This document shows positions 1 to 64,000 of a stretch of 64,000 nucleotides of DNA, in pieces; within the stretch, counting starts at the first letter, position 1, and every line of letters begins with the position of its first letter. The notes under the pieces were generated by a model, which had not been told where the DNA came from, ran no database searches, and saw nothing but the letters and a program-made list of their open reading frames with translations. Both the position numbers and the translations under genes were made by a program. This DNA is from Lachnospiraceae bacterium 28-4 (GTDB lineage Bacteria > Bacillota > Clostridia > Lachnospirales > Lachnospiraceae): assembly GCA_000403275.2 (NCBI GenBank), contig KE159598.1, positions 741,236-805,235 on the forward strand, read 5' to 3'.

Positions 1-3000
1 TTGTTAGTGGATCAGGAACATGCAATAACAGTAAGGCATTGCTTGAAAGACTTTTATAGAAAAAGAGCTTCATCAATTATTCTTGTAGTTGTCATAGATG
101 GAATTAGCAAAGAGACTTCTGCCTTGCCAGCGGATAAAGAGGAAAGTGCATTTGTCTATTTGAACTTGGAGGAAAAAGTAGAATCTGTAAATGAAATTCA
201 TTTTTTGGATTGCAAGTTAGAGGCATTACAAAAGGCTTCCATGTTTGGGTATGGGAAATGTTATGCAAATGGAAGCTGGAAAGAGTTAAAATTTTCTGGC
301 AGAGAGGATTTGGATAAAAATAGTGTTTGTGATTTGCAATTTGATCTAATTGATGCCAGGGATAAAACGTTTGCTGGATTTTCCGGAAGTCCTATATATG
401 ATGAGGAATGTTCTTTTGTTATTGGATTGATTTTACAAGAAGAATGTGCAGACCATGAAGCAATTTATATAGAAGGGATTAGTGTTAGTTCTCAGAAAGA
501 TTTTTTTGAAAAACATGATATTGTTGTTAATAATACGAATCTGATAAGAAAGAAAACAGGAGAAAGAGCAAATGCCCTGCAGATGACAGATTGCTATATT
601 ACCGGCGTATCCGATACAATAGACGAATTAAATAATATTATCTTAGATAAAATCGTTGCTTTACATCGTGAAGGGTACTGGGAAAGGGCATTGTCCGAAC
701 TGAAAGAACAGATTCAATTACAACAAGGGGATGTCCGGACATCGGATGAGATAAAGGCTAAATTCCTGCTTCAGCAGGCTATGTGGATTTTAGAAGACAG
801 TCATAATATTTCTGCGGCAAGTAAGATATATCAAAAGGCAGTTCGTTTCTGTGAAAGTTTAGATACAAAAGTTTTTCTTGCATTGCGGGCATTTTATTCA
901 GGGGAATCGAGCGCGAGGAAATTGTTAGAGCCGATAGATTCTCAGTCGTCTTTTCATGCTTATATGCAGATTTGTGTAAATCAAAGGGATGGAAAAGCTG
1001 CAATTAGGGCATATGAAACATATAAAGATATTTATTCGTGTAATAGCAGGACATGGTATTGGGTATCCATTGCTAATCTTTTAAACTGTGATTTTTTAAA
1101 GGCAGAAGAGTTTTTAAAGAAAGCGATTGATGAAAATGGAGAAATATTTGATTATTGTATCCTTAGAGCATTGATTCAGTATTGGAAGACAATTCCTATA
1201 GAGGCATTTCATAGAATAGATTCTATTTATCCGGGTTTATATTCGGAAGGAATTTATTTTTTTAAGAATGATATCAGAACGCTCATTATGGATGTGGTAA
1301 ATGATTTTAAATTGGCATATCAAAAAGCAGACAGCGTTGGTAACAAAAAGCAGAAAGAACTAGCGCTTGTTTGCTGGATTAATGCGCTTTCAGTGGATAA
1401 TCTACTATTTTCAAAGGTTATGGAACCATTGGATTTATTAAAGAAAGTTAATCCTTATCATGTAATTGCATTGATGGTAGATGTATTATGCGGCAGGGTT
1501 TCTCAGGATGAAATATATGAAAAGCGGTTAAAGGCGCTAATAAAGAAAGAAAAGAACCCAATGGGATATATTTATACTCTGACAGAGTATTTTATAAAGG
1601 TAAATGAAGATGCTAAGGCCAAATCCCTTTTGTTTGAGCAGGAACAAAATTTTAAAAAATTTTCATGCATGGAATATTGGTATATGCAGATTGCCTATTT
1701 GGAAAAAGATGCGGAAAAGAGGAGATTGTTTGCAAACAAGGCTAATAAGGAATCTTCGATGAGTGAGATTCAGAAGAAGAGAATTTGCTGTATGTTTGCG
1801 TTGGGTTATGAAAAAGATGCATTACAGCAACTGGAATCCTTATATGACGATACAAAAGAACTACATGATTTAATGAATCTTATCCGATATAGTGGGAAAC
1901 AGCAGAAGTGGGATGTTAATCTGAGATATGCAAAAATCTTAGAAGTGGAACATCATAATCCTTGTGGGTATCTTTACCAAATAAAAGCTTTTATGAAAAT
2001 GCAGAAATTTGCAGAAGCTTATACATGCATTCAAAAAGTTGAACAATTAAATATTGCAGAGTTTGTTCGCCAAATACAGGAGGATAAGCTTACAATACTT
2101 GAAAAAATGGGGGAATATGACAAAGCAATTTTAGCAGGTGAGGAAATGTTTTATAAAGAACCGTCAGAATCCTTTGCACATAGGCTTGCGAACTTATACA
2201 TAAGGAGAGGAAAAAAATCTGACGCGATACAGGTTTTGGAAACTGCGGACAAATATGCGCCATTGTCATTGTCTGGGTATCAGCGGTTGAGTGGGTTATA
2301 TCACCATATAGATACACAAAAGTCGTTAGATTATGCCCGGAAATCGGTAGAGGTTTCTAATCATTCTCCGTCAGTTGTGTCTTGGGCTGCCATAAACGCA
2401 GCTGATATCAGTATGAGCAATATTATGGATGATTATTGGAAAGAGTTGATGGAAAAAGGACTTGATAAAAGCCCTTTTAAAACAATAGGTACAGAAGAAT
2501 TGATAGAGATGATCCATAAAAATGATGAGCATCAAAAAGACTTTGAAATGCAATTCCATAAGGCAGAAATTCCGATTCATATTTTGTTGGATGGGAAAAA
2601 CAGCGCATTATTGTCGGAAGTTTTTTATAATAATTGGCACAACGCAGCTTCTTATTTTAAAATATCTTTTGGTGGACATATTGCAGGAAAAAGAGATACA
2701 AAAATGGATAAATTGATTTTGGATTATACTTCCTGTCTTTTGCTGCAGGAGTTAGATGTATTAGAAACATTGGCATCGCATATTTCGTTCATTTATGTCC
2801 CTTCTAATATTCATCCTGTTATTATGGATGAGCAGGATAAATTGTCTTCTGGACAATTGGATTTGTTGGAGCATAAAGAAAAGGTAATGAATCACTGTAT
2901 AAAAACGCTAAAATTGCAGTGTGTGGAAGAAATTGTGCCTGATAATTTAGAAGATGTTAATGTTTTAGAACGCTCAAAAGCTATTATGAGATATACGGCA

Positions 3001-6000
3001 GAGCAAAATAGGGCGTTTTGGATTGACAACGGAAGGACAGATGAATCTGCTGTAACTACAGACGAAGTGTGCGCTGTTTTATCAGAATACGGCTATATCT
3101 GCGAATATGATTCAGATACAGTTCGTAAAGAAAAAGTAATGTCGTTGAAAGAGTCGAAAAGTAAGATATTTGTAGATATATTGGTACTGGAGGAATGGTA
3201 TAAAAATGGAATTTTAGATGATGTGAACGAGTGCTTTGAGATTATACTTTCGGTTCAGCAACAAAAAGTAGTAGAAGGAGAGCGTATTAGCTGGAATAAA
3301 AGAAAAGAAATTTATAATAAACTGGAAAAATTGAGACTTGTCTTAAATAAAATAGCAGAAGACGGAAAATTAAAATGGTGCGTTGACGCTGAAAAAGAAG
3401 AATGGAATTGGAAGTATAGCAATTTAATAATTTCTGCCATTACAACAATGCAAAAAGGTATCGCATATTGTGTAGATGACCGATGTATGCAAAGCTATGG
3501 AGAAATAAATCATATTCCTGTTTATGGTTCTATGGATATTATTCAGATGATGTATAAGTGCGGATGGCTCGCAGAACAGAAATATTTAAAAATATGCAGG
3601 GAATTTATCACCAAAAAGAATGGTTTTGTAATCATAGATCCTTTAATTGTATCTCGTGCTTTACAAACATCTGAGGTGGACTCTGGGAAAGTTTTGGAAT
3701 CAAAATTGCTTACTGATATACGATTATTTTCTGAGCAATCCTTTTATCTGCTTGAAAAATATAGTGGCATTTATCAGATAGGAGTTCATCTTTCAGAACG
3801 AAATTGTTATAGTATGCTGCATTTAATGTCAGTAAGAAGCATTATCGAGGAAATTTGGATTTCCAGTATGGAATTAGAGAAAAAAGTAGCCTGTTCTAAT
3901 TGGGTCATATATGAATATTTCAGAATAGGAGAAATTCTTGATTCAACGAAAGATTCCGATTTGCCAGAAGACCCTTTCATTATACAGTCATATTTTTATT
4001 TGATTTTTCAAGGGATGCTTTTTGTTTCTGACAGAGATATTGTTCCCCAATACTATGATTGGCTTTTTTCTGCTATTTCCCATAGTTTGGGAAAAAATCC
4101 AGTGTTGTTAGACAAAATATTAGAACTGATCATACATGAAGTTCATAGTATTTTATGTGATGCAAATAAGAAAAACGAGTTGTATTATGTTTATATGGAG
4201 CGGACAATAAGCATGGGCATAAATTATTTACCGGAAGATTTATCTCAAAAACTATTAGAAGATAACGAGATACAATCCATGTTTGAAAAATATTTTGTGA
4301 ATACAGTGCGAATTGGTGAAAACTTTTGTATTCCGTCTGAAATTTTTGAATGTTGGATGAATGAAATATTAATGAAGGAAGAAAATGTTGAGGTAAAAAG
4401 AGAATTTCAGGGAAGGGAATTCCTTGTTTCATGGAGATATGAGTTGCCGCTGTGGCCTTTGCTAAAGGTATGTTGGCTTGAAGAAGGTGCTGAATTGTCT
4501 TATCAACTATTTTATGAACCTGGGGAACGTCTGTATCACAGTAATGTACCAATAAGGATAAAAGAAGCGAGGAGAGCATATGAGTTTCTTGGCCGTGACC
4601 TTAATGTGGATTTGATAGAGGAAATCAGCGCTGAGAATTATAGAAAAACAGCAGATTTTATAAGCATAGGCGTTCAAACAGATGTTTCTTATACTAGCCA
4701 GCAAATTAAGTTGATTATAAAAAATGGATTTTTGTTTGATAAAGGGGCAAGGCGATATATTTTGCCGGGGAATGTATCCTATTTTAAACATTTTTATGAT
4801 TTTGGGAAAGATTTGATATATGATGATAAGGACGTTTGGTGTGCCATACCATTGGAAATGGAAGAAAAATGTAATTGTGGAATGTCTCTTAATCCTGTTA
4901 GAAGGTTACATTATCTTGAGTATTTGATGCAGAATGAAACAAATCGAAATATTGATGAATTTTGTTGTATGTTTGAGTTCTTGGAAGGTGGTAACTGTTG
5001 TGCTTATGGGAAAGTATATTTTGACATATTGAAAATTATATATGCAGCCATGCAAGAAATAGAATTTTATTTTGCAGAACCAATGCAGAATAAAATTATC
5101 TGGACATATATCTGGACTGATAAGCTTTATGAAGAACTTATTTTACAACTCCAGATGGGAACATTTACTTTGGATAAATATCAAAATGCGTTAAGCAAGT
5201 ATGTAGATCAATTAGAGCAGGGTTTGGAGGAGAACAAAGATGTTGGTAGTTTAGATATTATTCATCCTGATAAAATTGATGTTATGCGAATTGGCTTGCT
5301 TGGTTCGGTGGAGTTGTGTTTGAAATATTGGGGGAAAAATAAAGATGAAGAAATAAAAGGCATGGCAAAAGCCATGCAGGATGGTTTGCATATTTGGTTG
5401 AAATCGGAAGATGCATTAATAGAATTCATAGTTTCGCAGGAAGGAGCAAAAAATGAATGGAGAACTTTTCTTGCCAAAGATTATCGAAAGGAATTAAATG
5501 AACTTCAAAAATTGGTATTTGGTAAAGGAGAGGATTGTATAGGCATAGAAAATGATTTCTTAGAAATAAAAAAGATATTAACGAAAAAGGAAATTGAGGT
5601 GACGGACAAATCAATCATTTATTTGGGATGCTTGAATATGCCTAACGATAAAATTGGTAAAGCATTAGAAGGCATACTTGAGAAATTTTATCTCAATATG
5701 GATATTATGCACAAAAGCGAAGACTATGCAATGGCTGAAGTTATTCTTTCAAAATTGCCAGAGGATTATGGTCAACAGTTTCGGAGAGAATGTATGGCAA
5801 AATTGATAGATAGGATGTTACAAAATACAAGTGACTGGAAAGAAATCTTTGAAAGTATAATGTATTTGTTTGGTGATAATCTTGATTTACATATTGAGTT
5901 TTGGGAAAAGGTTGCGGATGGCATAAATAGTATGATCAGCACGGAATTAGTAGAATGGCTTAGCAGGCTTCAATTATTATTGCCATTAGAATTGGGACAA

Positions 6001-6060
6001 CGGCTTTATCACGCTAAAGTGCGTTTGATTAATAAGAAATTTGAAATTAATATCATGTAA
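1..6060 (+). CDS. Giant trypsin-like / TPR / PIN-like conflict protein (5' partial)
   Basis: The frame is open for 2019 codons from the first base, so the true start probably lies upstream. The first visible residues already match the region just before the catalytic histidine of trypsin-like peptidases (ITVRHCLKD, His14), and GFSGSP (Ser128) matches the serine motif. Residues ~205-860 are helical repeats of TPR type. Around residues 905-925 the stretch LILDYTSCLLLQEL (Asp908) and around 1157-1180 YCVDDRCMQSYG (Asp1159/Asp1160) followed by a GSMDIIQMM-like segment resemble the first and last acidic motifs of a PIN nuclease fold. The C-terminal ~850 residues are unassigned. The gene is A+T-rich, has no internal lesion, and ends 10 bases before repeat copy 1. 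The likely role is a multi-domain sensor/effector of a bacterial conflict system (inference). The TPR call is firm; the protease and PIN calls are by motif only. Confidence 0.6.
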   Translation: MLVDQEHAITVRHCLKDFYRKRASSIILVVVIDGISKETSALPADKEESAFVYLNLEEKVESVNEIHFLDCKLEALQKASMFGYGKCYANGSWKELKFSGREDLDKNSVCDLQFDLIDARDKTFAGFSGSPIYDEECSFVIGLILQEECADHEAIYIEGISVSSQKDFFEKHDIVVNNTNLIRKKTGERANALQMTDCYITGVSDTIDELNNIILDKIVALHREGYWERALSELKEQIQLQQGDVRTSDEIKAKFLLQQAMWILEDSHNISAASKIYQKAVRFCESLDTKVFLALRAFYSGESSARKLLEPIDSQSSFHAYMQICVNQRDGKAAIRAYETYKDIYSCNSRTWYWVSIANLLNCDFLKAEEFLKKAIDENGEIFDYCILRALIQYWKTIPIEAFHRIDSIYPGLYSEGIYFFKNDIRTLIMDVVNDFKLAYQKADSVGNKKQKELALVCWINALSVDNLLFSKVMEPLDLLKKVNPYHVIALMVDVLCGRVSQDEIYEKRLKALIKKEKNPMGYIYTLTEYFIKVNEDAKAKSLLFEQEQNFKKFSCMEYWYMQIAYLEKDAEKRRLFANKANKESSMSEIQKKRICCMFALGYEKDALQQLESLYDDTKELHDLMNLIRYSGKQQKWDVNLRYAKILEVEHHNPCGYLYQIKAFMKMQKFAEAYTCIQKVEQLNIAEFVRQIQEDKLTILEKMGEYDKAILAGEEMFYKEPSESFAHRLANLYIRRGKKSDAIQVLETADKYAPLSLSGYQRLSGLYHHIDTQKSLDYARKSVEVSNHSPSVVSWAAINAADISMSNIMDDYWKELMEKGLDKSPFKTIGTEELIEMIHKNDEHQKDFEMQFHKAEIPIHILLDGKNSALLSEVFYNNWHNAASYFKISFGGHIAGKRDTKMDKLILDYTSCLLLQELDVLETLASHISFIYVPSNIHPVIMDEQDKLSSGQLDLLEHKEKVMNHCIKTLKLQCVEEIVPDNLEDVNVLERSKAIMRYTAEQNRAFWIDNGRTDESAVTTDEVCAVLSEYGYICEYDSDTVRKEKVMSLKESKSKIFVDILVLEEWYKNGILDDVNECFEIILSVQQQKVVEGERISWNKRKEIYNKLEKLRLVLNKIAEDGKLKWCVDAEKEEWNWKYSNLIISAITTMQKGIAYCVDDRCMQSYGEINHIPVYGSMDIIQMMYKCGWLAEQKYLKICREFITKKNGFVIIDPLIVSRALQTSEVDSGKVLESKLLTDIRLFSEQSFYLLEKYSGIYQIGVHLSERNCYSMLHLMSVRSIIEEIWISSMELEKKVACSNWVIYEYFRIGEILDSTKDSDLPEDPFIIQSYFYLIFQGMLFVSDRDIVPQYYDWLFSAISHSLGKNPVLLDKILELIIHEVHSILCDANKKNELYYVYMERTISMGINYLPEDLSQKLLEDNEIQSMFEKYFVNTVRIGENFCIPSEIFECWMNEILMKEENVEVKREFQGREFLVSWRYELPLWPLLKVCWLEEGAELSYQLFYEPGERLYHSNVPIRIKEARRAYEFLGRDLNVDLIEEISAENYRKTADFISIGVQTDVSYTSQQIKLIIKNGFLFDKGARRYILPGNVSYFKHFYDFGKDLIYDDKDVWCAIPLEMEEKCNCGMSLNPVRRLHYLEYLMQNETNRNIDEFCCMFEFLEGGNCCAYGKVYFDILKIIYAAMQEIEFYFAEPMQNKIIWTYIWTDKLYEELILQLQMGTFTLDKYQNALSKYVDQLEQGLEENKDVGSLDIIHPDKIDVMRIGLLGSVELCLKYWGKNKDEEIKGMAKAMQDGLHIWLKSEDALIEFIVSQEGAKNEWRTFLAKDYRKELNELQKLVFGKGEDCIGIENDFLEIKKILTKKEIEVTDKSIIYLGCLNMPNDKIGKALEGILEKFYLNMDIMHKSEDYAMAEVILSKLPEDYGQQFRRECMAKLIDRMLQNTSDWKEIFESIMYLFGDNLDLHIEFWEKVADGINSMISTELVEWLSRLQLLLPLELGQRLYHAKVRLINKKFEINIM

Positions 6061-6069
6061 TATTGAAAT

Positions 6070-6414
6070 ATTTGGGGGAAGAACCTTACCCCCAAATTCC
6101 CCCAAATGGAGAATGGCTATCCCCCAAATTTGAAAAATCAGAAATCGGAAATTTTAGAAGGCAAAATGAATTTTCCCCCAAAATAAAATTTGGGGGATAC
6201 GGTTGAAAAGCCGCTGGCTTAGAGCGGTCAAAAATCATTGCAAAGCCAGTAAAATACATAGTTTCGGGGATGTGCGTCCGGGACATAAAAAAAGGAAAGT
6301 TCGCAAAACAGATGAATCAGTAGAAATTTGTCGAAAACAGGCGAATAGAGATAGGAATGAGAACCCTTGTAAGTGGCGTTGGTGCGCTGTTTGCAGGGGT
6401 TTTTATTATGGAAG
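6070..6414 (+). repeat. ~340-bp non-coding repeat, copy 1
   Basis: This copy is roughly four-fifths identical by eye to 11430-11762, in the same orientation. It opens with a perfect hairpin (ATTTGGGGG, 10-base loop, CCCCCAAAT). It carries two more CCCCCAAAT motifs and a second hairpin near 6175-6196 (CCCCCAAAAT / ATTTGGGGG), and it ends in a terminator-like stem plus T tract. No convincing coding frame or ribosome binding site is present. It may be a small transcribed RNA or a non-autonomous mobile element. Confidence 0.7.
6362..6414 (+). terminator. Terminator-like hairpin closing repeat copy 1
   Basis: AACCCTTGTAAGTGG pairs imperfectly with CTGTTTGCAGGGGTT and is followed by TTTTTATT. The equivalent stem in copy 2 has compensating changes, which supports a conserved RNA hairpin. 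Confidence 0.5.
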
Positions 6415-6504
6415 GGGATTTTTTTGGACATAAATCGTTATAGAGTGAATATAATAACAGTAGTTTATGAAATAAATAATTCAAGGAATAGGAAGGGCAA
6501 TAAA

Positions 6505-7179
6505 ATGGGGAATCCAACAATTGATCGATATCTAGTAGCAAATTGCTTATATATTATTGATGAATTCAACATTTTGTATGGAGAATGGGATAAACAAAAA
6601 CTAAAAAAGGAGGCAGATGAAAATTTTAATGAAATGGATATAATAGTGAGATTGGGATATCCATTTAAACAAAATGCCCATTATACAGTAGGAGAAAGTA
6701 ACAGAGTAAAAAAATTACAAAAAGTAAACCATGATTTATACATAAGCCAAAGGGATTTTAAGATAGAGGTCAAATATTTGAAAAACTGGATTAGTTCAGC
6801 AAATACAAGAGCGGCAAGTAAAAGTTGGTCAGTGTTTCAGCAAGATTTTGACTGGCTGATGGATGAGATAGATGCTGATAATTATGGAAAAGTTGCTTTT
6901 GTAATTGGCTGGTTTAACTGTGTAGATTCATTTTCACAATTAATTCAACTGGGAAAGGGTAATGGTGCATATCCATTAGTCGATGAGAGAAAAAAGGAGT
7001 ATTTTCCATTTTTAGATACAGACAGATTGCCAACATATACAAAAGATTTAAAAATTAATTATAATATGGCTTATAAGGAACAGTTTGTTACTCCTATATC
7101 CTCAAAATATAATGGAATATATAGATGTATGTTTATTGGTGAAGAAGATGATAAATTTCATTTTGCCTTATATTATTGA
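6505..7179 (+). CDS. Putative PD-(D/E)xK nuclease-like protein
   Basis: This is a 224-residue protein. I chose the ATG at 6505 because GGAAGGG sits just upstream; the frame stays open further 5', but that stretch is repeat copy 1. Residues 75-92 (NHDLYIS...FKIEVKYL) give Asp77, Glu88 and Lys90 in the D...ExK arrangement of restriction-endonuclease-like folds, followed by an amphipathic helix (WSVFQQDFDWLMDEI). No family is recognised with certainty. It lies between the giant TPR/PIN-like protein and the HD/Hsp90-like gene and shares their A+T-rich composition, so it is plausibly the effector or partner nuclease of that locus (inference). A TATAAT is present at 6450-6455, but its -35 element is poorly spaced. 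Confidence 0.5.
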   Translation: MGNPTIDRYLVANCLYIIDEFNILYGEWDKQKLKKEADENFNEMDIIVRLGYPFKQNAHYTVGESNRVKKLQKVNHDLYISQRDFKIEVKYLKNWISSANTRAASKSWSVFQQDFDWLMDEIDADNYGKVAFVIGWFNCVDSFSQLIQLGKGNGAYPLVDERKKEYFPFLDTDRLPTYTKDLKINYNMAYKEQFVTPISSKYNGIYRCMFIGEEDDKFHFALYY

Positions 7180-7325
7180 AAATTAATAATTCAGGATAAT
7201 CATTATAATTATAGTGCGATATATGTATAAAGGAATTAGAGAATAATTGTGATGACTGGTAAATAGATGGAAAGTATGATAAAATATTTTAAATATCCAG
7301 AGAACAGAGGGAGTGTTGTATATAT

Positions 7326-8302
7326 ATGGCAAATGAAATGAATCATACAAAAGCATATTTGTTATTGCAAAAAGAAAAAGTCTGTTTTTAAGCCAAGTTA
7401 ATAAAGCGATTGAGTTTGCATCAAAGATATTGCCCATGATTACAAAAGTATTTCAGACATATATATTGCATGGTATGACACACTCTGTTCATGTGGCAGA
7501 ATATATGTATGAATTGATTGATGATGCCGAAAAGATGAGTGATTTAGAGATAGTGATGCTTATTTATGCAGCATTATTCCATGACATTGGAATGGTTGTT
7601 TCAGATAGGGAGATAGAAGAAATAAAGATAGACAAACTTTTATTGGGCAAAAGAAAATATAGCAAAGTTTTTCAAAAATATAATAATGAAAACATAGCTT
7701 TGCAGGAATGTGTGCGTCCGGTTCATGGAAAAAGGTCAAGAAATTTTCTGGAAAGAATAGATGATGAAAATAAAGAGCTGTTTTTGGTTTCAGTGGGAAC
7801 CGCTACGACTTTTCAAAATGAGCTTGCATTGATATGTCAGTCGCATAATGAAGATTTTGAATGGATTAGTAAGGAAATACATTCAGAAACTATCAAAGGA
7901 GAATATAGCTTAAACGCACAATATATAGCAGTATTGTTAAGAATCGCTGATTATTTAGATATGGATGCGCAGAGGGTTCCTCTCTATTTGTATAAGTATC
8001 TGAATCCAACGGATTATAGTGATTTGGAATGGCGGCAGCATTTTGATATAGATAATTATACAAAAATTGTTTTGGATGAAAAGACCGGTCAAAAAAAGAT
8101 CCTTTTTATTGGCTCTAGTAAGGAGCCGGCTGTACATAGAAAATTGTTAAAGTATTTTGATGATATCAATAAAGAATTGTTAAATGCGGTAAATTTATGT
8201 CAGCTTTTTGGAAAGGACATTTATTTGCTTAATGTGTACCCTCATATTATCAACAATATAAAACCGGATGGATTTACATTTCAGATTACAAATTGGAGTT
8301 GA
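7326..8302 (+). pseudogene. HD-domain part of a broken HD/Hsp90-like ATPase gene
   Basis: The natural start is the ATG at 7326, preceded by GAGGGAG. The frame MANEMNHTKAYLLLQKEKVCF stops at 7388-7390, but the +1 frame continues as SQVNKAIEFASKILPMITKV. One T missing from the run 7385-7389 explains the break. The main open segment (from ATG 7430) carries THSVHVAEYM and AALFHDIGM, the HD metal-binding signature of phosphohydrolases. The frame stops at 8300-8302. An upstream extension of the ATPase frame reads SDYKLELNYKAIT, so a second single-T loss at 8279-8281 would restore ...PDGFTFSDYKLELNYK. I read the original gene as one fused HD-ATPase protein. Two separate overlapping genes are the alternative. 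Confidence 0.6.
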
Positions 8303-8710
8303 ATTATAAAGCGATTACAAATCTATTAATGGGTGAAAATATTTATGGTGATAAAAAATATGGTTTAAGGGAAATTATTCAAAATTCCATTGATGCATGC
8401 AAAACAATGGAGGAAACTGCGCAGACGCACGAAAACTTCATCTTTCAAAAATATGAGCCGATTATTATTATCGCCTTGAATAAGGAAAAGCAAAGCGTTA
8501 CCATCTTAGACAATGGCAGTGGAATGAACGTAGAAATTTTAAAGAAATATTTTTTGAATGTAGGTGTGTCTTATTACAATTCAGATGCTTATAACTTACA
8601 AGGGAGAGAGTATTCTCCAATTGGACATTATGGAATAGGTTTTTTGTCTTGTTTTATGTTATCAGATAAAGTAGAGGTGCGAACAAAACATATAGAAGAA
8701 AATAAAATTA
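8293..8710 (+). pseudogene. Hsp90-like (GHKL) ATPase domain, 5' part, cut by IS4 element
   Basis: The frame is readable from TTG 8293 but probably continues the HD gene. It contains all the Hsp90-type nucleotide-binding boxes: REIIQNSIDAC (N box), ILDNGSGM (G1) and HYGIGFLSCF (G2). The family binds ATP and works as a conformational ATPase; in conflict loci such domains accompany nucleases and proteases. Reading ends at KHIEENKI, where the IS4 element begins. Removing the element and one copy of the duplication rejoins the frame as EENK-IIKIEFEKNSEYICL. Confidence 0.7.
8703..8710. repeat. Target site duplication, left copy
   Basis: TAAAATTA at 8703-8710 equals 10295-10302 on the other side of the element. 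The exact length is ambiguous: 8 bp if the inverted repeat starts CTCAAAC, 6 bp if it starts ACTCAAAC. Confidence 0.85.
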
Positions 8711-10294
8711 CTCAAACTTCCCACATTAAAAATGGGATTTGCTCCTTGAAAAATCAATACTATAGATCATAAAATAGCAATCAAGCAGCCGCTGAACCAT
8801 ACTCCAATGCTTTTTGCATGTACTTTGGCAGTCTCTGAACAAAGCTGGCGGTCAATTTCTCCAGCTGTTGTTCTGTGATGTGGAAATATTCCATAACGAC
8901 ACCCATTAGTGCATCTATGATAATCCTCATTGACTGACTGAAAGTGATGTCATCCAGTTCATCCATGAGACGGAAAAATAGTTCACAAATCGTTTTGTCA
9001 TCGGTATTGCACCGCTGTGTAACTGCAAGCATCATATATCGCGCAAAAACAATGGATACATGCGCAGTCAAAGCATCATAGGACAGACTCCGGCACTCCT
9101 TTACCAGATGCAGATAGGATTTACAGGTTTTGAAAAACACCTCTATATCCCAGCGTTTCCCATAAATACGGATGATTTCTTCCGCTGAGATAGCTGTGTC
9201 CGTGCTGATGATGGCAAGCCAGTCTTTTCTCTTGCCTTTGTTCCGGACACAGACGATTTTTGCCGGAATTGCTTCATCACCAACGGTTGCATCAACCGAA
9301 AGCAGGTACTTGGAGCGGCCTCTGCGCTTTTTGCACTGTTTATGGATTTCTTTGATGCTGTATCTGCCACCCTGATAGCCATATTTGATTTTACTGCTTT
9401 TCTTAACCATTGCGATTGTGTCCAATTCGCAGTTTGTCTTTAAGGCGGTGATGGTCTTGGGGGATGAAAACCAGCTGTCGAACAGCACATATTTTGCAGA
9501 AACTCCGGATGATTGTGCTGCTCTGATCAGGTCAATCAAGACTTCCGTTGCTTTTCGTCTGGATTCTTTCCGCCTTTTCCCGGCAAGAGAACGTCCATCG
9601 AAGTTTGCAGCTTTGCAGAGCAGATTTTTATCATCGGCTGCCGACAGAAGACGATGGCTGATCGGAACAAAGGAGTTGCCATCGGACCATCCAAGTGTCA
9701 ACATACGGTAACCTCTCTTGTACTTCATAGAGCAGTGGTCGAAGACTTTCGCCAGAAGTTCCGTTTTATTTGAACGGGAACGGTCAAACAGGCTGTCATC
9801 AATAATGAAGACATCTTTGCGGCTCTCATCCGTAAGCGGCTTCATGAAATCGTTAATGATCCGGCTTGAAAGCAAGGTTGTGAACCGAGACCAGTTAATC
9901 TTCGCATTATTGAGGAAGCGATAAACGGTGTTCTTGCAGAATGAACCATCCAATATGCCTGTTTTCCACTGCATATACATGCTTCGATCCGAGAAAATGA
10001 GACAGAACAGATATCGAAACACTTCGATTACCGGAATCCCTTTTGCTTTACCGGCATTACATTTGAAAAGAAGTTTCCCGATTTGGAATTGGGTCATAAA
10101 ATTTATGACAGAGTTAGAAATCTCATTTCCGTTTTCAGCATTTTGTGGTATACTTGACATGGCATAAATCTCCTTGCTGTACGATTGTTATTCGCAATTC
10201 AATTATACCATCAAGTGCAGGTTTGTGCCTTTTTTATGGGCTACAGTATTGATTTTTCAAGGTTCAGCACACCAACTGGTGTGGGAAGTTTGAG
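8711..10294 (-). mobile_element. Complete IS4-family insertion sequence (about 1.58 kb)
   Basis: The element is bounded by a perfect 15-bp terminal inverted repeat, CTCAAACTTCCCACA at 8711-8725 and its complement at 10280-10294. A second inner inverted repeat of 17 bp is CCTTGAAAAATCAATAC at 8744-8760 and its complement at 10246-10262. It carries one intact transposase gene on the minus strand and is flanked by an 8-bp duplication. Intact ends, duplication and gene indicate a recent and possibly still active insertion. Confidence 0.9.
8781..10160 (-). CDS. IS4-family transposase (DDE type)
   Basis: This intact 459-residue protein catalyses cut-and-paste transposition. An acidic motif FIIDDSLFDRS lies near residue 120 and LFDSWFSS in the middle. 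The C-terminal IYGKRWDIEVFFKTCKSY has the Y-(2)-R-(3)-E-(6)-K signature of IS4-family enzymes. It is the only gene in the element and is read opposite to the interrupted gene. Its start ATG lies ~130 bp inside the right inverted repeat. Confidence 0.93.
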   Translation of the reverse strand: MSSIPQNAENGNEISNSVINFMTQFQIGKLLFKCNAGKAKGIPVIEVFRYLFCLIFSDRSMYMQWKTGILDGSFCKNTVYRFLNNAKINWSRFTTLLSSRIINDFMKPLTDESRKDVFIIDDSLFDRSRSNKTELLAKVFDHCSMKYKRGYRMLTLGWSDGNSFVPISHRLLSAADDKNLLCKAANFDGRSLAGKRRKESRRKATEVLIDLIRAAQSSGVSAKYVLFDSWFSSPKTITALKTNCELDTIAMVKKSSKIKYGYQGGRYSIKEIHKQCKKRRGRSKYLLSVDATVGDEAIPAKIVCVRNKGKRKDWLAIISTDTAISAEEIIRIYGKRWDIEVFFKTCKSYLHLVKECRSLSYDALTAHVSIVFARYMMLAVTQRCNTDDKTICELFFRLMDELDDITFSQSMRIIIDALMGVVMEYFHITEQQLEKLTASFVQRLPKYMQKALEYGSAAA

Positions 10295-10302
10295 TAAAAT
10301 TA
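10295..10302. repeat. Target site duplication, right copy
   Basis: TAAAATTA matches 8703-8710 exactly. Collapsing both copies restores the ATPase reading frame. Confidence 0.85.
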
Positions 10303-10754
10303 TTAAAATTGAATTTGAAAAAAATAGTGAATATATATGTTTGACTTATGAGGATAAATCAAAAACTCAGGGTACAGAGATCGTCTTGGATTATGAACAG
10401 TTTATGAGTATATTCCCTAATGGTATTTCGGAAATAAAAAGTTTTGTTGAAGATAATTTCTTGGATTTTGGAGTTTGGATAAAGATTTTAGTACAGGAAA
10501 AGAGCCAGCAGGAAACATATATATGCAATTTAAGAAAACCAGAAGATGTTTTGGCGGAAAAGATATGTTTGAACCAATATTTGGATGGAATAGAAGCATA
10601 TGTGGAATGTAATTATAAAGGACTCAATTTTGCAAAAAAGATAAAAGACTTAAATGGAAATAAAAGTTATTATTACAATCATATAGAAAATGAAATAATA
10701 GAAGAAGATAATAAGACCAGGTGTATCTTAAGAGTATTTTATTGCCGAATCTGA
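10303..10754 (+). pseudogene. Hsp90-like ATPase gene, 3' part downstream of IS4
   Basis: The continuation of the interrupted gene reads IKIEFEKNSEYICLTYEDK...GTEIVLDYEQFM and runs to a stop at 10754. The GTEIVLDYE segment is typical of the strand region that follows the Hsp90 G2 box. The original end may also be shifted. In another frame from about 10728 to a TAG at 10816-10818 the text reads IAESENYPPIFSGWGYSQ, which looks protein-like. Any product from this part would lack the nucleotide site. Confidence 0.6.
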
Positions 10755-10883
10755 AAATTATCCTCCCATATTTAGCGGATGGGGTTATTCTCAAGATCGG
10801 CTAAATGAGAAAGTATAGTTTTTTCATCTTTTCTATTATATAAAGATGAAAAATAGAAAGGATTATTGATAAGGAGAATTATC

Positions 10884-11219
10884 ATGTTGAAATTGGAGAT
10901 AAAATTGGATGAAAATAAAATTAATAAAGAGCAAAAATATAGTGTTTCCAGTATTTATCAAATCTTAGGTCAAGCTTTTGATAGTTATCAATTAAGAAAA
11001 GAGTATGAGCCTGATGGCACAATTGTATTTTATGGAAGCGGAAACTCTAGAGATTATGGAGCATTTGGATGTATTATTACATCTTTAAAAGAGAAATCGT
11101 GGTTTATGGATTATGTAATTAAATGGATTTGGTACAATAGTGATGATGGTGAGAATGAAAAAGATTTTGCTATTGAAGACGTTCTGTATCATTATACAAA
11201 GAGAGTGAGTGTAGCGTAA
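10884..11219 (+). CDS. Small hypothetical protein upstream of vapD remnant
   Basis: This 111-residue protein starts at ATG 10884, preceded by AAGGAG at 8 bases spacing. It is acidic, aromatic-rich and has no signal peptide or membrane segment. Visible segments include GTIVFYGSGNSRDYGAFGCI and WFMDYVIKWIWYNSDDG. I do not recognise the family. Its stop overlaps the start of the VapD-like gene (TAATG), so the two were translationally coupled. A toxin-antitoxin-like pairing is possible but unproven. Confidence 0.55.
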   Translation: MLKLEIKLDENKINKEQKYSVSSIYQILGQAFDSYQLRKEYEPDGTIVFYGSGNSRDYGAFGCIITSLKEKSWFMDYVIKWIWYNSDDGENEKDFAIEDVLYHYTKRVSVA

Positions 11220-11419
11220 TGACAAGACGTGAAGTAAAGCATTTCAAAGCACTATATTTTGACTTATGTGTAAAAGATTTAGAAAAATATTATTCTGCTG
11301 CGAATCCCAGAGGAGCTTATCGAAAGATACAGGATTATTTGCTTCAACGACAGTTTTCACATGAACAGTATTCGGGTTACCATTCACAATATAAAACAAC
11401 ATATTTATTGATTTTATGA
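11219..11419 (+). pseudogene. Truncated VapD-like protein
   Basis: The 66-residue reading is LYFDLCVKDLEKYYSAANPRGAYRKIQDYLL followed by HEQYSGYHSQYKTT. It matches my knowledge of the N-terminal half of VapD-like ribonucleases (Cas2-like ferredoxin fold; Asp in the first strand). The family usually runs to about 90-130 residues. Here the frame ends at 11419, and repeat copy 2 starts 11 bases later, so the C-terminal half is missing. It is probably inactive. Confidence 0.55.
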
Positions 11420-11429
11420 ATGGTTTAAG

Positions 11430-11762
11430 ATTTGGGGGAAGAACCTTACCCCCAAATTCCCCCAAATGGGAAAAGGTTATCTCCCAAATTTGAAAAATAA
11501 GAAACAAGAAGTTTTAAGAAGTAAAATGAATTTTCCCCCAAAATAAAATTTGGGGGATACGGTTGGAAAGGTATTGATTCAGAGCAGTCAAAAATCACTA
11601 CAAAGCCAGTAAAATACATACTTCTGGGGATATGCGACCAGGACATGAAATAGGGAAAGTTCGCGAAGCAGATGAATCAGTAGAAATTTGTCGAAATAAG
11701 GCGAATAGAGATAGGAAAAACCCTTGTGAATGGTGCGTGAATGCCATTTGCAGGGGTCTTTA
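11430..11762 (+). repeat. ~340-bp non-coding repeat, copy 2
   Basis: This is the second copy of the element at 6070-6414, with the same opening hairpin ATTTGGGGG/CCCCCAAAT, a shared internal block including GATGAATCAGTAGAAATTTG, and the same terminator-like end. It directly follows the truncated VapD-like gene. A strong promoter and a toxin-antitoxin remnant come right after it. Confidence 0.7.
11719..11762 (+). terminator. Terminator-like hairpin closing repeat copy 2
   Basis: CCCTTGTGAATGG pairs with CCATTTGCAGGG with one bulge and is followed by a short T-rich tail. Confidence 0.5.
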
Positions 11763-11803
11763 ATGTTTTATGTTGCGAAAGGAAATTAGAGACTAGAAAT
11801 AGG

Positions 11804-11832
11804 TTGAATTCATCCTATAAATTGGATATAAT
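11804..11832 (+). promoter_or_regulatory. Sigma-A promoter of the phd-doc remnant
   Basis: TTGAAT at 11804-11809, a 17-base spacer, and a perfect TATAAT at 11827-11832. The antitoxin start codon is 24 bases downstream, with an AGGAGG ribosome binding site between. Confidence 0.75.
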
Positions 11833-11855
11833 AAAACTATCAGGAGGTATGGACG

Positions 11856-12098
11856 ATGACAATAAATACAAATACAATGGTTTCTATTACGGAAGCAAAT
11901 CAGAACTTTTCAAAAGTAGCACGATTAGTGGATGAACATGGAACAGCAGTCATTCTAAAAAATAATGTACCAAGATACCTTGTCATAGATTTCAGCAAAG
12001 CTGAGCATGATGCTGTTGCGTCAAATGAAGATGTATTGAGTATATCGAAACGATTAATTGAGAAGAATAAGGAATCTTATGAGGTGCTTGCAAAATGA
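11856..12098 (+). CDS. Phd/YefM-type antitoxin
   Basis: This 80-residue protein starts at ATG 11856 behind CAGGAGG. VSITEANQNFSKVARLVDEHG and ILKNNVPRYLVID are the classic N-terminal Phd/YefM DNA-binding fold, which represses its own promoter and neutralises a Doc or RelE-type toxin with the C-terminal tail. It overlaps the next frame by ATGA (12095-12098), the usual coupling of antitoxin and toxin. The gene looks intact although its toxin is not. Confidence 0.85.
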   Translation: MTINTNTMVSITEANQNFSKVARLVDEHGTAVILKNNVPRYLVIDFSKAEHDAVASNEDVLSISKRLIEKNKESYEVLAK

Positions 12099-12388
12099 TA
12101 AAGCTGACAAAAGAACAGATGCTATTGCTTCATACTCAGTTAATAGAGACTACCGGAGGAAGCGATGGGATTAGAGACATGGGTCTGCTTGAATCTGCAT
12201 TAGAAAGTCCTTTCCAATCTTATGGTGGAGAAGAATTATATCCAAAAAAGGTGGAAGATTTTGTGGAAGCATTAGATATTTCGGCGCATGAACCGGAAAG
12301 GCGGCCTTCCAAACCGATTATTCCGTTAGTTACTAATATAGGGGAAATACGTAAGTTTATGGGAATGGAGAATAGAGAAAATGAATGA
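12095..12388 (+). pseudogene. Truncated Doc toxin fused to the tail of an unrelated antitoxin
   Basis: The first ~47 residues (IKLTKEQMLLLHTQLIETTG, SDGIRDMGLLESAL, GGEELYP) are the N-terminal part of Doc, a Fic-fold kinase that phosphorylates EF-Tu. The catalytic HPFxxGNKR loop and everything after is missing. The frame then runs into KKVEDFVEALDISAHEPERR and PIIPLVTNIGEIRKFMG, which is not Doc. Its stop overlaps the start of the broken acetyltransferase gene, the position expected of the antitoxin for that gene. I infer a deletion that joined two toxin-antitoxin operons. The product is not expected to be toxic. Confidence 0.65.
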
Positions 12389-12822
12389 TTGCATAGCAGT
12401 AAATATTTAAGATATGCTTAAAGCAATCGGAGAGGAGGAATTATTAAGACTTCTTTCCGATTTTTCGTGTCCATTAAATAGGGAAGTGGAGGATTTTGTA
12501 CGAAATAAATCTATTGATTTTGCACAAAGGAAACTTTCCATTACATATCTTGTTATGAAGAGAACAAATGAGGCGAAAAATATTCTTGTAGGGATTTATA
12601 CGTTATCTCATAAGGCTATTAAAATTGCGGATTCCAATATTAGTAATACAACTCGTAAAAACTGTTGAGATATGCAACTTTGGATAAGGATACCAATAGA
12701 TACAATATTTCTGCATTTTTAATTGCACAGTTTGGGAAAAACAATGCAGTACCAGAAAAATATTCAATTACTGGAAACGAATTAATGGATTTAACGTTTG
12801 AGTTGCTGAAACATGTTCAATA
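12381..12822 (+). pseudogene. Broken GNAT-type acetyltransferase (possible toxin)
   Basis: The start is ATG 12381, overlapping the previous stop. An in-frame TAA at 12408 interrupts MNDCIAVNI-*-DMLKAIGEEELL, most simply a former CAA. A second lesion is the loss of one A in the run 12657-12661: restoring six A joins NTTRK to KLLRYATLDKDT. The combined text (SIDFAQRKLSITYLVM, LVGIYTLSHKAI, YNISAFLIAQFGKN) has GNAT strand order. The 3' end is cut at about 12820, where a different gene begins. The order antitoxin tail-GNAT resembles acetyltransferase toxin-antitoxin modules. Confidence 0.6.
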
Positions 12823-13175
12823 TTGCGCTGGCAACAGCAGAAAAGGGAGTTCCTTATGTACGGTATGTAAATGCCTATTATGAGAATGGAGCGTTTTATG
12901 TTATTACCTATGCACTTTCAAATAAAATAAAACATTTAGAAAACAATCCTGTGATTGCAATAGCCGGTGGATGGTTTACCGCACATGGCAAGGGGATAAA
13001 TTTAGGTTATTTTGGAAAGGAAGAAAACCATAGGATTGCAAAGAGGCTGAAAGAAGTGTTCTCTGAATGGATTGATAACGGGCATACTGATCTTGAGGAT
13101 GAGAACACGGTTATTTTATGTGTGGAATTGACAGATGGGCTTTTGCTTTCACATGGGACAAGGTACGAGTTTTAG
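12813..13175 (+). pseudogene. Pyridoxamine-5'-phosphate-oxidase-like flavin protein, 5' truncated
   Basis: The frame from ATG 12813 reads FNIALATAEKGVPYVRYVNA, FYVITYALSNKIKHLENNP, GEWF-like GGWFTAHGKG and HGTRYEF. This is the split-barrel FMN-binding fold of the PNPOx family, at 120 residues instead of about 140-150. No ribosome binding site precedes it and the upstream sequence belongs to the broken acetyltransferase, so the N-terminus was probably lost at the junction near 12815-12822. A short expressed form cannot be excluded. Confidence 0.55.
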
Positions 13176-13202
13176 GCTTTCAATTTCCGGAGGGATTTTA
13201 TT

Positions 13203-13682
13203 ATGAAATTTCAAAGAACAGATGGCAAAAATAAAGATTTTATAGAAAACTGTAGGCTTCTTGATATGGATCTGGACTGACGTGTCGGAAAAAAGATAGA
13301 AAGAGACAAATACAAAAAATATAACCAGTTGGATGAAATTAAGGAAGCAATCGTTGTGTATGAAGGGAAGCGGGTAATTGGCGGCGGAGCCATCAGAAGA
13401 TATGATGATGAAACGATAGAATTGAAGCGGGTGTTTGTACATACGGAATATCAGGGACGGGGCATAGGGAGCAGGATTGTTTCCCTGTTGATGGAATGGG
13501 CCGTAGAACTGGGATATAAAAAAATGGTTCTGGAAACCGGGGAGTTATTGGCTGAATCCTGCGCCGTATATAAAAGGCTGGGTTTTCAGGTGATCCCGAA
13601 TTATGGTCCGTATGAGGATATGCCGGAATCATTGTGTATGGCAAAGGATTTGAAAAGCGGGAGGCGGGCAGATGCGGGATAA
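13203..13682 (+). pseudogene. GNAT acetyltransferase with in-frame stop
   Basis: ATG 13203 follows GGAGGGA and opens MKFQRTDGKNKDFIENCRLL. A TGA at 13278-13280 interrupts the frame after 25 codons; a CGA to TGA change would explain it. Beyond the stop the same frame continues as KYNQLDEIKEAIVVYEGKRV, RVFVHTEYQGRGIGSRIVSLL (acetyl-CoA loop RGIGSR) and AVYKRLGFQVI to 13682. A truncated protein could start at TTG 13329 and retain the acetyl-CoA site but not the first strands. Confidence 0.65.
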
Positions 13683-14154
13683 AAATTTTAATATGCAGCT
13701 AAGGCGGGCGGAATGCCCGGTAAAGGTTGCGGAGATCGTGGAGAAGACAATAAGGGCCGTCTATCCCCATTATTATCCTTCTGGGGCGGTACAGTTTTTT
13801 CTGGACCTGCATAACGAACAGAGGGTAAGGGAAGCGCTTGCCAGGGAAGATATTTATTTTGCGGAGGTGCAGGGGGAAATTGTGGGAACCGGGAGTATCT
13901 GGGGGAATGAGATCTGCAGGCTGTTTATCTTACCGGAATACCAGGCAAAGGGTTATGGAAACAGGCTGATGGATTTCCTGGAAGATATGGTTTTCAGGAA
14001 ATATCATGCAGTACATATTGATGCGTCTTTTCCGGCGGAAAGTATGTATTTAAAACGGGGATACCGGATAAAAACCTATGAGAAAATTGAAGCAGGGGGC
14101 GGGGACTATCTCTGTTACCATACAATGGAAAAGGCGGCAGGTGGAAAGGGATAA
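13672..14154 (+). CDS. GNAT family N-acetyltransferase
   Basis: This 160-residue protein starts at ATG 13672, overlapping the previous gene by 11 bases, with GGGAGGCGGG just upstream. LFILPEYQAKGYGNRLMDFLE gives the acetyl-CoA pyrophosphate loop (QAKGYG), and AESMYLKRGYRI the C-terminal helix-strand of the fold. The substrate cannot be read from sequence. It lies in a tight co-directional run of small enzymes. Confidence 0.85.
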   Translation: MRDKNFNMQLRRAECPVKVAEIVEKTIRAVYPHYYPSGAVQFFLDLHNEQRVREALAREDIYFAEVQGEIVGTGSIWGNEICRLFILPEYQAKGYGNRLMDFLEDMVFRKYHAVHIDASFPAESMYLKRGYRIKTYEKIEAGGGDYLCYHTMEKAAGGKG

Positions 14155-14174
14155 AGATTTTCAGGAGGGAACAG

Positions 14175-14936
14175 ATGGATAAATGGTTTACGGTTGACAG
14201 GATAGATGAGGATACTTATATCATCAGCGAATACCGGCATTGGGAGGAAACACATTGTTATCTGCTGAATGGTTCCGGGCGGAGTCTGCTGATCGATACG
14301 GGGCTTGGGATCTGTAATATTTATGATGAGGTGGTGAAGCTGACAGACCAGCTGGTTACGGCTGTTGCCACGCATATCCATTGGGATCATATCGGAGGGC
14401 ATAAATATTTTCCGGATTTCTATGCCCATGAAGAGGAACTGGGGTGGCTGTCGGGCGGGTTCCCTTTGTCTATGGAAACGGTCAGGGGCATGGTAGTTGA
14501 CCGTTGTGAACTGCCGGAAGGTTATGATGTGGGCAGCTATGAGATGTTCCAGGGGAGGCCGTCCGTGGTTCTGCGCGGTGGGGAAGAGATTGACATTGGC
14601 GGGAGGATGATAAAGGTGTTTCATACGCCGGGACATTCACCGGGGCATATGTGCTTTTGGGAACCGGGGCGGGGGTATCTTTTTACAGGGGATCTGATCT
14701 ACAAAGATACCTTGTTTGCATATTATCCATCTACAGATCCGGGAGCTTATCTTTCCTCACTGGAAAAGATGGCGCTTCTTCCTGTGGAAAGGGTGTTTCC
14801 GGCGCACCATTCCCTGGATATCCAGCCGGAGATTATCGGCCGTATGAGAGATGCTTTCCAGGGATTGAAGGAAAGCGGGAAACTGCGTCATGGGAGCGGG
14901 ACTTTTGATTACGGAGACTGGGCGGTCTGGCTGTGA
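14175..14936 (+). CDS. Metallo-beta-lactamase-fold hydrolase
   Basis: This 253-residue cytoplasmic protein starts at ATG 14175 behind AGGAGGG. The metal motif THIHWDHIGGH (HxHxDH), then HTPGHSPGH and FTGDLIYKDTLF provide the His/Asp ligands of the glyoxalase-II-like branch, and PAHHS near residue 215 the last His. The likely reaction is hydrolysis of a thioester or lactone-type substrate, which is not identifiable. Its stop overlaps the start of the next gene. Confidence 0.85.
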   Translation: MDKWFTVDRIDEDTYIISEYRHWEETHCYLLNGSGRSLLIDTGLGICNIYDEVVKLTDQLVTAVATHIHWDHIGGHKYFPDFYAHEEELGWLSGGFPLSMETVRGMVVDRCELPEGYDVGSYEMFQGRPSVVLRGGEEIDIGGRMIKVFHTPGHSPGHMCFWEPGRGYLFTGDLIYKDTLFAYYPSTDPGAYLSSLEKMALLPVERVFPAHHSLDIQPEIIGRMRDAFQGLKESGKLRHGSGTFDYGDWAVWL

Positions 14937-15499
14937 TGGGGGTGTTTATGAGGGATGAAGGAAGGATGGAGACAGAAGATATTATTCTTGGAAAGGCAAA
15001 ATATGAGGATTGGAGATCGATATACCGGAATGTCTGGTCAAGGCCGGAAACAGCAGAATATATGGTATGGAAAGTGACGGCTGATGAGGATGGGGCCAGG
15101 GAGAGGATACAGAGGACGATCGTATGGCAGGAAACCCATGATGCGTGGCTGGTCTATGAGAGGGGCAGCGGGCAGGCCATTGGTTTTGCCGGAGTGGAGG
15201 AAACAGAGCCGCATATTTATCATGAGACTGGTATTGCCTTGGGACCGGAGTATGTGGGAAGGGGATATGGGAAACAGATACTGCGTTTATTGATGGAATA
15301 CTGTATTTCTTTAGACGGGCAGGAATTTTATTATTCTACACGGGCAGGGAATCTTGCTTCAAGGGCACTGGCCTTATCCTGCGGATTGACTTATCACCAT
15401 TCGGAGCGGAGGACAGATCAGCGCAGTGGGAAAACTTATGAATTGGAGATTTATAAAAAGAATCTGGAAAGTATAGGGGTGGGATATGAAGCCGGATGA
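14936..15499 (+). CDS. GNAT family N-acetyltransferase (RimJ/RimL-like)
   Basis: The protein has about 187 residues from ATG 14936, which overlaps the upstream stop as ATGA. GTG 14933, ATG 14948 and ATG 14966 are alternative starts. The sequence IILGKAKYEDWRSIYRNVWS, GIALGPEYVGRGYGKQILRLL (acetyl-CoA loop GRGYGK) and NLASRALALSCGLTYHHSE fits the larger RimJ/RimL-like GNAT type, which often modifies proteins or antibiotics. The target is unknown. Confidence 0.82.
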   Translation: MGVFMRDEGRMETEDIILGKAKYEDWRSIYRNVWSRPETAEYMVWKVTADEDGARERIQRTIVWQETHDAWLVYERGSGQAIGFAGVEETEPHIYHETGIALGPEYVGRGYGKQILRLLMEYCISLDGQEFYYSTRAGNLASRALALSCGLTYHHSERRTDQRSGKTYELEIYKKNLESIGVGYEAG

Positions 15500-15932
15500 G
15501 ATATTGAAGTATTGCCTGGAGAATCTGGAGGGCAGCGTCCTTGTGGAGAGCTGGGGAGAAAAGGGGATTTTTTATAATCCCGGACGTGTGCTGAAAAGGG
15601 GCGTGTACATATTGACGGTCAAGGAGAAGGACGGGGATAACGATAAAGGCTCTAAGCTGGACAGGCCAGGAGTTTACCGGGTGAACCTGGGTGTTCGTAA
15701 GGATACGTTTGTGAAGCTGTTCGGGGCTGTGCCAAAACGTCCGGGGGCAGGCGGGGTTGTGGAAATGGATTATGATTTTTCTGCGGCTGACTGCTTTTTA
15801 CCCCATCCGGTCTATGCGTGGATGGGGTGGATGTGTGTGCTGAATCCGTCGGAAGAGACTTTTGAGGCTTTGAGGCCGTATATCCGGGAAGCATATGAAT
15901 GCGCAAAAGAAAAATTTGCCAAAAGAAAGTGA
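15486..15932 (+). CDS. DUF6194 family protein
   Basis: This 148-residue protein starts at ATG 15486 (upstream GGGGTGGG), overlapping the acetyltransferase by 14 bases. The sequence KLDRPGVYRVNLGVRKDTF, LPHPVYAWMGWMCVLNPSEE and EALRPYIREAYECA matches the DUF6194 pattern as I know it. It is soluble with no signal peptide. No function is established. Its position in a detoxification-like run is the only context. Confidence 0.7.
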   Translation: MKPDEILKYCLENLEGSVLVESWGEKGIFYNPGRVLKRGVYILTVKEKDGDNDKGSKLDRPGVYRVNLGVRKDTFVKLFGAVPKRPGAGGVVEMDYDFSAADCFLPHPVYAWMGWMCVLNPSEETFEALRPYIREAYECAKEKFAKRK

Positions 15933-15964
15933 AATGAGTGGAAACGAAAAGGGAGAATCTGAAA

Positions 15965-16591
15965 ATGAATACTTATCAGGTGATAGACGAAAAAAACTGG
16001 GAGAGAGCCATGCACTGTATGGTTTTCAGGGAAAGCGTGGAGCCTGCTTTCTGTGTGACATTTGAGGCGGATATCACAAATTTCCGGCGGAAGGTAAAGG
16101 CGCAGAACCTCTCTTTTACGCTTGCGTTTGTGTATGCGATATGTAAATGCGCGGATGAGATTGAAGCGTTCCGGTATCGTTTCCTGGATAGGAAGGTGGT
16201 TCTTTTTGCGCATATTGATACTGCGTTTACTTATCTGAATCAGGATACGGGGCTGTTCAAAGTGGTCAATGTGCCGCTTCGGGGCAGTATTCAGGAATAT
16301 GTGGAGACGGCGGGGAGGATTGCAAGGGAGCAGAAGGAATATTTTACAGGCCCCCTTGGAAATGATGTGTTCCAGTGTTCGCCTATGCCCTGGGTCACGT
16401 ATACGCATATTTCACATACCAATTCTGGGAAAAAGGATAATGCGACGCCCTTGTTTGACTGGGGGAAATATTATGAGAAGGGTAGTAAGATTGTCATGCC
16501 TGTATCTGCCCAGGCTCATCATTCTTTTGTGGATGGGATACATATTGGACAGTTTGCGGATAGGCTCCAGGAATATTTGGAATCATTTTAG
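15965..16591 (+). CDS. Chloramphenicol acetyltransferase-fold protein (CatA-like)
   Basis: This 208-residue protein starts at ATG 15965 behind GGGAG. QAHHSFVDGIHIGQFADRLQE near residue 183 holds the HHxxxDG catalytic motif of type A chloramphenicol acetyltransferases (family length ~215), and the start YQVIDEKNWERAMHCMVF fits the N-terminal strand. The family transfers acetyl from acetyl-CoA as a trimer. Chromosomal clostridial members often do not confer resistance, so chloramphenicol as substrate is not established. A terminator follows at 16681. Confidence 0.8.
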   Translation: MNTYQVIDEKNWERAMHCMVFRESVEPAFCVTFEADITNFRRKVKAQNLSFTLAFVYAICKCADEIEAFRYRFLDRKVVLFAHIDTAFTYLNQDTGLFKVVNVPLRGSIQEYVETAGRIAREQKEYFTGPLGNDVFQCSPMPWVTYTHISHTNSGKKDNATPLFDWGKYYEKGSKIVMPVSAQAHHSFVDGIHIGQFADRLQEYLESF

Positions 16592-16680
16592 GAGCGGAGG
16601 TTGGATTATGTCCAAAGGGCATATCGCATGACACGCCTTTCAGGTGGTCAATCAAAGGTATAACGTAAGTTTACAAAAAG

Positions 16681-16719
16681 GACTGAAAATGCTGGGGAGG
16701 CATCTTTCAGTCTTTTTTT
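16681..16719 (+). terminator. Rho-independent terminator after the CatA-like gene
   Basis: GACTGAAA-ATGC pairs with GCAT-CTTTCAGTC and is followed by seven T. The rest of 16592-16865 holds no gene I can support. Confidence 0.8.
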
Positions 16720-16865
16720 CAACCATTGGAACTCGTGACCTTTGACAATCTGTACCCAAAAAAGTGCGAATGGTAACGAAAAGTTTTTTTCAGTAAAATA
16801 CCTGCTATGCTGATAAGGACTGTCGTATAAAAAACTATGGATGAGATGAAGCGGGGTGCAGAATC

Positions 16866-18866
16866 ATGTTAAGAACAATCAAGGGAAGGCTTACGGTTAA
16901 TGTGATAGGCATTGTGGTGGCGGCCATTCTCCTGACGACGGCGGGAATCGTCTGGGTTGCAGGGAAACGGATGATCCAAGACCAGTCAAGGGCGTTACAG
17001 CTGAATGCGGATAAATATGCGGAAGAGATCAATGCCTGGGTGGAAAATGAAAAAATGCTTGCAGAAGGGGCGGCAGGCAGCATAAGGGCAGGAGGAAGGA
17101 CGGATACAGACTTTCTCCAGTCCGTGGTGGATGCCCATGCGCAGGACAGGGAAGAGCTTTTGAATCTGTACTGCGGAACAAAGGACAGCAGGTTTATTCA
17201 ATCGAACAAAGAGGCGGAGGTGCCGGAGGGGTATGACCCGGTGGCGAGAGGATGGTACCAGCAGGCGGCTGAGAAAGGCGGAGCGATCGTAACGGATCCT
17301 TATATGGATGCGGTGACAGGGCAGATGTGTACGACGATCGCAGTGCCTGTTTACATAGACGACGAACTGGCGGGAGTGGTCGGCTTGGATGTGACGCTCG
17401 CTACGGTGACGGAACTGACAGGGAGCATCAACTATGAAGAAGGGGTTTATGGATTTTTAGTGGACAGCAGCGGGCAATACGTGGCGCATAAAAATAAGAA
17501 ATTCGAGCCCACAGGGGATACGGCGGTTGCGGCGGAAGATGTGGTTCCCGGAATGAAAGGAATGCTGGAGGGGACGGACAGCGGGGTGGAAAGGATGCCG
17601 GATTATGACGGCAGCGCCTGTTATTTTGCGGTGTCAGGGATCAAAGGAAGTTTGTGGAAGCTGGGCGTTGTTGTACCGGCGGCCAATCTTATGGGTTCCC
17701 TGGCGGCCATGGTAGGGGTAGCAGCGGCAGCGGCGCTTGTCATTATTGTATTTGTGGCATTGTTTATGGCTTGGCTGATCGGGAGGATGCTGGAGCCGGT
17801 ACAGATGCTGAAACAGTTTGCCTCCGGGGATTTTTCGGAACATGCGGTTTCGGCCAAAGGAGTTCCGAAAGAATACAGGAACGAGACGGAACAGATCCGC
17901 ATTGCGACGGCGGAAGTAAAGCAGCAGATGAGGGAAATTATTCTGAATACCAAGCAGGAAGCGGAAAAGATCGGCGGAATTGCCGAGGGCGCGTCTGCCG
18001 GAATGGCGGTGTTGGATAAAGAGATCGACGGTATTTTCGAGCTGGCAGCGCATGTATCGGAGCAGACCACGCGGGCGAGGATGCTGACAGAGAATATAAA
18101 GGAGAATGGACAGGAACTGGGGGATGCCATAGAGAATGTAGCCAGAAAGGCGGAAGAGGCGGCGGAGCAGTCAAACGGCATTATGGAACGGGCTGGAAAG
18201 CAGTATGAGGCTTCCGGCCAGTCTGCCAGAGAGGCTGTCGCACTTTGCAGCGAAGCCGGCAAAGAACTGGAGAAGGCAATTTCGGACAGCCGGAAGGTAC
18301 ATGAGATCGATGCTTTGACAGAAGAGATATTGGCCATCAGTTCCCAGACGAATCTGCTGGCGCTGAATGCATCGATAGAGGCGGCAAGGGCTGGCGAAGC
18401 GGGCAAGGGATTTGCCGTCGTGGCGGAAGAGATCCGGCAGCTGGCGGATCATTCCAGGCAGGCGGTGGACAAAATACGCAAGGTGACGGAAAATGTGGTA
18501 CAAAATGTCGCTTTTTTATCGGAAAATGCCAGAAGGCTTCTGGGATTTATGAATGGAAAGGTGATGGAAGATTACAAGGGGATGACGGAACTGGCAGAAG
18601 CGTATCAAAAAGATGCCGCATTTTATAACGATATATCCAGCGACCTGGGGGCATCTTCCCAGGAGATGAACGCGAGCATGGCAGGGATCAACGAATCCAT
18701 CGGCGTGATTGCGGAACTTGCAGGAGGAATTGCGGAATTTATGGAAAACATGGAACAATCCGCAGAAGAATCGAGGGAAAATTCAAAGGCGGTAATGGAA
18801 CGGATGGCGGAATTGTTCCGATTGAGCGAGCTTTTAAATGAGACGGTGGCATCCTTCCGGGTATAA
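16866..18866 (+). CDS. Methyl-accepting chemotaxis protein with dCache-type sensor
   Basis: This 666-residue receptor has a membrane segment at residues ~11-30, an extracellular domain at ~35-270 with the dCache landmarks [36 protein letters not shown] and GVVGLDVTL, a second membrane segment at ~278-302, a HAMP-like stretch, and a long signalling helix pair. The hairpin tip [21 protein letters not shown] and [15 protein letters not shown] contacts CheA and CheW. The ligand is unknown; dCache domains usually bind amino acids or other small metabolites. It is monocistronic, with terminators on both sides. Confidence 0.93.
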
Positions 18867-18890
18867 GAATTGAATAATTATAAAATCAGA

Positions 18891-18922
18891 AAAATAGCGC
18901 TTTTCCATAGGCGCTATTTTTA
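18891..18922 (+). terminator. Rho-independent terminator of the chemoreceptor gene
   Basis: A perfect 10-bp stem, AAAATAGCGC / GCGCTATTTT, with a 10-base loop runs into T residues. Confidence 0.85.
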
Positions 18923-19102
18923 TAATTCTTATAAAATAATAAATTTTTTTTAAAGAAAATAAAATGAATAAAAATGCAAAAATAATAAATAATTATTCAA
19001 ATAATTTACCAAAGTAAAGAGATAAAGAATATTCATGCACAAAAATGTAATATAATGTAAAAAAATGAATAATTTAACGTCAATCAATAATACAAAATGG
19101 AA

Positions 19103-19132
19103 TTGACAAAGCAATGTAATTTTTGATAAAAT
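19103..19132 (+). promoter_or_regulatory. Sigma-A promoter of the opp operon
   Basis: Perfect -35 TTGACA at 19103-19108, an 18-base spacer, and -10 TAAAAT at 19127-19132. It is the best promoter in the gap upstream of oppB. Confidence 0.65.
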
Positions 19133-19177
19133 ATGGAGCGTGTTATTTAGGATATAAGCATAAGAGGAGCTGAAAAT

Positions 19178-20095
19178 ATGTTAAAGTATATTGCAAAACG
19201 AATAGGTCTGGCAGTCGTAACGATCTGGGCGGTGGCTACCATTACCTTCTTTTTAATGAATATGGTGCCAGGAGGTCCGTTCCTGTCGGAAAAGGCGATC
19301 AGTCCACAGGCACAGGCAGCCCTGGAGGCAAAGTATGGACTGGACAAACCTTTATTCCAACAATATATTACATATCTGACAGATGCACTTCATGGAGATT
19401 TCGGTGACAGCCTAAAACAGAGAGGCCGTACCGTAATGTCTATTATACAAACAAAATTCCCCGTTTCAGCAAGAGTAGGCGGGATATCGGTATTGGTTGC
19501 CCTATGTATAGGGATTCCGCTGGGATGTATCGCCGCTATCCGGAGAGGAAAATTCATAGATAGTTTTATAAGCGTCGTGGCGACTTGCGGGATCGCGGTG
19601 CCAAGCTTCGTAATTTGTACGGTGCTGATGTACTTCTTCGGCGTTAAATTAAGAATTTTGCCGACGCTGGGACTCACGTCATGGAAGCATTATATTATGC
19701 CGGTAATCGCGCTGGCGTTTTATCCAACGGCCTATATTATGAGACTGACAAGGTCGTCCATGCTGGATGTACTTGGGCAGGATTATATGAGAACCGCGAA
19801 AGCAAAAGGTTTATCGCAAGTGGTCAGCATATTCAAACATGCGCTCAGAAACGCTATTCTTCCGGTTATTACTTATGTGGGGCCTATGCTGGCGTATACC
19901 TTATCGGGAAGCTTTGTAGTGGAAAAAATATTTACTATTCCGGGGCTTGGGGGAGAGTTCATCGGCTCGATAACCAGCCGCGATTATACAGTAATTATGG
20001 GGACGACGATTTTCCTTGCGACATTGATCGTTATTATGAATGTGATTGTGGATATTGTTTATAAGATCGTAGACCCAAGAATTAAATTAAAGTAA
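19178..20095 (+). CDS. oppB: Oligopeptide ABC transporter permease OppB
   Basis: This 305-residue inner-membrane permease starts at ATG 19178 behind GAGGAG. The N-terminal signature (MLKYIAKRIGLAVVTIW), about six membrane segments, and the cytoplasmic EAA-like loop LDVLGQDYMRTAKAKGLSQV that docks on the ATPases identify the DppB/OppB family. It pairs with OppC to form the channel for peptides delivered by the lipoprotein OppA. It is the first gene of a five-gene operon. Confidence 0.93.
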   Translation: MLKYIAKRIGLAVVTIWAVATITFFLMNMVPGGPFLSEKAISPQAQAALEAKYGLDKPLFQQYITYLTDALHGDFGDSLKQRGRTVMSIIQTKFPVSARVGGISVLVALCIGIPLGCIAAIRRGKFIDSFISVVATCGIAVPSFVICTVLMYFFGVKLRILPTLGLTSWKHYIMPVIALAFYPTAYIMRLTRSSMLDVLGQDYMRTAKAKGLSQVVSIFKHALRNAILPVITYVGPMLAYTLSGSFVVEKIFTIPGLGGEFIGSITSRDYTVIMGTTIFLATLIVIMNVIVDIVYKIVDPRIKLK

Positions 20096-20118
20096 AGTAA
20101 GGAAGAGAGAAGAAGAGA

Positions 20119-21165
20119 ATGAAACAGAATCCAATCAGTTTTCAGTTAAAACTTAATCCGGAAGATTTCCTCCCGGCCAGTGAGGAGGAAAAAGAAAGCC
20201 TTGTTATTATGCGGGAAAGCGTAAGCTTCTGGAAAGACGGCTTTCGCCGCCTCGCGAAAAATAAAGTGGCGATGGTGAGCTTGGTAGTCATTCTTATCGT
20301 AATGATATTTTCTTTTATCGTACCTTCTTTTTATCCTTATTCCTATAAGGAACAGATCAAAGGAGCGAATAATCTGAAACCGATGCAGTATTCCGAGAAA
20401 GAACTGGAAGCTATAGAAGCAGGGGAAAAGGTGTTTCCTCATATTTTCGGAACGGATAAACTGGGAAGGGATTACGCTATCCGAGTGATGATGGGGAGCA
20501 GAATTTCTCTTCTGGTAGGTTTGATCGCTACGGTGATTATTTTGGTGATCGGTTCTACCTACGGCTCCATTGCAGCCTTTTTCGGCGGATGGGTGGATCT
20601 GGTCATGATGCGTATCGTGGATATTATATATACCATACCGGATATTCTGTTGATCGTACTTTTGTCTTTTGCATTGAAGGCGCCTCTGGCGGCGCTGACA
20701 AGCCTTCCCGGCTTTGGCTGGATAAGAACTGTCGGGGAAAATCTGATCAGTATTTTTATCGTATTTGCGTTGTTGTACTGGGTAGGTATGGCGAGAATGG
20801 TAAGAAGCCAGGTGCTTATGCTCAAGGAAAGCGAATATGTAACGGCAGCGAGGGCATTGGGAGTAGGCAATGGAAAAATTATTAAAAAGCATTTATTGAC
20901 AAACTGTATCGGAACGTTAATCGTTACTACGACTCTTCAAATACCGTCTTCCATTTTTACCGAGAGCTTCCTAAGCTTTCTGGGGCTTGGAGTTGCGGTT
21001 CCGCTTCCCTCCCTCGGGAGTCTGGCGAGCGAGGCGATCAACGGATTGAATACATATCCCTATCTGCTGTTCATTCCGGCGGCTTTGATCAGCTTGATTA
21101 TTTTAAGTTTTAACCTTTTGGGAGACGGCCTCAGGGATGCATTTGACCCTAAGTTAAAAAATTAG
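20119..21165 (+). CDS. oppC: Oligopeptide ABC transporter permease OppC
   Basis: At 348 residues it is longer than OppB because of an N-terminal cytoplasmic tail and an extracellular loop between the first two membrane segments (KEQIKGANNLKPMQYSEKEL), ending in the conserved HIFGTDKLGRDY. The EAA-like loop is LMLKESEYVTAARALGVGNG. It forms the second half of the peptide channel with OppB, 23 bases downstream of it. Confidence 0.93.
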   Translation: MKQNPISFQLKLNPEDFLPASEEEKESLVIMRESVSFWKDGFRRLAKNKVAMVSLVVILIVMIFSFIVPSFYPYSYKEQIKGANNLKPMQYSEKELEAIEAGEKVFPHIFGTDKLGRDYAIRVMMGSRISLLVGLIATVIILVIGSTYGSIAAFFGGWVDLVMMRIVDIIYTIPDILLIVLLSFALKAPLAALTSLPGFGWIRTVGENLISIFIVFALLYWVGMARMVRSQVLMLKESEYVTAARALGVGNGKIIKKHLLTNCIGTLIVTTTLQIPSSIFTESFLSFLGLGVAVPLPSLGSLASEAINGLNTYPYLLFIPAALISLIILSFNLLGDGLRDAFDPKLKN

Positions 21166-21183
21166 GAAAGGCAGCGTATAAAG

Positions 21184-22197
21184 ATGGCAGAAGAACAAAA
21201 TGTCAGAAAATTAGTAGATATAAAGAATGAACGTCTTTCTTTCTTTACCCCGGCGGGAGAGGTAAAGGCGTTGAACGATGTTTCTATCATGTTGGAAGAA
21301 GGAGAAGTGCTTGGAATCGTCGGAGAAAGCGGCTCCGGAAAATCGGTGACGGCATACAGCCTGATGGGGCTGACGGCGTATCCGGGAAAACTATTGGGCG
21401 GTACGCTCTGGTTTAACGGACATGAGATCGAAACAATGACGGAGAAGGAAATGAGAAAAATCCGGGGAAATGAAATATCCATTATTTTCCAGGATCCCAT
21501 GACCAGTTTAAATCCCGTCTATACGATAGGAAACCAAATAGAAGAAGTGATTTTGCTTCATACAGATAAAAAGAAGAAAGAAGCTTATGAAAGGGCGAAG
21601 GAACTGCTGGAACTGGTAGGTATCAATGAGCCAGAAAAAAGATTAAAGCAATACCCCCATGAATTATCGGGCGGTATGCGCCAGCGTGTTATGATAGCGA
21701 TAGCATTGGCCTGTGAACCGAAACTTCTGATTGCAGATGAACCCACTACGGCATTGGATGTAACGATTCAGGCGCAGATTCTGGAACTGATGATGGAGCT
21801 GAAAGATAAGCTGGGTATGGCGATCATTATGATTACCCATGATTTGGGAGTTGTAGCAAATATGTGCCAGAAGATCGCAGTTATGTATGCGGGAAGAATC
21901 GTGGAATACGGCACGGCGGATGATATTTTCTACCATCCGAAGCATCAGTATACGAAAGGTCTGATACGCAGTATCCCCAGGCTGGATACCAAAGAGCATG
22001 AACGGCTCGTACCGATCGAAGGCACTCCGGTGGATATGCTGAATCCCCCCAAGGGATGTCCTTTTGCGCCGCGCTGTGATGAATGTATGAAGATATGCCT
22101 CAGGGAAATGCCTCCGGTAACGACTTTCAGCGACACTCATTATACGCAGTGCTGGCTGAACCAGAAGGAGGAGATGGAAGGAGGAGCGGCCAAATGA
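21184..22197 (+). CDS. oppD: Oligopeptide ABC transporter ATPase OppD
   Basis: This 337-residue ATPase has Walker A GESGSGKS, signature LSGGMRQRVMIAIAL, Walker B LLIADEPTTALD and the switch ITHDLG. The C-terminal GCPFAPRCDECMKIC is the cysteine-rich oligopeptide transporter tail that in relatives can bind an iron-sulfur cluster. It works as a heterodimer with OppF. Its last bases overlap the oppF start (ATGA). Confidence 0.94.
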   Translation: MAEEQNVRKLVDIKNERLSFFTPAGEVKALNDVSIMLEEGEVLGIVGESGSGKSVTAYSLMGLTAYPGKLLGGTLWFNGHEIETMTEKEMRKIRGNEISIIFQDPMTSLNPVYTIGNQIEEVILLHTDKKKKEAYERAKELLELVGINEPEKRLKQYPHELSGGMRQRVMIAIALACEPKLLIADEPTTALDVTIQAQILELMMELKDKLGMAIIMITHDLGVVANMCQKIAVMYAGRIVEYGTADDIFYHPKHQYTKGLIRSIPRLDTKEHERLVPIEGTPVDMLNPPKGCPFAPRCDECMKICLREMPPVTTFSDTHYTQCWLNQKEEMEGGAAK

Positions 22198-23183
22198 GTG
22201 ACAGGTTAGTTCAGATAGAGCATTTACGCCAATACTTCCCGGCTGGCGGTTATGGCAAAAGAAAAAAATATGTACAGGCGGTAGATGATGTTTCTTTTTA
22301 TATTGAAAGAGGAGAGACACTCGGTCTCGTAGGAGAGTCGGGTTGTGGAAAAACGACGACGGGACGTACCATTTTAAGATTGTATGAACCTACTGGCGGA
22401 AAGTTTATATATGATGGAAATGTAATTTTTGATGTAGAGAACAAGGTTTCGGTAGATATGCTGCCATATCGGAAAAGAATGCAGATTGTATTCCAGGATC
22501 CTTACGCAAGCCTGGATCCCCGTATGACAGTAGGAGATATTGTAGGAGAGGCCATTGATGTCCATAAACTGGCAGCCAATAAGCAGGAACGCTATGATAT
22601 TATTATAGAGATGCTTCGAAGGGTGGGCTTGAACTCCGAACATGCGAATCGTTATCCCCACGAATTTTCGGGCGGACAGAGGCAGAGAGTTGGTATTGCC
22701 AGGGCATTAGCGGTAAATCCTGAATTTATCGTGTGCGATGAACCGATTTCCGCACTGGATGTTTCCATTCAGGCGCAGGTCATCAATATGTTTGAAGACT
22801 TGCAGGAAGAGATGGGGCTGACTTATTTGTTTATTGCCCATGATCTTTCCGTAGTGAAGCATATATCCAACAGGATCGGAGTGATGTATCTGGGGCGTTT
22901 GGTGGAATTGGCGGACAGCTATGAACTGACGACAAACAGTCTTCACCCATATACGAAGAGTTTGATTTCTGCAATTCCGATTGCGGATCCAAAGGTGGCG
23001 AGGCAGAGCCAGCGTATTGTTTTGGAGGGGGATGTACCCAGTCCGTTGAATCCGCCTTCTGGTTGCAGGTTCCGTACGAGATGCCCTTATGCGAATGAAA
23101 GATGTGCGGCAGAAGTGCCGGAGTGGCGGGAAGTGTCAAATGGCCATTATGTAGCCTGCCATCATTTTGAGAATTGCCGGTAG
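22194..23183 (+). CDS. oppF: Oligopeptide ABC transporter ATPase OppF
   Basis: This 329-residue protein starts at ATG 22194, overlapping the oppD stop; the frame is open further upstream, but that lies inside oppD. Walker A is GESGCGKTT, signature FSGGQRQRVGIARAL, Walker B FIVCDEPISALD, and the tail GCRFRTRCPYANERC has the cysteine pattern. It hydrolyses ATP with OppD to drive import. Confidence 0.94.
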   Translation: MSDRLVQIEHLRQYFPAGGYGKRKKYVQAVDDVSFYIERGETLGLVGESGCGKTTTGRTILRLYEPTGGKFIYDGNVIFDVENKVSVDMLPYRKRMQIVFQDPYASLDPRMTVGDIVGEAIDVHKLAANKQERYDIIIEMLRRVGLNSEHANRYPHEFSGGQRQRVGIARALAVNPEFIVCDEPISALDVSIQAQVINMFEDLQEEMGLTYLFIAHDLSVVKHISNRIGVMYLGRLVELADSYELTTNSLHPYTKSLISAIPIADPKVARQSQRIVLEGDVPSPLNPPSGCRFRTRCPYANERCAAEVPEWREVSNGHYVACHHFENCR

Positions 23184-23285
23184 GCATGATTGACTTAGAT
23201 AGACAATTACAAATATCAAAGATAGTGTGGTAGGAGTAATGTTTATAAACTATTTAACATTCTTATTAAAAGAGGAGGAAAAACT

Positions 23286-24998
23286 ATGAAAAAGAGAGTT
23301 ATTGCACTCTTGATGGCAGCAGCTATGACTGTTGGCCTGGCAGCTTGTGGTTCCGGCAATGCAGAAGCACCGGCGCAGGAACCGGCAGCAGAAGCACCGG
23401 CGGCAGAAGACAGTGCAGAAGCACCGGTAGTGGACGATGTGGCAGAAGCACCGGCAGCATCCGGCGGCAACAAGATTTTAAAAGTACAGGTTGGACCTGA
23501 CCCTGAAACGATTGATCCCGCATTGAACAGCGCGGTAGACGGTGGAAATATGCTGCTTCATGCATTTGAATGCCTTCTGATCGTGGATCAGGATGGAAAA
23601 TTGGCTCCTGGCCAGGCAGAAAGCTGGGAAACTTCGGAAGACGGTCTTACTTGGACATTCCATTTAAGAGAAGGACTGAAATGGTCCGATGGCACACCCT
23701 TGACAGCAAACGATTTCGTATATAGCTGGAAAAGAGTATGTGATCCTATGGTAGCGGCTCCTTACGCAGAGACAGTTCTCAGTATGGTAGCTGGTTATGA
23801 AGATGCGATTGGCGGAAATCTGGACGCTTTACAGGTAGTGGCACAGGATGACCTGACATTGGTTGTTACATTGAACGCTCCTTGTTCTTATTTTGGAAGC
23901 CTTGCAGCATTTGCTACCCTGAGCCCGGTACAGCAGGGTACGGTAGAAGCAAATGGCGATGCTTGGGCAACCGCTCCTGAAACCTACGTTTCCAATGGTC
24001 CTTTCTACATGACAGAGTGGGTACCTGGTTCCCATATCCTGTTCAGCAAAAACCCTAACTACTGGAACGCAGATGCGATTAAATTGGATGGTATCCAATT
24101 TGCATTGATCGAGGACTCCAACGCAGCATACAGCGCATACCAGACAGGTGAAGTTCTTATGATCAAAGACGTTCCTACGGAAGAAATTCCGAGTCTGGAA
24201 GGCAATGCTGATTTCTTTGTAGATCCGATTATCGGCACATACTATATCAGCCTTAACCTGAACAGAGATGCTTTCAAAGATGCAAAAGTACGCCAGGCTC
24301 TCAGCCTTGCGATTGACCGTGATTATGTTGCGAATACATTGATGCAGGGAACTTATTCCCCGGCAAGCAATTTCATGGGTCCCGGCTGGATCGATACGGA
24401 CGGCGCACCGTTTATAGACAAAGCGAATGGCGGAGCTCCTTATATCGATACGGCAGATTTCGAAGGTAATCTGGAAAAAGCGAAAGCATTGCTGGAAGAA
24501 GCAGGATATCCGAATGGAGAAGGCTTCCCGGCTATTTCTTACACAACGAACGATGCAGGATACCACAAAGTAGTTGCTGAATATTTGCAGCAGGCATGGG
24601 CAGAACTCGGTATTGACCTTCAGGTAAATATTGTAGAATGGTCCAGCTTCACACCTATGCGTCGTAACGGAGAATATGATGTGGCTCGTAACGGATGGGT
24701 TGGCGATTACAGCGATCCTTCCAATATGTTAGATCTGCTTTACTCCACAAACGGTAATAACGATGGTAAGTTCAGCAATTCAGAATACGATGCGGCTATG
24801 GATACATCCAGAACTACTCTGGATGCGGCAGAACGTTCGGAAGCTCTTCACACGGCAGAAGATATACTGATGGCTGAGGCAGGATGTGTTCCGATCGCTT
24901 ACTACAACGATTTCTGGCTGCAGAGCGATAAGATTACAGGTTCCTGGCATTCTCCTTATGGATACTGGTACTTCATGTATGCGGATATCGCTGAATAA
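23286..24998 (+). CDS. oppA: Oligopeptide-binding lipoprotein OppA
   Basis: This 570-residue solute-binding protein has a lipoprotein signal peptide ending LAACGS (Cys21), then an Ala/Pro/Glu-rich linker (residues ~27-60) that spaces the domain from the membrane. The family-5 solute-binding domain follows: PETIDPALNSA, GLTWTFHLREGLKWSDGTPL and VRQALSLAIDRDYV. It captures peptides for OppBCDF. The 102-base gap after oppF and the strong AGAGGAGG site suggest extra expression of the binding protein. Confidence 0.94.
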   Translation: MKKRVIALLMAAAMTVGLAACGSGNAEAPAQEPAAEAPAAEDSAEAPVVDDVAEAPAASGGNKILKVQVGPDPETIDPALNSAVDGGNMLLHAFECLLIVDQDGKLAPGQAESWETSEDGLTWTFHLREGLKWSDGTPLTANDFVYSWKRVCDPMVAAPYAETVLSMVAGYEDAIGGNLDALQVVAQDDLTLVVTLNAPCSYFGSLAAFATLSPVQQGTVEANGDAWATAPETYVSNGPFYMTEWVPGSHILFSKNPNYWNADAIKLDGIQFALIEDSNAAYSAYQTGEVLMIKDVPTEEIPSLEGNADFFVDPIIGTYYISLNLNRDAFKDAKVRQALSLAIDRDYVANTLMQGTYSPASNFMGPGWIDTDGAPFIDKANGGAPYIDTADFEGNLEKAKALLEEAGYPNGEGFPAISYTTNDAGYHKVVAEYLQQAWAELGIDLQVNIVEWSSFTPMRRNGEYDVARNGWVGDYSDPSNMLDLLYSTNGNNDGKFSNSEYDAAMDTSRTTLDAAERSEALHTAEDILMAEAGCVPIAYYNDFWLQSDKITGSWHSPYGYWYFMYADIAE

Positions 24999-25023
24999 TA
25001 GAATCGGCAGAATATAGAATTGA

Positions 25024-25058
25024 TAAAAAGAGGGTGGTTGCGGCCATCCTCTTTTTTC
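25024..25058 (+). terminator. Rho-independent terminator of the opp operon
   Basis: AAAAAGAGGGTGG and CCATCCTCTTTTTT form the stem around TTGCGG, with a T tract at its 3' side. Confidence 0.85.
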
Positions 25059-25159
25059 TGCCACAAGCTCCGAATATCAGATAGACTTTATCGATTCGCT
25101 ATGTTATAATATACAAACAGTTATTGTAATAAGTATTATTATAAATCAGGGAAGGAGGT

Positions 25160-25483
25160 ATGAACAATATGGATGCTGAAAGTAGGGAAGTTTTTGATAA
25201 GGTTTTAGGCAAGCTCGACAAGATAGATAACAGACTTGACGGGATAGATAACAGACTTGACAAGATAGAAGACAGGCTTGACAAGGCGGAATTCAGACTG
25301 GACAAAATAGATAACAGGCTGGATATTATGGAGATCAAACAAAATAAGATGTCAGAGCAAATAGCAGAATTGCAGTTGGCACAAAAACGGTTTGAACTGA
25401 ATGCAAACAAAAAGTTTGCAAGGCTTCAAGATGGCATGGATGCGGTAGAAGAAATCCTTAGAATTAATGAACTGATTCGGTAG
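25160..25483 (+). CDS. Small coiled-coil repeat protein
   Basis: This 107-residue soluble protein starts at ATG 25160 behind GGAAGGAGG. Residues 19-60 are six tandem heptads of the form LDKIDNR, clearly a coiled coil, followed by a charged helix (QIAELQLAQKRFELNANKKF). Similar short proteins with LDxIDxR heptads are common in Clostridia and have no assigned function. It is an oligomerising helical rod by appearance. It is monocistronic, with a terminator upstream. Confidence 0.75.
   Translation: MNNMDAESREVFDKVLGKLDKIDNRLDGIDNRLDKIEDRLDKAEFRLDKIDNRLDIMEIKQNKMSEQIAELQLAQKRFELNANKKFARLQDGMDAVEEILRINELIR
25214..25339 (+). repeat. Six 21-bp tandem repeat units within the coiled-coil gene
   Basis: The units encode LDKIDNR, LDGIDNR, LDKIEDR, LDKAEFR, LDKIDNR and LDIMEIK. 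The nucleotide repeats are still similar (GACAAGATAGATAACAG-like), so the array could change in unit number by slippage. Confidence 0.8.
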
Positions 25484-25708
25484 TACTTTGTCGGATACTT
25501 TCTTGTTTCCGGAGTTTTTCTTAATTTCTGATTGATCTGAAAGATTTCATAAAACGAATGATTCTCATAAATATTTTATTTCCCAAATTGATTTCTCTGT
25601 CAGACTTATTTAAAATGTTGACAAGGAAATGTTATTATAGTACGCTTAATTGCAGGAATAAAGTTATATATAAAAAGGGCAATGAATAAGAAGGGAAGGA
25701 AATGGGCT

Positions 25709-26062
25709 ATGGATAAGGAACTGAAAGACAAGTTAGTGGAATGTGGATTCGATGTGGACACGACATTACAGCGTTTTATGGGGAATGAAACGTTATATTT
25801 CAAATTCCTGAAAAAACTCCCGGCTGACCAGAACTATAAGGCTTTTATAGAGGCAGTGGAAAAAGAAGATTTGGAAGCGGCGTTCCGCAGCGGCCATACA
25901 CTAAAAGGGGTCATGTCCAATCTTGGAGTGGACGGGGCTTTAAAGGCATTGGTTCCTATGGTGGAAAAACTGCGTGCCAATGAAACAGCAGGTTTGCAGG
26001 AGGAACTGAAAGAATTTCAGGACAGATATGAAAAAGCGATTGTCTGCATCGAAAGTTTGTAA
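25709..26062 (+). CDS. Stand-alone histidine phosphotransfer (Hpt) domain protein
   Basis: This 117-residue protein starts at ATG 25709 (AAGGGAAGG upstream; ATG 25682 is an in-frame alternative). FRSGHTLKGVMSNLGVDGAL carries the phospho-accepting His and the HxLKG motif of Hpt domains, with a four-helix bundle profile. Such proteins shuttle phosphate between a hybrid sensor kinase and a response regulator. No kinase is adjacent. Confidence 0.85.
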   Translation: MDKELKDKLVECGFDVDTTLQRFMGNETLYFKFLKKLPADQNYKAFIEAVEKEDLEAAFRSGHTLKGVMSNLGVDGALKALVPMVEKLRANETAGLQEELKEFQDRYEKAIVCIESL

Positions 26063-26114
26063 AAAAAGTAAGAGGGTTTTACGGGCAAACAAAGTTGCAG
26101 GTTGAGAGAAAGGC

Positions 26115-26819
26115 ATGGTTAATTATATGCGGAGAATGTTGTTGAAACTCAGCGGGGAAGCGCTGGCGGGCAGCAAAAAAATGGGTTTTGATGAGGAAAC
26201 GGTGCGGAAGGTCGCGCTACAGGTAAAGGAACTGACGGAGGATGCACAGATAGGGATTGTGATTGGCGGCGGCAATTTTTGGCGCGGCCGTTCCAGCGAA
26301 AATATTGACCGGACGAAAGCGGATCAGATCGGCATGCTTGCAACGGTAATGAATTGTATTTATGTGTCTGAGATATTCCGTTCCGTTGGTTTGGAAACGG
26401 AGATATTGACCCCGTTCGTTTGTAGTTCCTTTACGAAACTGTTCAGCAAGGATAAGGCGAATAAATACTTTGGACAGGGAAAGGTCGTATTTTTTGCAGG
26501 CGGAACAGGCCATCCTTATTTTTCTACGGATACGGGGGTAGTGCTTCGCGCGGTGGAAGTGGATGCGGATGTGATTTTGCTGGCGAAAGCGGTAGACGGG
26601 GTTTATGATGATGATCCGAGAGCAAACCCGGATGCAAAGAAATACAGCGAAGTTTCGATAGATGAAGTGATTGAGAAAAATCTTCAGGTGGTGGATATGA
26701 CGGCATCCATTATGGCGAAAGAAAATAAGATGCCGATGTGGGTATTCGGCCTGGGCGGAGAAGACAGCATTGTCAACGCAGTAAAAGGGAACTTTACCGG
26801 CACAAAAGTGACGGTTTAA
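26115..26819 (+). CDS. pyrH: UMP kinase
   Basis: This 234-residue enzyme phosphorylates UMP to UDP using ATP. MLLKLSGEALAG, IGIVIGGGNFWRG, the DQIGMLATVMN segment and GTGHPYFSTDTGVVLRA are diagnostic of bacterial UMP kinase of the amino-acid-kinase fold; it functions as a hexamer. It starts the run pyrH-frr-uppS-cdsA-dxr-rseP. In many Firmicutes rpsB and tsf precede it; they are not here. Confidence 0.96.
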   Translation: MVNYMRRMLLKLSGEALAGSKKMGFDEETVRKVALQVKELTEDAQIGIVIGGGNFWRGRSSENIDRTKADQIGMLATVMNCIYVSEIFRSVGLETEILTPFVCSSFTKLFSKDKANKYFGQGKVVFFAGGTGHPYFSTDTGVVLRAVEVDADVILLAKAVDGVYDDDPRANPDAKKYSEVSIDEVIEKNLQVVDMTASIMAKENKMPMWVFGLGGEDSIVNAVKGNFTGTKVTV

Positions 26820-26850
26820 GTAAGATTACGGAAGGAATGGTTTTGATATT

Positions 26851-27402
26851 ATGGATGAAAGATTAAAAGTATATGATGAGAAAATGAAAAAGGCGATTGA
26901 TTATCTGGCTTCGGATTATGCGACAATTCGTGCGGGCAGGGCGAATCCGCATGTGCTGGATAAAATCAAAGTGAATTATTATGGAACGCCGACCCCGATC
27001 CAGCAGGTGGGCAATATTACCGTACCGGAAGCGAGGATGATCCAGATCGCGCCTTGGGAAAAATCGCTGATTAAGGAAATTGAAAAGGCAATTATGGCCT
27101 CTGACGTCGGAATTACGCCTTCTAACGATGGCTCTATTATCCGGCTTGTATTTCCTGAACTTACGGAGGAGCGTAGAAAGGATCTGGTTAAGGAAGTAAA
27201 GAAAAAGGGAGAAGAAAGCAAGGTTGCTGTCCGCAATATACGCAGGGACGGAAACGATGCTTTCAAAAAGCTGGCAAAAGAAGATGTGTCGGAGGACCAG
27301 ATTAAGCAGTTAGGGGAAGATTTGCAGAAAATGACGGATAAGTTTATCAAGGAAATTGATAAATTAGTGGATGAAAAATCAAAAGAAATCCTTACGGTAT
27401 AA
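26851..27402 (+). CDS. frr: Ribosome recycling factor
   Basis: This 183-residue protein is the usual length. YATIRAGRANPHVLDKIKVN, IQIAPWEKSLIKEIEKAI, FPELTEERRKDLVKEVKKKG and VAVRNIRRDGND are hallmark segments. With EF-G it splits the post-termination ribosome. It is 31 bases after pyrH and followed by a structured gap. Confidence 0.97.
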   Translation: MDERLKVYDEKMKKAIDYLASDYATIRAGRANPHVLDKIKVNYYGTPTPIQQVGNITVPEARMIQIAPWEKSLIKEIEKAIMASDVGITPSNDGSIIRLVFPELTEERRKDLVKEVKKKGEESKVAVRNIRRDGNDAFKKLAKEDVSEDQIKQLGEDLQKMTDKFIKEIDKLVDEKSKEILTV

Positions 27403-27417
27403 TTTATTGGGAAGTCA

Positions 27418-27487
27418 GGGACAGTCGATACAGCCATATCAGCTGATATGGCGGCATCAGTGGATGCGCATCGAATTGTCCCTTTTT
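27418..27487 (+). terminator. Three-way-junction RNA / terminator-like element between frr and uppS
   Basis: The outer stem GGGACAGTCGAT (27418-27429) pairs with ATCGAATTGTCCC (27470-27482). Inside are a perfect 20-bp palindrome (27433-27452) and a small hairpin GCATC-AGTG-GATGC (27454-27467). Five T follow. It may terminate or attenuate transcription before uppS. Confidence 0.6.
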
Positions 27488-27497
27488 ATGGAAGGGC

Positions 27498-28229
27498 ATG
27501 GATGGTAGAATGCTGGAAAATTTGAATATTCCGAATCATGTGGCAATTATTCTGGATGGAAATGGAAGATGGGCAAAAAGCAAAGGAATGCCGCGGAATT
27601 ACGGACATGTACAGGGTGCAAAAACGGTGGAGACAATTTGTGAAGAGGCATATCGGATAGGGGTACGATATTTGACGGTATATGCGTTTTCTACGGAAAA
27701 TTGGAATCGGCCGGAGGATGAAGTGAACGCCTTAATGAAATTACTGCGCAATTATTTAAAAACCTGTCTGAAAACGGCGGAAAAAAATAAAATGTGTGTC
27801 AGAATATTAGGTGATAAGACGGGACTGGACGACGATATACGTATGAGGATCGCAGAATTGGAAGAAGCTACCCGCAATAATGACGGCCTTCATTTCCAGA
27901 TTGCCTTAAATTACGGCGGCAGGGATGAGATTGTACGGGCGGTGAGGAAAGCGGTGGATCTGGCAGTACAGGGAAAAATAGAAAAAGAAGAAATTACGGA
28001 AGAAATATTTGACGGAATGCTTGATACGCATGGAATTCCCGATCCGGACCTGCTGATCCGCACCTGTAATGAGCAGCGGATATCTAATTTTCTTCTTTGG
28101 CAGCTTGCGTATACGGAGTTTTATTTTACACCGGTTCCCTGGCCGGATTTTTCAAAAGACGAATTGATAAAAGCCATAGAAGCATATAATAAAAGGGATA
28201 GAAAGTATGGCTTGGTAAAAAATGATTAG
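27498..28229 (+). CDS. uppS: Undecaprenyl diphosphate synthase (isoprenyl transferase)
   Basis: This 243-residue enzyme is of the cis-prenyltransferase family. HVAIILDGNGRWAKSKG holds the catalytic Asp, and YLTVYAFSTENWNRP, DLLIRTCNEQRISNFLLWQ and YTEFYFTPVPWPDF are conserved. It condenses isopentenyl diphosphate onto farnesyl diphosphate to make the lipid carrier for cell-wall synthesis. The start ATG follows GAAGGG, 10 bases after the structured element. Confidence 0.97.
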   Translation: MDGRMLENLNIPNHVAIILDGNGRWAKSKGMPRNYGHVQGAKTVETICEEAYRIGVRYLTVYAFSTENWNRPEDEVNALMKLLRNYLKTCLKTAEKNKMCVRILGDKTGLDDDIRMRIAELEEATRNNDGLHFQIALNYGGRDEIVRAVRKAVDLAVQGKIEKEEITEEIFDGMLDTHGIPDPDLLIRTCNEQRISNFLLWQLAYTEFYFTPVPWPDFSKDELIKAIEAYNKRDRKYGLVKND

Positions 28230-28241
28230 GAGGAAGGACAT

Positions 28242-29069
28242 ATGTTTTTCACTCGGTTACTCAGCAGTATCGTATTGGTGCTCGTTGCCCTTGTGACGTT
28301 GCTGCGGGGAGGTTATTTACTGGCGGCCGTACTTTTGCTCATATCTCTGGTCGCTTACCGCGAATTGTGCAAGGCGTGTAATCTTAATATGGATGCGGAG
28401 GAAAAGAGCGTAAATGCTTTGGAAGCGGCGGGATATGCCGGAATAGTGGTTTATTACGGTATTGTTGTATTCAGCAGTTCACAAGCGGCACAGATGCTTT
28501 CCATTTTATTCGTAATGATCGGCATGATGTTTGTCTATGTATTTACTTTTCCAAAATATCAGGCATCCCAGGTGATGGCTGCTTTCTTTGGATTTGCTTA
28601 TGCGCCGGTAATGTTCTCCTTCATTTATCAGACAAGACAGTTGCAATATGGCATTTATCTGGTATGGATGATTTTTATCAGTTCCTGGGTCTGCGATACC
28701 TTCGCCTACCTGACGGGAATGATGATCGGAAAACATAAGATGACCCCTAAGCTAAGCCCAAAAAAATCCATTGAGGGGGCGATAGGAGGCGTAGTCGGCT
28801 CCGCGCTGGCAGGGGTTCTTTTTGGATATTTTATTGTGGAGAGAGTAGTTCCGGATCAGCAGATTACATGGGTATTTGCCGCGATCGGCGGAATAGGCGC
28901 GATGATTTCCCAGATCGGCGATTTGGCGGCTTCCGCCATCAAGAGGAATCATAATATTAAGGACTATGGGCATCTGATTCCGGGGCATGGGGGGATTATG
29001 GATCGTTTTGACAGCGTGATCTTTACCGCTCCCATGATTTACGGGCTGGCGCTTCTTTTTATAAGATAA
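28242..29069 (+). CDS. cdsA: Phosphatidate cytidylyltransferase (CDP-diglyceride synthase)
   Basis: This 275-residue integral membrane protein has about eight hydrophobic segments. The C-terminal family signature is present as SQIGDLAASAIKRNHNIKDYGHLIPGHGGIMDRFDS, described here by its key elements: KD, PGHGG and DRFDS. It makes CDP-diacylglycerol from phosphatidate and CTP for phospholipid synthesis. It is 12 bases after uppS, with AGGAGG upstream. Confidence 0.95.
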   Translation: MFFTRLLSSIVLVLVALVTLLRGGYLLAAVLLLISLVAYRELCKACNLNMDAEEKSVNALEAAGYAGIVVYYGIVVFSSSQAAQMLSILFVMIGMMFVYVFTFPKYQASQVMAAFFGFAYAPVMFSFIYQTRQLQYGIYLVWMIFISSWVCDTFAYLTGMMIGKHKMTPKLSPKKSIEGAIGGVVGSALAGVLFGYFIVERVVPDQQITWVFAAIGGIGAMISQIGDLAASAIKRNHNIKDYGHLIPGHGGIMDRFDSVIFTAPMIYGLALLFIR

Positions 29070-29112
29070 GCGGATGGAATATTCATAAATAATTAATAGC
29101 ATGGAGGCACGG

Positions 29113-30258
29113 ATGAAAAAAATAGCGGTGTTAGGTTCTACGGGGTCGATAGGAACCCAGACCCTGGAGATCGTAAGGCAGAACCGGGATTTGGATGTAG
29201 TTGCCCTTGCGGCGGGAAGCAGCGTGGAAAAGATGGAGCAGCAGATTCGGGAATTTTCTCCCCGGATAGCGGCCATGTGGGATGAAAAGGCATGCAGGGA
29301 TCTGAGGGAGCGGGTGGCGGATACGGATGTAAAAGTCCTGTGCGGTATGGAAGGGCTTTTAGAGATTGCCGTTATGGAAGAGGCGGAAGTATTAGTGACA
29401 GCGATCGTAGGGATGATCGGGATCAGACCGACCATAGCGGCGATCGAAAGCGGAAAAACGATCGCTCTTGCGAACAAAGAAACATTGGTAACGGCGGGAC
29501 ACATTATTATGCCTCTGGCAGAAAAGAAGGGAGTATCCATTCTTCCCGTGGACAGCGAACACAGCGCTGTTTTCCAGTCTATGAACGGGGAAAACAAAAA
29601 AAGAGTGCAAAAGATACTGCTGACCGCCTCCGGCGGGCCATTCCGGGGGAAAAACAGAGGGGAACTGAAAAATATGCAGGTGGAAGATGCCTTAAAGCAT
29701 CCGAACTGGGCCATGGGAAGAAAAATTACAGTGGATTCCGCTACAATGGTGAACAAAGGATTGGAAGTCATGGAAGCAAAATGGCTGTTCGGGGTGGATC
29801 TGGACAGAATAGAAGTGGTAGTTCATCCACAGAGTATTATTCATTCCATGGTGGAATACGAGGACGGAGCGGTGATGGCGCAGCTTGGGATGCCGGATAT
29901 GAAGCTTCCTATCGCGTATGCATTGTTTTATCCGGACAGGAGGCCCATGGAGGGGAAAAGAGTAGATTTCTTCCAGCTGGGTACACTGACCTTTGAAAAA
30001 CCGGATATGGAAACCTTTACGGGTTTAAAACTGGCTTTTGCAGCAGCAAAGCAGGGCGGCAGCATGCCGACTGTTTATAATGCGGCAAATGAAAAGGCCG
30101 TTCATTTATTTTTGGAAAGAAAAATAGGATTCATGCAGATTCCGGAACTGATAGAGGCTTCTATGGAAAGGCACAGGATAATAGAAAGGCCGGATGTGGA
30201 GGAGATCCTTCAGGCAGAGAGGGAAACGTATGAATTTATAGGGCAGGTGGTAAATTGA
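29113..30258 (+). CDS. dxr: 1-deoxy-D-xylulose-5-phosphate reductoisomerase
   Basis: This 381-residue protein starts at ATG 29113 behind GGAGG; an in-frame ATG at 29101 is less well placed. VLGSTGSIGTQTLEIVRQN is the NADPH-binding start, and LPVDSEHSAVFQ and SATMVNKGLEVMEAKWLF are the metal and substrate regions. It converts DXP to MEP, the committed step of the non-mevalonate isoprenoid route that feeds uppS and is continued by ispG. Confidence 0.96.
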   Translation: MKKIAVLGSTGSIGTQTLEIVRQNRDLDVVALAAGSSVEKMEQQIREFSPRIAAMWDEKACRDLRERVADTDVKVLCGMEGLLEIAVMEEAEVLVTAIVGMIGIRPTIAAIESGKTIALANKETLVTAGHIIMPLAEKKGVSILPVDSEHSAVFQSMNGENKKRVQKILLTASGGPFRGKNRGELKNMQVEDALKHPNWAMGRKITVDSATMVNKGLEVMEAKWLFGVDLDRIEVVVHPQSIIHSMVEYEDGAVMAQLGMPDMKLPIAYALFYPDRRPMEGKRVDFFQLGTLTFEKPDMETFTGLKLAFAAAKQGGSMPTVYNAANEKAVHLFLERKIGFMQIPELIEASMERHRIIERPDVEEILQAERETYEFIGQVVN

Positions 30259-31310
30259 TTGCAACGATTATTTTATTTGTATTAATATTTGGGCTGATTG
30301 TAATATCCCATGAATTCGGGCATTTTTTGCTGGCTAAGGTCAATGGGATACATGTGGTGGAGTTTGCAGTGGGAATGGGGCCTACCTTGTTCCATTTTCA
30401 AAAAGGAGAAACAAAATACAGTCTGAAGGCGCTGCCGATTGGAGGCGCCTGCATGTATGAGGGAGAGGACGGCCTGAATGCCAAGGAAGGGGAACCGGGA
30501 GAAGGTTCGTTTCTCGCGGCAAACGTATGGGCAAGAATTGCCGCTGTCGTGGCCGGCCCTTTGTTTAATTTGATATTAGCGTATATCCTGACGTTGATTG
30601 TAGTGGCCTTTGACGGTTCCAACCGACCGGTCATCCAAAACGTGCTTCCGGGCAGCGCCGCCGAAGCGGCAGGGATACAAGCCGGGGACAGAATCACCAA
30701 AATCAATGGGGAAAAGATTCATCTCGGGGAACAGGTATTTTTGATTTCGGCGCTGAACCGGGGAGAAGATATGGAAGTGGAATATCTTCGGGACGGGGAA
30801 AAAAGAAGCGTGACCATAACTCCGGTTTATGACAGCGGAGCCGGGCGGTATTATATGGGCTTCGCAGGTGTCAGCGAATATTTTAAATGCCAGGGCCTAG
30901 AGGTGTTTCCGCACAGCTTTTATAAACTGGAATATTGGGTAAGCTCTACTTTTAAAAGTTTAGGAATGCTTTTTTCCGGCAAGGTGACGAAAGACGATGT
31001 GGCGGGGCCCGTAGGGATTGCCCAGCTGGTGGGGAATACCTACGAAGAGGCGAAGCCTTATGGGATGAGCAGCGTGATTCTTTCGATGATGAATATCGCC
31101 GTGCTGTTGTCGGTAAATTTAGGAATATTGAATTTACTGCCGGTTCCTGCTTTGGACGGGGGACGTCTGGTATTTCTTTTGATCGAGGCGGTAAGGGGCA
31201 AGCCGATTCCGCCGGAAAAGGAAGGAATGGTACATCTGGCCGGAATGGCGGCTTTGATGGTATTGATGGTATTCGTTTTGTTTAATGATATTGCGAGAAT
31301 TTTTTCCTGA
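30255..31310 (+). CDS. rseP: RIP metalloprotease RseP (site-2 protease)
   Basis: This 351-residue membrane protease begins at a TTG that overlaps the dxr stop. ISHEFGHFLLAKVNG carries the zinc motif HExxH in the first membrane segment, a PDZ domain lies at ~130-200 (AAGIQAGDRITKINGEKI), and NLLPVPALDGGRLVFLL provides the third zinc ligand (LDG). It cleaves membrane-embedded regulators such as anti-sigma factors or signal peptide remnants. Confidence 0.94.
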   Translation: MIATIILFVLIFGLIVISHEFGHFLLAKVNGIHVVEFAVGMGPTLFHFQKGETKYSLKALPIGGACMYEGEDGLNAKEGEPGEGSFLAANVWARIAAVVAGPLFNLILAYILTLIVVAFDGSNRPVIQNVLPGSAAEAAGIQAGDRITKINGEKIHLGEQVFLISALNRGEDMEVEYLRDGEKRSVTITPVYDSGAGRYYMGFAGVSEYFKCQGLEVFPHSFYKLEYWVSSTFKSLGMLFSGKVTKDDVAGPVGIAQLVGNTYEEAKPYGMSSVILSMMNIAVLLSVNLGILNLLPVPALDGGRLVFLLIEAVRGKPIPPEKEGMVHLAGMAALMVLMVFVLFNDIARIFS

Positions 31311-31332
31311 GTAAGGCAGGGGAGGAAATAAT

Positions 31333-32283
31333 ATGCCAAAGATTATGACGATGGGAGAACTGTTGTGTGAGATTATGCGTCCGGGAGAAGGAATGGAACT
31401 GTATGAAACAGGAGATTTCAAAGGGCCTTTTCCCAGCGGCGCTCCGGGTATTTTTATTAGTACTGCGGCCAGGCTTGGCTGTTCCTGCGGTATTATTGCG
31501 GGCGTGGGGAACGATGATTTCGGGAAAAATATTATGGACCGGCTGTCAGGAGATGGCGTGGACTGCCGTTGGATCATGAAGAGCGATAAGGGTTCTACGG
31601 GAGTAGCGTTTGTGACCTACTATGCCAACGGCGACAGAAAATTTATCTTTCACATGAATCATACTCCGGCGGTGGAACCGAAGGCACCGGAAGACCTGGA
31701 GGAAATGGAAGATACGGAATATTTCCATATTATGGGCTGTTCATTGATGGCATCCGTGGAATTTGGGCGGGAAATTTTAAAGACTATGGACCTGTTTGAA
31801 AAAAGAGGCGCCAAGATCAGTTTTGACCCGAATGTGAGGCTGGAACTGCTGCGCGATCCGGCAGCGTTTGATATGGTGCGGGAAGCATTTCGCCAATGCC
31901 ATATTTTTATGCCGGGCGTACAGGAATTGAAAATGCTGACGGGGAAAGAGAATATAGAAGAGGCCGTTTCTACAGCTTTTGAAAATGAAAATCTGGAGAT
32001 ACTTGTTCTGAAAAAAGGGTCGAAGGGTTCCGAAATATATACGGCAAAGGGGCTTGTGCTGGAAATGGGAGTTTATCCGGTTGAAGAGGTGGACGCTACA
32101 GGAGCCGGCGACAGCTTTGACGCAGCTTTTATTTGCGGACTTGCCCAAGGGAAGGGATTGGAGGAGGCTGCACGGATGGGAGCAGCGGCAGGAGCTTTGA
32201 ACGCGGCGGCGTTCGGGCCGATGGAAGGCGATATTTCGCCGGAGACTGTGAAAAAATTAATACATATAAATACAAAACTATAA
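31333..32283 (+). CDS. PfkB family carbohydrate kinase
   Basis: This 316-residue protein starts at ATG 31333 behind GGGGAGG. GVGNDDFGKNIMDRLSGDGV and the C-terminal DATGAGDSFDAAFICGLA (catalytic Asp in GAGD) are the two PfkB signatures. The family phosphorylates sugars such as fructose, tagatose-6-phosphate, 2-keto-3-deoxygluconate or ribose; the substrate is not decided. The next gene is a class II aldolase, so the pair may phosphorylate and then split a ketose phosphate. Confidence 0.88.
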   Translation: MPKIMTMGELLCEIMRPGEGMELYETGDFKGPFPSGAPGIFISTAARLGCSCGIIAGVGNDDFGKNIMDRLSGDGVDCRWIMKSDKGSTGVAFVTYYANGDRKFIFHMNHTPAVEPKAPEDLEEMEDTEYFHIMGCSLMASVEFGREILKTMDLFEKRGAKISFDPNVRLELLRDPAAFDMVREAFRQCHIFMPGVQELKMLTGKENIEEAVSTAFENENLEILVLKKGSKGSEIYTAKGLVLEMGVYPVEEVDATGAGDSFDAAFICGLAQGKGLEEAARMGAAAGALNAAAFGPMEGDISPETVKKLIHINTKL

Positions 32284-32312
32284 GACTGCAAGGGATGAAA
32301 GGAGAAAGGAAA

Positions 32313-33161
32313 ATGTCATTTGTCACATCAGAAAAAATGTTATTGGATGCCCAGAAGGGCGGGTATGCGGTAGGCGCATTCAACGTGGAAAACATGGAAA
32401 TGGTAATGGCTGTTATCGAAGCAGCGGAGGAGTTGAGGGCTCCGTTGATGCTTCAGACAACGCCTTCTACCGTGAAGTATGCCGGTCTGGATATGTATCT
32501 TGCCAATGTAAAGACGGCGGCAGAGCGTGCCAACGTTCCTGTCTGCATGCATTTGGATCACGGCGACAGCTTTGATCTGGCTATGCGCGCATTGCGTACC
32601 GGTTACAGTTCGATTATGATCGACGGTTCCCATAATATATTTGAAGAAAATATTGCGGTGACAAAGGCAGTCGTAGATGCTTGCCGTCCTTCCGGGATTC
32701 CGGTGGAAGCGGAATTGGGCAAGGTTGGAGGCAAGGAAGACGATTTGGACGGCGGCAGCGGCGGTTATACGGATCCGGAAGAAGCCAGGGAGTTTGTGGA
32801 ACGCACGGGCATAGGATCTTTGGCTGTAGCGATCGGAACGGCCCATGGCGTTTATAAAGGAGAACCCAAATTGGATTTGGATCGTCTGGAAGAGATACGC
32901 AAAGTTGTTACGATCCCGCTGGTACTGCATGGAGCCAGCGGACTGTCGGAAGAAGCGGTGGCGGAAAGTATCAAAAGGGGCATCTGCAAAGTGAATTTTG
33001 CGACGGAACTCAGGATTGCATATACGGATGGGGTAAAGAAATTCCTGGAAGGACATCCTGATGCTTTTGATCCAAAGAAATATGGAAAAGAGGCTATGGA
33101 GAAAGTAAAAGAAACGGTAAAACAGCGTATAAAAATGTGTGGCTGTGATGGAAAAGCATAA
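32313..33161 (+). CDS. Class II ketose-bisphosphate aldolase
   Basis: This 282-residue protein starts at ATG 32313 behind AAAGGAGAAAGG. PVCMHLDHGDSFDLAMRAL gives the catalytic Asp and first zinc His, VEAELGKVGGKEDD the glutamate region, and AIGTAHGVYKGEPKLDLDRL with PLVLHGASGL the remaining zinc His residues. It splits fructose- or tagatose-1,6-bisphosphate into two triose phosphates. It is coupled to the PfkB kinase, 29 bases apart. Confidence 0.9.
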   Translation: MSFVTSEKMLLDAQKGGYAVGAFNVENMEMVMAVIEAAEELRAPLMLQTTPSTVKYAGLDMYLANVKTAAERANVPVCMHLDHGDSFDLAMRALRTGYSSIMIDGSHNIFEENIAVTKAVVDACRPSGIPVEAELGKVGGKEDDLDGGSGGYTDPEEAREFVERTGIGSLAVAIGTAHGVYKGEPKLDLDRLEEIRKVVTIPLVLHGASGLSEEAVAESIKRGICKVNFATELRIAYTDGVKKFLEGHPDAFDPKKYGKEAMEKVKETVKQRIKMCGCDGKA

Positions 33162-33282
33162 AGAGATTTCTGCTGAGGATGGAACACAGCTTTTCGGAAA
33201 GGAACTCGACAGGGAATTTGTGGGTAAGACCATGAAATATCTGGAACAGGAGGAGATATATTATGGTCTTGGGGAAAGTTAA
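33148..33282 (+). CDS. Possible 44-residue ORF overlapping the aldolase 3' end
   Basis: The frame ATG 33148 to TAA 33282 overlaps the aldolase by 14 bases and encodes a charged peptide ending MKYLEQEEIYYGLGES. It has no clear ribosome binding site. It may be a translated small protein, a remnant, or chance. A terminator follows. Confidence 0.25.
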   Translation: MEKHKEISAEDGTQLFGKELDREFVGKTMKYLEQEEIYYGLGES

Positions 33283-33297
33283 TAGTTACTACTTATG

Positions 33298-33338
33298 CAA
33301 AAGCCGTTTTCACTGGAATATAGTGAAGGCGGTTTTTG
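33298..33338 (+). terminator. Rho-independent terminator after the aldolase gene
   Basis: AAAAGCCGTTTTCACT pairs imperfectly with AGTGAAGGCGGTTTTT around a short loop. It separates the pyrH-to-aldolase run from the PP2C/kinase genes. Confidence 0.75.
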
Positions 33339-33517
33339 TAATTTTATATTGCGGTTCTATACGGTATCCCTTATAATAAAATAAATAAAAAGATCATCTT
33401 TAAATTTTTTCATTTCAAGACCAGTGGCACATTCCGGCCACATTTCAGGAAATCAGGTCACATTTCAACGAATCGAACATATTTTCCAAAAAAAATAAAA
33501 ATGAAATGAGGTGAAAT

Positions 33518-34240
33518 ATGAGGTTTATTTCTGATGCCTATTGGGACAGAGGGATGAGAGACGGGAATCAGGATTCCATTTCTCTCCAGGAAGTCCGCAT
33601 GAAAGGGAAAATGGTTGTATTTGCGCTTGTCTGCGATGGAATCGGCGGACTGGAGCAGGGGGAAAAGGCCAGCGGCTTTGTGGCGGAAAAAATGACGGAA
33701 TGGTTTTACAGGGAAGCCATTGTAATGTTAAAACGCCGTAAGAGCAGGAAAAAAATAGAAAAATCGGGTTTAAGGATTTTATATGGCTGCAATAGGGAGA
33801 TGCAGTGCTTCGGAGAAGAAAATGGAAGCAGGATGGGAACGACTGTGACCGCAATGATATTGACAGGAAGGCGTTATTTTCTTTGGCACAGCGGGGATAC
33901 CCGGGCATACCGGATTACCGGAAAGGGCGCGGGAGGGAAGATAAGAAGAATGACGACGGATCATACGAGAGATAATGTTACTTTGCTGCGCTGTATCGGA
34001 AGCTTTCCATGGACGGCGCCGGAAGTGCAAAGCGGATATTTGGTAAGAAAGAGTGTCTTTCTCCTCTGTTCTGACGGTTTTAGGAACCGGCTGGCGGAGG
34101 AGCGGATCAAGGAAGCGTTTCTGCCGGAAACGGTAGAAAGAAAGGAACAGATCTATAAACGCCTGAAAGAGATGACGGAATATGTAAAGGGACATGGTGA
34201 AAAAGATAATATTTCCGCTGTGGCAGTGCGGATGGAATAG
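33518..34240 (+). CDS. PP2C-family Ser/Thr protein phosphatase
   Basis: This 240-residue protein starts at ATG 33518 behind GAGGTG. The PPM motifs are RDGNQDS, VCDGIGGLEQGEKAS, GTTVTAMIL, WHSGDTRAYRI, LCSDGFRNRL and the final KDNISAVAV with the metal-binding Asp. It dephosphorylates Ser/Thr substrates in a metal-dependent way. It is paired with the Ser/Thr kinase 11 bases downstream, the usual prpC-type pairing, although this copy sits inside an isoprenoid gene block. Confidence 0.9.
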   Translation: MRFISDAYWDRGMRDGNQDSISLQEVRMKGKMVVFALVCDGIGGLEQGEKASGFVAEKMTEWFYREAIVMLKRRKSRKKIEKSGLRILYGCNREMQCFGEENGSRMGTTVTAMILTGRRYFLWHSGDTRAYRITGKGAGGKIRRMTTDHTRDNVTLLRCIGSFPWTAPEVQSGYLVRKSVFLLCSDGFRNRLAEERIKEAFLPETVERKEQIYKRLKEMTEYVKGHGEKDNISAVAVRME

Positions 34241-34251
34241 GAGACAGAACG

Positions 34252-35607
34252 ATGAAAGGTATGGAAATAGGAAAGTATATTTTTTATGAGGAATTGGGAA
34301 GCGGGGGAAGCGGAACGGTATACAGAGTTTATGATAAGCATTTAAAATGCGACAGGGCGGTAAAAAAATTTTCCGAAGAGGGAGAAATATGGAAAAAAGA
34401 GATGGATATGCTGAAGGAGTTAAGACATCCGCTGCTGCCGGTAATCATGGATACTATAGAAGACGGTGAGAACCGATATCTGGTGATGGAATATATTGAG
34501 GGGAAAAACTTGCGGGATTACGTGAGGGAAAGAGGAAGGATCGGACAGGAACAGGCGGTGGAATGGGTGATGGATCTGGCAGAAGCATTAATTTATCTTC
34601 ATGAAAGGAGCAGCCCTGTGATTTATCGCGATATGAAACCTGCGAATATTATGGTGGATCAAGGGGGCAATCTCAGGCTGATAGACTTTGGGACGGCATG
34701 GATGCGCTATCAGAGGGAGGACAAGGCTTTCCGGGCCGGAACTTATGGTTATGCCGCCCCGGAGCAGCTGGCAGCGGAAGGAACGGAGGATATGGATGAA
34801 AGAAGCGATATTTACGGTCTGGGCGCTACGCTTTATTATATGCTGACCGGAGAGGATCCGTCGAAGCCGCCGTTTTTGATCCACCCTATTCGTTTTTTCG
34901 ACAGAAGCTTTCCGGCCGGATTGGAGCGGGCGGTGGAAAAGGCTACGGCAGCGGAGAAAGAGGCAAGGTATGGAACGATGAGGCAGTTTCAGGCGGTATT
35001 GAAGAAATATAAAAAAAAGAATAGAATGTGGGAGCGGGCGGGAAGAATAACGGAAGGCCTTTATTATATAGCTTTGTTAGGGATATGTATCTGTTTTGCA
35101 AGACTGTGCAATGAGCCGGGAAAAGAAAAGGAAATTCTTTTTTGCGCGGCTGTCATAATCGGGCTGTGCCTGGCGAAGACGGCGGTCGCTTCCTGCACAG
35201 GAAGGAACCGGAGAGGAATACGAAGGGAGAGAAGCCTGCTTTTGACGGAGAAAAGAGGGAAAGGGCTGATGATTTTGTTTATGGGGATTTTATCCATGGC
35301 GGTAACGGGTACCGTTCAGGCATCGACTTCCAGAAACACAGAACACAGTTTTCCCGTTTCGATAAACAGAGAACAGCCGCTTGCGGAAGAGGAAAATAGT
35401 CTTTGGGTGGACGTGAGGAATGAAAAAGGGCAAAAGCTGCTCATACGTTATGATGCGGTATACTTGCTGACAGAAACGCTGAAATTGGAACTTCCTTTAA
35501 GTAATTTTACAGAAGGAGGAATCTACCGGCTGCGCCTGGAATGCATGGATTGTGAAACGGAGGAAACGAGCAGCAGAACTTTCTATTTAAAAGGTCTTGA
35601 ACCATAA
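34252..35607 (+). CDS. Membrane Ser/Thr protein kinase
   Basis: This 451-residue protein has a kinase domain at residues ~5-260: [13 protein letters not shown] (P-loop), VKKFSEE (Lys), [13 protein letters not shown] (catalytic Asp) and LIDFGTA (metal-binding DFG), followed by [12 protein letters not shown]. Hydrophobic segments at ~268-285, ~299-315 and ~341-357 lead to an ~85-residue C-terminal part that should lie outside the cell. It lacks the PASTA repeats of PrkC, so it is a different type of receptor kinase. PP2C is its likely antagonist. Confidence 0.9.
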
Positions 35608-35662
35608 AGGCAAAGTGGGGTATGATAGGATCAGGACAGAAGAACAGAAGGAGCGGACAAAA

Positions 35663-36778
35663 ATGCAGACGCACAGAATGAAAACAAAGGAAGTACATAT
35701 TGGAGACAGGGTGATCGGAGGCGGGAATCCGATTTTGATACAGTCGATGACGAATACAAGGACAGAGGATGTTCAGGCAACGGTGGAGCAGATCCGCCGT
35801 TTGGAAAAAGCGGGCTGCGAGATCGTCCGTTGTACGGTTCCGACGATGGAAGCGGCACTGGCGCTGGGAGAAATTAAAAAGCAGATATCAATACCATTAG
35901 TTGCGGACATCCACTTCGATTATAAGATGGCGATTGCGGCGATAGAAAACGGAGCGGACAAGATCAGGATCAATCCCGGAAATATTGGAAGCAGGGAAAG
36001 AGTTGCTGCCGTGGTGAAAACGGCGAAAGAGAGAAATATCCCTATCCGGGTAGGCGTTAATAGCGGTTCCTTAGAAAAAGAATTGATAGAAAAATATGGA
36101 GGCGTTACGGCGGAAGGCATTGTGGAAAGCGCGTTGGATAAGGTCAGGCTGATTGAGGACATGGGATATGATAATCTGGTAATCAGCATCAAATCTTCCG
36201 ATGTCCTGATGTGCATACGCGCCCATGAGGTTTTGACAGGGAAGACCGATTATCCCCTGCATGTGGGAATCACCGAGGCGGGAACGGTGTTCAGCGGCAA
36301 TGTAAAATCAGGAGTAGGGCTGGGCATCATTCTCTACCAGGGGATCGGGGATACGATCCGGGTATCGCTGACAGGAGACCCGGAGGAAGAAATCCGGTCA
36401 GCCAGGCTGATCCTGGGTACTCTTGGGCTTCGGAAAGGAAGAATTGAAGTGGTATCCTGCCCTACATGCGGAAGAACGAAAATAGATCTGATCGGTCTGG
36501 CGAATCGGGTGGAGGCAATGACAACGGAGCTTTGGGCGGAAATTATGCAGGAATATCCGTTAGGGCTTGCGCGGGATATTAAAGTGGCGGTTATGGGATG
36601 TGCGGTAAACGGCCCGGGGGAAGCGAGAGAAGCCGATATAGGAATTGCAGGGGGAATCGGAGAAGGACTTCTGATAAAAAAAGGGGAAATTATAAAAAAA
36701 GTGCCGGAAGAAGAACTCCTTTCGGTATTGAAAGAAGAATTGGTTAGTCTGTGCCGTTGTGAGGCGGCACAGGGATAG
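35663..36778 (+). CDS. ispG: 4-hydroxy-3-methylbut-2-enyl-diphosphate synthase
   Basis: This 371-residue protein starts at ATG 35663 behind AAGGAG; the frame is open upstream into the kinase gene. [31 protein letters not shown], and the iron-sulfur cysteines in [12 protein letters not shown] and [16 protein letters not shown] are diagnostic. It makes HMBPP from MEcPP using a 4Fe-4S cluster, the step before IspH, in the same pathway as dxr upstream. Confidence 0.96.
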
Positions 36779-36785
36779 GCGGGTA

Positions 36786-39700
36786 ATGGTGAAAAAGTTT
36801 TTTGATGTATTTCCTTTTTTACAGGTGGATGATAAAGTGAGGCAGTTTCTGGAGGAAACGGAAGTGGAGAGAGTTTCTTCTACGAAAAAGAAGGATCTTT
36901 TGCGCATCTATATGGTTAGCGGAAGACTGATCGAGAAGGAATACATATGGAAGGCGGAAAAGGGAATCGAAAAGATGCTTTCTTCCTTTCAGACGAAAGT
37001 AAAGATTTATGAAAAATATCACCTGTCTTCCCAATATAATACGGAAAAGCTAATGAATGCGTATAGAAACAGCATTCTTTTGGAGCTGCGTGAATACAGC
37101 CCCGTAGAGTATAATCTCTTTAAAAATGGCGATATTAGCTATCCCGAAGAGGACAGGATCGTTCTGACGGTAGGGGATTCCGTGCCGGCGAGAAGCCGTG
37201 GGGAGGAGTTGGGACGCATTCTGGAAAAAATATGTAACGAAAGGTGCGGATTTCAGACAAGCGTTGAAATTGCCTATAAAGAAGAAAGGTCAGAGAAGAA
37301 CAGAGAAGAGGATGAGTTAAGGATCGCAAGGCAGGTAGCCGAGATCAGCGCCAGAGCGGCGGAGGCATCCGGCGCGGAAACGGCAATCGAAGGAACTGCC
37401 TCTAAAAAGGGGATGCCGGAAGGAAAACCCGGAGAGGAACTCCCGGCCGGTTCCGGAACGGGGAAAAATGCCGAAACCGCCAGGGAAAACGAAAAGGAAA
37501 GCCGAAACGGTATACAAAGCCGCAGCAATCCGCGCATGAAAAAGGATGGAGGGAAGGCGGATTTCAAACGGTCGGTGAAAAGATCGGAGAACCCGGATGT
37601 GATCTATGGAAGGGATTTCGAAGAGGCGGCGATTCCTATCGAGGATATTATCGGGGAAATGGGACAGGTGGTGATCCGCGGAAAGATCATCAAGACCGAT
37701 AAAAGGGAGATCAAAAATGAAAAAACGATTCTTTTTTACGATATTACTGATTTTACGGATACATTGACTTTTAAACTGTTTGTAAATAACGATCAGGTGG
37801 ATGAGATTGGAGGAGGGCTTGCCAAAGGAAGTTTTGTGAAAGTAAAAGGGATGGCGGTGATCGATAAGTTCGATAATGAGCTGACGATCGGTTCGATCGG
37901 CGGCATTAAAAAAATACCTGATTTCACCACTTCCCGTTCGGATAACAGCATCCGCAAGCGGGTGGAGTTGCATTGCCATACGAAAATGAGCGATATGGAT
38001 GGCGTATCGGAGGCAAAAGATATTGTAAAAAGGGCTTATCAATGGGGACATCCGGCGATCGCTATTACCGATCACGGTGTTGTGCAGTCATTTCCTGATG
38101 CCAATCATGTGTGGGAGGATCTTTGGCGGGCGGAAAAGGCGAAAAGAAAAGAATCCGGAGAAGCCGTACCGGATAAGCAGGATTTCTTTAAAGTGATTTA
38201 CGGGATGGAAGCTTATCTGGTGGATGATTTGCATGAGATTGTGACGGGGCGGAAAAACCAGGGACTGGACGGTTCATTTGTCGTTTTTGATATAGAAACC
38301 ACAGGGTTTTCACCTGTTCATGACCGAATTATCGAAATCGGCGCGGTAAAGGTGGAAAAAGGAGAGATCAAAGAGCGTTTTTCTTCTTTTGTGAATCCGG
38401 ATGTACCGATTCCTTTGGAAATCGAAAAGCTGACGGGAATTCATGATGGAATGGTGGTGGATGCGCCGATGATAGAGGAGGCGCTTCCTCATTTTCTGGA
38501 ATTTTGCCAGGATGCCGTGCTGGTGGCCCACAATGCAAGCTTTGATATGAGTTTTATCATTGAGAATACGCACAGGCTTGGGCTGAAAAAGGAGTTTACT
38601 TATGTGGATACCGTAGGGATTGCCAGGCTGCTTCTTCCCCATCAGGCAAAACATAAGTTGGATGCGGTGGCAAAGACCCTTGGCATTTCGTTGGAAAACC
38701 ATCACCGCGCAGTGGATGATGCCGAGGCAACGGCAGAAATATTTTTAAAGTTTATCCCCATGTTAAGAGAAGCCGGGGCGGACGATCTGAAGGCAATCAA
38801 TGCGATGGGAGATGCCAGCCCCGATATTATAAAAAGGCTGCCTTCTTATCATGCCATTATTTTAGCGAAAAACGATACGGGAAGGGTGAATCTGTACCGG
38901 CTGGTTTCCGAGTCGCATTTGGTTTATTACAGCAAAAGGCCGCGGGTTCCCAAAAGCCTGTTCAAGAAATACAGGGAAGGGCTGATTCTGGGCAGCGCCT
39001 GTGAAGCAGGAGAGCTATACAGGGCGCTTTTGGATGAGAAATCCGAAGAGGAGATCGCGAAGCTGGTGGATTTTTATGATTATCTGGAGATTCAGCCTAC
39101 GGGAAACAATCAGTTTATGATCGCTTCGGAAAAAATTAGAAATGTAAATTCGACAGAGGATATTGAAAACATAAACAGGAGGATTGTAGAGCTTGGTGAA
39201 CGGTTCAATAAGCCGGTAGTAGCGACCTGCGACGTTCATTTTCTGGATCCGGGAGACGAAGTATACCGCAGAATCATTATGGCTGGCAAAGGATTTGCAG
39301 GGGCGGACGAACAGTCCCCGCTGTATCTTAGAACGACGGAAGAGATGCTGGAAGAGTTTTCCTATCTGGGAAGCGATAAGGCCATGGAAGTAGTGGTAAC
39401 GAATACGAACCGGATTGCTGATATGGTGGAGACGATGGCCCCGGTACGGCCGGATAAGTGCGCCCCGGTCATTGAGGACAGCGATAAAACGTTGACGGAT
39501 ATTTGTTACAATAAGGCTCACGAAATTTATGGCGATGAATTGCCGGATATTGTGGAACAGCGTTTGAAACGTGAATTGAACTCCATCATTTCTAACGGCT
39601 TTGCGGTGATGTACATCATTGCCCAGAAATTGGTATGGAAGTCCGTAGAGGACGGTTATCTGGTGGGTTCCAGGGGATCGGTGGGGTCTTCTTTTGTGGC

Positions 39701-41357
39701 CACGATGGCGGGAATCACGGAGGTCAATCCCTTAAGCCCCCATTATTATTGCGAAAAATGCCATTACAGCGATTTTGATTCCCCGGAAGTGAAGGCATAT
39801 GCGGGAAGAGCCGGATGCGATATGCCGGATAAGGAGTGTCCGGTCTGTGGCGCTTCTCTGAAAAAAGATGGCTTTGATATCCCTTTTGAAACCTTTTTGG
39901 GATTTAAAGGGGACAAGGAGCCGGATATTGACCTTAATTTTTCCGGTGAATACCAAAGCAAGGCTCATAAGTATACGGAAGTTATTTTTGGAGCGGGACA
40001 GACTTATCGGGCGGGGACGATCGGCACGCTGGCGGAAAAAACAGCTTTCGGCTATGTGAAAAGATATTTTGAAGAGAAGGGAACGAGCAAAAGAACGAGC
40101 GAAATCAACCGGATCGTTACCGGATGTACAGGAATACGGAGAAGTACGGGACAGCATCCGGGAGGGATCATCGTCCTGCCTCTCGGGGAAGATATCAATT
40201 CCTTTACGCCTGTGCAGCATCCGGCTAACGATATGACGACGGATATTGTTACGACGCATTTTGATTATCATTCCATAGACCACAACTTGTTAAAACTGGA
40301 TATACTCGGACACGATGATCCTACCATGATACGTATGCTGCAGGATCTTACCGGTATTGATCCGGTGAAGATTCCTTTGGACGATGCTGCGGTGATGTCT
40401 TTGTTCAAAAATACGGAGGCGCTTGGGATTATGCCGGAGCAGATCGGCGGCTGTAAGCTGGGCGCTTTGGGAATTCCTGAGTTCGGTACGGAATTTGCCA
40501 TGCAGATGCTGATTGACACAAAGCCCCAGGCATTTTCGGATCTGGTACGGATTGCCGGACTGGCTCATGGTACGGATGTATGGCTGGGGAACGCCCAGAC
40601 TCTGATTCAGGAGGGAAAGGCGACGATCTCCACGGCGATTTGCACGAGGGATGATATTATGGTGTACCTGATCGGGATGGGGGTGGAAAGCTCCCTTGCT
40701 TTTACCATTATGGAGAGCGTCAGGAAAGGAAAGGGACTGAAGCCGGAAATGGAGAAGGCCATGACAGAGGCTAAAGTGCCGGATTGGTATATCTGGTCGT
40801 GCAAAAAGATCAAGTATATGTTTCCGAAGGCGCATGCGGCGGCTTATGTAATGATGGCATGGCGTATCGCATATTGCAAGATTAATTATCCCCTGGCGTT
40901 TTATGCCGCTTTTTTCAGCATCCGGGCATCCGCTTTTTCTTATGAACTGATGTGCCAGGGGAGAGAACATTTGGAAAAGGTGATGGCAGACTACAAACAA
41001 AGAATGGATACGCTGTCGAAAAAAGAACAGGATTCCTACCGGGATATGAAACTGGTGCAGGAAATGTACGCCAGAGGCTTTGAATTTATACCGATCGATA
41101 TTTTTTCGGCGCAGTCCAGGAATTTTCAGATTGTGGGGGATAAATTGATGCCTTCCCTCAACAGCATAGACGGGTTGGGGGAAAAAGCGGCAGATTCCAT
41201 TGTGGAGGCGGCAAAGGACGGGCCGTTCCTTTCCAAAGATGATTTTCGCCAAAGAGCAAAGGTATCCAAGACGATCGTCGATTTGATGGGTTCTTTGGAT
41301 CTGCTTGGTAATCTTCCGGAATCAAATCAAATAAGTTTATTTGATTTTGTTTCATAA
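36786..41357 (+). CDS. polC: DNA polymerase III PolC-type alpha subunit
   Basis: The protein has 1523 residues from ATG 36786; the frame opens slightly earlier. Domains in order: N-terminal domain, a low-complexity charged insert (~165-275), OB fold (~285-385), PHP part 1 (VELHCHTKMSDMDG), the 3'-5' exonuclease (FVVFDIETTGFSP, then VAHNASFDMSFI and HRAVDDAEATAE), PHP part 2, the polymerase core with GSRGSVGSSFVATM and EPDIDLNFSGEYQ catalytic Asp residues, and a C-terminal HhH and tail ending SLFDFVS (clamp-binding-like). It is the main replicative polymerase of low-GC Gram-positives. Confidence 0.97.
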   Translation: MVKKFFDVFPFLQVDDKVRQFLEETEVERVSSTKKKDLLRIYMVSGRLIEKEYIWKAEKGIEKMLSSFQTKVKIYEKYHLSSQYNTEKLMNAYRNSILLELREYSPVEYNLFKNGDISYPEEDRIVLTVGDSVPARSRGEELGRILEKICNERCGFQTSVEIAYKEERSEKNREEDELRIARQVAEISARAAEASGAETAIEGTASKKGMPEGKPGEELPAGSGTGKNAETARENEKESRNGIQSRSNPRMKKDGGKADFKRSVKRSENPDVIYGRDFEEAAIPIEDIIGEMGQVVIRGKIIKTDKREIKNEKTILFYDITDFTDTLTFKLFVNNDQVDEIGGGLAKGSFVKVKGMAVIDKFDNELTIGSIGGIKKIPDFTTSRSDNSIRKRVELHCHTKMSDMDGVSEAKDIVKRAYQWGHPAIAITDHGVVQSFPDANHVWEDLWRAEKAKRKESGEAVPDKQDFFKVIYGMEAYLVDDLHEIVTGRKNQGLDGSFVVFDIETTGFSPVHDRIIEIGAVKVEKGEIKERFSSFVNPDVPIPLEIEKLTGIHDGMVVDAPMIEEALPHFLEFCQDAVLVAHNASFDMSFIIENTHRLGLKKEFTYVDTVGIARLLLPHQAKHKLDAVAKTLGISLENHHRAVDDAEATAEIFLKFIPMLREAGADDLKAINAMGDASPDIIKRLPSYHAIILAKNDTGRVNLYRLVSESHLVYYSKRPRVPKSLFKKYREGLILGSACEAGELYRALLDEKSEEEIAKLVDFYDYLEIQPTGNNQFMIASEKIRNVNSTEDIENINRRIVELGERFNKPVVATCDVHFLDPGDEVYRRIIMAGKGFAGADEQSPLYLRTTEEMLEEFSYLGSDKAMEVVVTNTNRIADMVETMAPVRPDKCAPVIEDSDKTLTDICYNKAHEIYGDELPDIVEQRLKRELNSIISNGFAVMYIIAQKLVWKSVEDGYLVGSRGSVGSSFVATMAGITEVNPLSPHYYCEKCHYSDFDSPEVKAYAGRAGCDMPDKECPVCGASLKKDGFDIPFETFLGFKGDKEPDIDLNFSGEYQSKAHKYTEVIFGAGQTYRAGTIGTLAEKTAFGYVKRYFEEKGTSKRTSEINRIVTGCTGIRRSTGQHPGGIIVLPLGEDINSFTPVQHPANDMTTDIVTTHFDYHSIDHNLLKLDILGHDDPTMIRMLQDLTGIDPVKIPLDDAAVMSLFKNTEALGIMPEQIGGCKLGALGIPEFGTEFAMQMLIDTKPQAFSDLVRIAGLAHGTDVWLGNAQTLIQEGKATISTAICTRDDIMVYLIGMGVESSLAFTIMESVRKGKGLKPEMEKAMTEAKVPDWYIWSCKKIKYMFPKAHAAAYVMMAWRIAYCKINYPLAFYAAFFSIRASAFSYELMCQGREHLEKVMADYKQRMDTLSKKEQDSYRDMKLVQEMYARGFEFIPIDIFSAQSRNFQIVGDKLMPSLNSIDGLGEKAADSIVEAAKDGPFLSKDDFRQRAKVSKTIVDLMGSLDLLGNLPESNQISLFDFVS

Positions 41358-41412
41358 ATAGACTATAATAGTAATAATTTTATTGATTGCGACAAGTATA
41401 TGGAGGGTATTT

Positions 41413-42303
41413 ATGTTTGGTCATATTTTTGGGAGATTTCTTGTGGAGCAGAAAATGGTTTCTCAGGAGACGCTGGAAGAGGTTCTGGATGCACAGAGAA
41501 AGGTGAGGGTGAAGCTTGGTCTGATAGCGGTCAGCGAAAAACTGCTGACGCAGGAACAGGCGGATAAGATTAACCGGAAACAGGCTCTGGAAGATAAGCG
41601 TTTCGGGGATATCGCGGTGGAAATGGGATATTTGACGGAAAGCCAGGTCAGCCGCCTTTTACAGCTTCAGGGGAACCCCTATTTGACCTTTATTCAGGCT
41701 ATGACGGAAAAAGGCGTCATGACGCTGGAGGAGATCGAAAATGCCATCGACTTGTATCGCCGTGAAAACGGCCTTACCAATACGGATTTGGAGGCGTTTA
41801 AGAGCGGGGATATGGACAGGATGCTGCCGCTGTACGTCAGAACGGAAAATCCCTTGGTATCCGGGCTTGTAGGCGTTGCGGTACGCACAATCGTCCGTCT
41901 GATCGATAGTGAGATATCCATAGAACCTTCTTATAATTCTTATAGTTATGAGTTTGAAAATATTGCGGTGCAGGGCGTTACGGGAGATCATTCCATGCTG
42001 TTAGGGCTCGCCGGTGAGAACGGAAATCTTTTAACGATTGCCGATGTCTTTGCGAAGGAAGAATTTTCGTCCATGGATCTGTTCGCTTTTGATGCGGTAT
42101 GCGAGTTCATAAACTGTATTAACGGGCTGTATGCATCTTCTCTCAGCACGCAGGGAATCATGGTGGATATGGTTCCGCCCACTTACTATCAGGCAGGGCA
42201 GCTACGGGCACAGGACAAGCTGCTGATCGTGCCGGTCTACATAAAGAACCGCAAAATAAGAATTATAATAGCGGTGGATACCCCGATCCGGGTAGAAGCA
42301 TAA
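41413..42303 (+). CDS. CheX/CheC-like protein with N-terminal helical domain
   Basis: This 296-residue protein starts at ATG 41413 behind GGAGGG. The N-terminal part (~1-130) is a pair of short helical repeats with LVEQKMVSQETLEEVLDAQ and AVEMGYLTESQVSRLLQLQ, similar in style to type II secretion ATPase N-terminal domains. The C-terminal ~150 residues have the CheX/CheC layout, ending in IRIIIAVDTPI. CheX-type proteins remove phosphate from CheY. A CheY-like gene follows, so the pair is likely a local signalling module. Confidence 0.7.
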   Translation: MFGHIFGRFLVEQKMVSQETLEEVLDAQRKVRVKLGLIAVSEKLLTQEQADKINRKQALEDKRFGDIAVEMGYLTESQVSRLLQLQGNPYLTFIQAMTEKGVMTLEEIENAIDLYRRENGLTNTDLEAFKSGDMDRMLPLYVRTENPLVSGLVGVAVRTIVRLIDSEISIEPSYNSYSYEFENIAVQGVTGDHSMLLGLAGENGNLLTIADVFAKEEFSSMDLFAFDAVCEFINCINGLYASSLSTQGIMVDMVPPTYYQAGQLRAQDKLLIVPVYIKNRKIRIIIAVDTPIRVEA

Positions 42304-42366
42304 TATACTTTAGCATCAGTAAAGTTTTTCAGGGCGGTCAAAGGATGGAAATGAGGAGGAATAATT

Positions 42367-42732
42367 ATGGCTAAGGTTTTGATAGTAGATGATTCGAGAA
42401 CATCGCGTAAGATTTTGAAAGAGATTTTGAAAGTGGGAGGGCATGAGATCCTCGGAGAAGCGTCCAACGGCGAGGAGGGAGTTATCCTTTATAAAGAGTG
42501 TAAGCCGGATGTGGTTACAATGGACATTACGATGCCTAATATGAACGGATTGGAAGCGCTGATGTGCATCAAAAAAGAAGATGGGAACGCCAAGGTAATT
42601 ATGATAACGGCAGCGGGGCAGAAAGAGAAGATGGTACAGGCGATCAAAGAAGGTGCGGACGATTTTATTACCAAGCCTTTTGATGCGGATCAGATTTTGG
42701 GCGCAATAAAACGAGTGCTGAAAAGTGATTAG
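42367..42732 (+). CDS. CheY-like single-domain response regulator
   Basis: This 121-residue receiver domain starts at ATG 42367 behind GAGGAGG. VLIVDDSRTSRKIL has the acidic pocket, DVVTMDITMPNMNG the phospho-acceptor Asp, VIMITAAGQKEKM the conserved Thr/Ala region and DFITKPFDADQIL the Lys. There is no output domain. It probably works with the CheX-like protein encoded just upstream and could accept phosphate from the Hpt protein or from CheA. Confidence 0.92.
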   Translation: MAKVLIVDDSRTSRKILKEILKVGGHEILGEASNGEEGVILYKECKPDVVTMDITMPNMNGLEALMCIKKEDGNAKVIMITAAGQKEKMVQAIKEGADDFITKPFDADQILGAIKRVLKSD

Positions 42733-42859
42733 AAACAGATATAGAGAAAAATTTGGAGAAAAATAAAAAAAACACTTGCATTATTTGTTGTTTTATAATA
42801 AAATAAGCAGGTCGGCAAATGAATAAAGCAAGAAGAAAGTTTTATTTATTTGCATATAT

Positions 42860-42931
42860 GGCTCGTTGGTCAAGCGGTCAAGACGCCGCCCTCTCACGGC
42901 GGAAACAGGGGTTCGATTCCCCTACGAGCTG
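42860..42931 (+). tRNA. tRNA-Glu (anticodon CTC)
   Basis: The acceptor stem GGCTCGT / ACGAGCT, anticodon stem CCGCC / GGCGG with loop CTCTCAC, and T arm CAGGGGTTCGATTCCCCT fold into a full cloverleaf. The anticodon CTC reads GAG (Glu). No CCA is encoded. Remnants of mobile elements follow directly, so it may have served as an integration site. Confidence 0.95.
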
Positions 42932-43506
42932 TTGACTGTTTAAGTACAGCCCAACCCTAAATAAACGCTGAAAATACTGTAAATATGGTATTTGTGGCGT
43001 TTTTTTAATTATATTTTATATCAGACCGTTATAAACTGTTTTAGATCGTTTCAGAACAAAATAATGTGGGTATTTTGTGGGTATAACTTTAAAATTTTAT
43101 TTTATTTTGTGAATTTAAGAAGGAATGTTAATTTATATGTTTTTTTAAGATTTGATATAAATATAGAAATGTAAACCATTTTCATGCTACAAATAATTTT
43201 TCTAATTTTACTGTTAATATACATACGGATTCTGATGAAAATTTATTTGAAGTAGATGTTCACAAATTAGTCTCATAATTTTACCTGATTCAGTTATGGT
43301 AATAGAAAGTTGGGCGATTAGTCTTAATACCACATGGTATGGTATAGCGTTTATAAAATGTTACTATACTATTTATTATGACAAACATTAGATAATATAA
43401 TGAAGAAACAGAGAAAATTAAAGGCAATGAAATTAGATATTCAAGAAGTTGGTTGTATTTCTGAATTTCACGGGATATAATGATTTTAAGAGTGGAGGTG
43501 AATATT
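42932..43506. other. Gene-free region downstream of tRNA-Glu
   Basis: The region holds the terminator at 42964 and a low-GC stretch. Around 43015-43085 the minus strand reads VIPTKYPHYFVLKRSKTVYN and then a stop, reminiscent of an integrase C-terminus but too short to assign. A small palindrome TACCACATGGTA lies near 43330. I see no intact gene here. Confidence 0.5.
42964..43007 (+). terminator. Terminator downstream of tRNA-Glu
   Basis: AAACGC and GCGTTT form the base of an imperfect stem (GAAAATAC opposite GTATTTGT) followed by seven T. Confidence 0.65.
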
Positions 43507-44040
43507 ATGGATGCATTGAGAAAAGATAAAATTTATACGATAGATGATATTTATGCGCTACCAGATGGGGAACGAGCTGAGTTGATTGATGGAAAAATTT
43601 ATTATATGGCTCCGCCGAATACAAAACACCAAACACTTGTGATGGATTTATCTTATCAAATAAAAGACTATATCAAGCATAATAAGGGAGAATGTAGTGT
43701 ATTTCCAGCTCCGTTTGCTGTATTCTTGAATGAAAATGATAAAAGTTATGTGGAGCCTGATATTTCTGTTATTTGCGATAAGAATAAGATTACGGATAAA
43801 GGATGCAATGGTGCGCCTGATTGGGTGATTGAAATTGTTTCACCATGTAGTAAGCAGATGGATTATTATAAGAAGTTGTTTAAGTATCGGACTGCAGATG
43901 TTAGAGAATACTGGGTAGTAGATCCTGAAAGAAATCTTGTGACAGTATACGACTTTGAAAAAGATAGCATGGAAGAATATTCTTTCGATAAAGCTATACC
44001 AGTTGGAATTTATGAAGGATTCTCATTAAAAATAGAATAG
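43507..44040 (+). CDS. Uma2 family putative endonuclease
   Basis: This 177-residue protein starts at ATG 43507 behind GGAGGTG. GERAELIDGKIYYMAPPN, YVEPDISVICDKNKI and PDWVIEIVSPCSKQMDYYKK, then REYWVVDPERNLVTVYDF, match the Uma2/DUF820 family, whose PD-(D/E)xK-like fold is inferred to be a nuclease. Biological roles are not established; copies are often near mobile DNA. It is intact, unlike everything around it. Confidence 0.85.
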   Translation: MDALRKDKIYTIDDIYALPDGERAELIDGKIYYMAPPNTKHQTLVMDLSYQIKDYIKHNKGECSVFPAPFAVFLNENDKSYVEPDISVICDKNKITDKGCNGAPDWVIEIVSPCSKQMDYYKKLFKYRTADVREYWVVDPERNLVTVYDFEKDSMEEYSFDKAIPVGIYEGFSLKIE

Positions 44041-44119
44041 ATTTTAAATAAGAGACATAGTAGCTAAGAAGAGCATTTGGAAAATAAATTTTCAGATGCT
44101 CTTTTGTGTAACAGTCTTT

Positions 44120-44726
44120 AATACCCCCTGCTATGCAGGGGGACAACAGCTGCTTTAGCTTATAGTAAAAAAACTCCAATGCCATAATGACGTTGGTTCG
44201 CCAACCGAGTTAATAGCAAAGGAGGTAGTCCAAATGGACAACTAAAACAGGATATAGCCAATATTCTCAGTACATTAAGCAAGCGTAAAGGAGTAGAGAT
44301 CATTGAAGCAGAGATATGTCCGGATCATGTACATATGCTGGTGAGGATACCACCAAGTATGAGCGCATCAAGCTTTGTGGGATATCTGAAAGGGAAAAGC
44401 ACGCTGATGATATTTGAAAGGCATGCAAACCTAAAGTATAAATATGGGAACAGACATTTCTGGAGCAGGGGTTATTATGTGGATACTGTAGGGAAAAATG
44501 CGAAAAAAATACAAGAGTATATTCAGAAGCAATTAAAAGAGGATCTGGAATACGATCAAATGACACTAAAAGAGTATATAGACCCGTTCACGGGTGAGCC
44601 GGTAAAACAAAGCAAATAGAAATGACGTTGCGGCAGGCGAACCATTCTACGAGTCTTTAGATTCAGTGCCGGTAACAAGCCCTTATAGGGCTAGAGCAAG
44701 CCGCCGGCTAAGCCATGGTCTTGACT
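44120..44726 (+). mobile_element. IS200/IS605-type element remnant
   Basis: The left subterminal hairpin CCCCCTGCTATGCAGGGGG lies at 44124-44142, and the right end has a GCCGCCGGCTAAGCC-type hairpin before GGTCTTGAC near 44726. A damaged Y1 transposase lies between. Hairpin ends without inverted repeats are typical of this family. Confidence 0.7.
44234..44619 (+). pseudogene. tnpA: Truncated IS200-type Y1 transposase (TnpA)
   Basis: GGAGG and an ATG at 44234 remain, but the coding frame resumes out of phase as GQLKQDIANILSTLSKRKGV, so about the first 35 residues are deleted. The rest is well preserved: ICPDHVHMLVRIPPSMSASS with the HUH histidines, FWSRGYYVDTVG and YIQKQL with the catalytic Tyr region. 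Intact relatives are about 130-155 residues. It is unlikely to be active. Confidence 0.75.
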
Positions 44727-44736
44727 TTTGAATGCA

Positions 44737-45058
44737 GAATATTCATAGTATTCCAAAATCAAAGTTTAAAATTAAGAAGAAAAATAATGCAAAAGTTTCC
44801 CTGCCAGAGGACATGATGGAAATGATTAAGAAGATCAAGAAAAAGAAAGATGATTTTTAAGAGAAAGAAATCTTGTTATTGTTAGAGTATTAAAGGGAAC
44901 AGGACTTAGAGAATCGGAACTTGCTGGGCTTGATTTAAATGATTTGCATTTGGAAGATAATGGGCCATACATTACTGTTATGGGAAAGAGGGTATATTAT
45001 ACTCAGGATGCTGAATCGGTGTTAGTATCTAAGGATGCAAGTATTGGAATGAGAAATT
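44737..45058 (+). pseudogene. Tyrosine recombinase (integrase) fragment
   Basis: SIPKSKFKIKKKNNAKVSLP stops at KKKDDF*. The +1 frame continues RERNLVIVRVLKGTGLRESELAGLDL, where TGLRESEL holds the first catalytic Arg. One T lost from the run 44854-44858 explains the break. Only the linker and first part of the catalytic domain remain; the HxxR and Tyr boxes are gone. It is a relic of an integrated element next to tRNA-Glu. Confidence 0.65.
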
Positions 45059-45069
45059 GAAGAAAAGAG

Positions 45070-45811
45070 AAATGAACATAATACATACTTTCGGCATGAA
45101 TACGGTAGAAAATACTGTTCATATAAATGCCTGTGTATAGATGGCTTTTATGAACATTATAAAAAAGGTAAGCAGGAAGAGGACTGGAAACAACTGGGTG
45201 TACCATTAAACTGTGCTACGTCTGCCAACTGGATCATTTACTGCACCGAGAATTATCTTCGCCATGTTTATGACTATTTTCACCGTCAGTTGCTGATGCG
45301 TAAATATTTGGCGGCAGATGCAGTTCTGTTCCAGTCTGTTTGATTGCGGACGGTACTCAAAAGCAAAAAAACATACCGCAGAGCAGAGAAAACAGTTACG
45401 TCTTGAAAAAGAAAAGCCGATACTGGATGCATTCTGGGATTGGCTGGGCCAACAACGCCCAAACAGGGGAAGCCGTTTGGCGAAAGCGGTGGACTATGCC
45501 CAAAATCGGAAAGACACCCTGATGACTATCTGGAAGATGGCCACTGTAGTCTTTCTAATAATCTCAGTGGGGATGCAATCCGGCCATTCACAGTTGGCAG
45601 GAAAAACTGGTTGTTCAGTGCCAGCCCTAAGGGAGCCACAGCCAGTGCTATCGTGTAGACTATGGTTGAAATGGCAAAAGCGAATGATCTGAACACTTAT
45701 AAATATCTGACATATCTCTTGACACAACGACCAAATGATAAAATGTCAGATGAACAGTTGGAGCAGCTCTCCCCATGGAGTGAGACTGTGAAAGCTAAAT
45801 GTCAAAACTAA
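45070..45811 (+). pseudogene. IS66-type transposase remnant
   Basis: Several frames carry IS66 TnpC text in order: EEDWKQLGVPLNCATSANWI, HRQLLMRKYLAADAVLF*, then KHTAEQRKQLRLEKEKPILD and WLGQQRPNRGSRLAKAVDYA, then LEDGHCSLSNNLSGDAIRPF with VGRKNWLFSASPKGATASAI, a TAG at 45656 and VEMAKANDLNTYKYLTYLLT to the natural end at 45811. Frameshifts, an internal deletion and stop codons show advanced decay. Confidence 0.8.
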
Positions 45812-45822
45812 AATAGAATAAA

Positions 45823-45853
45823 ACGCTTGCAACTATCATTTGGGTGCAAGCGT
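45823..45853. terminator. Perfect 9-bp hairpin after the IS66 remnant
   Basis: ACGCTTGCA at 45823-45831 pairs with TGCAAGCGT at 45845-45853. The T tract is weak, so it could be a terminator or an element-end structure. Confidence 0.45.
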
Positions 45854-45945
45854 AATTTATGAGTGACGTAGCAATATTTTGCGCTTACATTATATGAAGA
45901 AGTGAGCTATAATAAAGGTAAATCGAAGCGGGAGAACGATTGGCC

Positions 45946-46593
45946 ATGAATAATGAGTATGATCATGAAAAATTTTTAAAGAATACGCAAAAATGCAGCC
46001 TAACAGGGATGGCCTGGGTGGCGCCGGGGAATGGCACCAGCTAAAGCCCCTGATTCCTTCCCTTCAAGGGAAAACGGTTCTTGATTTAGGGTGTGGCTAT
46101 AGCCGGCATTGCGCTTTTGCGGCAGAACAAGGGGCGGCGAAAATATCAGGGCTTGATTTGAGCAGAAAAATGATTGAAGAAGCAAAGCGGAGAAACACAA
46201 AAAAGCGAATCGAGTACCGCGTCTGTGGAATAGAGGAATATGAATATCCGGAAAATATGTGGGATTGTGTTATTTCCAATCTGGCCCTGCACTATATTGA
46301 AAATATTGCTAGGGGAGCGAAGTACGCGATTTTTAGGATGTGATGTAGTGAAGCAGCGCCATACGCTCACGCAGATATGGATGGGATTATTGAACAACGG
46401 CTTTGAACTGTAAGCTGTGGAGGAGGCGGAGCCGCCCGCGGAAATGATGGGCATTCCGGGAATGGAAGACGAATTGCGCCGTCCGATGCTGCTGCTGGTA
46501 AAAGCCAAAAAAATTAATGAAATCAAAGAGAAAAGTGGTGCGCGTATATGGGCAGAAAAACGTATAAAAACAGATGGAAAAAGAATCTGTTGA
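45946..46593 (+). pseudogene. Class I SAM-dependent methyltransferase, gutted
   Basis: MNNEYDHEKF begins at ATG 45946, and one T lost at 45973-45977 shifts the frame. The next segment reads GKTVLDLGCGYSRHCAFAAE (SAM-binding motif I), ISGLDLSRKMIEEAK and VISNLALHYIENI. The middle of the gene is then deleted, and ERSTRFLGCDVVKQRHTLTQ resumes at 46315. A TAA at 46411 interrupts GFEL-*-AVEEAEPP before RRPMLLLVKAKK. The frame stops at 46593, overlapping the intact lipoprotein gene. Confidence 0.75.
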
Positions 46594-47657
46594 CATTCTT
46601 TTCCATATTTCTTATTCTATTATCCGCATGCGGAAATGGGCCTCCGGAAGCAGAGGTGCAATCCGGTTCAGCGGGAAAGATCGAGGAGTTAGAGGTACAT
46701 TTCATCGATGTAGGACAGGGAGATGCCACGCTGGTCAAATGCGGCGGACAGTCCATGCTTATTGATGCGGGGGAAAATGATAAAGGCACTCTTGTACAGA
46801 ATTATATTAGGAAACAGGGTGTAAAGAAGCTGGATTATCTGATTGTTACCCACCCGGACTCCGACCATTGCGGGGGTGCGGATGTTATTATTACAAAATA
46901 TGATGTCGATACGGTCATTATGCCGAACTACAGCAAGGATACGGCATCTTACCGGGATGTAGTCCAGGCTTTGGATTATAAACATTATCAGGTTACGGAG
47001 CCGAAGGTGGGAGATATTTACCGGCTGGGAGACGCGAAGTTCACCATTATCGCTCCGAATAAAGACGATTATGGGAATGAGGCGAATAACTATTCTGTCG
47101 GTATTCTGCTGGAGCATGGCGGCAAAAAATTTGTATTTACCGGGGACGCGGAAGAAGAGGCGGAAAGGGATATAATTAATAATGGCATTGACCTGTCCGC
47201 CGATGTGCTGAAGGCTGGGCACCATGGAAGCAGAACTGCTTCCATGGGCGACTTTGTGTCCGCAGTATGTCCGGAATATGCCGTAATAAGTTGCGGGGAG
47301 GACAATGAATACGGCCATCCCCACGCGGCGACATTGAATACGTTCCGAAGTATGGGAATCAAAGTATTCCGCACGGACGAGCAAGGCTCGCTGATAGCTT
47401 GTTCGGACGGAAGCGAGATTACATGGAACGCGCCGCCATCCGATACATGGAAAGCGGGAGAACCCGGTTTGTCCGGTTCCAATGCAACGGTAAAACAAGG
47501 ATCGAAAGGAGTCACATATATATTGAATACAAAAACGAAAAAATTCCATAAGCCGTCCTGCGATTCCCTTCCTACGGAAAATCGGGACGACTCTGCGCAA
47601 AGCAGGGAGGAAGTCATTGCGCAGGGATATACGCCGTGCGGAAGGTGCAATCCTTAA
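46548..47657 (+). CDS. ComEC-like metallo-beta-lactamase-fold lipoprotein
   Basis: This 369-residue protein has a lipobox LLSACGN (Cys28), then a beta-lactamase-fold domain: LEVHFIDVGQGDATLVKCGG, VTHPDSDHCGGAD (HxxxDH), FVFTGDAEEEAE and LKAGHHGSRTA. This is the layout of the ComEC/Rec2 nuclease domain and its secreted relatives. The C-terminal ~55 residues (FHKPSC...YTPCGRCNP) are a small Cys/His-rich module often attached to extracytoplasmic nucleases. The likely role is surface phosphodiesterase or nuclease activity on extracellular nucleic acid (inference). Confidence 0.82.
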   Translation: MGRKTYKNRWKKNLLTFFSIFLILLSACGNGPPEAEVQSGSAGKIEELEVHFIDVGQGDATLVKCGGQSMLIDAGENDKGTLVQNYIRKQGVKKLDYLIVTHPDSDHCGGADVIITKYDVDTVIMPNYSKDTASYRDVVQALDYKHYQVTEPKVGDIYRLGDAKFTIIAPNKDDYGNEANNYSVGILLEHGGKKFVFTGDAEEEAERDIINNGIDLSADVLKAGHHGSRTASMGDFVSAVCPEYAVISCGEDNEYGHPHAATLNTFRSMGIKVFRTDEQGSLIACSDGSEITWNAPPSDTWKAGEPGLSGSNATVKQGSKGVTYILNTKTKKFHKPSCDSLPTENRDDSAQSREEVIAQGYTPCGRCNP

Positions 47658-47725
47658 TAGAACGGCGGGGAATTTTGTCACTCGGACGATAATAGAAAAG
47701 AAAGAGAAAAGGAAAAGAGGAAAAT

Positions 47726-48862
47726 ATGTATCGGTTATTAAAACAGGAAGGCAGAGCAAAAAGGGGAGAGTTTCATACGGTGCACGGCATTATTCAAACG
47801 CCAGTGTTTATGAATGTAGGAACGGCAGCGGCTATTAAAGGAGCGGTTTCGACAGAAGACCTGGAAGGAATCAAAACCCAGGTGGAGTTATCCAACACCT
47901 ATCATCTCCACGTGAGGCCCGGGGATGAAATTGTGAAAAAAATGGGCGGGCTTCACAAATTTATGTCGTGGGACAAACCTATTTTGACGGATTCCGGCGG
48001 ATTTCAGGTATTTTCCCTGGCATCGCTGCGCAAGATCAAGGAAGAGGGGGTATACTTTCACTCTCATGTGGATGGAAGAAAGATTTTTATGGGGCCGGAG
48101 GAAAGCATGCGGATTCAGTCCAATCTTGCGTCTACGATTGCTATGGCTTTTGACGAATGCCCTTCCAGCCGCGCGGACAGAAGTTATGTCCAGGCTTCGG
48201 TGGAACGCACGACCCGTTGGCTGGGGCGCTGCAAAAAAGAAATGGGCAGGTTAAACGGTTTGGAGGATACGATCAACCGCCATCAGATGCTTTTTGCCAT
48301 TAACCAGGGGGCAGTTTTTGCGGATATCCGTATCGAACATGCCAAACGGATTGCAGAAATGGAACTGGACGGCTATGCCGTCGGCGGACTGGCAGTGGGG
48401 GAGAGCCATGAGGAAATGTATTATATATTGGAGGAAACCGTTCCCCACCTTCCCTTAGAAAAACCGACTTACCTTATGGGGGTGGGAACTCCGGCTAATA
48501 TTCTGGAAGGCGTGGAACGGGGCGTGGACTTTTTCGATTGCGTGTATCCGAGCAGGAATGGAAGGCATGGACACCTCTATACCAATAACGGGAAGATCAA
48601 TCTGTTCAACGCCAAATACGAAACGGATGGCCGGCCGATCGAAGAAGGCTGCGGATGCCCTGCCTGCCGCCGCTATTCCAGGGCCTATATCCGCCATTTG
48701 CTGAAAGCGAAAGAAATGCTGGGAATGCGCCTCTGCGTGCTGCACAACCTTTATTTTTACAATACGATGATGGAGGAGATCAGGGATGCGCTCGACAAGG
48801 GATGCTTTGCGGCCTATAAAAAGAATAAATTGGAAAAGATGAGGAATTTGCAAAAAGAATAG
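47726..48862 (+). CDS. tgt: tRNA-guanine (queuine) transglycosylase
   Basis: This 378-residue enzyme exchanges guanine 34 for preQ1 in GUN-anticodon tRNAs. FMNVGTAAAIKGAV, LTDSGGFQVFSLASLRKI (catalytic Asp), the DCVYPSRNGRHGH nucleophile region, and CPACRRYSRAYIRHLLKAKE with the zinc Cys and later His are complete. It is followed by yajC, a pairing seen in many bacteria. Confidence 0.97.
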   Translation: MYRLLKQEGRAKRGEFHTVHGIIQTPVFMNVGTAAAIKGAVSTEDLEGIKTQVELSNTYHLHVRPGDEIVKKMGGLHKFMSWDKPILTDSGGFQVFSLASLRKIKEEGVYFHSHVDGRKIFMGPEESMRIQSNLASTIAMAFDECPSSRADRSYVQASVERTTRWLGRCKKEMGRLNGLEDTINRHQMLFAINQGAVFADIRIEHAKRIAEMELDGYAVGGLAVGESHEEMYYILEETVPHLPLEKPTYLMGVGTPANILEGVERGVDFFDCVYPSRNGRHGHLYTNNGKINLFNAKYETDGRPIEEGCGCPACRRYSRAYIRHLLKAKEMLGMRLCVLHNLYFYNTMMEEIRDALDKGCFAAYKKNKLEKMRNLQKE

Positions 48863-48986
48863 AGGCAGCAATCGATTTCCAAGGTAAAATGATAAAAGGA
48901 CTTGTTTTATAGGGCGAATTTGTGTATGATATCTATTAGGCTAAATTTGAAGTGGAAGTCAGGATAAATTTTAGGAGGAATTACGA

Positions 48987-49307
48987 ATGGGTATATTGTT
49001 GACAGGAGGCGCAGCAGGCGGAGATGGAATGGGCACGTTGATGATCATAGAGATCGTGCTGATTATTGCCGTATTTTATTTTGTTATGCTCCGTCCTCAG
49101 AAAAAAGAGCAGAAAAAAATGGCGGCTATGCTGGCAGCGCTTGAAATAGGCGATTGTGTGTTGACAAGCAGTGGTATGTACGGTATTATCATCGATATTA
49201 CGGATGATACGGTTATCGTGGAGTTTGGTAATAATAAAAATTGCCGCATCCCAATGCAGAAGTCGGCGATTGCACAGGTGGAAAAGCCGGATACGGAAGG
49301 GAAATAA
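48987..49307 (+). CDS. yajC: Preprotein translocase subunit YajC
   Basis: This 106-residue protein starts at ATG 48987 behind AGGAGG. It has one membrane segment (LMIIEIVLIIAVFYFVMLR) followed by RPQKKEQKKMAAMLAALEIG and DCVLTSSGMYGIIIDI, which matches YajC. It associates with SecDF in the Sec translocon. It sits between tgt and a terminator. Confidence 0.93.
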   Translation: MGILLTGGAAGGDGMGTLMIIEIVLIIAVFYFVMLRPQKKEQKKMAAMLAALEIGDCVLTSSGMYGIIIDITDDTVIVEFGNNKNCRIPMQKSAIAQVEKPDTEGK

Positions 49308-49328
49308 AAAAATTTTATAAATTCTGAA

Positions 49329-49379
49329 AAACGTCGATACCCAGGAGACAGAAATTCTCATGGCGTTGACGTTTTTTTA
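49329..49379 (+). terminator. Rho-independent terminator after yajC
   Basis: AACGTC and GACGTT form the base of an imperfect hairpin (GAGA...TCTC inside) followed by seven T. Confidence 0.75.
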
Positions 49380-49453
49380 GATTTATATTATGATACAAGT
49401 AGGCTTTTATACTTTACTACGGCAAAGAATGAGTGTAAGGAGTGGATAGTGCG

Positions 49454-50542
49454 ATGGAGTTGAAAATCACATGCATTCCGGGCGACGGCATCGGGCCGGA
49501 GATCGTGCGGGAAGCAAAAAAAGTTTTGGATAAGGTGGCGCAAAGCTACGGTCATGAAATAAAATATACGGACATTTTGATGGGAGGGGCTTCTATCGAT
49601 GTACATGGGGTGCCTCTGACGGAAGAGGCGGTGGCTCAGGCAAAAGCGGCGGATGCAGTGCTTATGGGGTCAATCGGCGGAGATACGACCACGTCTCCCT
49701 GGTATAAACTGCCTCCTAACCTGCGTCCGGAAGCAGGGCTGCTCGGCATCCGCAAGGCATTGAATCTTTTTGCCAATCTGCGTCCGGCGGTCTTGTACAA
49801 GGAACTGGCAGGAGCATGCCCGTTAAAGACGGAGATCAGCGACAGAGGATTTGATATGCTGATTATGCGGGAACTGACCGGAGGGCTTTATTTCGGAGAA
49901 AGAAAAACGGTAGAGGAAAACGGGATAAGGAAGGCCATTGATACCCTGACATACGATGAAAATGAAATACGCCGGATCGCGGTCAAGGGATTCGATATTG
50001 CGAGAAAGAGAAGGAAGAAAGTGACCAGTGTGGATAAGGCGAATGTGCTGGACTCTTCCAGGCTTTGGAGAAGCGTGGTGGAGGAAGTGGCAAAAGATTA
50101 TCCAGATGTGACGTTGGAACATATGCTGGTGGATAACTGTGCGATGCAGCTCGTAAAAGATCCGGCTCAGTTTGATGTGATTTTGACGGAAAATATGTTT
50201 GGCGATATTCTTTCCGATGAGGCAAGTATGGTAACGGGGTCGATCGGAATGCTGGCGTCGGCTTCGCTGAATGATACGAAATTCGGACTGTATGAGCCGA
50301 GCCACGGTTCTGCGCCGGATATCGCGGGAAAAGATATTGCAAATCCGATAGCTACTATTTTATCGGCGGCGATGATGCTGAGATATTCGTTTGATTTGGA
50401 TAAAGAGGCGGAGGCCGTGGAAACGGCAGTAAAGGAAGTACTGAAGGAAGGCTACAGGACGGTGGATATCATGTCGGAGGGCTGTGTGCAGGTGTCCTGT
50501 TCGAAGATGGGTGATTTGCTTGTGGAAAGAGTCCGTAAATAA
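49454..50542 (+). CDS. leuB: 3-isopropylmalate dehydrogenase
   Basis: This 362-residue protein starts at ATG 49454 with AAGGAG upstream; GTG 49442 is also in frame. [53 protein letters not shown] and [20 protein letters not shown] are diagnostic. It oxidises and decarboxylates 3-isopropylmalate in leucine synthesis. leuA, leuC and leuD are not in the window. It begins a co-directional run with ilvD and ilvB. Confidence 0.95.
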
Positions 50543-52154
50543 GAGCTGGACAGGGGACAGAGAGAACCGGTGTTTTTTAGCCTGGTTTTTGTGGATGGCT
50601 GTTTATTATGGTTTCCGTTTGTTCCATCTGACCCCCTGGTACGATGAACTTTATACTTACTATTATTTTATCAGCAGAGGGCCGGTTTATGCCGCGGTTC
50701 ATTGGCCGCTGCCCAATAATCATGTCGGTTATTCGGTGCTTTCCGGTTTTCTGGATCTGTTGGGCAGCCCAATGGTCGGACTGCGGGGAATGTCGTACAT
50801 AGCTGCTTTGGCGAATCTGGCCTTATTGTACCGCATAGGGAGAAAATGCTTTTCTTCTGGCTGGGCGTTTTGCTGCGTAGTTTTGTATTCCTGCATGAAT
50901 CTGATCAATCAGCTTGCGGTGCAGGGAAGAGGCTATACGCTGGCTGTAACCTGTTTTCTTGCCGCCGTTTCCATGATACAGGAGATTGGCTGGAAAGAAG
51001 GAGAGGGAACAAAAAAAGATATCAAATATTACGTTATATTTGCTCTTTCCCTGACATTAGGCTTATATATTCTTCCCAGCAGCGTTTATTGGGTAATTCC
51101 GGTATGTGTGACAGGAGGATTGTTTCTTCTTTTTTATAAGAAAATCAGGCCGTTGCTATATTTGATCGCCAGCGGCGCAGCGGCGGCGGTTTCCACAGTA
51201 TTTTTATATGCTGTCATATGGCTGGCGATCGGTTCCAACCTGTTAAGCAAGGCAGAGGGCGGATCGTTTTATGGGCAGGGACATATAAGTATTATCCGTT
51301 CAGCCCCGGTTTTGGCGGCCAGAACCGGAATGAACTATATGCTGGAGACACCTTATATCCAGAGCGTAGGAAGGGACGGGTATTTTACAAGAATGGCGGG
51401 ATGGCTGCGTTCGCTGTTCAATCTGTATTATCCCAATGGAAAAATATTTTTGCTGGCATCTGCGGCGATTGGTATTGTTTTTGCCGCCTGGAGGGCCCGG
51501 AAGGAATATAAGGAAGGGCGGAAAGAACGTTTTTTCCTGCTGTTATTCGTGGAGGTTATGTTGGTGATGACGCCGGTCTTTCTGATCGTTCAAAACGCTT
51601 TGCCGTATTTCCGCGTATTTTCCTATATGGGGATTCCGCTGGCAGTTCTGCTTTGCATTTTACTGCGGAGTGTCGGGGAGAGCGGATATTGGCGGCGGCT
51701 TATGGAATGGTGCGGAAGAAAAGGTGCAATGATCAGTAAAAAAGGCTCATTGGGCCCTTATATAACGAAGATTCCGGCAGCAGTCATTGTATTATCGGCG
51801 GTCAGGCTGTTACTGTCAGAGGGATATAATGGCGAGTATGGTATGACGGAATATTATGCGAGGGATGCCTTGGAACAGGCGGATATCGGCGGGGATGAAA
51901 GGCTGTGCGTTACCGACTGTTATCAGCAGTATTTGCTAAAATTTTATTATGGCATCGAATGCGAGAATACCGCGATGGAAGAAGCGGATATAGCGTTGCT
52001 CCATAAAGAGATGGCTGTCAAAGGAGACGCCGGTTTTCGATGGGAATTCTATCATAATTATGAAACGATTCCGTGGAAGGAAATCAACGACGGAATGGAA
52101 CCCGTCTATGAAAACGAAGAGTATATCGTATATAAGAGAAAGCAGGGGAGATAA
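50484..52154 (+). CDS. Multi-pass GT-C-like membrane glycosyltransferase
   Basis: The frame has 556 codons and starts are uncertain: GTG 50484 lies inside leuB, and TTG or ATG starts near 50580-50595 would begin just before the first membrane segment. About ten hydrophobic segments follow the acidic first loop [19 protein letters not shown], typical of GT-C (PMT/ArnT-like) enzymes that use polyprenyl-linked sugars. A soluble C-terminal tail of ~90 residues follows. Donor and acceptor are unknown. It sits between leuB and ilvD without a link to amino-acid synthesis. Confidence 0.7.
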
Positions 52155-52220
52155 CAAGTTTGTGTCTGTGCGGCATCCACAAACTTGCAAATATAAAAGC
52201 CGCGCAGAAATGAGGGTAAA

Positions 52221-53891
52221 ATGAGAAGCGATTCCGTAAAGACAGGTGCCCAGCAGGCGCCGCACAGAAGTTTGTTTAATGCGCTCGGTTATACCGAAGA
52301 GGAAAGAAGACGGCCGATGATCGGCATTGTAAGTTCTTATAATGAAATCGTACCAGGGCATATGAATCTGGATAAAATCGTGGAGGCGGTAAAACTGGGA
52401 GTGGCCATGGCGGGAGGAATGCCGGTAGTATTTCCGGCGATCGCCGTATGCGACGGTATTGCCATGGGGCATATCGGCATGAAGTATTCTCTCGTGACCA
52501 GGGATTTGATTGCAGACAGCACGGAATGCATGGCATTGGCCCATGGGTTCGACGGGCTGGTTATGGTTCCTAACTGCGACAAAAACGTGCCGGGGCTTCT
52601 GATGGCAGCGGCAAGGCTCAATATTCCGACGATTTTCTGTTCCGGAGGCCCTATGCTGGCAGGACGCGTAAAGGGAGAAAAGAGAAGCCTTTCTTCCATG
52701 TTTGAGGCTGTGGGCAGCGTGGCGGCGGGAACGATGTCGATGGAAGAACTTTGTGAATTTGAAGAAAAAGTATGTCCTACCTGCGGCTCCTGCTCCGGCA
52801 TGTATACGGCGAACTCCATGAACTGCCTGACGGAAGTCCTCGGGATGGGATTGAAGGGCAATGGAACCATTCCGGCAGTATATTCGGAAAGAATCCGTCT
52901 GGCAAAACATGCGGGCATGAAAATCATGGAACTTGTGGAAAAAGATATCAAGCCTCGTGACATTATGACAGAAAAAGCATTTATCAATGCTTTAAGAATG
53001 GATATGGCGCTGGGATGCTCAACCAATTCCATGCTTCATCTTCCGGCGATCGCCCATGAGGCAGGGGTGGAACTGGATCTGGAGGTGGCAAACAAGCTGT
53101 CTGCGGAAACACCGAATCTCTGTCATTTAGCTCCGGCCGGTCCTACTTATATGGAAGATCTGAACGAAGCGGGCGGGATCTACGCGGTTATGAACGAATT
53201 GAATAAAAAGAATCTGTTATATACGGATTTGTTGACAGTAACGGGAAAGACAGTAGGGGAAAATATCGCCGGTTGTGTCAATAAAGACCCGGAAGTTATC
53301 CGGCCTTTGGAAAATCCTTATAGCGAAACAGGGGGTATCGCTGTGCTGACGGGGAACCTGGCACCGGATTCCTGCGTGGTAAAACGTTCGGCGGTCGTGC
53401 CGGAAATGATGGTTCATGAGGGGCCGGCCAGAGTATTCGATTGTGAAGAAGACGCTATCGAAGCGATCAAAGGCGGAAAAATCGTGGCGGGCGATGTGGT
53501 GGTTATTCGTTATGAAGGACCCAAAGGCGGTCCGGGAATGAGGGAAATGTTGAATCCGACTTCCGCGATTGCGGGCATGGGCCTTGGAGCCAGTGTAGCG
53601 TTGATTACGGACGGGCGTTTTTCCGGTGCTTCCCGCGGAGCATCCATTGGCCATGTATCGCCGGAGGCGGCGGTGGGCGGCCCGATCGCTTTGGTGGAAG
53701 AAGGAGACAGGATACATATCAATATACCGGAAAACACGATCCAAGTGGAAGTATCGGAGGAAGAACTGGAGCGGAGACGGGCGGCATGGCAGCCCAGGGA
53801 GCCGAAGGTGACGACCGGTTATCTGGCGCGTTACAGAGAACTGGTAACGAGCGGCAACAGGGGCGCGATATTGGAAGCGCCGCACAAATAA
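52221..53891 (+). CDS. ilvD: Dihydroxy-acid dehydratase
   Basis: This 556-residue enzyme starts at ATG 52221 (GAGGG upstream). [39 protein letters not shown] with iron-sulfur ligands, [20 protein letters not shown] and [20 protein letters not shown] are the family signatures. It dehydrates dihydroxy-acids to the keto acids for valine, isoleucine and leucine, and is followed closely by ilvB. Confidence 0.97.
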
Positions 53892-53909
53892 ATCCAGGAG
53901 GAAACAGTT

Positions 53910-55595
53910 ATGCAGCTGACAGGAGCGGAAATAGTAGTTGAATGCTTAAAAGAACAGGGAGTGGACACCGTTTTCGGATATCCCGGAGGAACGATTTTAA
54001 ATGTATATGATGCTTTATACAAACATAGCGACGAGATCAACCACATACTGACCTCTCATGAACAAGGGGCGGCCCATGCGGCGGACGGTTATGCCAGGGC
54101 TACCGGAAAGACGGGGGTATGCCTTGCTACTAGCGGGCCGGGGGCTACGAATCTGGTGACGGGGATCGCCACCGCATATATGGATTCCGTGCCGATGGTG
54201 GCGATTACCTGCAACGTAAATCTGCCCCTTTTAGGCAAAGATTCTTTTCAGGAAGTAGATATCGCCGGCGTTACCATGCCTATTACCAAACATGGCTATA
54301 TCGTAAAAGATGTGAATATATTGGCGGATACGCTTCGCAAAGCGTTCCAGATCGCGGGAAGCGGCCGGCCTGGCCCTGTACTGGTGGATATCACCAAGGA
54401 CGTGACGGCGAATGTGTGTGAATATGAACCTTTGTCTGCCGTGGCAAAGGATGCATCGAACCACAGGCGGTATAGTCAGGAAGATATTGACAAGGCGTTG
54501 GAATTGCTTCAAAAGGCGAAAAAACCTTATATTTATGTGGGCGGCGGAGCGGTCATATCCGAAGCAGCACAGGAAGTCAGGGAATTTGCAAAAAAACTGG
54601 ATGCCCCTGTCTGCGATACATTGATGGGAAAGGGCGCATTTGACGGACACGATGATCTTTATACGGGAATGATCGGTATGCACGGGACGAAGACTTCCAA
54701 TCTGGGAGTCAGCGAGTGCGATCTGCTGGTTGCTTTGGGAGCCAGATTTTCGGATCGTGTAGTGGGGAATGCGGCAAAATTTGCCAGCCATGCCAAAGTA
54801 TTGCAGATCGATATCGATGCGGCAGAAATCAATAAAAATATTCGCACGGATGCCTCCGTCGTGGGCGATTTGAAGGAGGCGTTGGCACAGATCAATAGCC
54901 GTCTGCCCCAGATGGAGCATAAGGAATGGATCAGCCATATCCGGGAATTAAAGGAAAAATATCCGTTGAACTATAACAGAGATGGCTTATCCTGTCCGTA
55001 TATTATAGAAGAGCTGGATCGAATAACGGAAGGGAAAGCGGTGGTTACTACCGATGTCGGGCAGCATCAAATGTGGGCGGCGCAATATTATAAATATTCC
55101 GAACCGAGAACCTTTATCAGTTCCGGCGGGCTCGGTACGATGGGCTACGGACTGGGGGCATGTATCGGGGCCAAAATGGGAAGGCCGGATAAGATATGCG
55201 TAAATATTGCCGGAGACGGCTGCTTCCGAATGAACATGAATGAACTGGCGACGGCCAGCCGCTATCACATTCCGGTGATACAAATCGTGATTAATAATCA
55301 TGTGCTTGGAATGGTGCGTCAGTGGCAGACATTATTTTATGGGGGAAGGTATTCCCAGACTGTTTTGAACGATAAGGTGGATTTCTGCAAAGTAGCGGAA
55401 GGGCTTGGCTGCGAGGCGATACGGGTGACCAGAAAAGAGGAGGCGGCCCCGGCGATCGAAAAGGCGATCGCTTTAAAAGCGCCGGTGCTGATCGAGTGCG
55501 TGATTCAGGAGGACGATAAGGTTTTCCCGATGGTTCCTGCCGGAGAGGCGATCAGCAAAGCGTTTGATGAGACAGATTTGAAGAAGAATGAATAA
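53910..55595 (+). CDS. ilvB: Acetolactate synthase large subunit
   Basis: This 561-residue ThDP enzyme starts at ATG 53910 behind AGGAGG. VFGYPGGTILNVYDALYKH with TSHEQGAAHAADGYARATGK (catalytic Glu), RPGPVLVDITKDV, and IAGDGCFRMNMNELATASRY with INNHVLGMVRQWQ for ThDP/metal binding are clear. It makes acetolactate for valine/leucine. No small regulatory subunit ilvN is adjacent. It overlaps the L,D-transpeptidase gene by 8 bases. Confidence 0.96.
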   Translation: MQLTGAEIVVECLKEQGVDTVFGYPGGTILNVYDALYKHSDEINHILTSHEQGAAHAADGYARATGKTGVCLATSGPGATNLVTGIATAYMDSVPMVAITCNVNLPLLGKDSFQEVDIAGVTMPITKHGYIVKDVNILADTLRKAFQIAGSGRPGPVLVDITKDVTANVCEYEPLSAVAKDASNHRRYSQEDIDKALELLQKAKKPYIYVGGGAVISEAAQEVREFAKKLDAPVCDTLMGKGAFDGHDDLYTGMIGMHGTKTSNLGVSECDLLVALGARFSDRVVGNAAKFASHAKVLQIDIDAAEINKNIRTDASVVGDLKEALAQINSRLPQMEHKEWISHIRELKEKYPLNYNRDGLSCPYIIEELDRITEGKAVVTTDVGQHQMWAAQYYKYSEPRTFISSGGLGTMGYGLGACIGAKMGRPDKICVNIAGDGCFRMNMNELATASRYHIPVIQIVINNHVLGMVRQWQTLFYGGRYSQTVLNDKVDFCKVAEGLGCEAIRVTRKEEAAPAIEKAIALKAPVLIECVIQEDDKVFPMVPAGEAISKAFDETDLKKNE

Positions 55596-56985
55596 AAAAA
55601 CAGTAAGAAAAACAGGAATTATTATTGCCGGCATTCTTTTCCTGCTGGCAGTATCCTATATAGGATTGGCGGAATATTATAAAAACGGGTTCAGTTATGG
55701 CACATGGATCAACGGCGTCTACTGCACTGGAAAGACTGTGGAGGAAGTAAACGAAGAATTATTAAAATCCTGTGCTTACGAAGGGCTTACTATTTATGAC
55801 GCGAAGGGGGAATCTTTTTTGGTGGAGGCGGAGGACATTGGCTTTACCTTTGATTTTAAAGAAGCGCTCCGCCTGCATTTAAGCATACAGCATCCTTACC
55901 TGTGGGGATACCGCTTATTTACATCCGGGGAAAAAAAACTGGTGCCGGATATTTCTTTTGATGAGGAACGCCTGTGGGAGATTTTGGAGTCAAGTCCCCC
56001 TTTTTTGGAAAAGAAAGCGGAAGAGAGGCAGGTATGGATCGTAAGAACCGATGAGGGATACGTATTGGTGGACGAAAGGAAAGGCGTTCTGAATGAAGAA
56101 AAGGCGAAGAAAGCGGTCAGAAGGAGTCTGCTCGCCATAGAAACGGAACTGGATCTGGAAGAGAACGGCTGCTATGAGGATATTCCTTATACGGAGGATA
56201 TGAAGAAGACGCTTGCCGTATGGGAGAAGGTCAGGGAGTTTCAGGACTGCCGCCTTACGTATTGCTTTGGAGAAGAAAAGGTTCCTGTTGATGCTTCCAT
56301 CGTCTGCGACTGGATGGCAGTGGAGGAGAACGGAGAGTTCCGTTACAGCGAAACGGGAAAAATAGAGGCGGATGAGAAAAAAATAGAAGCGTTTGTGGAC
56401 AGACTTGCGGACGAATATGATACCGTCGGCGGAACCAGGTATTTTCAAGCTACGCGCGGAGAAAACGTAAAAGTGGAAGGCGGTATTTACGGCAACCGGA
56501 TCGACCGGAAGGCGGAAAAAGAATATTTGAAACAGGCTTTTGCGGAGCAGAGGGAAGAAATGCATGTTCCGAGCTACATCCAGGAAGGAAGGCAGCAGGG
56601 AAAGAACGACATTGGAGACACCTATATCGAAGTGGATATGGGAGAACAGATGATGTATTATTACCGGAACGGAAAGCTGGAGCTGGAGACGCCTATCGTT
56701 ACCGGTAATACCGGAAGGAGATGGGGAACGCCGGAAGGTGTGAATTACGTATACGCAAAGGGCAGAAACCGGATACTGCGGGGACCCGGATATGAATCCC
56801 CGGTCAACTTCTGGATGCCGGTAAAAGGGAATATCGGCATTCACGATGCCGCATGGCGGAGCGAATTCGGCGGTGAGATTTATAAGAGCGCAGGTTCCCA
56901 TGGCTGTATCAACACGCCTTATGATGCCATGAGCGATCTGTATGAAATGGTGGAGATCGGAACGCCGGTAGTCATGTTTTACTGA
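55588..56985 (+). CDS. L,D-transpeptidase (YkuD) with N-terminal membrane anchor
   Basis: This 465-residue protein has an N-terminal membrane segment (IIIAGILFLLAVSYIGLAEYY), a long extracellular part of the peptidoglycan-binding-4 style (~40-340), and a C-terminal YkuD domain: IEVDMGEQMMYYYRNGKLEL, VTGNTGRRWGTPEGVNYVYA and SAGSHGCINTPYDAM with His438 and Cys440. It forms 3-3 peptidoglycan cross-links or attaches proteins to the wall. Why it is coupled to ilvB is unclear. Confidence 0.9.
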   Translation: MNKKTVRKTGIIIAGILFLLAVSYIGLAEYYKNGFSYGTWINGVYCTGKTVEEVNEELLKSCAYEGLTIYDAKGESFLVEAEDIGFTFDFKEALRLHLSIQHPYLWGYRLFTSGEKKLVPDISFDEERLWEILESSPPFLEKKAEERQVWIVRTDEGYVLVDERKGVLNEEKAKKAVRRSLLAIETELDLEENGCYEDIPYTEDMKKTLAVWEKVREFQDCRLTYCFGEEKVPVDASIVCDWMAVEENGEFRYSETGKIEADEKKIEAFVDRLADEYDTVGGTRYFQATRGENVKVEGGIYGNRIDRKAEKEYLKQAFAEQREEMHVPSYIQEGRQQGKNDIGDTYIEVDMGEQMMYYYRNGKLELETPIVTGNTGRRWGTPEGVNYVYAKGRNRILRGPGYESPVNFWMPVKGNIGIHDAAWRSEFGGEIYKSAGSHGCINTPYDAMSDLYEMVEIGTPVVMFY

Positions 56986-57065
56986 TGTTTGCCGGTTGAC
57001 GGATAGATGCAATAAATGTAAAATAAAATATTGTTATGAAAGCATAGGCAGAGGAGGAGAGAAAA

Positions 57066-58148
57066 TTGTCCAGAGTGTATAATTTTTCAGCAGGACCAGC
57101 GGTTCTGCCGGAAGAAGTTCTGAAAGAAGCGGCGGACGAAATGATGGATTATAAAGGAACGGGCATGTCCGTGATGGAGATGAGCCACCGTTCCAAGGCA
57201 TATGACAAGATCATAAAGGATGCGGAAGCCGATTTAAGAGAGTTAATGGATATCCCGGATAATTATAAGGTATTATTTCTGCAGGGAGGGGCAAGCCAGC
57301 AGTTCGCCATGATACCGATGAACCTGATGAAAAAGAAAAAGGCGGCCTACATAGTGACGGGACAGTGGGCGAAGAAGGCATATCAGGAAGCAAAACTGTA
57401 TGGCGAGGCCATAGAGGCGGCGTCTTCCGCGGATCAGACTTTTTCTTATATTCCGGATTGTTCCGACCTGGATATTCCGGAAGATGCGGATTATGTTTAT
57501 ATATGTGAAAATAATACGATTTATGGCACGAAGTTCAAGACTCTGCCCAATACAAAAGGCCACACCCTTGTGGCGGACGTATCCTCCTGCTTTTTATCGG
57601 AGCCGGTGGATGTGAGCAAGTACGGGGTGATCTACGGCGGCGTCCAGAAAAATATCGGGCCGGCCGGAGTGGTGATCGTGATTATAAGGGAAGATCTGAT
57701 CACGGAAGATGTTCTTCCCGGGACGCCCACTATGTTAAGATATAAAACGCATGCGGATGCGGATTCCCTATATAATACGCCTCCCGCATATGGCATTTAT
57801 ATTTGCGGCAAGGTATTTCAGTGGCTGAAGAAACAGGGCGGTCTTGCGGCAATGAAAGAATATAATGAGAAGAAGGCAAAAATTTTGTATGATTTCCTGG
57901 ACGGGAGCAAATTGTTCCGTGGGACGGTAAGGAAAGAGGATCGTTCCCTGATGAATGTCCCGTTTGTTACGGGCAGCGAAGAACTGGACGCAAAGTTTGT
58001 AAAAGAGGCGAAAGAAGCGGGCTTTGAGAATTTAAAAGGACATCGAAGCGTAGGGGGCATGCGCGCCAGCATATACAATGCGATGCCGATAGAGGGCGTG
58101 GAAAAACTGGTGGAGTTTATGAGGAAATTTGAGGCTGATAACGTATAG
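57066..58148 (+). CDS. serC: Phosphoserine aminotransferase
   Basis: This 360-residue PLP enzyme starts at TTG 57066, placed behind GAGGAGGAG. RVYNFSAGPAVLPEEVLKEA, MSVMEMSHRSKAYDKII, VLFLQGGASQQFAMIPMNL, GGVQKNIGPAGVVIV (Lys195 schiff-base lysine) and GGMRASIYNAMPIEGVEKLV are conserved. It converts 3-phosphohydroxypyruvate to phosphoserine, directly after serA chemistry, and serA lies 14 bases downstream. Confidence 0.96.
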   Translation: MSRVYNFSAGPAVLPEEVLKEAADEMMDYKGTGMSVMEMSHRSKAYDKIIKDAEADLRELMDIPDNYKVLFLQGGASQQFAMIPMNLMKKKKAAYIVTGQWAKKAYQEAKLYGEAIEAASSADQTFSYIPDCSDLDIPEDADYVYICENNTIYGTKFKTLPNTKGHTLVADVSSCFLSEPVDVSKYGVIYGGVQKNIGPAGVVIVIIREDLITEDVLPGTPTMLRYKTHADADSLYNTPPAYGIYICGKVFQWLKKQGGLAAMKEYNEKKAKILYDFLDGSKLFRGTVRKEDRSLMNVPFVTGSEELDAKFVKEAKEAGFENLKGHRSVGGMRASIYNAMPIEGVEKLVEFMRKFEADNV

Positions 58149-58162
58149 GCAGGGAGGAAAAA

Positions 58163-59326
58163 ATGTTTCAATATCATTGCTTAAACCCGATTGCGGATGT
58201 GGGATTGAATAAATTTACCGCAAATTATAAAAAAACGGAAGAGATCGGCGAGGCGGACGGAGTTTTAGTCCGCAGCGCTTCCATGCACGATATGGAACTG
58301 CCGGAAAGGCTGCTGGCAGTTGCCAGGGCGGGGGCAGGAGTGAACAATATTCCGCTGGATCAGTGTGCGGAGAAAGGCATCGTTGTTTTCAATACGCCCG
58401 GAGCGAATGCCAACGGGGTAAAGGAGCTGGTGATCGCCGGAATGCTTCTTGCCTGCCGCGATATTGTGGGCGGCATCAACTGGGTGGAGGCCAACAAGGC
58501 CGATGAAAATATTGCAAAAGCGGCGGAAAAAGAAAAAAAGAATTTTGCGGGGACGGAAGTACAGGATAAGAGGCTGGGCATCATCGGCCTGGGCGCGATC
58601 GGCGTAAAGGTAGCGAATGTGGCGAAACATATGGGGATGGAAGTCTATGGATTTGATCCTTATGTATCCGTTGATGCCGCATGGAATCTGAGCCGCGATG
58701 TGAAGCACGTGCTGAATGTGGAAGAAATCTACGAAAACTGCGATATCATTACGATACATGTTCCGCTTTTGGACAGTACGAGAGGCATGGTGGATAAGGC
58801 GGCTATCGATAAGATGAAAAAAGGCGTGATACTGCTGAACTTTTCCAGAGATTTGCTGATAAAAGAAGAGGATGTGCTGGAAGGCATCCGGGAAGGGAAG
58901 ATACGGAAATATGTCACCGATTTTCCAAATCCGGTGACGGCTGGGCAGGAAGGATGCATCGTGATTCCCCATCTGGGCGCATCTACGGAAGAATCCGAGG
59001 ACAACTGCGCGAAGATGGCGGTAAAAGAGTTGATGAATTATCTGGAAAACGGAAATATTATCAACAGCGTAAACTATCCGAACTGTGATATGGGAATCTG
59101 TTCCCAGGCGGGAAGAATCGCGATTTTTCACAGGAATATAGCCAATATGATTACGAAGTTTACGGCTTGCTTTGGCGATGAGGGCATTAACATTACCGAT
59201 ATGACCAACAAATCCAAAGGAGAAGTAGCGTATACGATGATCGATCTGGAAAGTCCGGCAACGGAGGATATGATTGGAAAACTGCAGTCGATACCGGGAG
59301 TATTTCGCGTCAGAGTGGTAAAATAA
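58163..59326 (+). CDS. serA: D-3-phosphoglycerate dehydrogenase
   Basis: This 387-residue protein starts at ATG 58163 behind GGGAGG. LGIIGLGAIGVKVANVAKHM is the NAD-binding site, INWVEANKADENIAK and VPLLDSTRGMVDKAAIDKM lie in the cofactor domain, IPHLGASTEESEDNCA has the catalytic His, and the C-terminal ~70 residues (GINITDMTNKSKGEVAYTMI) form an ACT-like serine-sensing domain. It is the short form. It begins serine synthesis and pairs with serC. Confidence 0.95.
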   Translation: MFQYHCLNPIADVGLNKFTANYKKTEEIGEADGVLVRSASMHDMELPERLLAVARAGAGVNNIPLDQCAEKGIVVFNTPGANANGVKELVIAGMLLACRDIVGGINWVEANKADENIAKAAEKEKKNFAGTEVQDKRLGIIGLGAIGVKVANVAKHMGMEVYGFDPYVSVDAAWNLSRDVKHVLNVEEIYENCDIITIHVPLLDSTRGMVDKAAIDKMKKGVILLNFSRDLLIKEEDVLEGIREGKIRKYVTDFPNPVTAGQEGCIVIPHLGASTEESEDNCAKMAVKELMNYLENGNIINSVNYPNCDMGICSQAGRIAIFHRNIANMITKFTACFGDEGINITDMTNKSKGEVAYTMIDLESPATEDMIGKLQSIPGVFRVRVVK

Positions 59327-59378
59327 TGTAACGGATCCGGAATATAAAAAGACGGACTTTCGAATGGGAATGGGATAA

Positions 59379-60695
59379 ATGAAGAATAAAACAGTTGGTT
59401 TGCGGATAGGTATTTCTTTATTTTTATGCGTTTTGCTCGCCGGATGCGGCCCCATGGAGCAGGTCAGAAATGTGGCTCATGCGACGGCGGAAAAGGAAGG
59501 CGGAAAAGCGGCAAAAACTTCAGAAGCGGAGATTCCAGAAACAGAGAAGGAAGCAGAGGATGCGGAAGACGGCACGGATTCCCAGGCTCCTGTATTCGGC
59601 ATGGAAGACATAGGAAATTACGACGGATTCCAATATATGCAGAAAGATGTAGTGACCACTGCCATAGGAGAAGATAAGGGGAACGGAAGAGTAAAGCGCA
59701 AGTCAGTGACGCTTTATATTCCTTATTGGAACGAATCCTGGTATGTCATAAACGGGGAAATGCCCGGAACCGCCTGGGCTCAGGTATTTGGCGTTACTTT
59801 TGATTTCAGTATAAATCCTTATCTGATCACGGAACAGAAGGACGCTTCCCTTGCAGAAATGCTGCAGAAATACATGGATAAAATCTACTATGAGGACGGG
59901 GATACCGCATATGAAGGATACGGGGATCTGGAGATTTCCGATATCCGTAAGATAGGCGGGGATGCGGTCGCCGCAACGGCAAAATATTGTTTTTATGATG
60001 ATATGGAAGAAAAATATCACGTGTGCTACAGAACTTCTTATTTGAAAGAACTGGAACCGGATGTGCTGACGCTGCTGGAAGTGGCGATAGACGGCCAGGA
60101 ATCTACGCTCGAAACGCCGGAGCTTATCAAAGAACTGGAAACTTTTTATGAAGTAGATCTGGCGTGGGATGTGGAAGAGATGCAGGAAAAACTGGAAAGA
60201 TATGAGGAAAAGGCGGAAGCAGGATTTTCCGGCATCATAGAATTTGAGTTTCCGGAAGGGTGGGAAATAGAGTTTGAAGATGACGAACTCGTTGTTTATG
60301 CTCCCGGAGGAAACAGCGACGGCGCAGGATGCGGCATTGCAGTTGCGCATTTAGAATCCATTGTTTTTGAAGAAGATCTGCCGGACGAAGGAAATGACGA
60401 AGAATATCTGGAAATGATAATAAACATAATAATCGAAGGGATCGAAGAAGAGGTGGATCATGCAGCCATAAGTTCCCGGGGAGAGACTTGCATCGGGGAG
60501 ACTGTGGCAGCGGAATTTAGCGTTGCAGACAGCAATGGAATGGCGGACTGTGAATTATATCTGGGGAGAAAGGGCGATCATACTTACGTTATTGTCGCCA
60601 TGCAGTATCAATGGCTGGAAATGGACACTTTTGAAATGGATACCTTCCAGTTGACGGAAGAACTGTTGAAAAACGGAAGAATATTAGAAGAATAG
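59379..60695 (+). CDS. Hypothetical lipoprotein
   Basis: This 438-residue protein starts at ATG 59379 and has a lipoprotein signal (LFLCVLLAGCGP, Cys23), then a Glu/Ala/Lys-rich linker (~25-65) and a mature domain rich in acidic and aromatic residues. I do not recognise a family. The C-terminal half (FEFPEGWEIEFEDDELVVYA, GETVAAEFSVADSNGMADCE) has the look of a beta-sandwich secreted lipoprotein. It is followed by a strong bidirectional terminator. Confidence 0.6.
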   Translation: MKNKTVGLRIGISLFLCVLLAGCGPMEQVRNVAHATAEKEGGKAAKTSEAEIPETEKEAEDAEDGTDSQAPVFGMEDIGNYDGFQYMQKDVVTTAIGEDKGNGRVKRKSVTLYIPYWNESWYVINGEMPGTAWAQVFGVTFDFSINPYLITEQKDASLAEMLQKYMDKIYYEDGDTAYEGYGDLEISDIRKIGGDAVAATAKYCFYDDMEEKYHVCYRTSYLKELEPDVLTLLEVAIDGQESTLETPELIKELETFYEVDLAWDVEEMQEKLERYEEKAEAGFSGIIEFEFPEGWEIEFEDDELVVYAPGGNSDGAGCGIAVAHLESIVFEEDLPDEGNDEEYLEMIINIIIEGIEEEVDHAAISSRGETCIGETVAAEFSVADSNGMADCELYLGRKGDHTYVIVAMQYQWLEMDTFEMDTFQLTEELLKNGRILEE

Positions 60696-60723
60696 AAAGG
60701 CCAACAAACGCGCTTATTGTAAT

Positions 60724-60763
60724 AAAAAAACTGCTCCGGCATCATCCGAAGCAGTTTTTTTAT
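60724..60763. terminator. Bidirectional terminator between convergent genes
   Basis: AAAAAAACTGCTCCGG and CCGAAGCAGTTTTTTT form a stem around CATCAT with A and T tracts on both sides, serving the lipoprotein gene (+) and the small gene at 60760 (-). Confidence 0.88.
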
Positions 60764-61041
60764 TGGAGGGAATTCGCCATACTGGAGAACCCTCCGTTTC
60801 CTTCCTCCATATCCATCTGGAATTTTGCTTCCGCTTCCACGCCGGCTTCGCTGGCAAGATCCATATAAAGAATAAAAACATCTTCCAGGGACATGTTTTT
60901 TTCCTTTGCGATCTCTTCCATGACAGGGCGCAAGGCGTCCAACTGTACGGATACTTGTGTTTTTTGGGGATCGATGTCCTTTAACACTTCTTCCGCATAA
61001 GCGCTGATTCTTTCCCAGATTTTTCTATTTTCGTCAGTCAT
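60760..61041 (-). CDS. Small hypothetical helical protein
   Basis: This 93-residue acidic protein starts on the minus strand at 61041 behind AAGGAG. It is predicted mostly helical (ISAYAEEVLKDIDPQKTQVS, IAKEKNMSLEDVFILYMDLA), with no signal or membrane segment. I do not recognise the family. It is the only minus-strand non-transposase gene I can support here, convergent with the lipoprotein gene. Confidence 0.6.
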   Translation of the reverse strand: MTDENRKIWERISAYAEEVLKDIDPQKTQVSVQLDALRPVMEEIAKEKNMSLEDVFILYMDLASEAGVEAEAKFQMDMEEGNGGFSSMANSLQ

Positions 61042-61186
61042 AGCACCATCTCCTTATCGGAATTATTGAATGTCATTGTTCGGGGGGTGAACAATAACAT
61101 TTTATCACTTGATGCTTGTGCTGTATAGGTTAATTTGCTAAAATAATCCTTATAGAAAAGTTACAGGAAAATGTGAGGATATATGT

Positions 61187-62434
61187 ATGGCGGACGTAAA
61201 ACCTTTTAAGGCAATCCGGCCAAAGGAGGGACTGGAACAGAGAATAGCCGCCCTTCCCTATGATGTGTACAGCAGGGAGGAGGCGAAGCGGGAAGTGGAA
61301 AGGGAGCCATTGTCTTTTCTGCGGGTCGACAGGGCGGAAACGCAGTTTACGGACGATGTGGACGCTTATGCGGATATGGTATATGAAAAAGCCCGGGACT
61401 TGCTTTGGGAAATGGTGACAAACGGGGAATTGGTGGAGGAAACAGGGGAATGCTATTATGTATATGAACTGGTGATGGATGGCAGATCACAGACAGGGAT
61501 AGCGGCCTGTTCTTCCGTGGATGATTACTTGCATCAGGTGATCCGGAAACATGAAAATACAAGGGAAGATAAGGAAATCGACAGGATACGACATGTGGAT
61601 GTCTGCAAGGCGCAGACGGGGCCTATTTTTCTGGCATACCGTTCTCATCCGGTGATACAGGAAGAGATGGAGAGAACGCGTAAGGATCGGGCGCTCTATG
61701 ATTTTACGGCTTCCGACGGTATTATTCACAGGATATGGAAAATAGAGGAAACCGGAGCGGTAGAGCGGATCAGGAAAGCATTTCAGGAAGTAGGCCGCAT
61801 TTATATTGCGGACGGGCATCACAGATGCGCCTCTGCGGTAAAAGTTTCCCTCAAACGCAGGGAGGCGGATCCCGGGAATACGGGAAAGGAAGAATTCAAT
61901 TACTTTCTTTCGGTTCTGTTTCCTGACGACCAGCTGATGATCATGGACTATAACCGGGTGGTAAAAGACTTGAACGGATTGGAAAAAGGGGAATTGATAC
62001 GGCGTATTTCGGAAAGCTTTCTGGTAGAAAAAGCGGATCAGGGGCCGTACAGACCGGAAGAAAAGGGCTGCTTTGGAATGTATTTGGAAGATGGCTGGTA
62101 CCGTTTGCGGGTAAAAGAAATGCCGGAGAAAAAAAAGGAAGAAGAACATCCGGAAAAGTGGCTGGATGTAGCCATTTTGCAGGATAGGCTGCTGGCTCCG
62201 GTGCTTGGCATACAGGATCCGAAAACGGATAAGCGGATTGATTTTGTAGGGGGCATACGGGGGCTGGAGGAGCTGGAACGCCGGGTACATACGGATGCCG
62301 CCGTGGCGTTTTCCATGTGTCCTACTTCGGTTGCGGAATTGTTTGCCGTTGCGGATGCCGGGCAGTTGATGCCGCCCAAGTCCACCTGGTTTGAACCGAA
62401 GTTAAGAAGCGGACTGCTGATCCATAGAATATAA
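61187..62434 (+). CDS. DUF1015 family protein
   Basis: This 415-residue protein starts at ATG 61187. KPFKAIRPKEGLEQRIAALP with YDVYSREEAKREV, IYIADGHHRCASAVKVSLKR near the middle, and CPTSVAELFAVADAGQLMPP with KSTWFEPKLRSGLLIH at the end are the DUF1015 landmarks. The family is common in Clostridia near serA/serC, as here. One hypothesis in the field is ParB-like nucleotide handling from the DGHHR motif; no enzyme activity is established. Confidence 0.88.
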   Translation: MADVKPFKAIRPKEGLEQRIAALPYDVYSREEAKREVEREPLSFLRVDRAETQFTDDVDAYADMVYEKARDLLWEMVTNGELVEETGECYYVYELVMDGRSQTGIAACSSVDDYLHQVIRKHENTREDKEIDRIRHVDVCKAQTGPIFLAYRSHPVIQEEMERTRKDRALYDFTASDGIIHRIWKIEETGAVERIRKAFQEVGRIYIADGHHRCASAVKVSLKRREADPGNTGKEEFNYFLSVLFPDDQLMIMDYNRVVKDLNGLEKGELIRRISESFLVEKADQGPYRPEEKGCFGMYLEDGWYRLRVKEMPEKKKEEEHPEKWLDVAILQDRLLAPVLGIQDPKTDKRIDFVGGIRGLEELERRVHTDAAVAFSMCPTSVAELFAVADAGQLMPPKSTWFEPKLRSGLLIHRI

Positions 62435-62456
62435 CGGAATGGAGGAGAAGTAATAT

Positions 62457-64000
62457 ATGAATAACAAATTATATAAATTAATGAACTGGCCGGATATCGA
62501 GGAAATTATCTATTCGGAGTCCGATAATCCCCATAGGACGCTGGGGGCTCATGTGGTTGGGAATAATACTCTCGTACAGGTGTATCTTCCGGGAGCGAAG
62601 GGCGTTATTTTACAGAGTAAGAAGGATAAAAAGAGTTATGAAATGGAAATGGCGGACGAACAGGGCTTTTTTGCGGTGCTTGTTCCCGGAAAGACTCCGT
62701 TTTCCTATGAGTATATTGCGGAATACGAAGACGGCAGCCTGAAAAAAGTAAAAGACGCCTATAATTTTTCGCCGCAGATCGATCAAAGCGATATGGATAA
62801 GTTTGCTGCAGGGATTCATTATACCATATATAATAAGCTGGGAGCGCATCCTATGACGGTGGATGGGGTGAAAGGCGTATATTTTGCAGTGTGGGCGCCC
62901 AATGCCCTGCGTGTCAGCGCGGTAGGGGATTTTAATGACTGGGACGGACGCATCCACCAGATGAGGAAGCTGGGCGATTCGGGGATCTTTGAGATCTTTG
63001 TGCCGGATGCGAAAGCAGGACAGAATTATAAATACGAAGTGAAGGTGAAGGGCGGACTGACTTACCTGAAAGCAGATCCTTATGCTTTCGGGCAGCAGCT
63101 TAGGCCGGATACCGCATCCATCATAAGAGAAGATGCCGGAAGCAAGGTGAAATGGGAAGATAAAGAGTGGATACAGGGAAGGAAGGAAAGACAGGGAAGC
63201 GACAAACCGGTCAGCATTTATGAACTGTATCTCGGTTCCTTCCGCCAGGGAGAAGAGGGAAAATACATGAATTACAGGGAGCTTGCCCCCCTTGTGATTG
63301 ATTATGTAAAAGAAATGGGATATACCCATATCGAACTGATGCCCGTGATGGAACACCCCTTTGACGGTTCCTGGGGATACCAGGTGATCGGCTATTATGC
63401 GCCGACGGCAAGATATGGCACGAACGAAGACTTTATGTTCTTTATGAACGAAATGCATAAGGCGGGCATCGGCGTTATTCTGGACTGGGTTCCGGCTCAC
63501 TTTCCAAGGGATACTTACGGACTGTCCAATTTTGACGGAACATGTCTTTACGAACATCAGGATCCGAGACAGGGAAGCCATCCGCATTGGGGGACTTTGA
63601 TCTATAATTATGGCAGGCCCCAGGTCTCCAATTATCTGATTGCCAATGCTTTGTACTGGATCGAGCAATATCATGCGGACGGCATCCGTATCGATGCGGT
63701 GGCATCCATGCTTTATCTGGATTATGGAAAAAACGACGGGGAATGGGTGGCGAATATTTATGGCGGACATGAAAACCTGGAAGCGGTAGAATTTTTAAAG
63801 CATTTGAATTCGATCGTGAAAAGACGCGATGAAGGAGTGCTGATGATTGCGGAAGAGTCCACTGCCTGGCCGAAGGTAACGGGAGATGTGGAAGACAATG
63901 GCCTTGGCTTCGACATCAAATGGAACATGGGATGGATGAACGATTTTCTTGGTTATATCGCCTGTGATCCGTACTTCCGGGCGCATCACCACAATGAGCT
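62457..64000 (+). CDS. glgB: 1,4-alpha-glucan branching enzyme (3' partial)
   Basis: The frame from ATG 62457 (GGAGGAG upstream) is open to the window end. It begins with an N-terminal module (MNNKLYKLMNWPDIEEIIYS), then a CBM48-like domain (YFAVWAPNALRVSAVGDFND), then the GH13 catalytic domain: GVILDWVPAHFP, HADGIRIDAVASMLYLDYG with the nucleophile Asp, and VLMIAEESTAWP with the acid/base Glu. It creates alpha-1,6 branches in glycogen. About 1.5 kb is in view; the rest lies beyond the window. Confidence 0.93.
   Translation, partial: MNNKLYKLMNWPDIEEIIYSESDNPHRTLGAHVVGNNTLVQVYLPGAKGVILQSKKDKKSYEMEMADEQGFFAVLVPGKTPFSYEYIAEYEDGSLKKVKDAYNFSPQIDQSDMDKFAAGIHYTIYNKLGAHPMTVDGVKGVYFAVWAPNALRVSAVGDFNDWDGRIHQMRKLGDSGIFEIFVPDAKAGQNYKYEVKVKGGLTYLKADPYAFGQQLRPDTASIIREDAGSKVKWEDKEWIQGRKERQGSDKPVSIYELYLGSFRQGEEGKYMNYRELAPLVIDYVKEMGYTHIELMPVMEHPFDGSWGYQVIGYYAPTARYGTNEDFMFFMNEMHKAGIGVILDWVPAHFPRDTYGLSNFDGTCLYEHQDPRQGSHPHWGTLIYNYGRPQVSNYLIANALYWIEQYHADGIRIDAVASMLYLDYGKNDGEWVANIYGGHENLEAVEFLKHLNSIVKRRDEGVLMIAEESTAWPKVTGDVEDNGLGFDIKWNMGWMNDFLGYIACDPYFRAHHHNE

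Follow-up and report, generated by a model that had tools for sequence, protein, structure and literature searches.

A trypsin-like/TPR/PIN-like gene and its MBL-fold neighbour in a cassette array after tsf of Lachnospiraceae bacterium 28-4, as candidate components of an anti-phage system

Layout of the locus

The window considered here, i.e. the whole stretch of DNA that was analysed, comprises 64,000 nucleotides of contig KE159598.1 of Lachnospiraceae bacterium 28-4. Its first genes belong to an array of cassettes following tsf, in which the cassettes are separated by repeats of about 240 bp, most of which include a duplicate of the 3' end of tsf together with its terminator. The features needed below are as follows (window coordinates, except in the last line).

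1..6060, plus strand: gene for a trypsin-like/TPR/PIN-like protein (2039 aa), open over this whole span
1..430, plus: trypsin-like domain (Trypsin_2; RT-Protease_XI; alignment A6)
1054..2289, plus: TPR-type repeats (matches at window codons 352-394 and 703-763)
2494..2616, plus: weak HTH_upstream_double_PIN-like segment (PF24407, below cut-off)
2716..2901, plus: weak candidate PIN domain 1 (PF20698, PIN-TPR-GreABC, E 0.14, profile 1-63)
3157..3570, plus: candidate PIN domain 2, by motif reading alone (VDIL ... YCVDDR ... IPVYGS)
6066..6430, plus: repeat R3 (core 6296-6406), from alignment with the tsf 3' end
6505..7179, plus: PD-(D/E)xK-like protein (PDxK below; 224 aa), first gene of a PDxK-Phd-Doc unit
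7242..11797, no strand: block lying between PDxK and Phd-Doc by comparison (blastn) with L093, L095 and L099; boundaries approximate
7430..8302, plus: HD-CE piece of a broken HD/Hsp90-type gene (PF24391, E 9.5e-49)
8293..8700, plus: Hsp90-type ATPase piece (HATPase_c_3, 9.6e-12; HtpG, 3.5e-25)
8701..10304, minus: IS4-family element inside the HD/ATPase gene, from its terminal inverted repeats; ends approximate
10305..10754, plus: 3' remnant of the interrupted HD/ATPase gene (ORF 10185-10754 begins within the IS end)
10866..11419, plus: two small genes (117 aa and 66 aa), homologous to a 111/111-aa pair in L093
11427..11762, plus: repeat R4 (core 11656-11762), from core matches
11856..12388, plus: Phd-like antitoxin gene (80 aa) and shortened Doc/Fic-like gene (97 aa), from Pfam
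L012:18038-19180: MBL-fold gene (G000:C1), directly upstream of the trypsin-TPR gene

The large gene starts 60 bp outside the window, with its first 20 codons lying upstream (full gene, L009:1441-7560), and is the last of an operon in the order HTH, DUF6036 nucleotidyltransferase, MBL-fold protein, trypsin-TPR protein, an order seen alike in L012, L014 and L015. OloA/OloB-like genes (the OloB-like one broken) and PDC-S02 adjoin this operon, and in the same genome an HTH and nucleotidyltransferase pair also precedes the Olokun-like genes.

Repeat R3 combines a left part, which has C5A3/T3G5 runs, with a copied tsf 3' end including the terminator; that left part occurs in four copies genome-wide, all of them within the tsf island. 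As single-stranded DNA this left part folds better than its shuffles (z -2.7, with 1 in 200 as good), a result that does not show function. There was no Rfam match at the gathering threshold in positions 1 to 14,000, and the exact 31-base repeat pattern is absent from the viral contigs. A Tn916-type integrase adjoins R in L014, which is a lead only. The partial body of literature covered held nothing recognisable as tsf serving as an attachment site or island, or as a tsf array.

Three neighbouring genes, very probably three modules

An initial annotation had read positions 1 to 10,818 as one candidate conflict locus, in which an HD-Hsp90 ATPase would regulate a trypsin/PIN protein and a PD-(D/E)xK nuclease as a single system. 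Its gene calls stand: the three genes are real, co-directional on the plus strand and A+T-rich (G+C 0.30-0.34, the tsf gene upstream being at 0.478), and domain profile searches bear out domains of conflict type in a defence-rich region, the HD plus Hsp90-type ATPase being a clear case. What does not survive is the single locus, which resolves into three modules. The inference of one system fails because the three genes lack co-occurrence in the fetched loci: the other two genes are absent from the fetched stretch in both relatives that have the trypsin-TPR gene (L014, L015); HD-CE is not adjacent to PDxK in any of the three other full-length loci (genome G301 does have HD-CE matches, yet on contigs other than that of PDxK, while in G312 and G328 no such match was found); and homologues of trypsin-TPR or PDxK were found in none of 17 fetched HD-CE loci (tblastn, E 1e-3; L049 and L054-L069, of which L068 and L069 are partial matches and several are short contigs). 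The neighbourhood search had been proposed together with the claim, and finding the three genes apart is the very outcome named there as counting against it. That the genes are adjacent and co-oriented in one genome, each with domains of conflict type, speaks for a three-gene system, which is nevertheless very improbable given this lack of co-occurrence, the broken state of the HD-CE/Hsp90 gene and the position of its block, which splits the PDxK-Phd-Doc unit. The three genes are thus very probably separate modules. The HD-CE/Hsp90 gene as regulator is rejected on its non-co-occurrence in the fetched loci; it and PDxK very probably are separate modules of one tsf island, not parts of an MBL-trypsin system.

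The HD-CE/Hsp90 gene is broken here by frame breaks and by IS4. The reading frame changes between its HD part (7430-8302) and its ATPase part (from 8293), the ATPase ORF extends to 8772 into the IS end (which is repeated elsewhere in the genome), the IS4 transposase occupies 8781-10160 (NF049925, E 2e-179), and the 3' remnant has no significant domain match. The combination of HD-CE with an Hsp90-type ATPase is common to this gene and to members of the PF24391 family, of which the intact ones scanned are single proteins of 1032-1079 aa (L049, L054, L055), unlike the broken copy of the window; in L058, L063, L064 and L065 the HD-CE ORF is just about 290-310 aa. In the partial literature covered on HD-CE, on HD with Hsp90 and on MBL/trypsin/PIN/TPR, nothing was recognised as the combination of genes seen here.

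This remnant, together with IS4, the pair of small genes and R4, makes up the interposed block. Window positions 7241 and 11798 correspond to positions 9 bp apart in L095, and to a gap of 66-68 bp in L093 and L099, so that by this comparison the block splits the PDxK-Phd-Doc unit. Positions 10884-11406, within the small genes, are 86% identical in DNA to L093 8395-8917, the second gene being shortened here; the label VapX/VapD-like is tentative, Pfam and PHROG giving it no support.

PDxK is contiguous with Phd in all three other full-length loci (L093, L095, L099), and in L095 and L099 the two are contiguous with a whole Doc, where Doc/Fic is 125 aa as against 97 aa here; the Phd and Doc matches in the window (PF02604, 8.6e-5; PF02661, 1.1e-4) are both below cut-off. 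On this conservation of gene order PDxK belongs with Phd-Doc, and its candidate nuclease assignment comes from the motif only, namely the D...ExK that is identical in the window and in three homologues (76-80% identity). The protein has no significant match in Pfam, PADLOC, NCBIfam or the PDB (the last to E 1), none in plasmids, phages or viral contigs, and nothing below E 0.05 in PHROGs; a single-sequence AF2 model gave a pLDDT of 30.8.

The large protein and its MBL-fold partner

In the case of the large protein, the trypsin-like and TPR calls of the initial annotation prove to be well placed. Trypsin_2 matches the 220-aa N-terminus with E 7.8e-5 (23.9 bits, below the Pfam cut-off of 27.6), the PADLOC model RT-Protease_XI matches the same domain (7.7e-6), GFSGSP is found at window codons 126-131, and the catalytic His is kept (TVRHC). 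The position of the catalytic Asp is Ala here and Glu in L015 (alignment A6; L015 read from its sequence), the comparators having Asp in four cases out of five and Glu in L123. Because the Asp of the triad aligns with Ala, proteolytic activity may be low or absent. TPR_2 is above cut-off when the first 920 aa are searched (9.2e-7, 29 bits) and below it with the whole window protein (25 bits).

The PIN call is plausible on matches that are both below cut-off. PF24407 reaches E 7e-4 on a 99-aa sub-region, against 0.047 on the whole window protein, and in the piece containing candidate PIN domain 1 the unrelated DALR_1 (0.034) outscores PF20698, while the piece containing candidate PIN domain 2 matches no PIN model, Med14 at 0.0096 being its sole match. 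AlphaFold gave the PIN region a mean pLDDT of 34.5 from an alignment of two sequences. Sequence searches of the PDB up to E 1 returned nothing for the trypsin part and, for the TPR/PIN region, a single lectin match at chance level (0.36); for this latter region PHROGs gave nothing below E 0.05. No Walker A pattern, no P-loop Pfam match and no GreA/B-C domain match was found in the large protein. Its trypsin-TPR-PIN core had no match in plasmids or in viral contigs, and a 600-aa query from the central region found 1 of 398 genomes of the phylum, i.e. its own alone; PF24407 found none of these 398, but it was silent in control genomes too and is therefore uninformative.

The likely partner of the trypsin-TPR gene, the MBL gene, lies just upstream of the window and so was outside the view of the initial annotation. 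The two genes overlap by 4 bp (18038-19180 and from 19177 in L012). Against PADLOC the MBL protein matches LmuA (9.8e-72) and Avs1a (3e-65), and near its active site it carries two loop insertions, with isoleucines I139 and I240. These loops are of 46 and 64 residues, compared with 34-36 and 32-38 in three ABC-3C MBLs, and with 17-18 and 47-49 in caspase-linked ones.

At the first of the two sites Ile is present in all six trypsin-linked MBLs of the plasmid set (the MBL of this operon and five others) and in none of six MBLs having ABC-3C or caspase-like neighbours. The same counts, 6/6 and 0/6, hold for the second site in alignment A5, and without any alignment an I-S/T pair is found 39-47 residues past a conserved Trp in 6/6 trypsin-linked MBLs and nowhere in the corresponding tail of the six others (for most of which the script took an earlier Trp, the tail past the later Trp being checked by eye). 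A second MAFFT mode, applied to 20 sequences, placed the second site in register for just three of the six (the MBL of this operon, L130 and L131); site 1 is robust, and site 2 depends on the alignment. The MBLs of L014 and L015 retain both isoleucines. Among six MBL relatives from viral contigs one (L143) has Ile at both sites, the others having I/V (L142), V/V (L141), V at site 1 (L144), or T (L145) or V (L146) at site 1 and no site 2; the partner of L144 would lie beyond the contig, and the genes after L141, L142, L145 and L146 look trypsin-like by reading.

Known systems, alternative readings and meaning

The closest published parallel is with the gated pairs of an MBL nuclease and a trypsin protease of Tuck et al. 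(Science 2025, PMC12799240); in the Hachiman and AVAST systems a pro-nuclease is activated there by its trypsin-like partner. The MBL directly upstream of the protease-fusion gene, the two loops, the two isoleucines and the defence-island setting are shared, and the spacing of 101 between I139 and I240 is comparable to that between I118 and I218 of PflHamM, where cleavage makes a DNase (PMC12799240). In those pairs the protease is described as fused to Hachiman, AVAST, Lamassu or DRT enzymes, whereas here its fusion partner is TPR/HTH/PIN-like and has no Walker A; the term 'PIN' is absent from the main text of that paper, whose supplement lists further loci. With AVAST type 1 (Avs1a/Avs1b/Avs1c; NZ_CP064098.1, NZ_CP114196.1, NZ_CP039289.1) the locus shares an Avs1a-like MBL and, downstream, a protease protein of about 1900-2000 aa. 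However, the large protein has no STAND NTPase, just an N-terminal stretch of ~95 residues aligns significantly with Priestia Avs1b (29% identity, E 2e-5), and avs1c is absent, R3 and then PDxK coming next. The receptor thus differs from Avs1b, having neither Walker A nor an Avs1b match where the annotated Priestia and Vibrio Avs1b proteins both score E 0 (PADLOC), and on these grounds AVAST membership was rejected. The TPR-GreA/B-C-PIN proteins of Kaur et al. (eLife 2021, PMC8195603) share a variable N-terminal effector (trypsin included), TPRs and, putatively, a PIN-type C-terminus; they differ from the present protein in that here GreA/B-C was not detected, the PIN may be double, and there is an MBL operon partner.

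We consider it somewhat more probable than its negation (roughly 0.57) that a two-component anti-phage system is encoded here, in which window 1-6060 supplies the receptor/protease and the MBL gene the other component. By analogy with the published work on relatives, the MBL protein would at rest be a pro-deoxyribonuclease, the two inserted loops covering its active site; infection would putatively be sensed by the TPR and PIN/HTH-like part, which would cluster or release the N-terminal trypsin-like domain; cuts made by that domain behind I139 and I240 of the MBL protein would free the nuclease to degrade DNA, stopping phage replication, with the infected cell dying or arresting. The HTH and nucleotidyltransferase genes would putatively be a shared front module for regulation or addiction.

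It could instead be that the operon has decayed, the protease lacking its catalytic Asp and the whole being a remnant under no selection; besides the Asp, the broken copies in the relatives (split between two frames in L014 and carrying insertions in L015) and the broken OloB-like, HD-CE and Doc genes nearby are consistent with this, but here all 2039 codons and the four-gene operon read through without a break, His and GxSGSP are kept, and the L014 and L015 proteins are 91-99% identical, so that we regard decay as unlikely. A role for the large protein by itself, with PIN cutting transcripts, trypsin as a back-up death effector and the MBL incidental, draws on the naming of trypsin among the N-terminal effectors of the TPR/PIN core (PMC8195603, section 7) and on the weak PF24407 and PF20698 matches in the expected order. 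It is quite unlikely, in that each of the three genomes having the trypsin gene has the MBL upstream of it in the same operon, both isoleucines being retained, and the GreA/B-C domain match is missing.

The two-component reading can be extended, in a form that we hold to be doubtful, to a further class of NTPase-free receptors (TPR plus HTH plus double PIN) that would have taken up the gated MBL-trypsin pair, so that one protein could both cut RNA and unleash a DNase, and that would travel in a site-specific cassette platform at the tsf 3' end. On such a platform, equally tentatively, cassettes would be stacked (Olokun-like, DUF1016 nuclease, MBL-trypsin, PDxK-Phd-Doc, HD-CE/Hsp90 and small paired genes), followed by a repeat that rebuilds the tail of tsf and its terminator, and the HTH-nucleotidyltransferase front module would be interchangeable.

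If the two-component reading is true, a DNase module unlocked by a protease operates with a receptor lacking an NTPase engine, and because of that lack sensing and clustering would fall to the TPR/PIN domains alone. The system would then test what is required for triggering such a DNase, and the trypsin effectors recorded for TPR-PIN proteins would gain a concrete substrate. For this bacterial family, the tsf 3' end would be a place in which to seek unknown defence modules, by listing for each genome the content between tsf and the next repeat.

Separate contexts of the three genes

In an ORF listing of both strands of window 1-14000 (window G000:C1:741236-805235, genome size 4.28 Mb), the three co-directional genes of the initial annotation proved largely real, and are accompanied by an IS4 element and small genes:

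1-6060: trypsin-TPR gene, reaching 60 bp beyond the left window edge; 2039 aa, no internal stop
6505-7179: gene for the PD-(D/E)xK-like protein (PDxK)
7430-8302: HD part (HD-CE) of the third gene
from 8293: ATPase part of the third gene, in a different frame from the HD part
near 8701 and 10304: inverted ends of the IS4-family element that splits the third gene

The IS end has seven more genomic copies at 96-100% identity over 63-74 bases, others being shorter or weaker, while unbroken HD-CE/ATPase proteins are found in the same genome (L049, 1032 aa) and at loci L054 (1079 aa) and L055 (1078 aa).

The further proposal that these genes form one system, in which the HD-ATPase protein would regulate a protease/nuclease pair, fails once marker proteins are placed on fetched loci (tblastn, E 1e-3), since the three do not co-occur there. 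A collection scan found the trypsin-TPR gene in two more genomes (loci L014 and L015, the former, in G028, being the sole other match among 61 genomes), in both of which it is preceded by HTH, NTase and MBL genes, with no match to PDxK or HD-CE in the fetched stretches at that threshold. The PDxK profile has matches in 7 of 397 family genomes and is full in four, the present one included; the other three comprise one contig-edge piece and two fragments. In L093, L095 and L099, the remaining full-length loci, PDxK adjoins Phd without a gap, Doc being whole in L095 and L099 and visible only at its start in L093. The counterparts of window 7241 and 11798 lie 9 bp apart in L095 and 66-68 bp apart in L093 and L099, so the HD-CE/ATPase block here lies within a PDxK-Phd-Doc unit, which likewise speaks against a single system. 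HD-CE itself is frequent (at E 1e-3 it matches in 37 of 200 family genomes, in 19 of them above cut-off), and neither of the other markers was found at that E-value in any of 17 fetched HD-CE loci; this is evidence rather than proof, because several of these loci are short contigs and two have partial matches.

Two neighbourhoods may be mentioned in passing. At L054:7379-12441, genes read by eye, the HD-CE/HATPase gene is intact; it shares an overlap with a probable restriction gene and adjoins a co-directional cytosine-methylase-like gene, making a restriction-modification link possible. In G328, PDxK-Phd-Doc is followed at L099:11209-14232 by a gene for a 1007-aa protein that, by reading, begins TIR-like and also contains repeats and a Walker A motif, which makes it a candidate defence gene of STAND type.

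The likely MBL partner and the large protein

Upstream of the window (L012, the stretch of the same genome reaching upstream), the trypsin-TPR gene is the last of four genes that overlap their neighbours or lie 24 bp apart, the families of the first three being taken from near-identical L014 proteins:

L012:16708-17295: HTH gene
L012:17285-18013: DUF6036 NTase gene
L012:18038-19180: MBL gene, directly upstream of the trypsin gene
L012:19177 on: trypsin gene

The MBL protein matches LmuA (9.8e-72) and Avs1a (3e-65) in PADLOC, and is likely to be the partner of the trypsin-TPR protein. For Hachiman and AVAST, Tuck et al. (PMC12799240) show that the MBL protein carries two inserted loops with isoleucines at which a trypsin-like domain cleaves it, thereby unlocking a nuclease. 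An MBL relative occurs in 72 plasmid records, 11 of which were fetched for their neighbours; these correspond to the partner range given in that paper, with the addition of the ABC-3C type.

Neighbours of plasmid MBL genes
L123: NACHT-trypsin protein
L124, L130, L131: Avs1b-type protein and avs1c
L125: HamA and helicase
L126-L128: ABC-3C genes
L129, L133: caspase-family genes
L132: reads caspase-like (locus without annotation, hence excluded from the MBL alignment)

In that alignment isoleucine occupies both sites in all six trypsin-linked MBL proteins (I139 and I240 here, and five others), both being retained in L014 and L015, and is absent from the five ABC-3C- or caspase-linked ones, which have Met, Thr or Phe at site 1 and Tyr or Phe at site 2; L132, where site 1 is Tyr and an I-S/T pair is missing around site 2, brings the non-trypsin total to 0/6. 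The loop carrying site 2 is difficult to align: running MAFFT in another mode on 20 sequences left site 1 unaltered and kept site 2 in register for just three of the six, while an alignment-free check placed an I-S/T pair 39-47 residues past the conserved Trp in all six. Among relatives on viral contigs, one of six has both isoleucines (L143, whose partner matches Avs1b at 3e-273; its site 2, out of register in the second mode, is taken from the alignment-free check). The others have I/V (L142) and V/V (L141) at sites 1/2, and V, T and V at site 1 (L144, L145, L146); in all six except L144 the next gene reads as having trypsin-like features. As judged from sequence, the isoleucine sites go with the plasmid trypsin-linked group, the association being looser outside it. 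In the L141 pair (IMGVR_UViG_2826861721_000002, 7986-10335, by reading), with Val at both positions, protease preference has perhaps shifted in step.

As to the large protein, AVAST membership was rejected: a pattern check found no Walker A motif, and there is no Avs1b match, in contrast to E 0 for the Priestia and Vibrio counterparts at the same position; against Priestia Avs1b, significant alignment covers only the N-terminal ~95 residues (29% identity). TPRs lie in the middle (TPR_2, 9.2e-7), followed in the expected order by a weak match to HTH_upst_double_PIN (7e-4) and a weaker one to PIN-TPR-GreABC (0.14), in a piece where the unrelated model DALR_1 scores better (0.034). Kaur et al. 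2021 (PMC8195603, section 7) describe a TPR-GreA/B-C-PIN core bearing variable N-terminal effectors, trypsin included; unlike those proteins, the present one has no detected GreA/B-C domain. Since Walker A, Avs1b and GreA/B-C matches are lacking and TPR and weak PIN-type matches are present, the careful claim is of a putative gated nuclease-protease pair on a TPR/PIN-like receptor, rather than an AVAST member. The catalytic Asp position of the trypsin domain aligns with Ala, which counts against activity.

The cassette array at tsf

Two other cassettes precede these genes. The first has Olokun-like genes ~5-11 kb upstream of the window (L012:8588-12554 and 13889-14701): an OloA-like gene (partial match, 8.9e-26) and an OloB-like gene in two pieces (1e-56, 4e-24) flanking an ORF with the look, by reading, of a transposase. 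The second carries a PDC-S02 (DUF1016-type) gene (1.7e-132). An HTH and DUF6036 NTase pair heads the Olokun-like genes and, again, the MBL-trypsin genes (L012:8588-9908 and 16708-18013), the copies being 91-92% identical and preceded by identical -35/-10 hexamers spaced 17 bp apart (consensus promoter). Standing before two unrelated defence gene sets, it is possibly a regulatory or addiction front module.

A ~240-bp repeat has four genomic copies, all inside ~16 kb of the island and each following a cargo module. Three of the four (R2-R4) run on into a core of ~110 bp, which doubles as the genuine 3' end/terminator region of tsf and is mostly missing from R1. The tsf 3' end and two of the repeats that copy its tail and terminator lie at:

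L012:8402-8512 (tsf 3' end)
window 6066-6430 (R3)
window 11427-11762 (R4)

Of 299 family genomes, 16 have matches to the repeat or the core, several of them short. G002, a member of the same genus, has the core behind tsf but lacks the left part of the repeat there, and next come transporter-like genes (by reading, ~1.5 kb seen). The hotspot at the tsf 3' end is present in several genera of the family, and cargo after tsf, placed by markers or in one case by reading, is exchangeable in several genomes.

Cargo after tsf
L095, L099: PDxK
L100: HTH-NTase
L097: HTH-NTase-MBL
L093: CTD7/DUF3732 set, then small genes, repeats and PDxK
L110 (G004): DUF1016 gene (by reading)

The duplicated tsf tail is consistent with site-specific integration at an att site located at the end of tsf. 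No recombinase linked to the repeats was found, and homologous recombination between repeats may be an alternative route; at L014 a Tn916-type integrase lies ~190 bp past the repeat. A second tsf-core copy at the end of another G028 gene set (L102, G028:C47) may mark the other end of the integrase-bearing element beside the L014 repeat.

There are four weak points: the catalytic Asp is missing, the PIN and PD-(D/E)xK folds are putative, relatives on viral contigs fit less closely, and the trypsin-TPR fusion has a narrow spread. The contexts proposed here, a predicted receptor variant of a protease-unlocked DNase within a cassette array at tsf, are of more interest than the one-system guess with which the analysis began.
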